Positions 1-40,244 of a stretch of 40,244 nt of DNA are shown piece by piece. This DNA comes from Acidimicrobiales bacterium (GTDB lineage: Bacteria > Actinomycetota > Acidimicrobiia > Acidimicrobiales > Iamiaceae). Where the stretch lies: contig JAOBWM010000026.1 in assembly GCA_025463365.1 (NCBI GenBank), positions 1 to 40,244 on the forward strand, given 5' to 3'. The position numbers and the translations under genes were made by a program. Numbering within the stretch: position 1 is the first letter of the stretch; every line of letters begins with the position of its first letter. The notes under the pieces were generated by a model. It was not told the DNA's origin and did no database searches. It worked only from the letters and a program-made list of their open reading frames with translations.

Positions 1-587
1 CCGCTCTCCCCGAGGGCGCCCTGGTGGGCATGCTCGGGCCCGGCTCGGGCCACCACCTCCACGCGCTTGCCCACAACAGAGATCACCGGCGGGTCACCAC
101 GGGGGTCCGCCGACGGTCGATCGGCTCGCAGCAGGCCCTGGGGCGGCGCCTGCGCTCGCCATCGGATCTCGACGCGATCCTCGTGGGCCTGGTGGACCGG
201 GTGTCGCGCCGGCTCCGGTCGGCCGACCGGGTCGGCCGCACGGTCGTGCTGCGCCTGCGGTTCGACGACTTCACCCGCGCGACGCGGTCGCACACGCTCG
301 GCGAACCCACCGACGAGACCGCCGTGCTCCTCGGCGCGCTCCGAGGGCTGCTCCGCAGTGAGCAGCCGAGGATCCACCGCGAGGGGATCACGCTCCTGGG
401 CATGGCTGTCGCCAACCTCGACGACGCCGACGCGGTCCAGCTCAGCCTCCCGTTCGGCGGCCAGGACCGCAGCGCCCTCGACGCCACGCTGGACCGCGTG
501 CGCGACAAGTTCGGCTCGTCCTCCATCGGCCGCACGGTCCTCGTCGACCGCCGTCTCTCCGCCGAAGTCCCGCGTCTCCCGGACTGA
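1..587 (+). CDS. dinB: DNA polymerase IV (Y-family), C-terminal part, cut by the window edge
   Basis: The open frame enters from before base 1 (codons begin at base 3), so only the C-terminal third or so of a Y-family translesion polymerase is present. Visible are the end of the thumb region and the little-finger domain, with the stretch LHALAHNRD followed by RRRSIGSQQALGR, which is typical of DinB proteins. A beta-clamp binding motif, QLSLPF, lies near the C-terminus and is followed by about 45 residues, as in many actinobacterial homologues. The catalytic palm residues lie outside the window. The apparent ATG at 24 is an internal methionine, not the start. The protein would copy past damaged template bases while tethered to the sliding clamp. 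A 46-bp nested dyad repeat begins 43 bp after the stop. Confidence 0.88.
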   Translation, partial: ALPEGALVGMLGPGSGHHLHALAHNRDHRRVTTGVRRRSIGSQQALGRRLRSPSDLDAILVGLVDRVSRRLRSADRVGRTVVLRLRFDDFTRATRSHTLGEPTDETAVLLGALRGLLRSEQPRIHREGITLLGMAVANLDDADAVQLSLPFGGQDRSALDATLDRVRDKFGSSSIGRTVLVDRRLSAEVPRLPD

Positions 588-629
588 GATCCCATGGCCT
601 TGGGCCGCCACGACGGACGACAACCCCGC

Positions 630-675
630 TTCTGAGCGCCCCACGTCGCACCCATGCGACCCAGAGCGCTCAGAA
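630..675. repeat. 46-bp nested dyad, family 1, single copy
   Basis: This element has a fully symmetric layout: a 10-bp outer stem (TTCTGAGCGC with GCGCTCAGAA), a 5/5 internal loop, a perfect 6-bp inner stem (GTCGCA with TGCGAC) and a 4-nt apical loop CCCA. It lies between two plus-strand genes. Eight further copies of exactly the same length occur at 9.7-9.9 kb and 11.9-12.3 kb. There is no T-run after it, so it is not a canonical intrinsic terminator. Confidence 0.9.
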
Positions 676-740
676 TCGTCGATTCACCTCACCACAGCGG
701 CGCCCGCACGGGGCAGGCCCGATTGTCAGACCCCTCGGGG

Positions 741-1076
741 ATGATGTCGGGCATGGAGTCGTCGTCGTTGCAGTTCGCCGCCACCGTGCGCACCCTCGGA
801 GCCGCCGCCCGGCAGCGCGGGCTGGTGGTGCCGGGGTTCCGGAGCCCGCCTCGCGTGCCCAAGGCGGAGCGGACCATCCGGTGGGGCAACGACGGCTCGG
901 CCACGGTGGCGGTCACCGTGAAGGGCCGGCCGTACCAGGCGGTGGTGGCCGACCTGATCGAGGGGCTCGTGGTGGTGAACGGGCTGGACGGCACCGAGGC
1001 CACGAGGATGCGCACGCACTTGTGGGAGGAGGTGGTGTCCGCTCACCGGGCCGCAGCCTGGCCAGGCGCCGCCTAG
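741..1076 (+). CDS. conserved-looking small protein of unknown function
   Basis: This predicts a 111-residue soluble protein that I do not recognise. The start at ATG 741 is chosen because a longer frame from 654 would begin inside the 46-bp dyad repeat. ATG 744 and ATG 753 are alternatives. The N-terminal half is basic (AAARQRG, PRVPKAERTIRW). The centre looks like a compact beta-rich fold (SATVAVTVKGRPYQAVVADLIEGLVVVNG) and the C-terminus is an amphipathic helix. There is no signal peptide, membrane segment or cysteine cluster. Codon use is typical of the window. It stands alone between dinB and tRNA-Leu, and nothing in the context suggests a role. Confidence 0.6.
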   Translation: MMSGMESSSLQFAATVRTLGAAARQRGLVVPGFRSPPRVPKAERTIRWGNDGSATVAVTVKGRPYQAVVADLIEGLVVVNGLDGTEATRMRTHLWEEVVSAHRAAAWPGAA

Positions 1077-1093
1077 CGTTCGTCGGCGCACCC

Positions 1094-1179
1094 GGCCGGG
1101 TGGCGAAACTGGCAGACGCGGAGGGCTTAAACCCCTCCGGAGCTCCGGCTCCGTGCGGGTTCGAACCCCGCCCCGGCCA
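1094..1179 (+). tRNA. tRNA-Leu (anticodon TAA)
   Basis: The 86-nt cloverleaf can be drawn by hand. The acceptor stem is GGCCGGG with CCCGGCC. The anticodon stem is GAGGG with CCCTC around the loop CTTAAAC, giving anticodon TAA at 1128-1130. A long class II variable arm (CGGAGCTCCGGCTCCG region) follows, and the T arm is GCGGG-TTCGAAC-CCCGC. The discriminator base is A1179. The next bases are CCG, so the CCA tail is not encoded. The long variable arm and discriminator A agree with leucine identity, and this tRNA reads UUA codons, which are rare in such a GC-rich genome. Confidence 0.95.
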
Positions 1180-1197
1180 CCGCTCGCTCCGGCTCCG

Positions 1198-1680
1198 TCA
1201 GGCCTTGGGGGAGATCACGACGACGGGGATGTCGCGGTCGGTGCCGGCCTGGTAGTCGTCGTAGCTCGGCCACAGGCGGGTCATGGTCGCCCATAGCTCG
1301 GGCTTCTCGTCGGCCGACGCGGTGCGGGCCACCGCGGGGTACTTGTCGCCACGGACCTGGACGGTCACGTCGGGGTGGGCCACGAGGTTGCGATACCACT
1401 GCGGGTCGTCGGGGGCGCCGCCCTTGGAGGCGACCACCACGACATCGCGCTCGTCCTCGCCAGCCCGACCGTAGATCAGCGCGAACTTGCGCTCCTCGCC
1501 CGACTTCTCGCCGGTGGTGGTGAGCACGAGGCACGGCGCGCCGTTCCAGATGTGGCCCACCTCGCCGTCGGTCTCCTCGTACTTGGCGATGTGGGCGGCA
1601 CCGAAGAGGCTGTAGTCGCCGTTGCCGGCGCGGGCCGCCTCGGCGGCCGCGGGGTCTGGGGTGTGGTCAGAAGAAGCCAT
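1198..1680 (-). CDS. F420H2-dependent nitroreductase/quinone reductase family protein (Ddn-like)
   Basis: This predicts 160 residues, the usual size of the deazaflavin-dependent nitroreductase (Ddn/DUF385) family. These are split beta-barrel proteins that bind cofactor F420 and reduce quinones or nitro compounds. Family-like stretches are GAPCLVLTTTGEKSGEERKF, VVVASKGG, and DPQWYRNLVAHPDVTVQ. The ATG at 1680 is preferred over a longer frame because a purine-rich site (GGAAGAAGG on the minus strand) precedes it. It starts 10 bp after the stop of the DJ-1/PfpI gene, so the two are probably co-transcribed. Its substrate cannot be deduced. It is one of four proteins of F420-linked families in the window. 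Confidence 0.9.
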   Translation of the reverse strand: MASSDHTPDPAAAEAARAGNGDYSLFGAAHIAKYEETDGEVGHIWNGAPCLVLTTTGEKSGEERKFALIYGRAGEDERDVVVVASKGGAPDDPQWYRNLVAHPDVTVQVRGDKYPAVARTASADEKPELWATMTRLWPSYDDYQAGTDRDIPVVVISPKA

Positions 1681-1690
1681 GGCCTTCTTC

Positions 1691-2491
1691 CTATCCGGCG
1701 CGGAACGGCTCCGGACCCGGATCTTGCGCGCTCGCCTCGAGCAACTCGACGAAGCGGCGGGCGAACAGGTACGCATCGCCGGGCCAGCGGGCCGACACGT
1801 AGCGACGGTCGAGCACCACGAACGCCGGGCCGTCGTCGGTGGCCGTGCCGCGCTTCGAGCCGATCGGACCCCGCACGAACACCCCGCCCGGGCCCACGGC
1901 GGCGGCGACCTCGGCCTGCACGTAGGCCGGGTAGGTCCGGTAGTAGCGGCCGAGGCGCCAGAAGGTCAGGAAGTACGCGAGCCGTTCCTGCCAGGCGGTG
2001 AGGGCGGTGGTGCGCCGGCCGTACAGGACGCTGCGTCCCATGTCGGGGTCGATCGAGCGGGCCAGCACCAGCACGCCGTGGCAGATCGCGCCCACCGGTC
2101 GCTCGAGCTTCCAGAACCGGGCCACCTGCTGCTGGAGCACCGGATCGCCCAGGTACTGGCGCATGCCCGGTGCGTGGCCGCCGGGAAGGAGCAGGCCGTC
2201 GAAGGAGGCCATGCCGAGATCGCCGTCGAGATCGCCGTCGAGATCGCCCCACGCCAGCGGCGCTCGGAACGCCGGATCGTCGACCAGCTGGCGGTAGAAG
2301 GCCTTGGGCTCGGGTTCGGCACCGAGCTGTCCGAAGATCACGCCGTCGAGCAGCTTCGGATCACCGGCCGGAACGGCCCCCCGCTCGGTGGCGAACACGA
2401 CCTCGTGGCCCGCATCGGTGAGCGTGCGCCACGGGACCGCCACCTCGGTGACGTCGAAGTCGTGATCGGGCAACGGGACCAGCACGCGCAT
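1691..2491 (-). CDS. DJ-1/PfpI family (class I glutamine amidotransferase-like) protein
   Basis: The 266-residue protein has the DJ-1/PfpI flavodoxin-like fold. The nucleophile elbow is AICHG with Cys137-His138, and an LLPGGHAPG loop at about residues 101-109 lies upstream. Family members include Hsp31-like chaperone/glyoxalases and proteases, so the reaction is uncertain. An acidic stretch GDLDGDLDGDLG (residues 82-93) comes from three 12-bp units (2216-2251) and looks like a local expansion in a surface loop. The ATG at 2491 gives the canonical beta1 strand (MRVLVPLPDH). It is the first gene of a probable two-gene operon with the nitroreductase and is divergent from the gene starting at 2534, with 42 bp between the starts. 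Confidence 0.9.
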   Translation of the reverse strand: MRVLVPLPDHDFDVTEVAVPWRTLTDAGHEVVFATERGAVPAGDPKLLDGVIFGQLGAEPEPKAFYRQLVDDPAFRAPLAWGDLDGDLDGDLGMASFDGLLLPGGHAPGMRQYLGDPVLQQQVARFWKLERPVGAICHGVLVLARSIDPDMGRSVLYGRRTTALTAWQERLAYFLTFWRLGRYYRTYPAYVQAEVAAAVGPGGVFVRGPIGSKRGTATDDGPAFVVLDRRYVSARWPGDAYLFARRFVELLEASAQDPGPEPFRAG

Positions 2492-2533
2492 GGGGACTCA
2501 TCATGGCCGAGCCGCGGCCTACCGTGACCGGCC

Positions 2534-3295
2534 ATGTCCACGCGGAACCTGTACCTGCACGAGGTCATCGACATCGTCGGGCAGGGCCAGTACGACTACA
2601 TGGCGCACTCGGGCAAGGAACCGACCAACGCCATGCCCGACATGCTGACGCTCCAGGGCACGTTCTTCGTGTGTGCCATGGGCGGCGGCCGGTGGCCGCA
2701 GGTGATCAACATCTGGGATGTGGGCGAGGCCGGGTGGCAGGGCTGGGCGGCCAACGTCGACCGCCTCAACCTGAAGCGGCGCAACGCGTTCTATGGCGAC
2801 TGGTGGGACGAGGCCGCGCAGTGGCGCACGGGCGGGTTCGATCGGCTGTGCGGCGGTGTGCCCGGCAGCCCGACCACCGCGGAGATCGCGGCACGCGAGG
2901 TGAAGGGGACCCTCTTCGTCCACCAGCTCCTCACGGTCCGGCCCGGCAGCGGGCTCGACTACCTCGCCGCGGTGGTCGAGGAGCAGGTGCCGACCTGGCG
3001 GGATCATGGCCACGAACCCACCGGCATCTACGAGGTCCTCGGCAACCAGCACGAGGTGCTCGTGGTGTGGGCCACGTCGATCGCCGCCCAGACCCGGATG
3101 CGGGCGGCGCGCGACGCCGCGCGCGGCCTGAGCGACGAGGTCGACGGGGACGATCGGCTCGTGGACTGGGAGCGGATCTCGGCCGGATTCGTCACCGGCG
3201 GCGACACCCACCTCATGACCCCGCAGCCTGGCACCGTCTACGGCCCCGACGACTGGGACGAGGCGTCACTCGACGACTGGCTGTCGCCCGACTGA
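2534..3295 (+). CDS. hypothetical protein, possible dimeric alpha/beta-barrel (NIPSNAP-like) fold
   Basis: This predicts a 253-residue soluble protein. Two similar halves can be seen, each with an aromatic-rich strand followed by a helix: YLHEVIDIVGQGQYDYM with QVINIWDVGEAGW in the first, and TLFVHQLLTVRPGSGLDYL with GIYEVLGNQHEVLVVWA in the second. This is what duplicated NIPSNAP or ABM-like domains look like, but the assignment is inference only. The C-terminus is acidic. No signal peptide or catalytic motif is apparent. It is divergent from the DJ-1/PfpI gene and may share its regulatory region. Confidence 0.8.
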   Translation: MSTRNLYLHEVIDIVGQGQYDYMAHSGKEPTNAMPDMLTLQGTFFVCAMGGGRWPQVINIWDVGEAGWQGWAANVDRLNLKRRNAFYGDWWDEAAQWRTGGFDRLCGGVPGSPTTAEIAAREVKGTLFVHQLLTVRPGSGLDYLAAVVEEQVPTWRDHGHEPTGIYEVLGNQHEVLVVWATSIAAQTRMRAARDAARGLSDEVDGDDRLVDWERISAGFVTGGDTHLMTPQPGTVYGPDDWDEASLDDWLSPD

Positions 3296-3440
3296 CGTTG
3301 CCGGTCGCCCGGAACGCCGAAATGCCCTCGAACGGGTGAGGCGAACGGAGATTCGAGCCTTTCATCGGGTTCGGCGAGGCGCGAGACTCACGGCGTTGCG
3401 CCTCGCACGGAACCCGGGTGCACGTGAGGGAGGAGACCCC

Positions 3441-6400
3441 GTGCACACGATGCTCCGGCGTTCGCTCGTCGCGGCCACGGCCGCGCTGTTGTTGGTGGCA
3501 GGTGTCGGCCTGCCATCCGCGGTCGAGGCGCTCGGCGGAGGCGGAAGCGGACGGGGACGGGGAGGCCCGCAGCCGCAGCTGGCCCACGGTGGAAGCGGCC
3601 ACGACCACACCGCCCACGGCGTTGCCGGGCAGAACGGCATGGATCACGAACGTCAGATGGCCGAGATGGATGCCGTGGCCGAGGCGAACGGCCTGACGAA
3701 GGCACCGGGCGGGGGACGGTGCGCGGACTGGTACCAGTTCCGCACCCAGACCGGCCTGCACTGCGCCAAGGCGCCGATGCTGCGGGACATGTTCACCACC
3801 GAGCAGCTCGCTGCGTCCACGCGGCCGCCGGCGTATGCCTCCGACCCCAAGGTGACGTGCATCGGTACCGGCACCGACGGCAAGCGGGTCGAGCTCGTCT
3901 ATGCCCGCCGCTCCAACAAGACCGATCGCTACGCGGCCACCGCGACCCAGCTGAAGGGGTGGGCGGCCGGCATCGAGCAGACCATGGTGCTGTCGGCCCA
4001 GAAGACCGGCGGCGTCCGCAAGGTCCGGTGGGTGCACGACTCGAACTGCGTGGCCACGGTGCTGAACATCACGGTGGCGACCACCGTCACGACGTTCTCG
4101 GACCTGGTCTCGGCCCTCCAGGCCCAGGGCCTCACCGCCACCAACCGGAAGTACCTCATCGCCTGGGACGACGGCGACGCCACGGGCGCGTTCTGCGGCC
4201 TTGGCGAGACGATGCCCGACTCGACCGCGGGTGCCACCAACCAGAACGAGACCCAGCCGATCGGCGCCATGTTCGCAGCGGCCGAGCCGAACTGCTGGAC
4301 GACGACGGTGGCAGCCCACGAGCTCATGCACACGCTCGGTGCCGTCCAGCCCAACGCACCGCACGCCACCCAGTACGGCCACTGCACCGACGAGAGCGAC
4401 ATCATGTGTTACGTCGACGGCGCCGGCAGCGTCATGGCGCAGGTCTGCCCGGCATCGCAGGAAGCCCTGTACGACTGCAACGACGACGACTACTTCAGCA
4501 CCAACCCACCCGTCGGCAACTACCTCAAGACCCACTGGAACCCGGCGAGCAGCGGCTTCCTCGACGTCACCGGTTCGGTCGGCCCCCCGACGGCGCCCCA
4601 GGACCCGACGATCACCCCGCACGCCGGTTCGGTCACCGTGACCTGGTCGGCCCCGGCGTTCAACGGCGGCTCGCCGCTGCTCGGCTACATCGTCACGATC
4701 TCCCCAGGCGGACGCACCGTGTCCGTCGGAGCGGGCACCACCACGGCAACGGTCACCGGCCTGGCCGACGGCACGCCGGTCACCGCGTCGGTCGGCGCGG
4801 CCAACAAGCTCGGTACCGGCTCCGAAGCGGTCACCGGGAGCGCCACCCCCGCGCCTCCCGTCGAGACCATCGCCACGACGGGTGCCGGCAGCACCTACCA
4901 AGACATCGCCCGAGGGCCGTCGGGATCGGTGTTCGTCGCCGCGGCCGACCGCATCGACCGGGTCGACGCCGACGGCACCAAGACCACGGTGATCCACGGC
5001 ACGTCGACCGGGGAGATCGCCGAGAACACGCTCCCGCTCGAGACGCCGGTCGCACCCCTGTCGGTCGCGGCCGACAGCGGTGGGAACGTGATCTTCTACG
5101 ACAGCCTCACCGGCAAGATCCGTCGGCTGAGCGGGGGCCATGTCAACTCGATCGCGGGCAGCGGCGAGTTCGGTGCGAACGGTGACAACGGCTCGGCGCT
5201 TGCGGCGGCGATCGACGTCTCCGGCCTGGCCGTCAACCCGGTCGACGGCGCCATCTTGTTCACCGACGCCGACCAACACGTGGTCCGCCGCTTCACGGTG
5301 GGCGGCTCGATCAACACGGTGGCCGGCCACCTCGCCTCGGGCGGGTTCACGGGCGACGGCGGGAGCGCCTCGAGCGCCAGGCTCGACGGTCCGCAGGACC
5401 TGGCGATCGACGATGCCGGCAACGTGTTCGTGGCCGACACCCTCAACCACCGGATCCGGAAGTTCACGGTGGGCGGTGTGATGTCGACGGTGGCCGGCGA
5501 CGGGACCACGCCGGTCTACCCGGGGACGACCCTCGTGGCCACGGCCACCGGGGTCGGCTACCCCTCGGCCGTCGACTGGTCCTCCACGAAGGGCCTGATC
5601 ATCGACACGTTCGGCATGGAGCGCGTGCTGGTGGGCACCAACCTGGTTCGGTTGGCGGGCGACCTGTTCGACGACAACGCATCGGACGCCGACGGCACCT
5701 TGGCCACGGTCATCGACTACACGAAGAACGATCAGATCGACGCGATCGCCTGGTCGGGCACGGCGTTCCACGTGCTGGTCAACGGTCCGGCGCCCGGGGG
5801 CGGAGGCGAGGGAAAGCTGCGCACGGCCGGACCCTGGAGCCCGACGGCGACCGCCACCGCACCTGACGCCCCAGCGGGCGCCCCGGTCGCGACCGCCGGT
5901 GCCAACTCGGCCACGGTGGCCTGGCTCCCGCCGGGCAACGGCGGTAGCCCGATCACCTCGTACAAGATCACCGCCAGCCCCGGTGGAGCGGTGACGACCG
6001 CGGCCGCTTCCGCCTCGTCGGTCGCGGTTGCGGGGTTGGTCGCAGGGACGCCCTACACGTTCACCGTGGCTGGCGTGAACGCGAAGGGCACCGGCGCGGC
6101 CTCGCCACCGTCGAACGCGGTGACGCCGACGGCGGCACCGACGGCTCCCGGCGCGCCAACCGGAGCATCGGCCGCACCCGCGAGCGGACAGGCCACGGTG
6201 ACGTGGACCGCGCCGGCATCGAACGGGGGATCGGCCATCACCGGATACGTGGTCACGCCCTACGCCGGCGCCACCGCCAAACCGGCGGTCGCGTCGTCGG
6301 GCACGGGGACCTCGAAGGTCGTCACGGGGCTCGTCAACGGCACGAGCTACACGTTCAAGGTCGCCGCCGTGAACGCCATCGGCACCGGCGCTCAGTCGGC

Positions 6401-7112
6401 CCCGTCGGCCGCGGTGAAACCGATCGCGCCTTATGCACCGTTCCCGTCGTGGACCGCGTTCGTGAACCGTCAGTACCTCGACCTCACGACCAAGGCACCG
6501 AGCGCGTCGTCGCTCTCGAGTTGGGTGTCGCAGCTCTCGGCGGGCACCAAGAAGAAGGGCGACCTGGACGACGCGCTGCGGCGGGGCGCCGAGAACCTCT
6601 CCGATGTCGACCCGGTCGTTCGGGTCTATCGGGCCTTCCTGGGCCGAGCCCCCGATGCCACTGGCCTCAAGTTCTGGATCAAGCGCCGACGCAACGTCGC
6701 GCCGGCCAAGACGTGGACCGTCACCCAGATCGCCACCGACTTCACGAACAGCAACGAGTTCACGTCCAAGTACGGGTCGCTGACGAACCGCGAGTTCGTG
6801 ACCCGCATCTACACCGACGTGCTCGGTCGGACCGCCGATCAAGCGGGCGTCGACTACTGGACCAACAAGCTGGACACGAAGACGAAGACGAAGGCCCAGG
6901 TGATGGTGGGCTTCTCGGAGTCCAACGAGTACAAGACCAAGCAGGCCCAGAACACCGATCTCGCCGTCGCGTACATCTACTTGCTGGGTCGCACCCCGAC
7001 CACGCCGGAGACGACCGACTGGGTGACCCGGGAGAAGGGGGGCACCCCGCACGCCACGCTCCTCACCGAGCTCCTGAACAGCGCGGGCTACGCCACCCAC
7101 ATCACCGGGTGA
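3441..7112 (+). CDS. large secreted modular protein: metalloprotease-like, FN3, NHL propeller, two FN3, DUF4214
   Basis: The chosen start is GTG 3441, with AGGGAGGAG 5 bp upstream; ATG 3450 is an alternative. The product is about 1,223 residues. Modules in order are: a signal peptide (RRSLVAATAALLLVAGVG); a zinc-protease-like domain with HELMHTLGAVQ (His293, Glu294, His297), a possible third ligand His314 in GHC, and a Met-turn-like DIMCY (Met322); an FN3 domain (about 382-471); a six-bladed NHL-type propeller (about 474-800, with repeats such as DLAIDDAGNVFVADTLNHRIRKF); FN3 domains at about 807-897 and 899-995; and a DUF4214 region (about 1000-1223) with repeated YRAFLGR, YTDVLGR and YIYLLGR motifs. 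Such proteins are exported and probably act at the cell surface or on polymers outside. The third zinc ligand is inferred. Confidence 0.88.
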   Translation: MHTMLRRSLVAATAALLLVAGVGLPSAVEALGGGGSGRGRGGPQPQLAHGGSGHDHTAHGVAGQNGMDHERQMAEMDAVAEANGLTKAPGGGRCADWYQFRTQTGLHCAKAPMLRDMFTTEQLAASTRPPAYASDPKVTCIGTGTDGKRVELVYARRSNKTDRYAATATQLKGWAAGIEQTMVLSAQKTGGVRKVRWVHDSNCVATVLNITVATTVTTFSDLVSALQAQGLTATNRKYLIAWDDGDATGAFCGLGETMPDSTAGATNQNETQPIGAMFAAAEPNCWTTTVAAHELMHTLGAVQPNAPHATQYGHCTDESDIMCYVDGAGSVMAQVCPASQEALYDCNDDDYFSTNPPVGNYLKTHWNPASSGFLDVTGSVGPPTAPQDPTITPHAGSVTVTWSAPAFNGGSPLLGYIVTISPGGRTVSVGAGTTTATVTGLADGTPVTASVGAANKLGTGSEAVTGSATPAPPVETIATTGAGSTYQDIARGPSGSVFVAAADRIDRVDADGTKTTVIHGTSTGEIAENTLPLETPVAPLSVAADSGGNVIFYDSLTGKIRRLSGGHVNSIAGSGEFGANGDNGSALAAAIDVSGLAVNPVDGAILFTDADQHVVRRFTVGGSINTVAGHLASGGFTGDGGSASSARLDGPQDLAIDDAGNVFVADTLNHRIRKFTVGGVMSTVAGDGTTPVYPGTTLVATATGVGYPSAVDWSSTKGLIIDTFGMERVLVGTNLVRLAGDLFDDNASDADGTLATVIDYTKNDQIDAIAWSGTAFHVLVNGPAPGGGGEGKLRTAGPWSPTATATAPDAPAGAPVATAGANSATVAWLPPGNGGSPITSYKITASPGGAVTTAAASASSVAVAGLVAGTPYTFTVAGVNAKGTGAASPPSNAVTPTAAPTAPGAPTGASAAPASGQATVTWTAPASNGGSAITGYVVTPYAGATAKPAVASSGTGTSKVVTGLVNGTSYTFKVAAVNAIGTGAQSAPSAAVKPIAPYAPFPSWTAFVNRQYLDLTTKAPSASSLSSWVSQLSAGTKKKGDLDDALRRGAENLSDVDPVVRVYRAFLGRAPDATGLKFWIKRRRNVAPAKTWTVTQIATDFTNSNEFTSKYGSLTNREFVTRIYTDVLGRTADQAGVDYWTNKLDTKTKTKAQVMVGFSESNEYKTKQAQNTDLAVAYIYLLGRTPTTPETTDWVTREKGGTPHATLLTELLNSAGYATHITG

Positions 7113-7218
7113 CCGCGGCCGGGCTCGGGTGGGACTCGCCGACCGCTCGCGCTTGCACGGGTAGCCTCGCCCCTCGGTCACGCTCGTCGGCCGACATCAC
7201 AGGGAACCAGGGGACGAC

Positions 7219-9660
7219 ATGAAGCAGGGGCGCACGCGCGCGGCGACGGTTGCAGTCGCACTGGTGGTCGCCATGCTCGCTGCGGGGTGCAGCAGCAGCG
7301 GGAGCGACGGGGCGTCGACGCCCTCGTCCACCACGGGTGGGCGGGCCGGGGTGGCACCGCGTGCCAAGGCCACTGGCCAGTACGCCACCGATCTCGGCCT
7401 CAAGGTCGACCCCGGCGAGAAGACCGCCAAGGCCACCTTCGAGGTCCAGCCCGGGACCGAGGAGGTCACCGTCCTCGGCGGGAAGCCCAAGCAGCGCTTC
7501 TCGCTCATCGATGCCGGCGGCAACCGCCTCGTGGTCCTCAAGGCCGACCGCTTCGGCCAGGTCCACTTCTCCTACCTGCCGACGAAGCTCGCCGAGTTCC
7601 AGACCGGTGCCCGGACCAAGCTGCCGACCTCCGATGGCTTCCCCGTCGCCGCGGGCGACGGCTACACGGTGCGCAGCGAGGACACGTCGCCAGTGCAGGC
7701 CTCGAAGGCGTTCCACGTGCTCGGCCGCGACGACAACCCGAAGCCCTCGTTCTTCGACGCCGAGAAGGGCAAGCTCGGCCCGACGGGCGACGAGACCTCG
7801 TGGTTCGGCTACGAGACGATGCGCGACGGCGTGCAGCTGAGCATCAACGTCCGCCTGCCCGGCCCGCCCGACAAGGGGCCGTACCCCACCGTCGTCGAGT
7901 ACTCCGGGTACGGCCCGGCCAACCCGAACGCCCAGGAGCCAGGCTCGATGATCGCCGGTCTCCTGGGCTACGCCACGATCGGCGTCAACATGCGCGGCAC
8001 GGGCTGCTCGGGTGGCGTCTTCGACGTCTTCAACACCGCCCAGCAGGTCGATGGCTACGACATGATCGAAGGCCTCGCCCGCCAGCCATGGGTCAAGGAC
8101 CACAAGGTCGGCATGGTCGGCCTCAGCTACTCCGGCATCACCCAGCTGTACGTGGCCGCCACCCAGCCGCCGCACCTGGCGGCCGTCACGTCGCTGTCGG
8201 TCATCAAGGACCCGTGGCTCGAGCAGTGGCCGGGCGGCGTCTACAACGGCGGATTCACCAAGTCGTGGCTCGAGGAGCGCGACCGCGAGTCGTCGGCCAC
8301 CGGGACATCGTGGGTCGGCGAGCGGATCGCGGCCGGCGACGACACCTGCAAGGCCAACCAGGAGCTGCGCGAGCAGAACATCGACTTCGAGTCGTTCGGG
8401 CGCTCCCTCGTTCGCCGGCCGTTGCAGGACGACGACCGGGACCTCTCGAAGCTCGTCGACCGGATCAAGGTTCCGGTGTACCTGACGGGTGCATGGCAGG
8501 ACGAGCAGACGGGCCCGCAGTTCGCCGACATGTTGGGCCGCTTCACCAACGCGCCGGTGAAGCGCTTCACCATGTTCAACGGCCGCCACCCCGACGGCTA
8601 CACGCCCCTCGTGCTCACGCGCTGGTACGAGTTCCTCGAGTTCTTCGTCGACAAGAAGGTCCCGCGCCTGTCCGACGGCATCCGGTCGGCGGCACCAGCG
8701 GTCCTCCGGGACAGCTTCGGGGACGTGGACGGCCTCGACTTCGAGCCCGACCGCTTCACGAAGTTCCGCGACGACCAGTACGCCGAGGCCCTCGCGGCCT
8801 ACGAGAAGGAACCCGACGTCCGGGTCCTGTTCGACGTCGGCGGCGCGCCGGGCACGAAGCCGGGTTCGCCGGTGGCGACCTTCGACAAGAGCTACTCGTC
8901 CTGGCCGCCGAGCGAGACGAAGGCGCAGGACTTCTACCTGACCCCCGCGGGCGTGCTGGGGACGGCGGGGGCACCGGTCGCCACCGGCGGCGAGCAGTTC
9001 GCCAACGACCCCTCGGCCGCTCCGGTCGACTTCTGCAAGACCGAATGCGGTCTGCTCGACCCCACCTGGGACTTCGACTGGACCAACTACGGCAAGGGCA
9101 ACGGCTTGGAGTACGTCACCAAGCCGTTCACCAAGGACACCGTGCTCGGTGGCCCGGGCTACGCCGACCTGTTCGTGCAGGTCCCCGATGGCGACGCCGA
9201 CGTCCAGGTGACGCTCAGCCTCATCCGCCCCGACGGCACCGAGTGGAAGGTGACCACCGGCGAGCTCCGGCTGAGCGACCGGAAGGTCGACGCCTCCCGC
9301 TCGAAGGGTCTGTTGATCGAGCGCACGTACTCGAAGGCGGACGCCCGGGCCATGCCGAAGGGGTCCTACGCCGAGGCCAAGGTGGCGTTCCCGTCGTTCG
9401 CCCAGGCGTTCCGCAAGGGCGATCGGCTCCGGGTGGCCATCTCCAGCCCCGGGCGGGACTTCGCAGCCTGGACCTTCACCGGCATCGGCAAGGCCGGCAC
9501 ACCCCGGATCATCGGGTTCGGCCAGGACCATCCCTCGAAGATCGTGCTCGGCGTGCTGCCCGGCATCTCGAAGGTCCCGGCGATCGACACCGCCTGCCCG
9601 TCGCTGCGCGGCCAGGCCTGCCGCCCCTACACCCCCACCCCGAACACCCCGTCTCCCTAG
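7219..9660 (+). CDS. CocE/NonD-type (X-Pro dipeptidyl-peptidase S15) hydrolase, lipoprotein
   Basis: The protein has 813 residues. It begins with a lipoprotein signal ending LAAGC (Cys24), so it is anchored outside the membrane. An alpha/beta-hydrolase core of the CocE/S15 family follows: EYSGYGP, NMRGTGCSGG, and the nucleophile elbow GLSYSG with Ser303. A C-terminal jelly-roll domain (PF08530-like) contains VQVPDGDADVQVTLSLIRPDGT. The family hydrolyses esters or amides, including acylated beta-lactam precursors and cocaine; the true substrate here is unknown. The roughly 170 residues between the lipobox and the catalytic domain are unusual and resemble no domain I know. ATG 7219 follows a GGGGAC site. 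The gene is 106 bp downstream of the metalloprotease-like gene. Confidence 0.88.
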   Translation: MKQGRTRAATVAVALVVAMLAAGCSSSGSDGASTPSSTTGGRAGVAPRAKATGQYATDLGLKVDPGEKTAKATFEVQPGTEEVTVLGGKPKQRFSLIDAGGNRLVVLKADRFGQVHFSYLPTKLAEFQTGARTKLPTSDGFPVAAGDGYTVRSEDTSPVQASKAFHVLGRDDNPKPSFFDAEKGKLGPTGDETSWFGYETMRDGVQLSINVRLPGPPDKGPYPTVVEYSGYGPANPNAQEPGSMIAGLLGYATIGVNMRGTGCSGGVFDVFNTAQQVDGYDMIEGLARQPWVKDHKVGMVGLSYSGITQLYVAATQPPHLAAVTSLSVIKDPWLEQWPGGVYNGGFTKSWLEERDRESSATGTSWVGERIAAGDDTCKANQELREQNIDFESFGRSLVRRPLQDDDRDLSKLVDRIKVPVYLTGAWQDEQTGPQFADMLGRFTNAPVKRFTMFNGRHPDGYTPLVLTRWYEFLEFFVDKKVPRLSDGIRSAAPAVLRDSFGDVDGLDFEPDRFTKFRDDQYAEALAAYEKEPDVRVLFDVGGAPGTKPGSPVATFDKSYSSWPPSETKAQDFYLTPAGVLGTAGAPVATGGEQFANDPSAAPVDFCKTECGLLDPTWDFDWTNYGKGNGLEYVTKPFTKDTVLGGPGYADLFVQVPDGDADVQVTLSLIRPDGTEWKVTTGELRLSDRKVDASRSKGLLIERTYSKADARAMPKGSYAEAKVAFPSFAQAFRKGDRLRVAISSPGRDFAAWTFTGIGKAGTPRIIGFGQDHPSKIVLGVLPGISKVPAIDTACPSLRGQACRPYTPTPNTPSP

Positions 9661-9678
9661 CATCGGCCACCCCGGGTC

Positions 9679-9708
9679 GGGCACCCGGAGGCGGACGTCG
9701 GGTGGCCC
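9679..9708 (+). terminator. GC-rich hairpin after the CocE-type gene
   Basis: GGGCACCCG (9679-9687) can pair with CGGGTGGCCC (9699-9708) with one bulge. It begins 18 bp past the CocE-type stop and lies just before the first dyad of cluster B. There is no T-run, so it may be an attenuating structure rather than a canonical terminator. Confidence 0.3.
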
Positions 9709-9721
9709 GGAGGGCGCCCAC

Positions 9722-9945
9722 TTCTGAGCGCTCTGTGTCGCGCCCACGCGTCACCAGCCGCTCAGAACGGGCGCGGGTCGGGCGCGCCCCCGGGGTCGGG
9801 CACCCCCGGGTCGGCCCCGGGGTGCCCACTTCTGAGCGCCCCACGACGCGCCCACGCGTCACCAGCGGCTCAGAACGGACGCGGGTCGAGCGGCCCCCGT
9901 TCTGAGCGCCCCGCGTCGCGTCCACGCGTCTCCAGCCGCTCAGAA
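9722..9945. repeat. cluster of three 46-bp nested dyads, family 1 (9722-9767, 9830-9875, 9900-9945)
   Basis: Each copy is 46 bp with terminal TTCTGAGCG and CTCAGAA. The apical loop is CCCA in the first two and TCCA in the third. The middle copy has a perfect inner stem (GACGCG with CGCGTC), while the others carry one mismatch. Start-to-start spacings are 108 and 70 bp. The 437-bp gap (9661-10097) holds only these dyads, two GC-rich hairpins and the L,D-transpeptidase leader; no gene is seen in it. Confidence 0.92.
9798..9827. terminator. strong GC hairpin between two dyad copies
   Basis: GGGCACCCCCGGG (9798-9810) pairs with CCCCGGGGTGCCC (9815-9827) at 12 of 13 positions around a TCGG loop. 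It sits two bases before the second family 1 dyad. It is a plausible factor-assisted terminator or a composite part of the repeat; no T-run follows. Confidence 0.35.
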
Positions 9946-10097
9946 GGGCGGGGGCAAGGCAGGTCCGGCGGTGTCGTCACGTGGTGAGGTGGCGCTCGTC
10001 GTTCGCCGGTGCCTGGGTTTCGGGTTGCCCGCCATGCCAGAATGCTCGGCCCGACGGTCGGGACGGGCGGGGGCCCAGGAAACGAACGCAGGTGAGG

Positions 10098-11000
10098 ATG
10101 GACGCCAACGTGCGCGACGGGCGACGGATCGGTCGACGGCAGCTCGCGGCCCGACGAGTGGTGATCGGCGTCGTGTTCGGCGCGCTCGTGCTCGCCGGGT
10201 GCTCGAGCGGCAGGGGCGACTTGACCTCGTCTGGCCCCGGGACCACCGCCGTGCCGGCCGTGACCGACGGCGCCACCTCCACCACCGCAGCCACCACGAC
10301 CTCGACTGCGCCGCCCACCACAACGACGACCGCGCCGCCCACCACCACGACCACGACCTTGCCGGTGACCGAGCTCGTCGAGCCGACCGGCCCGCTCCAG
10401 TCGGGCAGCAAGGGCAAGCGCACGCTCGCGCTGCAAAACGCACTCAAGGCCCAGCACTACGACCCGGGTGAGCCCGACGGGCGGTTCGGCCTCAAGACCA
10501 CGCTGTCGATCTGGGCGTTCCAGGGACTGCACGGGCAGCCCCAGAGCGGCGTGGTCAGCCCCGAACTCGAGGCCCTGATCCTGGCGAACCCGGCCCAGGC
10601 GATGTTGCGGCCGGCTCTCGGCCCCACCCACACGGAGGTCGACCTGACCCGCCAGGTCCTCATCGTGTGGCACGACGGCCAACCGAGGCTGATCACCCAC
10701 GTCTCGTCGGGCAGCGGCCACGCCTACTGCGAGGACACCAAGGTCGGCCGGGCCTGCGGCGACGCCCTCACCCCCCTGGGCGTGTTCAGCTTCTACCGCC
10801 AGATCCAGGGCATCCGCGAGGCAGCGCTGGGCAAGCTCTACGACCCGGTGTACTTCACGGGTGGCTTCGCGGTCCACGGGTCGCCGTCGGTGCCGGACCA
10901 CCCGGCGAGCCACGGCTGCGTCCGCATCCCGATGTCGATCTCGACCTACTTCCAGTCCCTCGTCACGCTCGGCGAGAAGGTCGAAGTCTTCCGGTCCTAA
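10098..11000 (+). CDS. L,D-transpeptidase (YkuD) lipoprotein with peptidoglycan-binding domain
   Basis: ATG 10098 follows AGGTGAGG closely and gives a 300-residue lipoprotein with lipobox LVLAGC (Cys35). A Thr/Pro-rich linker (about residues 50-92) spaces the protein from the membrane. A PG_binding_1 domain follows (GSKGKRTLALQNALKAQHYD to FQGLHG, about 98-145), then a YkuD catalytic domain ending in HG at 260-261 and SHGCVR (His272, Cys274). These enzymes form 3-3 cross-links in peptidoglycan or attach proteins to it. All catalytic residues are present. The upstream in-frame extension to 9981 is rejected because it lacks a ribosome site and would bury the signal peptide. The gene follows cluster B of the dyads. 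Confidence 0.93.
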   Translation: MDANVRDGRRIGRRQLAARRVVIGVVFGALVLAGCSSGRGDLTSSGPGTTAVPAVTDGATSTTAATTTSTAPPTTTTTAPPTTTTTTLPVTELVEPTGPLQSGSKGKRTLALQNALKAQHYDPGEPDGRFGLKTTLSIWAFQGLHGQPQSGVVSPELEALILANPAQAMLRPALGPTHTEVDLTRQVLIVWHDGQPRLITHVSSGSGHAYCEDTKVGRACGDALTPLGVFSFYRQIQGIREAALGKLYDPVYFTGGFAVHGSPSVPDHPASHGCVRIPMSISTYFQSLVTLGEKVEVFRS

Positions 11001-11045
11001 CGCCGTTCCGGCGTCGGCCTTGGTCCTCGCGAGACGCGATCGCCG

Positions 11046-11918
11046 TCAGAGCTTGGCGATGACCTTCTCGGCGAAGGCGCCATAGGCCTCGGGGGCGGAC
11101 TCGGCGTCCCAAGCGAGCGGTGGGATCACGATTCGGTGGACACCGAGGGCCTTCATCTCCGCCACCGCGCCGAGCGGATCGTCGCGGCCGCTGGCCGGCA
11201 TGCCGGCGGTGATCTCGATGGTCGAAGGGTCGCGGCCGGCGTCCTCGGCGGCATGGCGCATGACCTCGAACAGATTGCCCAGCTGTTCGAGGCTGCCCTT
11301 GCCGGGGAAGAACCCGTCGCCGATGCGACCGGCCCGCTTGGCCGCCAGCTCGCTGTGCCCGCCGATCACGATCGGTACCGTCCCGTTCGTCGGGGTCGGC
11401 AGGCTGACGGCGCGCTCCCACCGGTGGTAGCCGTCGTCGACGTCGGTCTCCTCGCCGGTCCACAGCGCGCGCATGGCGGCGACGTAGGCATCCATGCGCT
11501 TGCCCCGGCCGGCGAACGGCACGCCGAGGGCGTCGAACTCCTCCTCGAGCCACCCCACCCCGATCCCCAGGCGCACCCGGCCGCCGGACAAGCGATCGAG
11601 GGTGGCGACCTCCTTGGCCGCGATGCCCGGGTTGCGCTGCGGCAGGATCAAGATCCCGGTGCCGAGCAGCAACGTGTCGGTGACGGCGGCGACGTAGGCG
11701 AGCCACACCAGCGGGTCGGGGATCGGGACGGTCTCGCCACCGGGCATCTTGCCGCTGCGGGCGTAGGGGTACGTCGACTCGTAGTCGGCCGGGACGAGCA
11801 CGTGCTCGACCGTCCAGATCGAATCGAAGCCGGCAGCCTCGATGGCTCGGGCGCACCCGGCGGCGGTGGGTCCCTCGGCGAGGGGCCCGGAGTTGGCAAA
11901 GGCGATCCCGAACAGCAT
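11046..11918 (-). CDS. LLM-class F420-dependent oxidoreductase
   Basis: The 290-residue protein is a luciferase-like TIM barrel. Recognisable segments are CARAIEAAGFDSIWTVEHVL, the LLGTGILILPQRNP strand-loop, VATLDRLSGGRVRLGIGVGW and GRRGKRMDAY-like F420/flavin contact regions. Members use F420 or FMN to reduce or oxidise diverse substrates, so specificity is open. ATG 11918 is preferred because the longer open frame upstream is made only of dyad repeats. It converges on the L,D-transpeptidase gene. The 890-bp repeat-rich gap lies upstream of its start. Confidence 0.9.
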   Translation of the reverse strand: MLFGIAFANSGPLAEGPTAAGCARAIEAAGFDSIWTVEHVLVPADYESTYPYARSGKMPGGETVPIPDPLVWLAYVAAVTDTLLLGTGILILPQRNPGIAAKEVATLDRLSGGRVRLGIGVGWLEEEFDALGVPFAGRGKRMDAYVAAMRALWTGEETDVDDGYHRWERAVSLPTPTNGTVPIVIGGHSELAAKRAGRIGDGFFPGKGSLEQLGNLFEVMRHAAEDAGRDPSTIEITAGMPASGRDDPLGAVAEMKALGVHRIVIPPLAWDAESAPEAYGAFAEKVIAKL

Positions 11919-11942
11919 GCGCCGGACCGTACCGCCACATCC

Positions 11943-12306
11943 TTCTGAGCGCTCCACGTCGCATGCGTGCGACGCCAGCCGCTCAGAACCGGGGGGCGAG
12001 GGCGCTGGCATTTCTGAGCGCTCTACGTCGCGTGGGTGCGACACCAGGCGCTCAGAACGGGGGTCGGCGCCGGCTCTGGAACGGGGGGCGAGGGGCTGGG
12101 GCGACGAGGGTGCCGGCATTTCTGAGCGCTCGGCATCGCATGGGTGCGACACCAGCTGTTCAGAACCGGGGGCGGCGAGGGGGCTGGCATTTCTGAGCGC
12201 TCCACGTCGCAGGCGTGCGACACCGAGCGCTCAGAACCGGGGAGGCCGCCGGCGCCGCGATTTCGAGCGCTCGGCGTCGCGTGGGTGCGACACCAGGCGC
12301 TCAGAA
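11943..12306. repeat. array of five 46-bp nested dyads, family 1
   Basis: Copies lie at 11943-11988, 12012-12057, 12120-12165, 12191-12236 and 12261-12306, all exactly 46 bp. Spacers are 23-25 bp, except for one of 62 bp, and are GC-rich, related but not identical. On the minus strand the apical loop is CCCA in three copies, CGCA in one and CGCC in another. The flanking genes are both on the minus strand, so loop orientation relative to transcription matches the other two clusters. The third copy has a decayed outer arm and the fifth starts TTTCGAG. Confidence 0.92.
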
Positions 12307-12514
12307 CGGGGATCGGCTCCGGCGGGCGCACTGGAAGGCGGGCGCGAGGCGGGGCTACGGTGACCGACGTCACGACCTGTGATCGCAACGTTGCTGGTCG
12401 TCCGGTGCTGCTCGAACCGCTGGCTGCCTCCAAGGGGGAAGGCGCCGCTTCCGGGCAGCGCCGCGGCCGAGCCGCGATTGGGGCTGCCGAGGGCATGTCG
12501 CGCTTGCGGGGAGA

Positions 12515-12827
12515 CCAGCGCCTGACGGCGGGTGCGTCGTGAGTTGCCTGGCGCTGGTGGCCTTCGCAGTGCAGTGCGGGGCCCCAGCGCCTGACGGTGG
12601 GTGCGTCGTGAGTTGGCCTGGCGCTGGTGGCCTTCCCGGTACAGCGCGGGGCCCCAGCGCCTGACGGTAGGTGCGTCGTGAGTTGGCCTGGCGCTGGTGG
12701 CCTTCCCGGTACCGGGCGGGGAGCCCGAGCGGGTGACGGTGGGTGCGTCGTCGGTTGGCCTGGCGCTGGTGGCCTTCCCGGTACCGGGCGGGGAGACCCA
12801 GCGCGTCGTCAGTTGACCTGGCGCTGG
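12515..12827. repeat. tandem array copied from the 3' end of the acyl-CoA synthetase gene; each unit holds a 43-45 bp nested dyad
   Basis: Units of about 70 bp (steps 69, 70, 72 and 58) repeat the last ten codons of the acyl-CoA synthetase plus trailing DNA. Each holds an outer dyad CCAGCGCC with GGCGCTGG and an inner dyad GACG with CGTC around a GTGGGTG-type loop (CCCA on the minus strand). Dyads lie at 12515-12557, 12584-12627, 12654-12697 and about 12725-12769. A shortened version at 12798-12827 includes the true stop codon region. The remaining part of the 11919-12808 gap (12307-12514) shows no gene. Confidence 0.85.
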
Positions 12828-14359
12828 CGGCCTTCCCAGTACGGGGCGCGGAGCTTGAACTTCTGCAGCTTGCCGGTGGCGGTGCGGGCCAGTTCGTCGC
12901 GGAACTCGATGCGCTTGGGGACCTTGTAGCCGGCGAGCTTCGTGCGGCAGTGGTCCCGCAGCTCGTCGTCTGTGGCCGATGCACCGGGCGCCAGCACGAC
13001 GAGGGCGAGGATCAGCTCGCCCCACTTCTCGTCGGGCACGCCGATCACCGCGACCTCGGCCACCGCGGGATGGGAGAAGAGCGCGTCCTCGGTCTCGATG
13101 GACGACACGTTCTCGCCGCCGGAGATGATCACGTCCTTCTTGCGGTCCGAGATGGCGAGGTAGCCCTCGTCGTCGATCGTGCCGCCGTCGCCGGTGCGGA
13201 ACCAGCCGTCGACGATGGCCTCGGCTGTGGCATCGGGCTGCTCCCAGTACCCCTCGAGCACGTGGTTGCCCCGAGCGAGGATCTCGCCCTCCTCGTCGAT
13301 GCGCACCGAGATGCCGAGGGCGGGCGCGCCGGCCCGACCCAGCTTGACCGCTCGCTCGCCCGGCGTGAGGTCGTCCCACTCCGCACGCGTGCGGTTCATG
13401 GTGAGCAGGGGAGCGGTCTCGGTGAGCCCGTAGATCTGGACGAACTCCCAGCCGAGCTCGGTCTCCACCCGCTCGATGGTGCGGGTGGGCGGCGGTGCCC
13501 CGGCCACCACGATGCGGGTGCGGCCGGCACCCGGGATGGGTCCGTCCCACGTCGCCGCGGCGTCGAGGATGGCATTGACGACGGCCGGCGCGCCACACAT
13601 CAGGGTCACCCCGTGCTCGTTGACCCGGCGCAGGATCTCGGCGCCGTCGACCTTGCGGATGACGATCTGCTTCGTGCCCATGCCGGTGTTGGCGTAGGGC
13701 ATGCCCCAGCCGTTGCAGTGGAACATCGGGAGCGTGTGCAGGAACACGTCGCGGTCGTTGACCCCGGTCTGCCAGCCGAACGTGGTGGCGTTGAGCCACA
13801 GCGACCGGTGGGTCTGCTGGACGCCCTTGGGTCGGGCTGTCGTGCCGCTCGTGTAGTTGATGACCGCGGTGGCGTCCTCGTCGGGCGTCCACGGTTCGGG
13901 CTCGACGTCGTAGAGGGTGCCGTCCATGCCGAACAGCTCGGCGTCGGACTCGCTGCCGATGGTGAAGCGGTGCTGCGCCTTGACGTCGCCGAGCACCTCC
14001 TCGACCTCGGGATCGACGAGGAGCACCGATGCGCCCGAGTGCTCGACGATGTAGCGCACCTCCTCGGCCGCCAGGCGGAAGTTGACCGGCACGAGGATCC
14101 GGCCGCTCCCGCTGACGCCGAAGAACGAGGTGAGCAGGCGGGCCGAGTTGTGCGACACGATCGCGACGCGGTCGCCCTGGGCGACACCGAGGCGGTCGAG
14201 GGCGGCGGCCTGCGTGCGCGCCCGCTTGGCCATCTCCCCGTAGGTGACCGACCCCCACGACGGTGCCGGCTGGTCGGGCTCGTCGACGAACGCGGTCCGT
14301 TCGGGGTACACGTGGCACGCCCGGCTCAAGAAGTCGGGGATGGTGAGCGGGACCCGCAT
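12809..14359 (-). CDS. long/medium-chain fatty-acid--CoA ligase family protein (AMP-forming)
   Basis: The 516-residue ANL-superfamily adenylating enzyme makes acyl-CoA from a carboxylic acid, ATP and CoA. Motifs are the P-loop YTSGTTARPKGV (169-180), the YGLTETAP adenine-pocket motif, the DGWFRTGDGG hinge region, and the C-terminal lysine in RTATGKLQKFKLR. ATG 14359 follows a GGAGG site on the minus strand. Chain length cannot be read from the sequence. On the minus strand a TAGGGT hexamer lies near 14410, a possible -10 box. The final codons (YWEGRQRQVN) are the source of the tandem array immediately downstream. It is divergent from the PhoD-like gene. Confidence 0.93.
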   Translation of the reverse strand: MRVPLTIPDFLSRACHVYPERTAFVDEPDQPAPSWGSVTYGEMAKRARTQAAALDRLGVAQGDRVAIVSHNSARLLTSFFGVSGSGRILVPVNFRLAAEEVRYIVEHSGASVLLVDPEVEEVLGDVKAQHRFTIGSESDAELFGMDGTLYDVEPEPWTPDEDATAVINYTSGTTARPKGVQQTHRSLWLNATTFGWQTGVNDRDVFLHTLPMFHCNGWGMPYANTGMGTKQIVIRKVDGAEILRRVNEHGVTLMCGAPAVVNAILDAAATWDGPIPGAGRTRIVVAGAPPPTRTIERVETELGWEFVQIYGLTETAPLLTMNRTRAEWDDLTPGERAVKLGRAGAPALGISVRIDEEGEILARGNHVLEGYWEQPDATAEAIVDGWFRTGDGGTIDDEGYLAISDRKKDVIISGGENVSSIETEDALFSHPAVAEVAVIGVPDEKWGELILALVVLAPGASATDDELRDHCRTKLAGYKVPKRIEFRDELARTATGKLQKFKLRAPYWEGRQRQVN

Positions 14360-14474
14360 GGTGGCCTCCCTGGTAAGCGCGATCGAACGGCGGTGACGAG
14401 AGCGCGGCCACCCTAGGCACGGCGTCCGCGGAGCGCGTGACGATCGGCGCACCCGTGACAGGTTGCCACCGGGT

Positions 14475-14482
14475 GAACGTTC
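14475..14482. promoter_or_regulatory. possible operator palindrome between divergent genes
   Basis: The perfect 8-bp palindrome GAACGTTC is flanked by weaker symmetry (CCGG on both sides). It lies in the 193-bp region between the acyl-CoA synthetase and PhoD-like starts. A TetR-type operator is possible, but an 8-bp palindrome alone is weak evidence. Confidence 0.2.
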
Positions 14483-14552
14483 GGTGCCGGGGTGGGGCTC
14501 GATCTCGGACCGGTGGCACACTGTCCGGCGGAACGACGAGGGGGAGACTCGG

Positions 14553-16331
14553 ATGGCAGCCGATCACGATGCAGGCGCGGGCGAACCCACGGACACGAAG
14601 GGGCCCAGCCTGAACCGGCGCATGTTCCTCGGGATGGTCGGTGCCGGCGGGGCGGCCGCGGCCACCGCCGGAGCGGTGGGCTCCGTGTCCGGCTGGCTCG
14701 ACCTGCCGGCCGGCGCGACACCGCCGCCCGCCGTCGACCCGGCGTACCCGCACGGCATCGCGTCGGGTGACCCCCGTCCCGACGGGACCGTCATCTGGGC
14801 GCGCGTCGAGCCGGCCGCCGACAAGGGGAGCGGCATGGACGTCCACTGGGAGGTCGCAGCCGACGACACCTTCGCCGCTGTCCTGCAGAGCGGCGACGTC
14901 CACACCGACGCGACCACGGACCACACCCTCCACGTCACTGTGACCGGGCTCGCCTCCGATGGCTGGTTCCACTACCGCTTCTCGTACGTGAGCGATGCGG
15001 GCACCCAGACCAGCCGGGTCGGCCGCCTGCGCACGGCGCCGCCGCTCGACTCGTCTCCCGACCGGCTGCGCTTCACCTTCTGCTCGTGCCAGCAGATCAA
15101 CCCGAGCTTCTACAACGCCCACGCCGCCATGGCCGCCGAGGACATCGACTTCGTCGTCCACTACGGCGACTACATCTACGTGAACGACGGCGGGACGGTC
15201 TCGGTCGACGACTACCGGGGCGTCTACAAGCGCTTCAAGGCCAACCCGTACCTGCAGGAGCTCCACCGCGTCTACCCGATGGTGGTCATGTGGGACGACG
15301 GCGAGTTCGTCAACGGCGTCGACAGCACCATGCCCGAACCCCGCTTCTCGAACGCCAAGCAGGCGTGGTTCGAGTACCAGCCGGTCGACCACCACCCCGA
15401 CGAGACCTACCGCACCTACCGGGAGATCGTCTGGGGCGACCTGCTCACGTTCCTCATGCTCGACGTGCGCCAGTACCGCAGCGTCTACATCGGGACGAAC
15501 GACGACACGACGCTGCTGCCCACGACGGACACGAAGCTCCCGAGCGGTGCCGCGATCTTCGACGCGGACCGCACCGCCCTCGGTGCCGCGCAGAAGGCGT
15601 GGGTCAAGGACCGCCTCGCGAACAGCACCCAGACGTGGCGTCACATCGGCCACGGCTACCCGTTCGTGCCGCTCCGCCTCGAGGACTACGACACGCCGGC
15701 GATCCGCAAGGACCCGCCTCCGGGCTTCCATGTGAACGGCGGCAAGTACGTGTCGACCGAGGACTGGGACGGCTACTGGGCCGAGCGCAAGGAGCTGATG
15801 GACTTCATCGTCGAGCAGTGCGTGCCCAACGTGATCGCCACGTCGGGTCAGACGCACATCGCGTTCGGCGCCGGCATCCGCCCCGACTACGACGACCTCG
15901 AGCAGTCGCCCGTGGCGCTCTGGGAGTTCACCTGCAGCTCGCTGACCGCCGACCCCGACCCGCGTTCGCAGTACTTCCCGACGCTCCCCGCGGCCGACGC
16001 CGAGACCGCGATCCACTCGCTGGAGAAGGCGTTCCTCGAGGGCAACCCGTCCATCTCCTACATGGACCTGTTGAACCAGGGCTACGGCGTGATCACCGTG
16101 ACCCCGACCGAGGCGCGCTGCGACTTCAAGATCATCGACACGTTCGACGCCAACGCGGTCGCGTCGACCAAGAAGACGTTCAAGATCGCGGCGGGCGCAC
16201 TGCCCGAAGCCACGTCTTGCGAACCGAAGACACCCGACCCCGCGACCAGTACGCCGGGCAGCCCCGGTACCGGTGTCGCTCCCGCCGACGGCGCTCAGCC
16301 GATCCCCGGCACCGCGACCTTCACCGGGTAG
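14553..16331 (+). CDS. phoD: PhoD-like alkaline phosphatase/phosphodiesterase, Tat-exported
   Basis: The 592-residue protein begins with a twin-arginine signal (LNRRMFLGMVG, Arg22-Arg23), so it is exported folded. A PhoD N-terminal beta domain (HGIASGDPRPDGTVIWARVEP) and a metallophosphoesterase domain follow, with FCSCQQ (Cys177, Cys179), VHYGDYIY (Asp206), WDDGE (247-251) and SGQTH (431-435). PhoD enzymes hydrolyse phosphomonoesters and diesters with an Fe/Ca centre. The family motifs are normally WDDHE and GDxH, so His250 and Asp433 are replaced by Gly and Gln here, and activity may be altered. ATG 14553 follows a GGGGGAGA site. It converges on a GNAT gene 4 bp away. Confidence 0.88.
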   Translation: MAADHDAGAGEPTDTKGPSLNRRMFLGMVGAGGAAAATAGAVGSVSGWLDLPAGATPPPAVDPAYPHGIASGDPRPDGTVIWARVEPAADKGSGMDVHWEVAADDTFAAVLQSGDVHTDATTDHTLHVTVTGLASDGWFHYRFSYVSDAGTQTSRVGRLRTAPPLDSSPDRLRFTFCSCQQINPSFYNAHAAMAAEDIDFVVHYGDYIYVNDGGTVSVDDYRGVYKRFKANPYLQELHRVYPMVVMWDDGEFVNGVDSTMPEPRFSNAKQAWFEYQPVDHHPDETYRTYREIVWGDLLTFLMLDVRQYRSVYIGTNDDTTLLPTTDTKLPSGAAIFDADRTALGAAQKAWVKDRLANSTQTWRHIGHGYPFVPLRLEDYDTPAIRKDPPPGFHVNGGKYVSTEDWDGYWAERKELMDFIVEQCVPNVIATSGQTHIAFGAGIRPDYDDLEQSPVALWEFTCSSLTADPDPRSQYFPTLPAADAETAIHSLEKAFLEGNPSISYMDLLNQGYGVITVTPTEARCDFKIIDTFDANAVASTKKTFKIAAGALPEATSCEPKTPDPATSTPGSPGTGVAPADGAQPIPGTATFTG

Positions 16332-16335
16332 GCGT

Positions 16336-16638
16336 CTACGCGACCAGGTCGGCCTGGTCGGGGTGACGCTCGAACCAGCGGGCGACGAACCAGCACGACG
16401 GCTCCACCTTGAGGCCGCGGCGGCGCACGTCGGCCATGGCGTCGGTCACCAGACGGCTCGCCAGGCCCCGTCCCTCGAACGCCGGCTCGGTCACGGTGTG
16501 CAGGAACACCCAGACGCCGTCGGGTCCCGGCCGGTGCTCGGCGAACCCCACGACCTGACCGTCGACCGAGATCTCGTACCGGTCGGCGGCATCGTCGTGG
16601 CGGGTCTCGATCGTCGGTTCGGCGACGGCCTCGGTCAT
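16336..16638 (-). CDS. small GNAT-type acetyltransferase (YjdJ/Acetyltransf_CG-like)
   Basis: The 100-residue protein has the short single-domain layout of the YjdJ group: YEISVDGQVVGFAEHRPG, then VWVFLHTVTEPAFEGRGLAS with the acetyl-CoA pyrophosphate loop (EGRGLASRLV), and a C-terminal CWFVARWFERHPD that matches the family's conserved W-F--P/HP-- region. ATG 16638 has GAGAGGAG upstream. These proteins bind acetyl-CoA; physiological substrates are mostly unknown. It converges on phoD with 4 bp between stops. Confidence 0.88.
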   Translation of the reverse strand: MTEAVAEPTIETRHDDAADRYEISVDGQVVGFAEHRPGPDGVWVFLHTVTEPAFEGRGLASRLVTDAMADVRRRGLKVEPSCWFVARWFERHPDQADLVA

Positions 16639-16742
16639 GGAGCGCTCCTCTCGTTCGACCACCCAGCATGCCGGGACGCGTCGGGATCGCCAACGGCCAC
16701 CACTAGGGTCCGCGCTCGGCGAAACCCCTAGGAGGAGCGACC

Positions 16743-17636
16743 ATGCGCATCGGCATCTTCGGCGGCGACGGCAGCGTCACGGACCTCGTGGCCATGGCGA
16801 GGCAGGCCGAGGCCGACGGGTTCGACTCGTTCTGGCTCCCGCAGATCTTCTCGCTCGACGCCCTGTGCGTGCAGACCTTGGTCGGGGCCACCGTGCCGCG
16901 CATCGAGCTCGGCACCGCGGTCGTGCCCACGTACCCGCGCCACCCGATCGCGCTGGCGGCGCAGGCTCGTACCGTCCAGATGGCCAGCGGCGGGCGCTTC
17001 ACGCTCGGCATCGGCCTGTCGCACCAGCTCGTGATCGAGGGCATGTTCGGCCTGTCCTACGACAAGCCCCTCCGCCACATGCGGGAGTACCTGGCAGCGC
17101 TGATGCCGCTGGTGAACGGCGACACGGTCGACTTCGAGGGCGAGACGATCACGGCCAAGGCCGGCCTCACGATCCCCGCCGCCCCGGTGCCGGTGCTCGT
17201 GGCGGCCCTCGGCCCGCAGATGCTCCACCTCGCGGCCACGCGAACGGCCGGGACGATCACGTGGATGACCGGGCCCAAGACGCTCGGGGACCACACGGTT
17301 CCCACGATCACGGCCGCCTCCGAGGCCGCCGGCAACGGTGCGCCACGGATCGTCGGCGCGCTGCCGGTGGCGGTCACCGACGAGCCGGACGCGATCCGGG
17401 CCAAGGCCGCCAAGGTGTTCCAGGTGTACGGGTTCCTGCCGAGCTACCGGGCGATGCTCGACCGCGAGGGCGCCGAAGGACCCGCCGACGTCGCCCTCAT
17501 CGGCTCGGCGGCCGAGGTGGAAGCCGGGATCGGGCGGATGCGCGATGCCGGGGTCACCGACTTCGTCGCCGTCGAGTTCAACGCCGACGATCCCGTCCGG
17601 TCGGCAACGCGCGACCTGCTCCGGTCGGTCCTCTAG
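16743..17636 (+). CDS. LLM-class F420-dependent oxidoreductase
   Basis: The 297-residue luciferase-like TIM barrel has AEADGFDSFWLPQIFSLDAL, the IELGTAVVPTYPRHPIALA strand-loop and VQMASGGRFTLGIGLSHQ, a pattern close to the TIGR03564 F420-dependent group. A very strong ribosome site (AGGAGG, 16731-16736) precedes the ATG. A TAGGGT hexamer at 16704-16709 may be the -10 box. The substrate is unknown. It is followed 84 bp later by the alpha/beta hydrolase, which has its own promoter. Confidence 0.92.
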   Translation: MRIGIFGGDGSVTDLVAMARQAEADGFDSFWLPQIFSLDALCVQTLVGATVPRIELGTAVVPTYPRHPIALAAQARTVQMASGGRFTLGIGLSHQLVIEGMFGLSYDKPLRHMREYLAALMPLVNGDTVDFEGETITAKAGLTIPAAPVPVLVAALGPQMLHLAATRTAGTITWMTGPKTLGDHTVPTITAASEAAGNGAPRIVGALPVAVTDEPDAIRAKAAKVFQVYGFLPSYRAMLDREGAEGPADVALIGSAAEVEAGIGRMRDAGVTDFVAVEFNADDPVRSATRDLLRSVL

Positions 17637-17684
17637 CGCCGCATCGGGCGGCCGTCACACGGTCTCGGCGACTCCCCAAATCAA

Positions 17685-17713
17685 TTGACATTGGTACTGC
17701 CACAACCTACGGT
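17685..17713 (+). promoter_or_regulatory. consensus housekeeping promoter for the alpha/beta hydrolase
   Basis: A perfect -35 TTGACA (17685-17690), a 17-bp spacer and a -10 TACGGT (17708-17713) match a vegetative sigma factor promoter. Expected initiation is near 17720, directly at GTG 17721, which suggests a leaderless message. It also shows that the TTG at 17685 is promoter, not a start codon. Confidence 0.65.
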
Positions 17714-17720
17714 CGCCGGA

Positions 17721-18638
17721 GTGGCCGGGGACCAGGGTGCCGTGACGGAGGCAGTTGCTCGCCTCGTCGCGCACTGGGAGGCGTCCGGCGAGCGGATCGC
17801 CCTGGGCGACCATGAGGTGTGGTGCCGACTCGTGCCTGCCGCCACCCCCTCGGACCGGGCGCCCCTGCTGGTGCTGCACGGGTTCCCGACCTGCTCGTTC
17901 GACTGGCGCCTGGTGCTGCCCGACCTCGCCGCCGAGCGCGACGTGATCCTGGTCGACTGCCTCGGCTTCGGCCTCTCCGACAAGCCGGACGTGCGCTACG
18001 GCCTGCGCCTGTACGCCGACGGGGCCGAAGCGGCCGTCGCCCACTTCGGCATCGGCCACGTCGACCTCCTCACCCACGACGTCGGCGACTCGGTCGGTGG
18101 CGAGCTCCTGGCCCGCTCGCTCGAAGGCCGGCTCGGCTTCACCATCGGCCATCGCGTGGTCACCAACGGTTCGATCTACATGGACCTCGTCCAGCTCACC
18201 GTCGGCCAGCAGTTGCTGCTCGGGCTCCCCGATGCGGTGGAGGAGGCGGTCGGCGCCGACGGCGGGACCGGCTTTCGCTCCGGCGTGGTCGGCACGTTCG
18301 CTCCCGGCGCCGAGGTGGACGACGTCGAGCTCGACGGGCTCGTGGCGCTGGCGGCTCGCGAAGGCGGCCTGGCGCTGCTGCCCCGCACGATCCGCTACAT
18401 CGAGGACCGGCGGGCGGAGGAGGAGCGGTTCACGGGGGCCATCGAGCGCCACCCGTCGCCCGTCGACGTGGTGTGGGGCCGGCTCGACCCGGTCGCCGTG
18501 CACGACATGGCCGAGCGCCTCGTGGCCCGGCGTGACGGCGCCCGCCTCGTGACCCTCGAAGGCGTGGGCCACTACCCGATGCTCGAGGCGCCCGAGCGCT
18601 TCTCGACCGCCGTCCTCGGCTTCTTGAGCGGGCCGTGA
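17721..18638 (+). CDS. alpha/beta hydrolase, haloalkane dehalogenase/epoxide hydrolase-like
   Basis: From GTG 17721 the product is 305 residues; GTG 17742 is an alternative. The core is an alpha/beta hydrolase: oxyanion motif HGFPTCSFDW (residues 53-62), nucleophile elbow THDVGDSVGG with Asp120 as the likely nucleophile, acid Asp in VVWGRLDP, and base His in GVGHYPMLEAPERF. An aspartate nucleophile fits the haloalkane dehalogenase and epoxide hydrolase branches rather than serine esterases. The halide-binding residues are not clear, so the reaction is unresolved. Transcription probably starts at or next to the GTG. The last codons overlap the MBL hydrolase start by 4 bp, so the pair is translationally coupled. 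Confidence 0.85.
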   Translation: MAGDQGAVTEAVARLVAHWEASGERIALGDHEVWCRLVPAATPSDRAPLLVLHGFPTCSFDWRLVLPDLAAERDVILVDCLGFGLSDKPDVRYGLRLYADGAEAAVAHFGIGHVDLLTHDVGDSVGGELLARSLEGRLGFTIGHRVVTNGSIYMDLVQLTVGQQLLLGLPDAVEEAVGADGGTGFRSGVVGTFAPGAEVDDVELDGLVALAAREGGLALLPRTIRYIEDRRAEEERFTGAIERHPSPVDVVWGRLDPVAVHDMAERLVARRDGARLVTLEGVGHYPMLEAPERFSTAVLGFLSGP

Positions 18639-19468
18639 CCGTCGAGGTCACCCTCCTCGGCACGGGTAGCCCCTTGCCGTCGGCCGACCGGGCCGGGCCG
18701 TCCACGCTCGTGCGCGCCGGCGGACGGACCTACCTGTTCGACGCCGGTCGGGCGGTCGGCCTGCGCCTCGCCGCCATGGGCGTGGCGGCTCCGCAGCTCA
18801 CCGCCATCCTGCTCACGCACCTGCACTCGGACCACATCACCGACCTGAACGACATGATCACCGGGCGGTGGGTGATGAGCCCCGGGCCCAACCCGTTGCC
18901 GATCATCGGGCCCGGCCACACGTCCGAGGTGGTCGACGGCATCCTGGCCATGCTCGGCCCCGACATCGGCTACCGGCTCGCGCACCACGAGGACCTGACC
19001 GAGGGCCCGGCTCTGGAGGTCACCGAGTCCGCCGGTGGCGTGGTGATCGACGACCCCGATTCCGGCGTCCGGATCATCGCCGCACCGACCGATCACCGGC
19101 CCGTGGAGCCCACGCTGGGCTACCGGATCGAGTGCGAGCGACGGGTGGTCGTGATCGGTGGCGACGGTGTCCCGTGCGCCGGCCTCGACGAGCTGTGTGC
19201 CGGGGCCGACGTGTACGTGCAGACCGTGCTGCGCGAGGACCTCGTCCGACAGATCCCGTTCCAGCGGTTCCTCGACACGATCGACTACCACTCGACCGTG
19301 CTGCAGGCCGCCGACACCGCCGAGCGCAACGGTGTCCGCCGCCTCGTGCTGACCCACCAGGTGCCGACGCCCGCAGCCGACGCGGCCGCGGAGTGGATCG
19401 AGCTGGCGGCCTCGGTCTTCTCCGGCGAGGTCATCTGGGGCGACGACCTCGTGACCGTCACCGTCTGA
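18635..19468 (+). CDS. MBL-fold metallo-hydrolase (RNase Z/arylsulfatase-like)
   Basis: The 277-residue protein starts at GTG in a GTGA overlap with the previous stop. The metal-binding motif THLHSDH (His62, His64, Asp66, His67) is complete. Further elements are VTLLGTGSPLPS at the N-terminus, the PTDHRPVEPTLGYRI segment, the IGGDG segment and LVLTHQVP near the C-terminus, as in the RNase Z/PhnP-like branch of the MBL superfamily. tRNA 3' processing is possible, but the flexible-arm exosite of RNase Z is not evident. A small-molecule ester or lactone substrate is equally likely given the hydrolase partner. It converges on the SDR gene. Confidence 0.87.
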   Translation: MTVEVTLLGTGSPLPSADRAGPSTLVRAGGRTYLFDAGRAVGLRLAAMGVAAPQLTAILLTHLHSDHITDLNDMITGRWVMSPGPNPLPIIGPGHTSEVVDGILAMLGPDIGYRLAHHEDLTEGPALEVTESAGGVVIDDPDSGVRIIAAPTDHRPVEPTLGYRIECERRVVVIGGDGVPCAGLDELCAGADVYVQTVLREDLVRQIPFQRFLDTIDYHSTVLQAADTAERNGVRRLVLTHQVPTPAADAAAEWIELAASVFSGEVIWGDDLVTVTV

Positions 19469-19488
19469 TCGGCGGTCGGGTCAGACGG
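19461..19488. terminator. bidirectional hairpin containing both stop codons
   Basis: CCGTCTGA (19461-19468) and TCAGACGG (19481-19488) form a perfect 8-bp stem with a 12-nt loop. The TGA of the MBL gene and the TGA of the convergent SDR gene are the symmetrical parts of the two arms. It is a likely shared terminator structure, without T-runs. Confidence 0.5.
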
Positions 19489-20323
19489 CGGTCCAGCCGC
19501 CGTCGACCGCCAGCGTCTGGCCGACGACGTAGCTGCTGGCGTCGGATGCCAGGAACAGCAGGGCACCGTCGAGCTCGTGCTCGGCCCCCTCCCGTCCGAT
19601 CGGGGCGCCCCGCTCCACGAAGCGCTCGGATGCCTCGTCGCCCCACATCACCGCCGTCATCTCGCTGCGGAACCAGCCGGGCGCGATGGCGTTGACCCGC
19701 ACGCCCTTGCGGGCCCACTGGGCGCCGAGCTCGCGCGTGAGGTTCACGACCGCACCCTTGGACGCGCAGTAGGACGCCTGCTTCACGGGGGTGGCGCCCA
19801 CGAGCCCGAGCACCGAGGCCAGGTTCACGATGGTGCCGCCGCCGCTCGCGACCATGGGCTCGAAGGCGAGCTGGCTCAGCAGGAACAGGCCGTGCAGGTT
19901 GACGTCGACCACGTGGCGGAAGCTGTCGAAGTCCTCGGTCTCGGCCGGCCCGATCACGGAGATGCCGGCGTTGTTCACGAGGATGTCGAGCCGACCGCCT
20001 CCCGATGCCACGGCGGCGTCGACGAGGCGCCGGCAGTCGTCGGGCTCGGCCACGTCGGCCCGCACCGCCACGATGCGGTCGCCGAGCTCGTCGGCCAAGG
20101 AGCGCAACAGCTCCTCGCGCCGGGCCGCGACCACGACCGTGGCCCCCGCGGCGTGCAGGACGCGGGCGAAGCGCCGGCCGAGCCCCACGGACGCGCCGGT
20201 CACGATGGCGACCTTGCCGTCGAGCCGGAACGCTCCGTACGGATCGGTGACGGGCGAGTCGGTCACGGGCGAGTCGGTCACGGCTGAGTCGGTCACGGCT
20301 GAGTCGGTGGGTGGGGTCGACAT
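19481..20323 (-). CDS. SDR family oxidoreductase
   Basis: The 280-residue classical short-chain dehydrogenase/reductase has cofactor motif TGASVGLG (42-49), NNAG (117-120), Asn143, Ser170 and the catalytic YCASK (Tyr185, Lys189). A C-terminal segment GQTLAVDGGW is also typical. The Arg pair at about residue 68 (AARRE) favours NADP(H). The N-terminus is unusual: residues 6-27 repeat the five-residue pattern TDSAV/TDSPV before the fold begins. ATG 20323 is the only reasonable start. It is divergent from the LLM gene with 48 bp between starts. The alcohol/ketone substrate is unknown. Confidence 0.92.
   Translation of the reverse strand: MSTPPTDSAVTDSAVTDSPVTDSPVTDPYGAFRLDGKVAIVTGASVGLGRRFARVLHAAGATVVVAARREELLRSLADELGDRIVAVRADVAEPDDCRRLVDAAVASGGGRLDILVNNAGISVIGPAETEDFDSFRHVVDVNLHGLFLLSQLAFEPMVASGGGTIVNLASVLGLVGATPVKQASYCASKGAVVNLTRELGAQWARKGVRVNAIAPGWFRSEMTAVMWGDEASERFVERGAPIGREGAEHELDGALLFLASDASSYVVGQTLAVDGGWTAV
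20246..20305. repeat. four 15-bp tandem repeats inside the SDR N-terminus
   Basis: Four near-identical in-frame 15-bp units (GGTCACGGSYGAGTC on the plus strand) encode the TDSAV/TDSPV pentapeptide string of the SDR protein. The two upstream and two downstream units are pairwise more alike, suggesting two duplication steps. Confidence 0.9.
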
Positions 20324-20371
20324 GGCCGCCGAGCGTACGGAGTCGGGAGGGGAGGTGGCAGGCTGGCGAAC

Positions 20372-21268
20372 GTGAAGGTACGGATCGGGTTCGGGCTGGG
20401 CACCCACACGCTCACCAACGACGGCAGCCGGTTCGGGTCGCTGGTCGATGCCCTGGAGGACCTGCGGTTCGACTCGCTGTGGCTGTCGGAGCGGCTCACG
20501 GGCGACGCCCCCGATCCGCTCACCGCGCTGGCCTTCGCGGCCGGTCGCACCGCCAAGCTGAAGCTCGGCACCAGCGTCCTCGTGCTCCCCGGCCGGAACC
20601 CGGTGGTGCTGGCAAAGCAGATGGCCACGCTCGATCGCCTGTCGGACGGCCGGTTCCTGCCGGCGGTCGGCCTCGGTGCGCCGGCCCCGGCTGAGCACCG
20701 TGCCTTCGGCGTGGATCGCAAGGAGCGGGCGCCGTGGTTCGACGAGGCGCTCGGCCTCATGCGTCGGCTCTGGACCGAGGATCACGTCACGCACGACGGC
20801 GAGCGATTCCAGGTCGTCGACATCACGTTGCGACCGAAGCCGGTGCAGCGGCCGATCGAGGTCTGGCTGGGTGGCCAGGCACCGTCCGAGCTGCGCCGGG
20901 TCGGGCGGCTGGGGGACGGCTGGCTGCCGTCGTTCTGCACGGTCGACGACGTGGCGGAGGGATGGGAGGCGGTGACGGCCGCTGCAGCCGAGCACGGCCG
21001 ATCGATCGATCCCGAGCACCTCGGCGCGCTCGTGAGCTATGCCCGCGGCGAGATCCCCGACCGGCTCCGGGCCTTCCTCGCCCAGCGTCGCCCCGATCTC
21101 GATCCGGCCGATGTGGTGCCGGTCGGTCTCGACGCGCTGCGGGCCCGCCTGGAGGCCTTCACGTCCGTGGGGGCATCGAAGTTCGTCGTCCTCCCGCTGG
21201 ACGAACCGGCCGACTGGCCCGGGGAGCTCGCCTCCCTCCACGACGCCGTCGGCGACCTCCAGAACTGA
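20372..21268 (+). CDS. LLM-class F420-dependent oxidoreductase
   Basis: The 298-residue luciferase-like barrel starts at GTG 20372. Key segments are LEDLRFDSLWLSERLTG, KLGTSVLVLPGRNPVVLAKQ, MATLDRLSDGRFLPAVGLGA and the late VWLGGQAPSELRRVGRLGDGW motif, which is characteristic of F420-dependent LLM enzymes. No strong ribosome site is visible; GGAGGTGG lies rather far upstream. It probably shares a regulatory region with the divergent SDR. The substrate is unknown. Confidence 0.92.
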   Translation: MKVRIGFGLGTHTLTNDGSRFGSLVDALEDLRFDSLWLSERLTGDAPDPLTALAFAAGRTAKLKLGTSVLVLPGRNPVVLAKQMATLDRLSDGRFLPAVGLGAPAPAEHRAFGVDRKERAPWFDEALGLMRRLWTEDHVTHDGERFQVVDITLRPKPVQRPIEVWLGGQAPSELRRVGRLGDGWLPSFCTVDDVAEGWEAVTAAAAEHGRSIDPEHLGALVSYARGEIPDRLRAFLAQRRPDLDPADVVPVGLDALRARLEAFTSVGASKFVVLPLDEPADWPGELASLHDAVGDLQN

Positions 21269-21283
21269 GTCCTGAGCGCGGGA

Positions 21284-21315
21284 CGGCCCGGCCGCCCGTG
21301 GGGGCAACCGGGCCG
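21284..21315. terminator. hairpin between convergent genes
   Basis: CGGCCCGG (21284-21291) pairs perfectly with CCGGGCCG (21308-21315) around a 16-nt loop. It lies between the ends of the LLM gene (21268) and the lipoprotein gene (21334), a usual place for a bidirectional terminator. Confidence 0.5.
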
Positions 21316-21333
21316 ACTCCCGTGGTGTGGGAT

Positions 21334-21819
21334 CTAGACGTTGGTGAAGTCAGCCCGGAGCAGCGTGCTGCTCAGGATCTGGATGGCGGCGTTGGCCACC
21401 TGCACGCCCTGCACGGTCTCCTGGCTGACGAGGCAGTCGAGCCCGGCCGGCCAGCCCTCGTTGAAGGTGGTCTGGCCGATGGAGACGTCGCCGCTGTCGC
21501 GCACGACGACCGTGGCCGAGGCGTTGGTGCCGCCCGAGCACCGCACGTGGACCGTGATCGGGGTGCCGGCGGAGGCCCCGGGGGCGTGCAGCACGACCTG
21601 GATCTTGATGCCGTTGGTGATCTCGAACTGCGGCGTCGCCACCTCGTTCGAGCCCATGCCGAACAGACCGGTGATCGTGCCGGTGACGTCGGAGATCTTG
21701 CAGGCGCTCAACAGCAGCACCGGCAGGAGCAAGAGGGCCGCGAGCCGAGCCCGGGGAACCTGCCGTCGCGACGGCCCTCTCGTGGGCGTGGCGAGCTGGG
21801 TGTCGTGCGGTGTGGCCAT
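21334..21819 (-). CDS. lipoprotein of unknown function
   Basis: The 161-residue protein has a signal peptide of about 40 residues ending in the lipobox LLLSAC (Cys40). The mature part (about 120 residues) is predicted to be beta-rich, with FEITNGIKIQVVLHAPG and TPITVHVRCSGGTNASATVVVRD, and two cysteines that could form a disulfide. No family is recognised. A TAGCGT hexamer on the minus strand (21853-21858) is a possible -10 box for it. It lies upstream of the serine hydrolase on the same strand with 114 bp between. Confidence 0.75.
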   Translation of the reverse strand: MATPHDTQLATPTRGPSRRQVPRARLAALLLLPVLLLSACKISDVTGTITGLFGMGSNEVATPQFEITNGIKIQVVLHAPGASAGTPITVHVRCSGGTNASATVVVRDSGDVSIGQTTFNEGWPAGLDCLVSQETVQGVQVANAAIQILSSTLLRADFTNV

Positions 21820-21933
21820 GGTTCCCCCCGTGGCAGTTGTCGTGCAGCAACAACGCTACCCCAAAACCGAGCGATCAGTCGGATCTGAGGCTGGAACCCG
21901 GACGATCTTCCGGCCCCGCGCCGCCCGCCCTCG

Positions 21934-23055
21934 TCAGCGCGGCGGGAAGCAGGCCGCCAGCGCCTCGAGGTGGGCATCGAGGGCGACGGCATCGTCGGGT
22001 CCGCTCTGGCCGAGCCGGACGACGACGACATCACGCTGCGGGAAGCAGATGACCCGCTGGCCCTCGAACCCGTGGGCGCCGAACGGCACCTCGTCGCGGT
22101 CCCAGGTCCACCACTGGGCGCCGTAGAGCAGCTCGTCCTCCCACGATCGCGGCGCACGCCCGTGATCCATCCACCCGGGCGGCACCAGCGCCGCACCGTC
22201 CCACGTCCCGCCCCGGATCGCGAGGAGCCCGAAGCGGCACCAGTCGCGCAAGGTGGCGAACACATAGGACGACCCGATGAAGGTGCCGGCGGCATCGAAG
22301 TCCTCGCGCGCCGACCGCATCCCGATCGGATCGAAGATCCGGTCGTGCAAGAAGCGGTCCATCCCCGCGGCGTCGAGGCCGAGGACCCGCTGCAGGTTCG
22401 CCGCCACGATGTTGGTCGTGCCCGACGAGTAGTTGAAGGCCTCCGGGCTTCCGGGCGGGTGCACGAGCGGGAACCCCGCCGCGAACGCAGCCATGTCGGC
22501 TGCCGGCTCACCGAACAACATGGTCACGACGTCGGGCAGGGAATCGCCGGCGAGCTCGTAGTACTCCTCGGTCCAGGCGAGGCCCGAGCGCATCGTCAAG
22601 AGGTCGTCCCACGTGATCGCATGGCGCGGATCGGCGGGATCGGACCACTGCGGTTCGGGCACCGGGTCGTGCACGTCGACACGGCCGTCGGCCACGGCCG
22701 CGCCCACCGCGAGGTGCGTGATGCTCTTGGCCATCGACCAGCTGAGGAGCGCGTCGTCCGCCGTCACCTGCTCGTAGGGCGGATCAGGCTCGAGGGACCG
22801 GAGGTCCTGCACGACCCGCCGGCCGTAGCGCTCGCCGACCAATCGGCCGCCGGCCACCACGGCGACGGCGAACGTGCGCCCGAACCGTGGGTGGACGTCG
22901 GCGGCCACCATCTCCTCGAGCAGGTCGGCCAGGCGCGCGCTGTCGCCGTCGAGCTCGGTGGCGTCGGCCTCCGGCCAGGCGTCGGTCGGCCAGGCCACGC
23001 CGTCGGGCTGGGCGGGGAAGGGCGGGAGCGGACGATCGGGGATCGGTTGCACCAC
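21934..23055 (-). CDS. serine hydrolase, beta-lactamase class C/esterase family
   Basis: The protein is about 373 residues from GTG 23055 (GTG 23052 is an alternative). The SxxK motif is SWSMAKS with Ser107 and Lys110, followed by the YxN-like NYSSG (Tyr209, Ser211). The third box is HGFEGQ in place of KTG, as in many esterase-type members. TMRSGLAW and FDPIGM are also typical. No signal peptide is seen, so a cytoplasmic esterase or amidase is more likely than a secreted beta-lactamase. It starts 20 bp after the EEP hydrolase stop, suggesting an operon. No clear ribosome site fixes the start. Confidence 0.85.
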   Translation of the reverse strand: MVQPIPDRPLPPFPAQPDGVAWPTDAWPEADATELDGDSARLADLLEEMVAADVHPRFGRTFAVAVVAGGRLVGERYGRRVVQDLRSLEPDPPYEQVTADDALLSWSMAKSITHLAVGAAVADGRVDVHDPVPEPQWSDPADPRHAITWDDLLTMRSGLAWTEEYYELAGDSLPDVVTMLFGEPAADMAAFAAGFPLVHPPGSPEAFNYSSGTTNIVAANLQRVLGLDAAGMDRFLHDRIFDPIGMRSAREDFDAAGTFIGSSYVFATLRDWCRFGLLAIRGGTWDGAALVPPGWMDHGRAPRSWEDELLYGAQWWTWDRDEVPFGAHGFEGQRVICFPQRDVVVVRLGQSGPDDAVALDAHLEALAACFPPR

Positions 23056-23075
23056 CCGATCGTGCCAGACGTCGT

Positions 23076-24086
23076 TCAGCGCCGGGGGTGGAGCGTGAGG
23101 GTGGTCGACACGGCGAGGTGGTCCGACAGGGAGCCGGCCCTGCCGCCTTGCGGCCCGCGCCCGGGGAACGCCCAGCGGCGGGGCCGGGCCACGTCGACGA
23201 GGACGCCCGCGGGCCGGCGCAGCCACACGTAGTCGATGCGCTCGCCCGGGGAGGTGGCGGGGTCGGCCTCGGGATCGTCGGCCACGGCATCGGGGTCGTC
23301 GTCGGCAGGGGGAAGGTCGGTCGGGCGGGCGAACGAGCAGGAGTCGCCCGGCCCGCTCCCGTGGGCGAGCCACACGTCCTCGAGCCCGATGGCGGTCAGG
23401 CGGGCCGACAGGTCCTCATAGCGCGACCGCGGGTCGGCGAGCGAGGGGTCGGGGTCGTGGAACACGACGTTGAAGTCGCCCACCACGAGGAGGACGTTGT
23501 CGGGGTCGTGCTCGCGCGTGACGAAGTCGACCAGCTCGTCGGCCTGGGCCATGCGGGCTCGGTGGTGGCGCACCTGATCGTCGTGTCCGGGGATCGGCAG
23601 CAGATCGCCGCCGGCGATGAGGTGGGTGGACACCACGTCGAGATCCGGGAGGTCCGGGGACATCCGCACGGTCGTGAGCAGCGCACCCTTGGAGGCGAAG
23701 GTGTCGGAATCTCGGAAGTCGCCGCCGGAGCGGTATTGGTGGCGGGCCACGAACACCACGTCCGCCCGCGTCCGGTCGACGAGCGTGGCCAGGCCGCTGC
23801 CGGCCACCTTGAGGCCGCGGCGCTGGGGGCCGGCGATGAGGTCGGCCTCGGGCCAGGCATCGGCGATCGCGGCGTGTTCGCTCTGCTCGAACACCTCGCT
23901 GAGGGCGGCGACGTCGAACCGGCCGGCGAGGGCGCGGGCCACGAGCGGGGCTCGCTCGGCGACGTCGCGACCGAACCAGTTCCCGAGATCAGGCAGCCGT
24001 GGCCCGCCCGACCAGAGCCGGGGTGCGAGCAGCCAGGTGTTCCAGAACCCGACCCGAACGTCAGCGGCCTGCCCGTCGCCTCCCAT
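23076..24086 (-). CDS. endonuclease/exonuclease/phosphatase (EEP) family protein
   Basis: The 336-residue EEP-superfamily hydrolase has WNTW (15-18), the metal-ligand Glu64 in ALSEVFE, STHL (about 153-156), VVGDFNV (Asp204, Asn206), and a terminal SDH (321-323). The family includes DNase I, sphingomyelinases and inositol phosphatases. The long STHLIAGGDLLPIP loop and lack of a nucleic-acid arm slightly favour a sphingomyelinase-like phosphodiesterase, but that is inference. An acidic insertion (DDDPDAVADDPEADPA, near residue 270) is unusual. There is no signal peptide. It is divergent from putA. Confidence 0.87.
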   Translation of the reverse strand: MGGDGQAADVRVGFWNTWLLAPRLWSGGPRLPDLGNWFGRDVAERAPLVARALAGRFDVAALSEVFEQSEHAAIADAWPEADLIAGPQRRGLKVAGSGLATLVDRTRADVVFVARHQYRSGGDFRDSDTFASKGALLTTVRMSPDLPDLDVVSTHLIAGGDLLPIPGHDDQVRHHRARMAQADELVDFVTREHDPDNVLLVVGDFNVVFHDPDPSLADPRSRYEDLSARLTAIGLEDVWLAHGSGPGDSCSFARPTDLPPADDDPDAVADDPEADPATSPGERIDYVWLRRPAGVLVDVARPRRWAFPGRGPQGGRAGSLSDHLAVSTTLTLHPRR

Positions 24087-24157
24087 GCCGGGCGACGATA
24101 CCCGTGCGCACCGATACCCTCCCCCGCGGGGGCCACCTCGATCGAGAGGGGAGCCGA

Positions 24158-27100
24158 TTGTCCGGGCGCCGCAGCACCAGCTCCACGATCGCTCCCAGCG
24201 GCGCGGCCGGCGACGCGCAGATCCGGGCGTTCGCCCGCGAGCTGGCGGCGGCGTCCACGCCCACGCCGACCGAGCGCCTGCGCCAACGTGCGTCGGCCAA
24301 CGCGCTCGCGATGGCGTGGGCCACGCGCCGGCCCGACTTCAAGACCCACCTGTTCCGGTTCGTCGACGTGGTGCCGGCCTGCCACGGCCCCGACGAGGTG
24401 GCTGCGCACCTCCGCGAGGAGCTCGACCACCCGAGCAGCCCGAGGTCCGTGCGCTGGGGCCTCCGGCTGGCCGGCGCGGTGCCCGGCGGCGACCGTGTGG
24501 CGGCGGCCGTCGCCCGGTCCGGGATCCGCCAGATGGCGTCGCAGTTCATCATCGGCGAGGAGCCCGGTGAGACGATCGAACGGGTCGGCGCCCGATGGGT
24601 CGGTGGTTTCGCCGGCACGGTCGACCTGCTCGGCGAGAAGACCCTCACGATCGCCGATGCCGACGGCTACGCGGCGCGGGTGGCGGACATGCTCGACGCG
24701 CTCGCGGCGGCGGCGCCGTCGTGGCCCGAACGGCCGATCCTCGAACACGATCCGTTCGGGCCGGTACCGCGAGTGAACCTGTCGGTGAAGCCGACGGCGC
24801 TGGCGCCGCGGATGCACGCACTCACCGAATCGTTGGGCGTGGCCGAGGCGCTCGAACGCCTGGCTCCGATCCTCGACCGCGCCGCCGCGGTGGGCGCCAC
24901 CATCCACCTCGATGCCGAGCACGACGAGACCAAGGACGCCACCCATGCCCTGCTGCGCGCCATCGGCGAGCGGTGGCCCGGTGGTCCCGCCCTCGGATGT
25001 GTCGTCCAGGCCTACCGCCACGACGCTGTCGCGGACGTCGAGCAGCTGGTGGCCTGGTCCGGCGAGACCCTGGCCACTCCCTTGCAGATCCGCCTGGTCA
25101 AGGGGGCGTACTGGGACGCCGAGACCATCGCGGCGCGTGCGCACGGCTGGCCGAACCCGCTCTTCGAGGTGAAGTCGGCCAGCGACGCGAACTACGAGCG
25201 GTGCGCGGTCTTGCTGGCGGTAGGCGCCGCGGCCGGGAAGGTGCGCCCGGCCTACGCGAGCCACAACCTCCGCTCGATCGCGGCCGCGGTGGTCGCCTGC
25301 CGTGGTCTCGGCCTGGGCGACGACGCGTTCGAGGTGCAGGTGCTCCACGGGATGGCCGAGCCGCTGCACCACGGCTTGCGGGACCTCGGCCTGCGGACCC
25401 GCGTCTACTCGCCGGTCGGGGAGCTCATCCCCGGCATGAGCTACCTGGTGCGGCGCCTGCTCGAGAACACCGCCAACGAGAGCTTCGTGCGCCAGCGCTT
25501 CACCGATGGCAAGGACCTGGAGGCGGTGATCGCCGCGCCGGACCCCACCCCTGCCCCGGTCCCGGTCGCCGCCCGGATCCCGATGACGGCCGCCCCTGCC
25601 GCTCCCACCAGTCCCACCAGTCCCACCACTTCCACCACTTCCACCACTTCCACCACTTCCACCGAGGAGGGCGATGACGTGACCGCCACGTTCCGCAACG
25701 AACCCGCGGCCGAGGTGCGGCGAGCCCCGGTCCGCCGTCGACTCTCGGTGGCCGTCGACGCGGTCGAACGGAGCCTCGGGTTCGCCGTGCCGGTGCTGCT
25801 CGACGGCGAGGCGCGCCCGACGCCCGATCACCTCGACTCGGTGGACCCGGGGCAGGTCGACCGCGTCGTGGCGGTGCAGTCGCTCGCCACCGAGGCGCTC
25901 GCGATCGAAGCCGTCCAGGTCGCCCGGTCAGCGCTGGCCGACTGGGGCATGCGTTCGGCCGACGAACGCGCCGGGATCCTCGAACGGGCGGCCGATCGGC
26001 TCCACGCCGGCAAGGACGAGCTCGCCGCGTTGATCGCGATCGAGTCCGGCAAGCCGATCGCCGAAGCCGACGGGGACGTCGGCGAGGCCATCGACTTCTG
26101 GCGCTACTACGCGGCCCAGGCGCGACGCCTCGACGCAGCCGGGCTGGCCCAGGTGCCGGGCGAGCGCAACGACCTCCGGTGGCGGCCCCGCGGGGTGACC
26201 GTCGTCATCTCCCCGTGGAACTTCCCCCTCGCCATCCCTGCGGGGATGGTCGGCGCCGCCCTGGTCACCGGCAACCCCGTGGTCTTCAAGCCCGCGGAGC
26301 AGACCCCGGGTGTTGCCCTGCGGATGGTCGAGGTGCTCCACGGCGCCGGCGTCCCTCCCGCAGCCCTCGGCTTGCTGCCCGGCCTGGGCGAGGTGGTCGG
26401 CCCCGTCCTCGTCGGGCATCCCGACGTCGCCACCATCGCGTTCACCGGTTCCCGTGCCGTCGGCCTCGACATCGTGCGGCGAGCGGCGGACACGCCCGAC
26501 GGTCAGCGCCACGTGAAGCGCGTCTCGGCCGAGATGGGTGGCAAGAACCCGGTGATCGTCGATGCCGATGCCGACCTCGACGTCGCCGTGCCGGCCATCG
26601 TGGCGAGCGCGTTCGGCTACGCCGGTCAGAAGTGCTCGGCCACGTCACGGGTGCTCGTGCCGGAGCGGATCCTCGATCGGCTGGTCGAACGCCTGGCCGG
26701 CGCGGTCGCGGTCACCACGATCGGTCATCCCACCGATCCGGCCAACGCCGTCGGTCCCTTGATCGATGCCGAGGCCTACGCACGGGTGCAGCGGTACCAG
26801 GCCATCGCGGCCCAGGAGGGCGAGGTGGTGGCCCGGCGCGACGACGTGCCTGCCGGCGGGTGGTACGTCGGCCCGACGGTGGCGGTCGTGCGCGACCCGC
26901 GAGCTCGCGTGGCCACCGAGGAGATCTTCGGACCGGTCCTGTCGGTGGTTCCGGTGGCCGACTTCGACGAAGCCCTCGCCGTGGCCAACGACTCCGACTA
27001 CGCCCTCACCGCCGGCGTCTTCACCCGCACCCCGAGTCACGTCGAGGAGGCCGCCCGCCGCCTCGAGGCGGGGAACCTCTACGTGAACCGCGGGACGACC

Positions 27101-27250
27101 GGAGCGATGGTGGCGCGGCAGCCGTTCGGGGGCCACAAGCTGTCAGGCTCGGGGGCCAAGACGGGTGGCCCGGGCTACCTCGAACAGTTCGCGACTCCGG
27201 TGGTCGTCACCGAGAACACCCAGCGCCAAGGCTTCGCCCCGGACCTCTGA
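24158..27250 (+). CDS. putA: bifunctional proline dehydrogenase / glutamate-semialdehyde dehydrogenase (PutA type)
   Basis: TTG 24158, preceded by GAGAGGGGAG, gives 1,030 residues; GTG 24104 is an alternative. The N-terminal half is the FAD-dependent PRODH barrel (RLVKGAYWD, YASHN, YSPVGELIPGM, RRLLENTANESF), which oxidises proline. The C-terminal half is an NAD-dependent aldehyde dehydrogenase (ISPWNFPLAIP, EMGGKN with Glu792, GQKCSA with Cys826), which finishes conversion to glutamate. A Pro/Ser/Thr linker encoded by 9-bp repeats joins them. In the linker GAGGAGG lies 8 bp before an in-frame GTG at 25679 (residue 508), exactly where a separate dehydrogenase gene would begin. No DNA-binding domain is present. 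Confidence 0.93.
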   Translation: MSGRRSTSSTIAPSGAAGDAQIRAFARELAAASTPTPTERLRQRASANALAMAWATRRPDFKTHLFRFVDVVPACHGPDEVAAHLREELDHPSSPRSVRWGLRLAGAVPGGDRVAAAVARSGIRQMASQFIIGEEPGETIERVGARWVGGFAGTVDLLGEKTLTIADADGYAARVADMLDALAAAAPSWPERPILEHDPFGPVPRVNLSVKPTALAPRMHALTESLGVAEALERLAPILDRAAAVGATIHLDAEHDETKDATHALLRAIGERWPGGPALGCVVQAYRHDAVADVEQLVAWSGETLATPLQIRLVKGAYWDAETIAARAHGWPNPLFEVKSASDANYERCAVLLAVGAAAGKVRPAYASHNLRSIAAAVVACRGLGLGDDAFEVQVLHGMAEPLHHGLRDLGLRTRVYSPVGELIPGMSYLVRRLLENTANESFVRQRFTDGKDLEAVIAAPDPTPAPVPVAARIPMTAAPAAPTSPTSPTTSTTSTTSTTSTEEGDDVTATFRNEPAAEVRRAPVRRRLSVAVDAVERSLGFAVPVLLDGEARPTPDHLDSVDPGQVDRVVAVQSLATEALAIEAVQVARSALADWGMRSADERAGILERAADRLHAGKDELAALIAIESGKPIAEADGDVGEAIDFWRYYAAQARRLDAAGLAQVPGERNDLRWRPRGVTVVISPWNFPLAIPAGMVGAALVTGNPVVFKPAEQTPGVALRMVEVLHGAGVPPAALGLLPGLGEVVGPVLVGHPDVATIAFTGSRAVGLDIVRRAADTPDGQRHVKRVSAEMGGKNPVIVDADADLDVAVPAIVASAFGYAGQKCSATSRVLVPERILDRLVERLAGAVAVTTIGHPTDPANAVGPLIDAEAYARVQRYQAIAAQEGEVVARRDDVPAGGWYVGPTVAVVRDPRARVATEEIFGPVLSVVPVADFDEALAVANDSDYALTAGVFTRTPSHVEEAARRLEAGNLYVNRGTTGAMVARQPFGGHKLSGSGAKTGGPGYLEQFATPVVVTENTQRQGFAPDL
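25603..25665. repeat. seven 9-bp tandem units in the putA interdomain linker
   Basis: Three units of TCCCACCAG/C are followed by four of TTCCACCAC/GA, encoding the SPTSPTTSTTSTTSTTST linker between the two enzyme domains. The length is a multiple of three, so gains or losses of units would keep the frame. Confidence 0.92.
25664..25681 (+). promoter_or_regulatory. internal ribosome-binding site and GTG inside putA
   Basis: GAGGAGG (25664-25670) is 8 bp from the in-frame GTG 25679-25681. Initiation here would make a free glutamate-semialdehyde dehydrogenase of about 523 residues beginning MTATFRNEP. It may be functional or a relic of a former two-gene arrangement. Confidence 0.5.
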
Positions 27251-27268
27251 CCAGGCAGGCCGCGCCTG

Positions 27269-28795
27269 TCAGCCGGGAAGCATCGCCGTGAGGGAGGAGA
27301 GCAGGTCAACGTCGGCCGGGTCCTTGTCGTCGCGGTAGCGGACCACCCGGGCGAAGCGGAGGGCGATCCCGCCGGGGTAGCGGGTGGAGCGCTGCACGCC
27401 GTCGAGCGCGATCTCCACGACTTGCTCGGGCCGCACCCACACCACGCCGCTCTGGGGTCGGCCGGCCCACAGCTCCTCGCGCTCGGCCAGGGCGAGGAAC
27501 CGCTCGGTCTGCCACCGCAGGAGCTCGTCGGTCAACCCCTTGAACGTCTTGCCCACCATCACGAAGCCGGAGCCGTCGTCGGCCCGGGCGCCGAGGTGCA
27601 GGTTCGACAACCAGCCCGTGCGGCGGCCGCTGCCCCATTCGACCGCGAGGACCACGAGGTCGAACGTGTGGACCGGCTTGACCTTCCGCCAGGCCTTGCC
27701 CCGACGGCCCGCCTCGTAGGGCGACGCGAGGCCCTTGGCCACCACGCCCTCGTGGCCGGCCGCGAGCGAGGCGCGCAGCACGGCCTCGGCGGCAGTGGGA
27801 TCGGCGGTCACGGTGCCCGGGATGCGCCACGGACCGGCCACCCGTTCGAGCTCGGCAAGCCGGACCGACAGTGGTTCGTCGACCAGATCGACACCGTCCA
27901 CGTGGATCACGTCGAAGAAGTGGGGGAGTACGGCTTCGACCCGACCGTCGGCGCTCACCCGCCCGGCGGTGTCTTGGAACATGACCGGCCGCCCGCCGTC
28001 ACCGAGCACGAGGGCCTCGCCGTCGAGCACGAGCGACGTGGCCGGCAGCGAACGGACCACGTCGGCCACCTCGGGCAGGCGGGAGGTGATGTCGTTGAGG
28101 TTGCGCGTGTAGAGCGTCACGGCGTCGCCGTCGCGGTGCGCCTGGATGCGGATCCCGTCGAGCTTCCACTCGACCGAGCAGTCGCCGAGCGCCTCCACGG
28201 CTTCGGTCACGGTGGCTGCGGTCGACGCCAGCATCGGCTGGACCGGTCGACCGACCTCGAGGTGCACCGATTCCAGCCCGGCGAGCCCGTCGGTCAGCGC
28301 CACCCGCGCCGTGGTGTCGAGCCGTCCGCCGAGCATCACCGCCCGGCGGACGGCCGCCGCCGGCACGCCCGCGGCCTTGGCCACCGCGTCGGCCATCACC
28401 CCGGCCAGCGCACCCTGGCGCAGCTCGCCGCCGAGGAGCCGGGCGAGGAACCGGGCTTCGTCCTCGGTGGCCCGGCTGAACAGGTGGCCGAGCAGCTCCT
28501 TGCGGGCGGTGGCCGAGCCCGGGCCCGAGAAGCCTCCGAGTCGGGTGATGGCGTCGTCCACATCGGCGACGGTGAGGGTGGGCTCCTCCGATGGCGGTCG
28601 CTCGGCCGCCGCGAGCGTCCGCCAGCCGATCCCGATGCGCCCCTGGCGGGGCTCGCCGATGAGGAACCCGACCGCGATCTCGACCTCCTCCGGTTCCGCC
28701 CGGCCGAGGAGACCGGCCAGGGCGGCCGACTTCGCCGTGCGCGAGGCCGTGGCGGCCACGGCCATCGAGGTGGCGACGATGTCGGCGAAGAGCAC
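27269..28795 (-). CDS. lig: ATP-dependent DNA ligase (LigB type of actinobacteria)
   Basis: The 508-residue enzyme has an N-terminal DNA-binding domain (FADIVATSMAVAATASRTAK, like mycobacterial LigB), the adenylation motif VEWKLDGIR with Lys211, the nucleotidyltransferase motifs DGEALV and EGVVAKGL, KAWRKVKP (motif V) and a C-terminal OB fold. It seals nicks using ATP; actinobacteria use such ligases as accessories to the NAD-dependent LigA. Start is GTG 28795. It converges on putA with 18 bp between the genes. No polymerase, nuclease or Ku gene lies next to it, so it is not an evident end-joining ligase. Confidence 0.94.
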   Translation of the reverse strand: MLFADIVATSMAVAATASRTAKSAALAGLLGRAEPEEVEIAVGFLIGEPRQGRIGIGWRTLAAAERPPSEEPTLTVADVDDAITRLGGFSGPGSATARKELLGHLFSRATEDEARFLARLLGGELRQGALAGVMADAVAKAAGVPAAAVRRAVMLGGRLDTTARVALTDGLAGLESVHLEVGRPVQPMLASTAATVTEAVEALGDCSVEWKLDGIRIQAHRDGDAVTLYTRNLNDITSRLPEVADVVRSLPATSLVLDGEALVLGDGGRPVMFQDTAGRVSADGRVEAVLPHFFDVIHVDGVDLVDEPLSVRLAELERVAGPWRIPGTVTADPTAAEAVLRASLAAGHEGVVAKGLASPYEAGRRGKAWRKVKPVHTFDLVVLAVEWGSGRRTGWLSNLHLGARADDGSGFVMVGKTFKGLTDELLRWQTERFLALAEREELWAGRPQSGVVWVRPEQVVEIALDGVQRSTRYPGGIALRFARVVRYRDDKDPADVDLLSSLTAMLPG

Positions 28796-28911
28796 GGTGC
28801 GGTGTCTACCCGTTCAGGTGGCGTGAGGCGGCCGGTCCGCCGGCTTCCGGCCCGGATCCCAGGCCGATCCGATGGTGGGATCACCAGCGCGTTCTGGCAC
28901 CCTGGATCGCC

Positions 28912-30519
28912 GTGTTACAGGTCAGTGGACTCCGTGTCGATGTGGGTGGCGTCACCCTCATCGACGGCGTGTCGTTCACCGTGCGCGCCGGGGAGAAGGT
29001 CGGCCTGGTGGGCCGCAACGGTGCCGGGAAGACCTCGATGCTCAAGGTCATCGGGGGTGCCAACGAGGCCGCTCGCGGGTCCGTCTCGTACTCAGGCGGC
29101 CTCGGCTACCTGCCCCAGGACCCCCGCCTCGACATGGTCCCCGACGACGTCACGGCCCTGCGCCACGTGCTCTCCGGGCGGGGCTTCGACGAGGCGCTCG
29201 ACCGCATGGCCAAGCTCCAGGTGGCGATGGAGGCAGATCCCAGCGATCGCGCCATCGAGCGGTACACGCGAGCCATCGAGAAGTTCCGCATCGACGGTGG
29301 GTACTCGGCCGAGAGCGAGGTGCGTCGCCTGGCCGCGGGCATCGGCCTGGCCGACGAGAAGCTCGACCTCCCGCTCGGCGCACTCTCGGGCGGCCAGCGC
29401 CGGCGGGTCGAGGTCGTCCGCATCCTCTTCGCCGGCTCCGATGTCCTCCTGCTCGACGAGCCGACCAACCACCTCGACGCCGACGCCAAGGTGTGGATGC
29501 TCGACTTCCTGCGGGGCTACAACGGCGCCCTCATCGTGATCAGCCACGACCTCGACCTGCTCGACTCGGCGCTCACCCGGGTCATCCACCTCGACCGGGG
29601 CGGCGATACCACCACGGGTCAGATGCACGAGTACAAGGGCACCTACACCCAGTACGTCCGGTCGCGGGAGGCCGACGAGGTCCGCCTGGCGAAGCAGATC
29701 GCCATGCAGGCCAAGGAGATCGACCGGCTCCAGCACATCGTCGACCGCTTCGGCGCCAAGGCCACCAAGGCCTCCATGGCCCACAGCCTCGAGAAGCGCA
29801 TCGACCGCCTGAAGGAGACGGCCCCCCAGTCGTCGGTGGCCCGCAAGGTCCTCAAGCTCCGGCTCCCCGAGCCGCCCCACTCGGCGCGCACGGTCCTCGA
29901 AGCCAAGGACCTGGCCGTCAGCTACCCGGGCCTCGACGTGTTCGAAGACGTCACGTTCGACGCCGGCCGCGGCGATCGCGTCCTCGTGATGGGCCTCAAC
30001 GGCGCCGGCAAGACCAGCCTCTTGCGGGTGCTGGCGGGGATCACCGAACCGGTCATCGGCTCCATCAAGTGGGGCATGGGGGTATCGGTCGGATACTACG
30101 CCCAGGAGCACGAAGGCATCCGCTCAGGCGCCACGTTGGTCGACCACATGCGCGAGGCCTCACCCCAACTCGGCGAGGGCCAGCACCGAGCCCTGCTCGG
30201 CATGTTCGGGATCGTGGGCGACAAGGTCTTCCAGGACGCCTCCACGCTGTCGGGCGGCGAGAAGACGAAGCTGGCGCTGGCCCAGCTCGTCGGGGGCAAG
30301 CACAACGTCCTGCTGCTCGACGAACCGACCAACAACCTCGATCCCGGGTCTCGCACCGCGGTGGCCGACTCGCTGTCGAGCTGGGGCGGCACCCTCATCG
30401 TGGTGAGCCACGACGCCGAGTTCGTCGAGGCCCTGCAGCCCGACCGGGCCCTGCTCATGCCCGACGGCGACGTCGACCACTGGCACGACGACTTCCTCGA
30501 GCTCGTCACCCTCGCCTGA
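28912..30519 (+). CDS. ABC-F family ATP-binding protein
   Basis: The 535-residue soluble protein has two ATP-binding cassettes and no membrane part. Walker A motifs are GRNGAGKTS (34-42) and GLNGAGKTS (361-369). Signatures are LSGGQ (from 158) and LSGGEK (from 446), with LLLDEPTNHLD and LLLDEPTNNLD as Walker B. A charged helical linker of about 80 residues (residues 255-330) separates the cassettes. ABC-F proteins act on the ribosome in translation control or antibiotic protection; a housekeeping EttA-like or a resistance role cannot be told apart here. GTG 28912 has no ribosome site, so the message may be leaderless. The AAC(2')-like gene lies 1.8 kb downstream. Confidence 0.92.
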   Translation: MLQVSGLRVDVGGVTLIDGVSFTVRAGEKVGLVGRNGAGKTSMLKVIGGANEAARGSVSYSGGLGYLPQDPRLDMVPDDVTALRHVLSGRGFDEALDRMAKLQVAMEADPSDRAIERYTRAIEKFRIDGGYSAESEVRRLAAGIGLADEKLDLPLGALSGGQRRRVEVVRILFAGSDVLLLDEPTNHLDADAKVWMLDFLRGYNGALIVISHDLDLLDSALTRVIHLDRGGDTTTGQMHEYKGTYTQYVRSREADEVRLAKQIAMQAKEIDRLQHIVDRFGAKATKASMAHSLEKRIDRLKETAPQSSVARKVLKLRLPEPPHSARTVLEAKDLAVSYPGLDVFEDVTFDAGRGDRVLVMGLNGAGKTSLLRVLAGITEPVIGSIKWGMGVSVGYYAQEHEGIRSGATLVDHMREASPQLGEGQHRALLGMFGIVGDKVFQDASTLSGGEKTKLALAQLVGGKHNVLLLDEPTNNLDPGSRTAVADSLSSWGGTLIVVSHDAEFVEALQPDRALLMPDGDVDHWHDDFLELVTLA

Positions 30520-30554
30520 CGGTCGCTCGAGAAGACGACCTCGAGAAAACGACG

Positions 30555-30582
30555 GAGGGAGGCCCCCGGAGAGGCCTCCCTC
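30555..30582 (-). terminator. intrinsic terminator reading on the minus strand
   Basis: GAGGGAGGCC (30555-30564) and GGCCTCCCTC (30573-30582) form a perfect 10-bp stem with an 8-nt loop. On the minus strand it is followed by CGTCG and TTTT. On the plus strand it can also end the ABC-F message, but no T-run follows on that side. Confidence 0.6.
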
Positions 30583-30697
30583 GCGCACGTACTGGTTTTG
30601 CACCGGATCGGCGCACTGCATCGGACGGGACGAGCTCCCGATCGCCTGATCCAGCGGGTGTCTGGCGGGTAATCGCCCGACGGTCCAGCAAGCCGCC

Positions 30698-30751
30698 TCA
30701 GCGGCCAGCCACCTCCGAAGTCCCTTCAGAACTGTCGTTGATGTGGACCAC
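30698..30751 (-). CDS. possible 17-residue peptide
   Basis: GTG 30751 follows GAGG (30762-30759) at 7 bp and gives the peptide VVHINDSSEGTSEVAGR before TGA. A second purine block, AAAGGAG, abuts the GTG. It is too short for family recognition and may be only part of a structured RNA. Confidence 0.22.
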   Translation of the reverse strand: MVHINDSSEGTSEVAGR

Positions 30752-30869
30752 CTCCTTTCCTCGGTCCGAACATCCAACCACGGCGAACTCGATCTGCAAA
30801 CCACGTTTCGGCGGAAATCTCTACCGACGCCGCCATAGGGTCGGCGCGCTGTCGACGCGAGGAGGAGCC

Positions 30870-32060
30870 ATGAGCGGCTTCGAGGTGCCCGAGCACGTGC
30901 GGCCGGTGCGAGACGCCGTGCTGGCCTTCATGGTCGAGCGGGTGGAGCCGGCCGAGCCGGTGCTGCACGCGGGCGGCCCCGAGGCGGCGGCGCTCCTGCT
31001 CGACCTCCAGGGGCAGGCCAAGGCCGAGGGCCTGTGGGCGCTGGGCCACCCGACCGAGCTGGGTGGCGGCGGGATGCCGTTCGCCGACTACGTCTTCGTG
31101 AACGAGGTCCAGGGTCGCAGCGAGTACGGCCAGCTCGCGCTCGGGACCTTCACGTTGCAGGACTCGTTGATGTTGCACGCCCATGCGTCGCCGTCGCAGC
31201 GCGAGCGGTGGCTGAAGCCGTTGGTGGCCGCCGAGATCTGGCCGAGCTTCGCCATGACCGAACCCGAGGTGGCCTCCTCCGACCCGACGCAGCTGCAGAC
31301 GTCGGCCGTGCTCGACGGTGACGAGTGGGCGATCAACGGTCGCAAGTGGTTCACGACCGGCGCGAACCGGGCGGCGTACACGACCGTCATGTGCCGCACC
31401 GAGCCCGATGCGCCCGACCACTCCGCCTTCTCGATGATCATCGTCCCGACCGACACGCCGGGCTACGACATCATCCGCGAGACCCCGGTGCTCGGGATCC
31501 GGGGCGGCCACTGCGAGGTCGCGTACCGAGATGTCCGGGTCCCGGCAGACCACCTGTTGGGCGAGCGCGGGCGCGGGTTCCTGATCGCGCAGGAACGGCT
31601 CGGCCCCGGACGGATCTTCCACGCCATGCGCTGGCTCGGGCAGGCCCAACGGGCGTTCGACCTGCTCTGCGACCGTCTCGTGCACCGCGACGCGTTCGGC
31701 GGACCGCTGGCGTCGAAGCAGCTCATGCAGCAGCACGTGTTCGACAGCTACGCCCAGATCCAGGCCTGTCGCCTCCTCACGCTGCACGCCGCCGAGGCCG
31801 TCGACCGGGGTGGCGACGCCCGGGTCGAGATCGGCGCGGTGAAGGTCGTCGGGGCCCGGATGCTCCACGACGTCATCGACCGCGCTGTCCAGGCCTACGG
31901 CGCCGCCGGCCTCACCGACGACACCCCGCTCAGCCACATGTACCGCGCCGCCCGCTTCGCCAGGATCTACGACGGCCCCGACGAGGTCCACATCACCTCG
32001 GTCGCCCGCCGGATCCTCAAGACCTACCGCGACGGCGACACCTGGTCCTTCGCCCGCTGA
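30870..32060 (+). CDS. acyl-CoA dehydrogenase family protein (ACAD10/11 or LvaC-like)
   Basis: The 396-residue flavoprotein has the acyl-CoA dehydrogenase fold: AMTEPEVASSDPTQLQTSA (the FAD/substrate signature), the W-F-T-TGA segment at about 160, and IYDGPDEVHITSVAR with the catalytic-base position Glu372. ATG 30870 follows GAGGAGGAG. The family makes trans-2-enoyl-CoA; the ACAD10/11 and LvaC branch instead acts on 4-phosphoryl-hydroxyacyl-CoA made by an APH-type kinase. An APH-type kinase gene lies 0.9 kb downstream on the other strand, so this branch is an attractive inference but not proven. Confidence 0.93.
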   Translation: MSGFEVPEHVRPVRDAVLAFMVERVEPAEPVLHAGGPEAAALLLDLQGQAKAEGLWALGHPTELGGGGMPFADYVFVNEVQGRSEYGQLALGTFTLQDSLMLHAHASPSQRERWLKPLVAAEIWPSFAMTEPEVASSDPTQLQTSAVLDGDEWAINGRKWFTTGANRAAYTTVMCRTEPDAPDHSAFSMIIVPTDTPGYDIIRETPVLGIRGGHCEVAYRDVRVPADHLLGERGRGFLIAQERLGPGRIFHAMRWLGQAQRAFDLLCDRLVHRDAFGGPLASKQLMQQHVFDSYAQIQACRLLTLHAAEAVDRGGDARVEIGAVKVVGARMLHDVIDRAVQAYGAAGLTDDTPLSHMYRAARFARIYDGPDEVHITSVARRILKTYRDGDTWSFAR

Positions 32061-32140
32061 TCTCGCCCGTCCCGCGCCCGCGGCCGAACCCTGCGCGCCC
32101 AACCCGGCCCAGCCCGCCCGAATGGTGCGCGGCATCACGG

Positions 32141-32249
32141 TTCTTGTGTTCAATCGGCGCCGTGGGGCCGACGATGTCACACAAGAAGCGGCGACGGTCC
32201 GGTTCTTGTGTTCGATCGGAGCCGTGGGGGCGACGATGTCACACAAGAA
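32141..32249. repeat. two 47-bp nested dyads, family 2 (32141-32187, 32203-32249)
   Basis: Both copies have perfect 9-bp outer arms, TTCTTGTGT and ACACAAGAA. The first has a 5-bp inner stem (TCGGC with GCCGA). On the minus strand the loop region reads CCCCAC or CCCCCAC, containing CCCA. They lie between the acyl-CoA dehydrogenase stop and the acetyltransferase start, 62 bp apart. Confidence 0.9.
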
Positions 32250-32287
32250 GGGAAACGAGTCCGTGGCCGGGCGATCGGGATGAGGGG

Positions 32288-32848
32288 ATGACGGGCGGGG
32301 CGGCCACGATGGTCGACGTGGCCGAGATCCGAACGTTCCAGACCCATCAGGCGCCGAGCGAGCTGCTGGCCGAGATCCGGTCGTTGCTGCTGGACGCGTT
32401 CGAGGAGTTCACTGACGACGATTGGGCCCACGCTTTGGGCGGCATCCATGTCGTGGCGGTCGACGGGGAGCGGGTCGTCGCCCACGGCGCGGTGGTGCCC
32501 CGGGTCCTCGAGGTCGACGGGGTGCCATGGACCACGGGCTACGTCGAGGCCGTCGGCGTGCATCCCACCCGACAGGGCGAAGGCCTCGGCTCGCTCGTGG
32601 TGGCCGAGGTGGCCGACGTGATCCGGTCGACGTATCGCCTCGGCGGATTGTGCACCGGCGTCCACGCCTTCTACGACGGGCTCGGCTGGGACCGCTGGAG
32701 GGGCCCGACGTGGGTCCGTCGTGACGGCGTCGACACGCGGACGCAGGAGGAGGACGGCACCGTCATGGTCCTCCGCTTCGACGCCTCGGCGAGCGTCGAC
32801 CCCACCGCTCGCATCTCCTGCGACGACCGCTCGGGCGACGTCTGGTAG
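32288..32848 (+). CDS. aac(2'): aminoglycoside 2'-N-acetyltransferase-like protein (AAC(2') family)
   Basis: The protein is 186 residues from ATG 32288, or 179 from ATG 32309. Long stretches resemble the chromosomal mycobacterial AAC(2')-I enzymes as I remember them: FTDDDWAHALGGIHVV near the N-terminus, VVAHGAVVPRVLEVDG, GYVEAVGVHPTRQGEGLG (acetyl-CoA loop), LGWDRWRGPTWV and the C-terminal C-D-R-GDVW. This GNAT family transfers acetyl from acetyl-CoA to the 2'-amino group of some aminoglycosides; in mycobacteria the native role is debated. The segment TGVHAFYDGLGW appears two residues shorter than in the mycobacterial enzymes. Dyad repeats flank the gene on both sides (families 2 and 3). Confidence 0.82.
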   Translation: MTGGAATMVDVAEIRTFQTHQAPSELLAEIRSLLLDAFEEFTDDDWAHALGGIHVVAVDGERVVAHGAVVPRVLEVDGVPWTTGYVEAVGVHPTRQGEGLGSLVVAEVADVIRSTYRLGGLCTGVHAFYDGLGWDRWRGPTWVRRDGVDTRTQEEDGTVMVLRFDASASVDPTARISCDDRSGDVW

Positions 32849-32862
32849 CCCCACCCGCGACC

Positions 32863-32971
32863 GTTCTTGGTCAAGATCGGCGCGCTGGGCCAGCCGCTTT
32901 TGAGCGAGAACCGCGGGTGGGTCGTTCTTGCTCAAGTTCGGCGCGCTGGGCGCGCCGCTTTGATCGAGAAC
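32863..32971. repeat. two 48-49 bp nested dyads, family 3 (32863-32911, 32924-32971)
   Basis: Outer arms are GTTCTTGSTCAA with TTGAGCGAGAAC (10 of 12 paired) or TTTGATCGAGAAC. The second copy has a perfect inner stem GGCGCGC with GCGCGCC around a 3-nt loop. The minus-strand loop reads CCCA in both. They fill the space between two convergent genes and could act as a bidirectional terminator. Confidence 0.9.
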
Positions 32972-32995
32972 GGAGGAGGGTCCGGGCCGGGGAGG

Positions 32996-34672
32996 TCACT
33001 GCGGGTCGGGTCGGTCGGGTGGGAGCAGCCACTTGGGGTTGGCGATGCGGAGGCGGTCGACCACGAGGGCCCGGATGGCGGCGGCGACGGGCGAGCCCGT
33101 CAGCGCCGCGATCGATCCCGAACGGATCGCCGCCGCGAGCGACGCTTCGTCGGGGATGTCCGCAAGCCCGAGGCCCGCGAGGAGATCGCCCGCCCGCAGG
33201 GCCATTGCGGGGCCGAGGCGGAGCTCGCGCTCGACGATGGCGAGGGCGTTGCCCGCGACCCTCAGCTGGAACGCAGAAGAGCCCTCCAGAGCCGGCGCGA
33301 CCTGGTCGGCCAGGTGGGTCCGGACCGCGTCGACCAGCTCGGCCGCGGTCGGCCGCCCTTGTCGATCGATGCTTGGGGTTCGGTCCGGTCCGGGCTCCTC
33401 GACGGCGCCGGACCTGCTGGCGGGTTCCGCGACCGTGCTGGACGTGGTGGCGGGTTCCTCGATGGCGCTGGACGTGGCGGCGGGTTCCTCGATCGTGCTG
33501 GACGTGGTGGCGGGTTCGCTGGCGGTGGTGGACGTGGTGGACGTGGCGGTCGGGTTGGTGACGGCGGTGTGGGCCGAGGCTGGCCCCGCGGTCGGATCGG
33601 CGGCGGGCGCCGTCGTGGATCCGCGATCGGGGCGTGGCGCAGCATCGGAGCCGGCCGCCGATCGCTCGCCGTTCGGGTCGGGCGCTGACGACGCGGGACC
33701 CGCGCCGTCCGGCGGAGCGTCGATCCCGAGCAGGCCGAGGAGGTCGTACTCGGTCTCGACGACGCGGCGGCCGATGGCGACGAGCTCGACGGACTGCACG
33801 TGGCCGTCGAGGTGTCGTCGGGCCTGGACCGCGCAGATGAGGCCCCACGTGAGGGTGCCCGCCACGATCCACCAGCGGACGTGCTCGGGGTCGACCGGCG
33901 CGCCGGTGGCCTCGGCATAGGAGTCGAGCAGGTCGGTGAGCGGGCCGATGCCGCCGACCTCGCCATCGCCACCGAACCGCCACGCTCGCACGCACAGCCA
34001 CCCGAGGTCTTCGAGCGGATCTCCGAGGTGGGCCAGCTCCCAGTCGAGCACGGCGGTCAGCCCGGATGCGGCGTCGACGAGGAGGTTGCCGACCCGGAAG
34101 TCCCCGTGCACCACGGCAGGTGGCCGTGCCGGCGGCCGGCGGTCGGCGAGCCAGCGCAGCGCCAGCTCGAACGTCGGCCGGGCCTCTTCCACGAGGTCCA
34201 GGCCGACCCGCAGGCGCTCGAGGACGTCGACCGACTCGAGGCCGGACACCATGGACGGATCGATCGAGTGGATGGCGGCCAAGGCCCGGGCGCACTGTCC
34301 GACGAGCACAGATCGAGCCGGAGCGAACCGCTCGTCGCGCACGATGCGCGGCCCGAGCGCCTCGCCGTCGACGTGGGCCGTGATGCGCGCCGGCCCCAGG
34401 AACGGCTCGCACCCCGCCGCGTCCACGACGACCGCCGGCACCGGCACGCCGGCGACGACGGCAGCGGCGAGCAACCGGTCCTCGTCGGCCATCGACGGCC
34501 CACCCATCGACGACCCCGGCCGCGTCCGCTGCAGGATCAGCGCTCGGCCTTCAGCCGAGAACGCCCACGTCTCCCGCGACGCCCCACCCGAGAGCCGTCG
34601 CAGTCCGTCGACCGAACCGGCGGTGCCCAGGACGCGGCGCAGTTCGGGGGCCAGGTCGTCGACGTCGGTCAC
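32996..34672 (-). CDS. APH-family phosphotransferase fused to a DUF6285-like domain
   Basis: The 558-residue protein starts at GTG 34672. Residues 1-310 are an aminoglycoside-phosphotransferase-fold kinase with VVHGDFRVGNLLVD (Asp191 catalytic base, Asn196) and VLDWELAHLGDPLEDLGW (Asp210 metal ligand). Residues 320-440 form a low-complexity linker with four 10-residue repeats of the EPATTSSTIE type. Residues 442-545 (ELVDAVRTHLADQVAP, FQLRVAGNALAIVERELRLGP) resemble DUF6285. Kinases of this group, with a small partner, phosphorylate hydroxyacyl-CoA in levulinate-type catabolism. The nearby acyl-CoA dehydrogenase supports that role over antibiotic resistance. The DUF6285 match is from memory of the family pattern. 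Confidence 0.87.
   Translation of the reverse strand: MTDVDDLAPELRRVLGTAGSVDGLRRLSGGASRETWAFSAEGRALILQRTRPGSSMGGPSMADEDRLLAAAVVAGVPVPAVVVDAAGCEPFLGPARITAHVDGEALGPRIVRDERFAPARSVLVGQCARALAAIHSIDPSMVSGLESVDVLERLRVGLDLVEEARPTFELALRWLADRRPPARPPAVVHGDFRVGNLLVDAASGLTAVLDWELAHLGDPLEDLGWLCVRAWRFGGDGEVGGIGPLTDLLDSYAEATGAPVDPEHVRWWIVAGTLTWGLICAVQARRHLDGHVQSVELVAIGRRVVETEYDLLGLLGIDAPPDGAGPASSAPDPNGERSAAGSDAAPRPDRGSTTAPAADPTAGPASAHTAVTNPTATSTTSTTASEPATTSSTIEEPAATSSAIEEPATTSSTVAEPASRSGAVEEPGPDRTPSIDRQGRPTAAELVDAVRTHLADQVAPALEGSSAFQLRVAGNALAIVERELRLGPAMALRAGDLLAGLGLADIPDEASLAAAIRSGSIAALTGSPVAAAIRALVVDRLRIANPKWLLPPDRPDPQ
33392..33517. repeat. 30-bp minisatellite in the kinase/DUF6285 linker
   Basis: About four in-frame 30-bp units encode EPATTSSTIE, EPAATSSAIE, EPATTSSTVA and EPASRSGAVE on the minus strand. 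Codon sequences of adjacent units are nearly identical, so the expansion is recent. Confidence 0.88.
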
Positions 34673-34724
34673 GCCGCAGCAGCGTAGGCCGAGGGTCGTG
34701 AAACGTCGGCCCGCGTCGACCTGG

Positions 34725-35195
34725 TCAGCGCTCGCGGTTCATGGCGGCGCGCAACGCCTCGGTGGCGGCTTCGGGGTCTTCGACCTGGACGATCACATGG
34801 CGGTACCGCTCGTCGTGGAGCTCGATCACGAGGACCTTCTCGTGGCGGCCCACCATCCAGAGGTCCTTGTCGCCACGAGAGCGGAACGTGCCTGCGGTCA
34901 TCACCCCGGGCAGGTAGGTGCCCGGAGCGCGGAACCCCTTCACCAAGCCCTTCCGCTCCGACACGCCGACGTCGACGATCGCCGATACGGGCACGTCGAT
35001 GCCGGAACTGAGCGCCCAGAGCCGCACGAGACCGACCGGCCGCACGAGCAGCCGGTCGTCAGGCGTGACGCCGACCGCGGCCAGGTTCGGCCCCGACAGG
35101 CTCGTGACGAGGATCCCGCCGAGCACCACGATCACGACGACCAGCACCCACTGCCACCACGCGGGCCACATCCACGCGAAGCCGATCACGTTCAT
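34725..35195 (-). CDS. small membrane-anchored protein, possible bacterial PH-like domain
   Basis: The 156-residue protein has one N-terminal membrane segment (WWQWVLVVVIVVLGGILV, about residues 13-30) and a cytoplasmic beta-rich domain ending in a helix (DPEAATEALRAAMNRE). Strand patterns such as VPVSAIVDVGVSERKGLVKG and KVLVIELHDERYRHVIVQVED resemble the bacterial PH-domain fold. The function is unknown. It starts 9 bp after the fumarase stop, so the two are probably co-transcribed. Confidence 0.8.
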   Translation of the reverse strand: MNVIGFAWMWPAWWQWVLVVVIVVLGGILVTSLSGPNLAAVGVTPDDRLLVRPVGLVRLWALSSGIDVPVSAIVDVGVSERKGLVKGFRAPGTYLPGVMTAGTFRSRGDKDLWMVGRHEKVLVIELHDERYRHVIVQVEDPEAATEALRAAMNRER

Positions 35196-35204
35196 GGTGA
35201 GGGC

Positions 35205-36845
35205 TCAGGCCTTCGTGCCGAGGGCGACGGGGGTGGTGACCTCGGCGAAGAAGTCATGGCCCTTGTCGTCGACGACGATGAACGCCGGGAAGTCCTCGAC
35301 CTCGATGCGCCACACCGCCTCCATGCCCAGCTCCGGATACTCCAGCACCTCGACCTTGCGGATGCAGTCCTGGGCGAGCCGGGCGGCGGGCCCGCCGATG
35401 GACCCGAGGTAGAAGCCGCCGTGGGCCTGGCAGGCATCGGTGACCTGCTGGGAGCGGTTGCCCTTGGCGAGCATCACGAGCGATCCGCCGGCGGCCTGGA
35501 ACTTCTCGACGTAGGAGTCCATGCGCCCGGCAGTCGTCGGACCGAACGATCCTGACGCGTAGCCCGTCGGGGTCTTGGCCGGCCCGGCGTAGTACACGGG
35601 GTGGTCGCGCAGGTACTGCGGCATGTCGCCCCCGGCATCGAGCACGTCGGCGATCTTGGCGTGGGCGATGTCGCGGGCCACCACGACGGTGCCGGTGAGC
35701 GACAGCCGGGTCTTCACCGGGTACTTCGACAGCTCGGCGCGGATCTCGTCCATGGGCCGGTTGAGGTCGACCGCGACCACGTCGCCACCGAGGTCGTCAT
35801 GGGTGGTGTCGGGGAGGAACCGCGCCGGGTTGCGTTCGAGCTGCTCGAGGAACACGCCCTCGGCGGTGATCTTGCCGAGCGCCTGGCGGTCGGCCGAGCA
35901 CGACACGGCGATGCCGACCGGGCACGAGGCGCCGTGGCGGGGGAGCCGGATGACGCGCACGTCGTGGCAGAAGTACTTGCCACCGAACTGCGCGCCGATG
36001 CCGAACGCCTGGGTGAGCTCCAGCACCTCGGCCTCCATCTCGAGGTCGCGGAAGCCGTGGCCCTCCGACGAGCCCGAGGTCGGGATGGTGTCGAGGTAGC
36101 GGGCCGAGGCGAGCTTCGCCGTCTCGAGCGCGAACTCGGCCGACGTGCCGCCGATGACCACAGCCAGGTGGTACGGCGGGCATGCCGACGTGCCGAGCAG
36201 GCGGAGCTTCTCGTTCAGGAACTTCTTCAATCCCGCCGGGTTGAGCAGCGCCTTGGTCTCCTGGAACAGGAACGTCTTGTTGGCCGACCCGCCGCCCTTG
36301 GCCATGAACAAGAACTTGTAGGCGTCGCCGTCGGTGGCGCTGATCTTGATCTCGGCCGGGAGGTTGGTCCCGGTGTTCTGCTCGTCCCAGAGCGTGAGCG
36401 GTGCCATCTGGGAGTACCGCAGGTTGTCGTGCTGGTAGGTGTCGAAGATGCCACGGGCGAGGGCCGCTTCGTCGCCGCCGCCGGTGAGCACGAACTGCCC
36501 CTTCTTGCCCTTCACGATCGCGGTGCCCGTGTCCTGGCACATCGGGAGGATGCCGCCGGCGGAGATGTTGGCGTTCTTGAGCAGGTCGAGGGCGACGAAG
36601 CGATCGTTGGGCGAGGCCTCGGGGTCGTCGAGGATGCGGGCCAGCTGGGCGAGGTGGCCGGGGCGCAGGTAGTGGGCGATGTCGTGCATGGCCTCGGCGG
36701 CCAGCGTCGTTAGCACCGACGGTTCCACCTGGAGGAAGGTGTGGCCTGCCGCCTCGACGGTGGACAGACCGTCCACGTCGAGCTTGCGGTACGTGGTGGC
36801 GTCGGGCCCGAGGGGCAGGAGCTCGGTGTAGGTGAAGTCGTCCAT
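35205..36845 (-). CDS. fumA: fumarate hydratase class I (4Fe-4S)
   Basis: The 546-residue single-chain class I fumarase interconverts fumarate and malate in the citric acid cycle. Likely cluster ligands are Cys103 (MCQDTGT), Cys222 ([10 protein letters not shown]) and Cys316 ([10 protein letters not shown]), matching the spacing of E. coli FumA with an offset of two. Length matches the family. ATG 36845 is chosen; GTG 36857 is possible. The enzyme is oxygen-sensitive in known examples. It is divergent from the class II gene across 261 bp that contains the family 4 dyads, and is followed by the small membrane protein gene. Confidence 0.94.
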
Positions 36846-36906
36846 GGCGCCGCTCACGCTACGGCCGCGCCCCACGACCGGGCCATCCCGCCTCCTCGAT
36901 CGACCG

Positions 36907-37036
36907 GATTCGTGTCGATCGTCGACCGCCCGGGTGCACGATCGACAGGAATCGGTCCTGGAGTCGGATGGGTGGTGGCGGTCGCGACGAATTCGTGTCG
37001 ATCGTCGACCGCATGGGTGCACGATCGACAGGAATC
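36907..37036. repeat. two 47-bp nested dyads, family 4 (36907-36953, 36990-37036)
   Basis: Outer arms pair GATTCGTGTCGATCGT with ACGATCGACAGGAATC, with one mismatch. In copy 1 pairing can continue outwards to 36902-36957. Copy 2 has GCACCCATGCG at its centre on the minus strand, an 11-mer also found at the centre of the family 1 copy at 630. The pair fills much of the fumA/fumC divergent promoter region. Confidence 0.9.
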
Positions 37037-37106
37037 GGTCTGGAGTCGGGTGGGTGGGGGCGGGGAGCGGGGGCGGGATCGGTGGGGTGGGGGTAGACCA
37101 GGCGAC

Positions 37107-38519
37107 ATGGGCGATGACGCAGGGTTCCGGATCGAGCACGACTCGATGGGGGAGGTGCGGGTTCCCAGCGAGGCGCTGTGGGGCGCGCAGACCCAGCGCG
37201 CCGTCGAGAACTTCCCGATCTCGGGGCGGCCGATCGACCACCGGCTGATCCGCGCCCTCGCCCTGGTGAAGGCGGAAGCCGCGCTCGTGAACGCCGGTCG
37301 CAAGGACGTGCCGTCCGTCGACAAGCGGTTGGCGACGGCGATCCACGACGCCGCCGAGCTCGTGGCCGCCGGCGACCACGACGACGAGTTCCCCGTCGAC
37401 GTGTTCCAGACCGGCTCCGGCACGTCGTCGAACATGAACGCCAACGAGGTCATCGCCCGCCTCGCGGGCCAGCTCCTCGACGAGCCCGGCGGTGTGCACC
37501 CGAACGACCACGTCAACGCCAGCCAGTCCTCCAACGACGTGTTCCCGACGGCCATCCACCTCGCTGCCACCGAGGGGGTGCAGGACCACCTGATCCCTGC
37601 CCTCGACCACCTGGCTGCGGCGCTGCGCAAGAAGGCACGCGCGTTCGCCAAGGTCGTGAAGTCCGGCCGCACCCACCTCATGGACGCGGTGCCGATCACG
37701 CTGGGCCAGGAGTTCGGCGGCTACGCCACCCAGGTCGAGCAGTCCGCGGCCCGGCTCCGCGACGCTCTGCCCCGGCTCGGCGAGCTGCCGCTCGGCGGGA
37801 CCGCCGTGGGCACGGGCATCAACGCGCCGAAGGGGTTCGGGGGCGCGGTCATCAAGCGTCTCGCGCAACGCACCGGCCTCCCGCTCACGGAGGCCAAGGA
37901 CCACATCGCGGCCCAGTCGTCCCGGGACGCGCTGGTGGAGACGTCCGGGCAGCTGCGGGCGGCCGCGGTCGCGCTGGTGAAGATCGCCAACGACATCCGT
38001 TGGATGGCATCGGGACCTCGCACGGGCCTGGCCGAGATCCACCTGCCCGACCTCCAACCCGGGTCGTCGATCATGCCGGGCAAGGTGAACCCCGTCTTGT
38101 GCGAAGCCGTCACGCAGGTGGGCGCTCAGGTGATGGGCAACGACGCGGCGGTGGCCTTCGGGGGAAGCCAAGGCAACCTCGAGCTCAACGTGTTCATGCC
38201 GATGATGGCCCGCAACGTGCTGGAGTCGATCGACCTCCTGGCCAACGTGAGCCGGCTGTTCGCCGACCGCTGCATCGCCGGCATCACCGCCGACGAGGAA
38301 CGGTGCCGGGCCAACGCCGAGGCCTCCCCGTCGATCGCCACCTCGCTCAACCCGTACCTCGGCTACGAGCGCACCGCCGCCCTCATCAAGGAGAGCCTGC
38401 AGACCGGCACCCCGATCCGCGACCTCGTCGCCGCCACCGGCGAGCTGTCCGACGCCGACCTCGACCGGGCCCTCGACGCCCTTGCCCTCACCAAGGGCGG
38501 CATCACCCGCCGCGCCTAG
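37107..38519 (+). CDS. fumC: fumarate hydratase class II
   Basis: The 470-residue iron-independent class II fumarase has [35 protein letters not shown] and the family signature [11 protein letters not shown] (319-329). ATG 37107 is chosen because homologues begin near [15 protein letters not shown] weak purine site, GGGGGTAGA, is upstream. It catalyses the same step as the divergent class I enzyme, giving an oxygen-stable alternative. No regulator gene lies nearby. Confidence 0.95.
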
Positions 38520-38617
38520 AGCACGGCTTGGACCCGGGCGCTCGCTCACGGAACGAATCTGGCGGCACCGCGATGTGAACCCCACGGCGTGCGAGGCGCG
38601 GCGGGTGCTGCCGGTCG

Positions 38618-39112
38618 CTAGGACGAGGCGCGGGCGGGAGAGCCGGCGAAGGGGCCGGGATCGCCGGCTGCGGGGAGCTGGGGGTAGCTCCACGACATCA
38701 TCTTCCCGAGCAGCTGCCCGATCTGTTCCCACTCCGGCGGGCTCCACCCCTCCGCCTGGCCGACGACGACGAGGTCCTGGCGGATGTGGACGAGTGCCGG
38801 CAGCCGCTCGATCGAGAGGGCTGCGGCCAGCTCCCGATCGGGATCGGCGAAGGTCAAGGTCTCCTCGGCGAGCGGCCCGAGGAACCGGCGGGCGTCCTGC
38901 TCGTCGGCGGTGACCGTCCAGGCCACGCGGCAGTCGGCGCCCTGGAACACGTCGAGGAACCGCCGCGCTGTCTTCAAGATCCACGCGCTCTCGGCGGTGT
39001 AGGGATCCAGCACCACCGTGAGGAGCTGGAACGTGGTGGTCCACTCGGCGATGGTTCGGGTCTCACCACCAAGGGCGGTGAGCTTGACGTCGGCGTCGAT
39101 CTGGGTGACCAC
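38618..39112 (-). CDS. thioredoxin-fold protein without CXXC
   Basis: The 164-residue protein starts at GTG 39112. A thioredoxin-like layout is suggested by the strand [13 protein letters not shown], helix TARRFLDVF, strand [10 protein letters not shown], the cis-Pro-type loop [10 protein letters not shown] and strand VVVGQAEGW. The redox CXXC is absent (TAES at that place), so a binding or structural role is more likely than disulfide exchange. The last 30 residues are Pro/Ser/Ala-rich and probably disordered. It is divergent from the DUF2269-like gene with 108 bp between starts. Confidence 0.75.
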
Positions 39113-39220
39113 GGCGTCGAAACGTAGTGCCTGTCGGTTCGCGAACGCAGATCCCCGACGACCCGTTCGGGACGACGCGTACTACTAGGTTTCGCAGCGC
39201 CATCGACTCGGAGGTCACCG

Positions 39221-39661
39221 ATGAACAGCTTCGGCTACAAGCTCATGCTCCTGCTGCACATCTTGGCGGTGATCGTCGCGTTCGCGCCGGCGTTCGTGTG
39301 GCCGATCGTGTCCGTGCAGCTCAAGAAGCAGGGAAAGCCGGTCGGTCCGGCGATCGGGGCCCTCGCCGCCGGCAACACCGTGCGGGTGCACGGACCGGCG
39401 CTGGTCCTGGTGGGCTTCTTCGGATTCGGGCTCGTCGGCATGAGCGACAAGGCCTGGGATTTCAGCCAAGCCTGGATCTCAGCCGCATTGCTCGTCTGGT
39501 TCCTCATGCTGGGCGCGTTGTTCGGGCTGCTCCTCCCGGCCGAGAAGCGGGCGGCCACCGGTGATGCCGGTGCTGAGAGGATCACGTCCATGGCCGGCGG
39601 GATCCTGCACCTGCTGCTGATCGTGATGCTCTACCTGATGGTGTGGAAGCCCGGCGTCTGA
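39221..39661 (+). CDS. DUF2269-like integral membrane protein
   Basis: The 146-residue protein has about four membrane helices (roughly 5-27, 55-77, 88-108 and 124-142). The pattern KLMLLLHILAVIVAFAPAF at the N-terminus and the small Gly-rich third segment resemble the DUF2269 group. The function is unknown. TCGGAGGTCACCG precedes ATG 39221 and a TAGGTT hexamer at 39186-39191 may be the -10 box. Confidence 0.82.
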   Translation: MNSFGYKLMLLLHILAVIVAFAPAFVWPIVSVQLKKQGKPVGPAIGALAAGNTVRVHGPALVLVGFFGFGLVGMSDKAWDFSQAWISAALLVWFLMLGALFGLLLPAEKRAATGDAGAERITSMAGGILHLLLIVMLYLMVWKPGV

Positions 39662-39713
39662 TCTGGTCGCCGATCTGGTCGCGCCATCGGGCGCGCGTCG
39701 GTAGCGTCGCCCT

Positions 39714-40244
39714 GTGCATCCCATCGAGCGGCTCCGCTACGTGGCTCGGGCCACCGGTGCGCCTGACGACGATGTGGTGCGCGAGGCGGCGGCATCGCTC
39801 GCCGGGTTCGCCGAAGATCCGACGTCGCTCGTCACGGCGTGCCGCCGGCTGATCGACCGCCACGCCGGCAACGGGGCCATCTGGTGGCTGTGCGCCCGGA
39901 CGCTCGTCGCCGCCGATCCGGCCGACGAGGCATGGCGCTGCCTGGACGACCTCACCACCGACCCGACGATGGACGAGCTCTCCCACGCCATTCCCGACGG
40001 GGCGCGCGTCGTCGTGATCGGTTGGCCCGAGCGGCTCGCCCCGGCCTTGTCGCGCCGGGGTGACCTCGAGGTGCGCGTGGTCGACGTGGAGGGCGACGGG
40101 CCCGGCTTCGTCCGGCTCCTCGAGCGCCTCGACGTCCCTGCGGTCGACGTCGCGGTCACCGGCCTGGCGGCCGCCGTCGCCGCGAGCGGCGTCGTCGTGC
40201 TGGACGCGGCCGCGGTGGGGCCCGAGATCGCGCTGGCCGCGCCC
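39714..40244 (+). CDS. hypothetical protein, N-terminal part, runs off the window end
   Basis: From GTG 39714 the frame stays open to the last base (177 codons). It begins VHPIERLRYVARATGAPDD, with a helical N-terminal region and a later alternating strand/helix region (ARVVVIGWPERLAPALSRRGDLEVRVVDVEG, then VAVTGLAAAVAASGVVVLDAAAVGPE) that looks like the Rossmann-type half of eIF2B-alpha/MtnA-like proteins. That likeness is tentative. A TAGCGT hexamer (39702-39707) ends 6 bp before the GTG, which suggests a leaderless message. Confidence 0.72.
   Translation, partial: MHPIERLRYVARATGAPDDDVVREAAASLAGFAEDPTSLVTACRRLIDRHAGNGAIWWLCARTLVAADPADEAWRCLDDLTTDPTMDELSHAIPDGARVVVIGWPERLAPALSRRGDLEVRVVDVEGDGPGFVRLLERLDVPAVDVAVTGLAAAVAASGVVVLDAAAVGPEIALAAP

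Follow-up and report, generated by a model that had tools for sequence, protein, structure and literature searches.

A genome-wide family of 46-bp palindromes in an Acidimicrobiales bacterium, probably paired with an AbiEi-like protein that carries a nuclease-related domain

We analyzed a window of 40,244 nt from an Acidimicrobiales bacterium (GCA_025463365.1, contig JAOBWM010000026.1, positions 1 to 40,244), in which a sequence-only reading had reported nine copies of a symmetric double-stem element, here F1, each exactly 46 nt long. A pattern scan of the window recovered all nine at those positions and with that length, and the two deviating outer arms described previously, a 3′ arm at 12156 to 12165 and a 5′ arm at 12261, are real. 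The copies are listed below; no strand is assigned.

630–675: F1 element, single copy between two plus-strand genes
9722–9767: F1 element, array 2 copy 1
9830–9875: F1 element, array 2 copy 2, 108 bp after copy 1
9900–9945: F1 element, array 2 copy 3, 70 bp after copy 2
11943–11988: F1 element, array 3 copy 1
12012–12057: F1 element, array 3 copy 2
12120–12165: F1 element, array 3 copy 3, variant 3′ arm
12191–12236: F1 element, array 3 copy 4
12261–12306: F1 element, array 3 copy 5, variant 5′ arm

The window contains further palindromes, likewise listed without strand, some of which are closest to elements flanking one of the partner genes described below.

12515–12851: F2 tandem palindromes (CCAGCGCC..GGCGCTGG), five copies, 58 to 72 bp apart
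32141–32187: F3 element copy 1 (TTCTTGTGT..ACACAAGAA), closest to the elements flanking the C149 partner gene
32203–32249: F3 element copy 2, 62 bp on from copy 1
32863–32911: F6 element copy 1 (GTTCTTGGTCAAG..AGAAC), partner gene not found
32924–32971: F6 element copy 2, about 61 bp on from copy 1, partner gene not found
36907–36953: F4 element copy 1, closest to the elements flanking the C151 partner gene
36990–37036: F4 element copy 2, 83 bp on from copy 1

The F2 palindromes are less symmetric, and their membership of the element class is uncertain. The sole Rfam match in the window was a tRNA.

The nine window repeats are part of a genome-wide family of 46-bp palindromes. When the window and 24 further stretches of this genome were scanned for the outer arms, 80 matches resulted, of which 77 were exactly 46 nt; the other three were a 47-nt copy, a match of length 55 in which the pattern had misplaced the 3′ arm, and a 40-nt chance match within a predicted gene. 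In total, the genome holds 79 F1 copies in 28 clusters, a number far beyond chance, by a scan that overlooks at least one divergent copy (C105:22991-23036, found by BLAST and a covariance model) and a partial copy (C84:8110-8144). The flanks are unrelated between sites, and 27 of the 28 clusters lie outside predicted genes. F1 is, as REPs are, a palindromic extragenic repeat in many copies.

Spacing within arrays is family specific and fixed nearly to the base pair. F1 arrays mostly have a spacing of 70 or 71 bp. Among 20 spacings of a family in the relative G020, 14 are 70 bp and 6 are 71 bp; in G003, one family has 60 bp in 8 of 13, while a second forms five arrays at 72.5 to 73 bp. Longer F1 spacings cluster near 81, 89, 98, and 108. 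F1 spacings were more periodic than any of 4,000 uniform draws when one value per array and class was used (32 values), and 2 of 4,000 draws were as periodic as the spacings above 75 bp (19 values). The helical repeat of free DNA is 10.5 bp; phasing at this value gave a weak signal (0.41), and the best step was about 9.4 bp. A CRISPR reading was rejected, as spacers inside one array are often alike rather than unrelated. Spacers resembled the outer flanks weakly and with no sharp edge, and therefore tandem copying with fixed flanks does not cleanly account for the first duplication.

Elsewhere in the genome, an F1 array ends 84 bp before the start of a gene for a 322-aa protein (C134:2164-3132; no stop), which we refer to as the F1 partner gene; on its far side, the next F1 array begins 1.2 kb off, with none within 700 bp. 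Judging from profile matches, proteins of this type combine an AbiEi-like DNA-binding (winged-helix) module with a DUF559 domain related to EDxHD/Vsr nucleases, and the F1 partner protein is likely a DNA-cutting enzyme. In an alignment of 25 members, PADLOC AbiEi profiles matched 23, Pfam AbiEi_4 matched 18 at an E value of 0.01, and DUF559 matched all 25, partly because most members were picked by DUF559. The F1 partner protein itself matched AbiEi_4 and DUF559 below the curated cut-offs. Relatives in the PDB include a DUF559 protein (3hrl; E 2.3e-10), I-Bth0305I (3r3p; E 2.9e-4), and Vsr (1cw0; E 4.6e-4). D248 and E259 are invariant, and E216, H266, and D275 occur in 90% or more of the alignment; the assignment of these residues to the EDxHD motif is our own reading of the sequence. 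In the F1 partner protein and several near homologues, L takes the place of the D two residues past E259 (VExDG), and the putative nuclease of the F1 partner could therefore be altered. The F1 partner protein had no match in plasmid and phage collections. The neighbors of ten partner loci or elements were ordinary and mutually unlike except for two acyl-CoA dehydrogenases, and there was no AbiEii toxin among ten neighboring proteins scanned; PF08843 (AbiEii, DUF1814) passed the cut-off once in the F1 genome (contig C80) and not at all in four other genomes tested.

At a similarity score of 0.45, partner-type genes lay between similar palindromes in 18 of 23 cases in four relatives, 4 of 5 in the genome carrying F1, and 10 of 29 in other actinobacteria, compared with 0 of 300 control genes (from G020, G003, and G000 only) and 0 of 600 cross-locus pairs. 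The set of 23 consists of 25 DUF559 matches minus L178 (662 aa, helicase-like by eye) and L163, which was recounted under the F1 genome as L186. At a laxer score of 0.35, the controls rose to 24 of 300 genes and 10 of 600 pairs; under other settings, 15 of 25 genes and 0 of 300 controls passed, and under another rule, 15 of 34 loci did, five of these in the F1 genome. The F1 partner gene, which has elements on one side only within 700 bp, does not pass, and neither do 19 of 29 loci in the rest of the sampled phylum, some of which have short flanks; outside the class Acidimicrobiia, 6 of 24 partner-type loci pass. Within the F1 genome, each of F3, F4, and the GTGTGCGC elements (L010, L111) has its closest counterparts at a partner gene of its own, on C149, C151 (a gene with an in-frame stop), and C54, respectively. 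Between genomes, protein similarity was correlated with element similarity (Mantel r 0.285; 0 of 5,000 permutations) for 35 of the 57 flank-test genes, those without a clear element being excluded and the elements of L161, L175, L180, and L187 being entered by hand. No partner gene was found for F2 and F6 of the window or for TTCCTGTCG of G003. These data show that gene and element family are paired in the F1 genome, and likewise in relatives and in some of the phylum.

The sequence-only reading had assigned a 10/5/6/4/6/5/10 layout to every F1 copy and proposed selection on structure. The layout holds for length but not for individual pairs: of 73 distinct copies, 25 lack pairing at the innermost outer pair, 12 at inner pair 2, and 9 at the outermost pair. 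Folded computationally as single-stranded DNA, copy 630-675 adopts exactly the proposed structure (z −7.6); for copy 12012-12057 (z −4.6), the centroid is that structure, and the minimum-energy fold departs from it slightly at the internal loop. Covariation inside F1 was absent, the very outcome that had been named beforehand as speaking against selection on structure: among 77 copies (73 distinct), three pairs changed on both sides, matched by 106 of 500 shuffles, with a covariation score of 0.079 versus 0.076 in shuffles. Between families, in contrast, covariation was strong and agrees with the proposal. In an alignment of seven families with a common layout and different stems (of 10 families in the protein clade concerned, those of exactly 46 nt), two-sided change occurred in 26 cells versus 9.9 in shuffles, the covariation score was 0.62 versus 0.17, and 91% of cells were paired versus 67% (0 of 500 shuffles in each case), and slid controls fell far below the true register. 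Two-sided change affected 10 of 16 pairs, a count matched by 15 of 500 shuffles, while TTCTG/CAGAA at the element ends stays constant. Part of this pairing arises because the elements were picked as palindromes, which does not explain the fixed register. Two-sided change is also expected from a protein dimer on a symmetric double-stranded site, and the data therefore do not prove hairpins; given the AbiEi-like partner, the double-stranded reading is at least as likely.

Using gene contexts from a simple codon-score gene finder, we found that F1 clusters with both neighbors known (n = 23) lie in 7 convergent, 13 same-strand, and 3 divergent gaps, compared with 27, 90, and 61, respectively, of the background gaps of ≥100 bp (n = 178). 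Convergent gaps hold 9 of 23 G020 clusters and 12 of 15 G003 clusters; for G003, this corresponds to 9 of 12 distinct gaps. If the partner were an AbiEi-like repressor, the gene-adjacent elements its operator, and the dispersed copies its regulon, with the nuclease domain a relic or otherwise used, clusters would be expected at promoters, contrary to this distribution. Moreover, elements lie on both sides of most partner genes, beyond the promoter side, and the ordinary, dissimilar neighbors do not favor a regulon. We consider this explanation unlikely, although the AbiEi profile matches and the replacement of D by L close to the active site, which could mean a lost nuclease, fit it, as does the arithmetic of 2 × 23 = 46, since the promoter sites to which AbiEi binds are two 23-bp inverted repeats (PMC7319586). 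The preference of F1, G020, and G003 clusters for positions after genes, together with stable folds (computed as DNA), would also suit transcribed hairpins that end or stabilize messages and have no link to the nuclease. That account is very improbable: it offers no reason why gene and element family are paired, the orientation of elements relative to genes is mixed by eye, and separate hairpins do not need fixed spacing. An RNA-level role could, however, be a secondary use of the elements.

The exact F1 pattern had no match in 84,980 named genomes, a set from which the F1 genome or a near one is possibly absent, or in a viral contig collection. In 60 relatives, the F1 covariance model scored at most 29 bits versus 53 to 73 bits in the genome's own copies listed, and no member of the genus (11 examined) gave F1 at a similar score. 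Among the 12 relatives with weak matches, those in G003, G014, G020, and G035 were other palindromes, that in G054 looks like a palindrome, and several in the remaining seven look like chance matches in genes. An orthologous gene flank in G014 and G023 lacks the elements of a G020 array; gene order differs, and this empty-site comparison therefore decides nothing. The genomes compared offered no empty site that could be aligned through both flanks and so reveal a target-site duplication of the kind left by MITEs or insertion sequences, and they yielded no example of an insertion or excision. Per 400 kb, tandem palindrome arrays numbered 0 (G054), 1 (G171), 5 (G020), and 8 (G003); G000 had 1 in 262 kb. 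In G054, scoring of 19 of 49 candidates turned up no partner-type gene, but the contrast is weak because one of the five G020 arrays is of a RAYT-associated type and G054 has a lower G+C content. The palindrome-like match of the F1 model in G054 speaks against the pairing.

These distribution data also bear on a role in chromosome structure, in which the partner protein reads the arrays as a scaffold and the fixed spacing reflects its contacts along the DNA. Constant spacing within families and the periodicity of the longer F1 spacings agree with such a scaffold, whereas the best step of about 9.4 rather than 10.5 bp does not. Chromosome-organizing sites are conserved among relatives, unlike F1 in its genus, and the nuclease domain would be left unexplained; we regard this role as distinctly unlikely.

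The BIMEs of enterobacteria are arrays of palindromic units with linkers; the arrays here differ by having no alternating unit types and a different enzyme. REP/REPIN-RAYT systems, as excerpts of PMC3116915 and PMC3733652 describe them, are short extragenic palindromes of several families with their own gene adjacent and ordered tandem clusters, mainly downstream of genes. The elements described here are likewise extragenic palindromes of several families with a dedicated gene and tandem clusters, mostly past genes. An enzyme gene between its own repeats, a further trait of those systems, occurs here with a different enzyme, and F1's gene is one-sided. The differences are that the partner is AbiEi-like with an EDxHD/Vsr-related domain instead of a Y1 HUH enzyme and that the elements are about 43 to 50 bp, with two nested stems and nearly invariant spacing. 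In the 77-copy alignment, F1 ends are TTCT/AGAA, mostly paired, and no unpaired GTAG or CGTC end tag was seen by eye. The shared habits (palindromic, extragenic, several families, adjacent dedicated gene; PMC3116915, PMC3733652, in excerpt) could point to classical REP/REPIN elements moved by an overlooked RAYT (Y1 tyrosine transposase), but Y1_Tnp (PF01797) had no match in the F1 genome (98.4% complete), compared with matches in 5 of 14 control genomes. Furthermore, none of 10 Y1 loci of relatives had elements bearing the end motifs sought, and 4 of 6 Y1 loci examined for repeats have other flanking palindromes; a classical RAYT origin is extremely improbable. CGTC-tagged REPs are also REP-like palindromes without a tie to a RAYT but, unlike the elements here, have no known dedicated enzyme according to PMC3733652.

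The partner resembles AbiEi antitoxins (type IV toxin-antitoxin) in its profile match, and 23 bp is half an F1 element; unlike in AbiE systems, no AbiEii toxin was among the neighbors scanned, and a nuclease-like domain is attached. That domain is related by profile to Vsr and to EDxHD homing endonucleases such as I-Bth0305I, which dimerizes on a target of nearly 60 bp according to the excerpt of PMC3943268. In contrast to these, the partner gene is free-standing with no intron seen, its product has an AbiEi-like DNA-binding part, and its proposed targets are dispersed repeats.

On balance, we favor, with moderate confidence, the reading that F1 is a REP-like palindrome paired family-specifically with an AbiEi-like, nuclease-domain protein, and we infer that the family spreads and forms arrays through binding, cutting, and movement by this protein followed by repair. 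By analogy with AbiEi, two partner molecules would bind the two 23-bp halves of the element, and the nuclease domain would nick or cut at or near it. Repair of the break would copy the element into new intergenic sites and also duplicate it locally in fixed units (for F1, 46 bp plus mostly 22 to 25 bp), a spread resembling that of a homing endonuclease serving a non-autonomous repeat. Gene-adjacent elements may let the partner control its own expression, and copies may be retained mainly past gene ends because selection removes insertions elsewhere.

The pairing of palindromes with a putative nuclease gene hints at an undescribed route for spreading and keeping short repeats. We see an even chance that it represents a second, independently evolved answer to REP-RAYT, in which many actinobacteria have a dedicated AbiEi-EDxHD endonuclease per palindrome family that cuts a symmetric duplex site of ~46 bp and builds fixed-unit arrays. 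The pair of gene and repeat is concrete and open to test by one binding and cutting assay. It suggests a possible role for a widespread, unexplained protein group and, if true, would assign a function to many proteins now labeled DUF559 or AbiEi antitoxin. It is also a warning that an AbiEi antitoxin label based on a profile match may stand for a toxin-free, repeat-bound nuclease. The protein family had a match at an E value of 0.001 or better in 71 of 119 sampled actinobacterial genomes, the F1 genome included.

The nine copies of the palindromic element F1 named in the sequence-only reading are real and of exactly the reported size in the window. BLAST of the source genome with F1 led to 24 further stretches, which together with the window hold 79 copies in 28 clusters; here, 77 of 80 pattern matches were exactly 46 nt. 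An F1 covariance model gave at least 102 matches in this genome, many of which represent both strands of one copy. The assignment of the genome to Acidimicrobiales rests on one protein with a 64% match to a bacterium of this order. Gene calls from a simple codon-score finder put 27 of the 28 clusters in intergenic positions, and the 23 clusters for which both neighbors are known lie between convergent (7), same-strand (13), or divergent (3) genes. In the relatives G020 and G003, 9 of 23 and 12 of 15 clusters (9 of 12 distinct gaps) of the families found there, respectively, are convergent.

The variable but mostly paired inner stems had also been taken as a sign of selection on structure. An alignment of 77 F1 copies shows almost no variation in the outer arms and the inner stem, and its covariation does not exceed that of shuffled alignments; inside this family, this is the outcome that had been named as refuting the claim. 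Covariation was instead found between families with different stems. We aligned seven families tied to related proteins, in which each element is 46 nt and has a common layout with differing stems. Paired cells made up 91% vs 67% in shuffles, and 26 cells vs 9.9 had a two-sided change; none of 500 shuffles was as high in either measure or in covariation score, while pair types were matched by 1 of 500 and the 10 pairs with two-sided change by 15 of 500. The five terminal pairs TTCTG/CAGAA are constant in all seven families, and the result holds with these pairs excluded. Either a hairpin or a duplex site recognized by a protein dimer would be expected to show such symmetric change.

In G020, two arrays enclose a gene whose homolog in the source genome likewise adjoins F1 arrays, and Pfam matches to this gene/homolog comprised AbiEi_4 and, below the cut-off, DUF559. 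We collected DUF559 genes from five genomes by profile alone and inspected the flanks afterwards, scoring a gene as flanked if similar palindromes (alignment score of ≥0.45 per base) were present within 700 bp on both sides. This was the case for 18 of 23 genes in G003, G014, G020, and G035, for 4 of the 5 partner-type genes in the source genome, and for 10 of the 29 best loci in other actinobacterial genomes (6 of 24 outside the class), vs none of 300 control genes and none of 600 mismatched flanks. At a score of 0.35, 19, 4, and 14 genes, respectively, passed, as did 24 of 300 and 10 of 600 controls. The source-genome gene that failed is the F1 partner itself, which is arranged on contig C134 as follows:

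up to 2080, F1 array beside the partner gene
2164-3132, F1 partner gene
from 4353, next F1 array, beyond another gene

Two other partner genes (C151:24055-24954 and C166:2584-3483) each contain one stop codon, an in-frame TGA. In G020 (L160:3690-7118), a partner gene with adjoining elements lies between NuoA-like and Nuo antiporter-type genes, both on the other strand.

Gene and element family are matched. Across 35 genes, protein identity correlates with element similarity (r = 0.312 for all pairs; r = 0.285 between genomes only; 0 of 5,000 permutations each). All nine proteins nearest to that of F1 (≥41% identity) are accompanied by one or more elements whose ends are TTCT and AGAA, which, by our reading, applies to 1 of the 25 remaining proteins in the list (L184). 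We compared six source-genome element sets with those belonging to the five partner genes: F3 was nearest to the elements of C149, F4 to those of C151, and the GTGTGCGC sets of stretches L010 and L111 to those of C54; F2 and F6 had no clear match among them. The window still holds F4 copies resembling elements whose partner gene has an in-frame TGA. F2 (window 12515-12851), a tandem palindrome of lower symmetry, contains a GTGGGTG stretch similar to that of F1 and adjoins the end of a gene that, by eye, resembles an AMP-ligase.

PADLOC AbiEi profiles match 23 of 25 aligned members of the protein family, covering about residues 8-184 of the F1 protein, and the C-terminal part matches structures of DUF559 (3hrl), a mobile-intron protein (3r3p, which we take to be I-Bth0305I), and Vsr. 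D248, E259, G191, G194, and G286 are invariant in the alignment, and E216, H266, and D275 nearly so. No AbiEii toxin was found in four of five genomes searched or among ten neighboring proteins scanned; the source genome has a lone AbiEii-type match over the cut-off (C80:2396-2905; 26 bits), on a contig other than those of the partner genes. Family matches are present in 71 of 119 actinobacterial genomes, and the F1 protein had no match in plasmid and phage collections. AbiEi binds a pair of inverted repeats of 23 bp each (PMC7319586), and I-Bth0305I acts as a dimer on nearly 60 bp (PMC3943268). The F1 element consists of two 23-bp halves. In the simplest reading, a dimer would bind one element via its AbiEi-like parts, its nuclease domains would act on the DNA at the element, and repair could then give rise to element spread and local duplication.

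The distances between neighboring F1 copies (n = 51) fall at 68-71 (29), 80-82 (7), 88-91 (6), 96-100 (4), 107-111 (4), and 128 bp (1), and the spacers are often similar inside an array and different between arrays. The G020 TTCTGAGCC family is 46 nt in 43 of 43 pattern matches, spaced by 70 (14) or 71 bp (6; n = 20). In G003, the pattern of the TTCCTGTCG family matched 27 times (43 nt in 25 cases, 44 nt in one, and a chance match in stretch L102), with 8 of 13 spacings at 60 bp and the others at 56, 101, 141, 214, and 334 bp, while the five arrays of the AACTTGTGGGC family have spacings of 72.5 to 73 bp. Because fixed units recur despite unrelated spacers, spacing is set by mechanism or by selection. 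Using one F1 value per array and class (32 values), the steps were more regular than all 4,000 uniform draws, with a best period of ~9.4 bp rather than 10.5 bp; when only the 19 values exceeding 75 bp were used, 2 of 4,000 draws were equally regular.

REP/REPIN-RAYT systems (PMC3116915; PMC3733652) share genomic habits with the F1-type system, which, however, lacks their defining enzyme and GTAG tag; no Y1 transposase was found in the source genome. In relatives, other palindromes were present at 4 of 6 Y1 loci examined, namely GGGTCAGACCC-like or GGTGCCAGGCACC cores flanking RAYT-like genes in G020, G023, and G049 (L051, L052, L054, and L055); thus, both systems can share one genome. Listings of mostly open-access literature on DUF559 (with AbiEi, palindromic repeats, or mobile elements and nucleases), on Vsr with palindromic repeats, and on REP/palindromic repeats in actinobacteria showed no work describing such a pairing.

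By eye, the G023 flank corresponding to a G020 array (L224:1300-1480) has a different repeated palindrome, which suggests that such intergenic gaps are used repeatedly. G054, in which no partner-type gene was found among the 19 of 49 candidates scored, has a single palindrome whose arms are of the GAGCGCTCGGATC type and which weakly matches the F1 model (L036:1495-1560). The window also contains in-register tandem repeats with units of 30 bp (33391-33540) and 15 bp (20244-20303), possibly inside genes.
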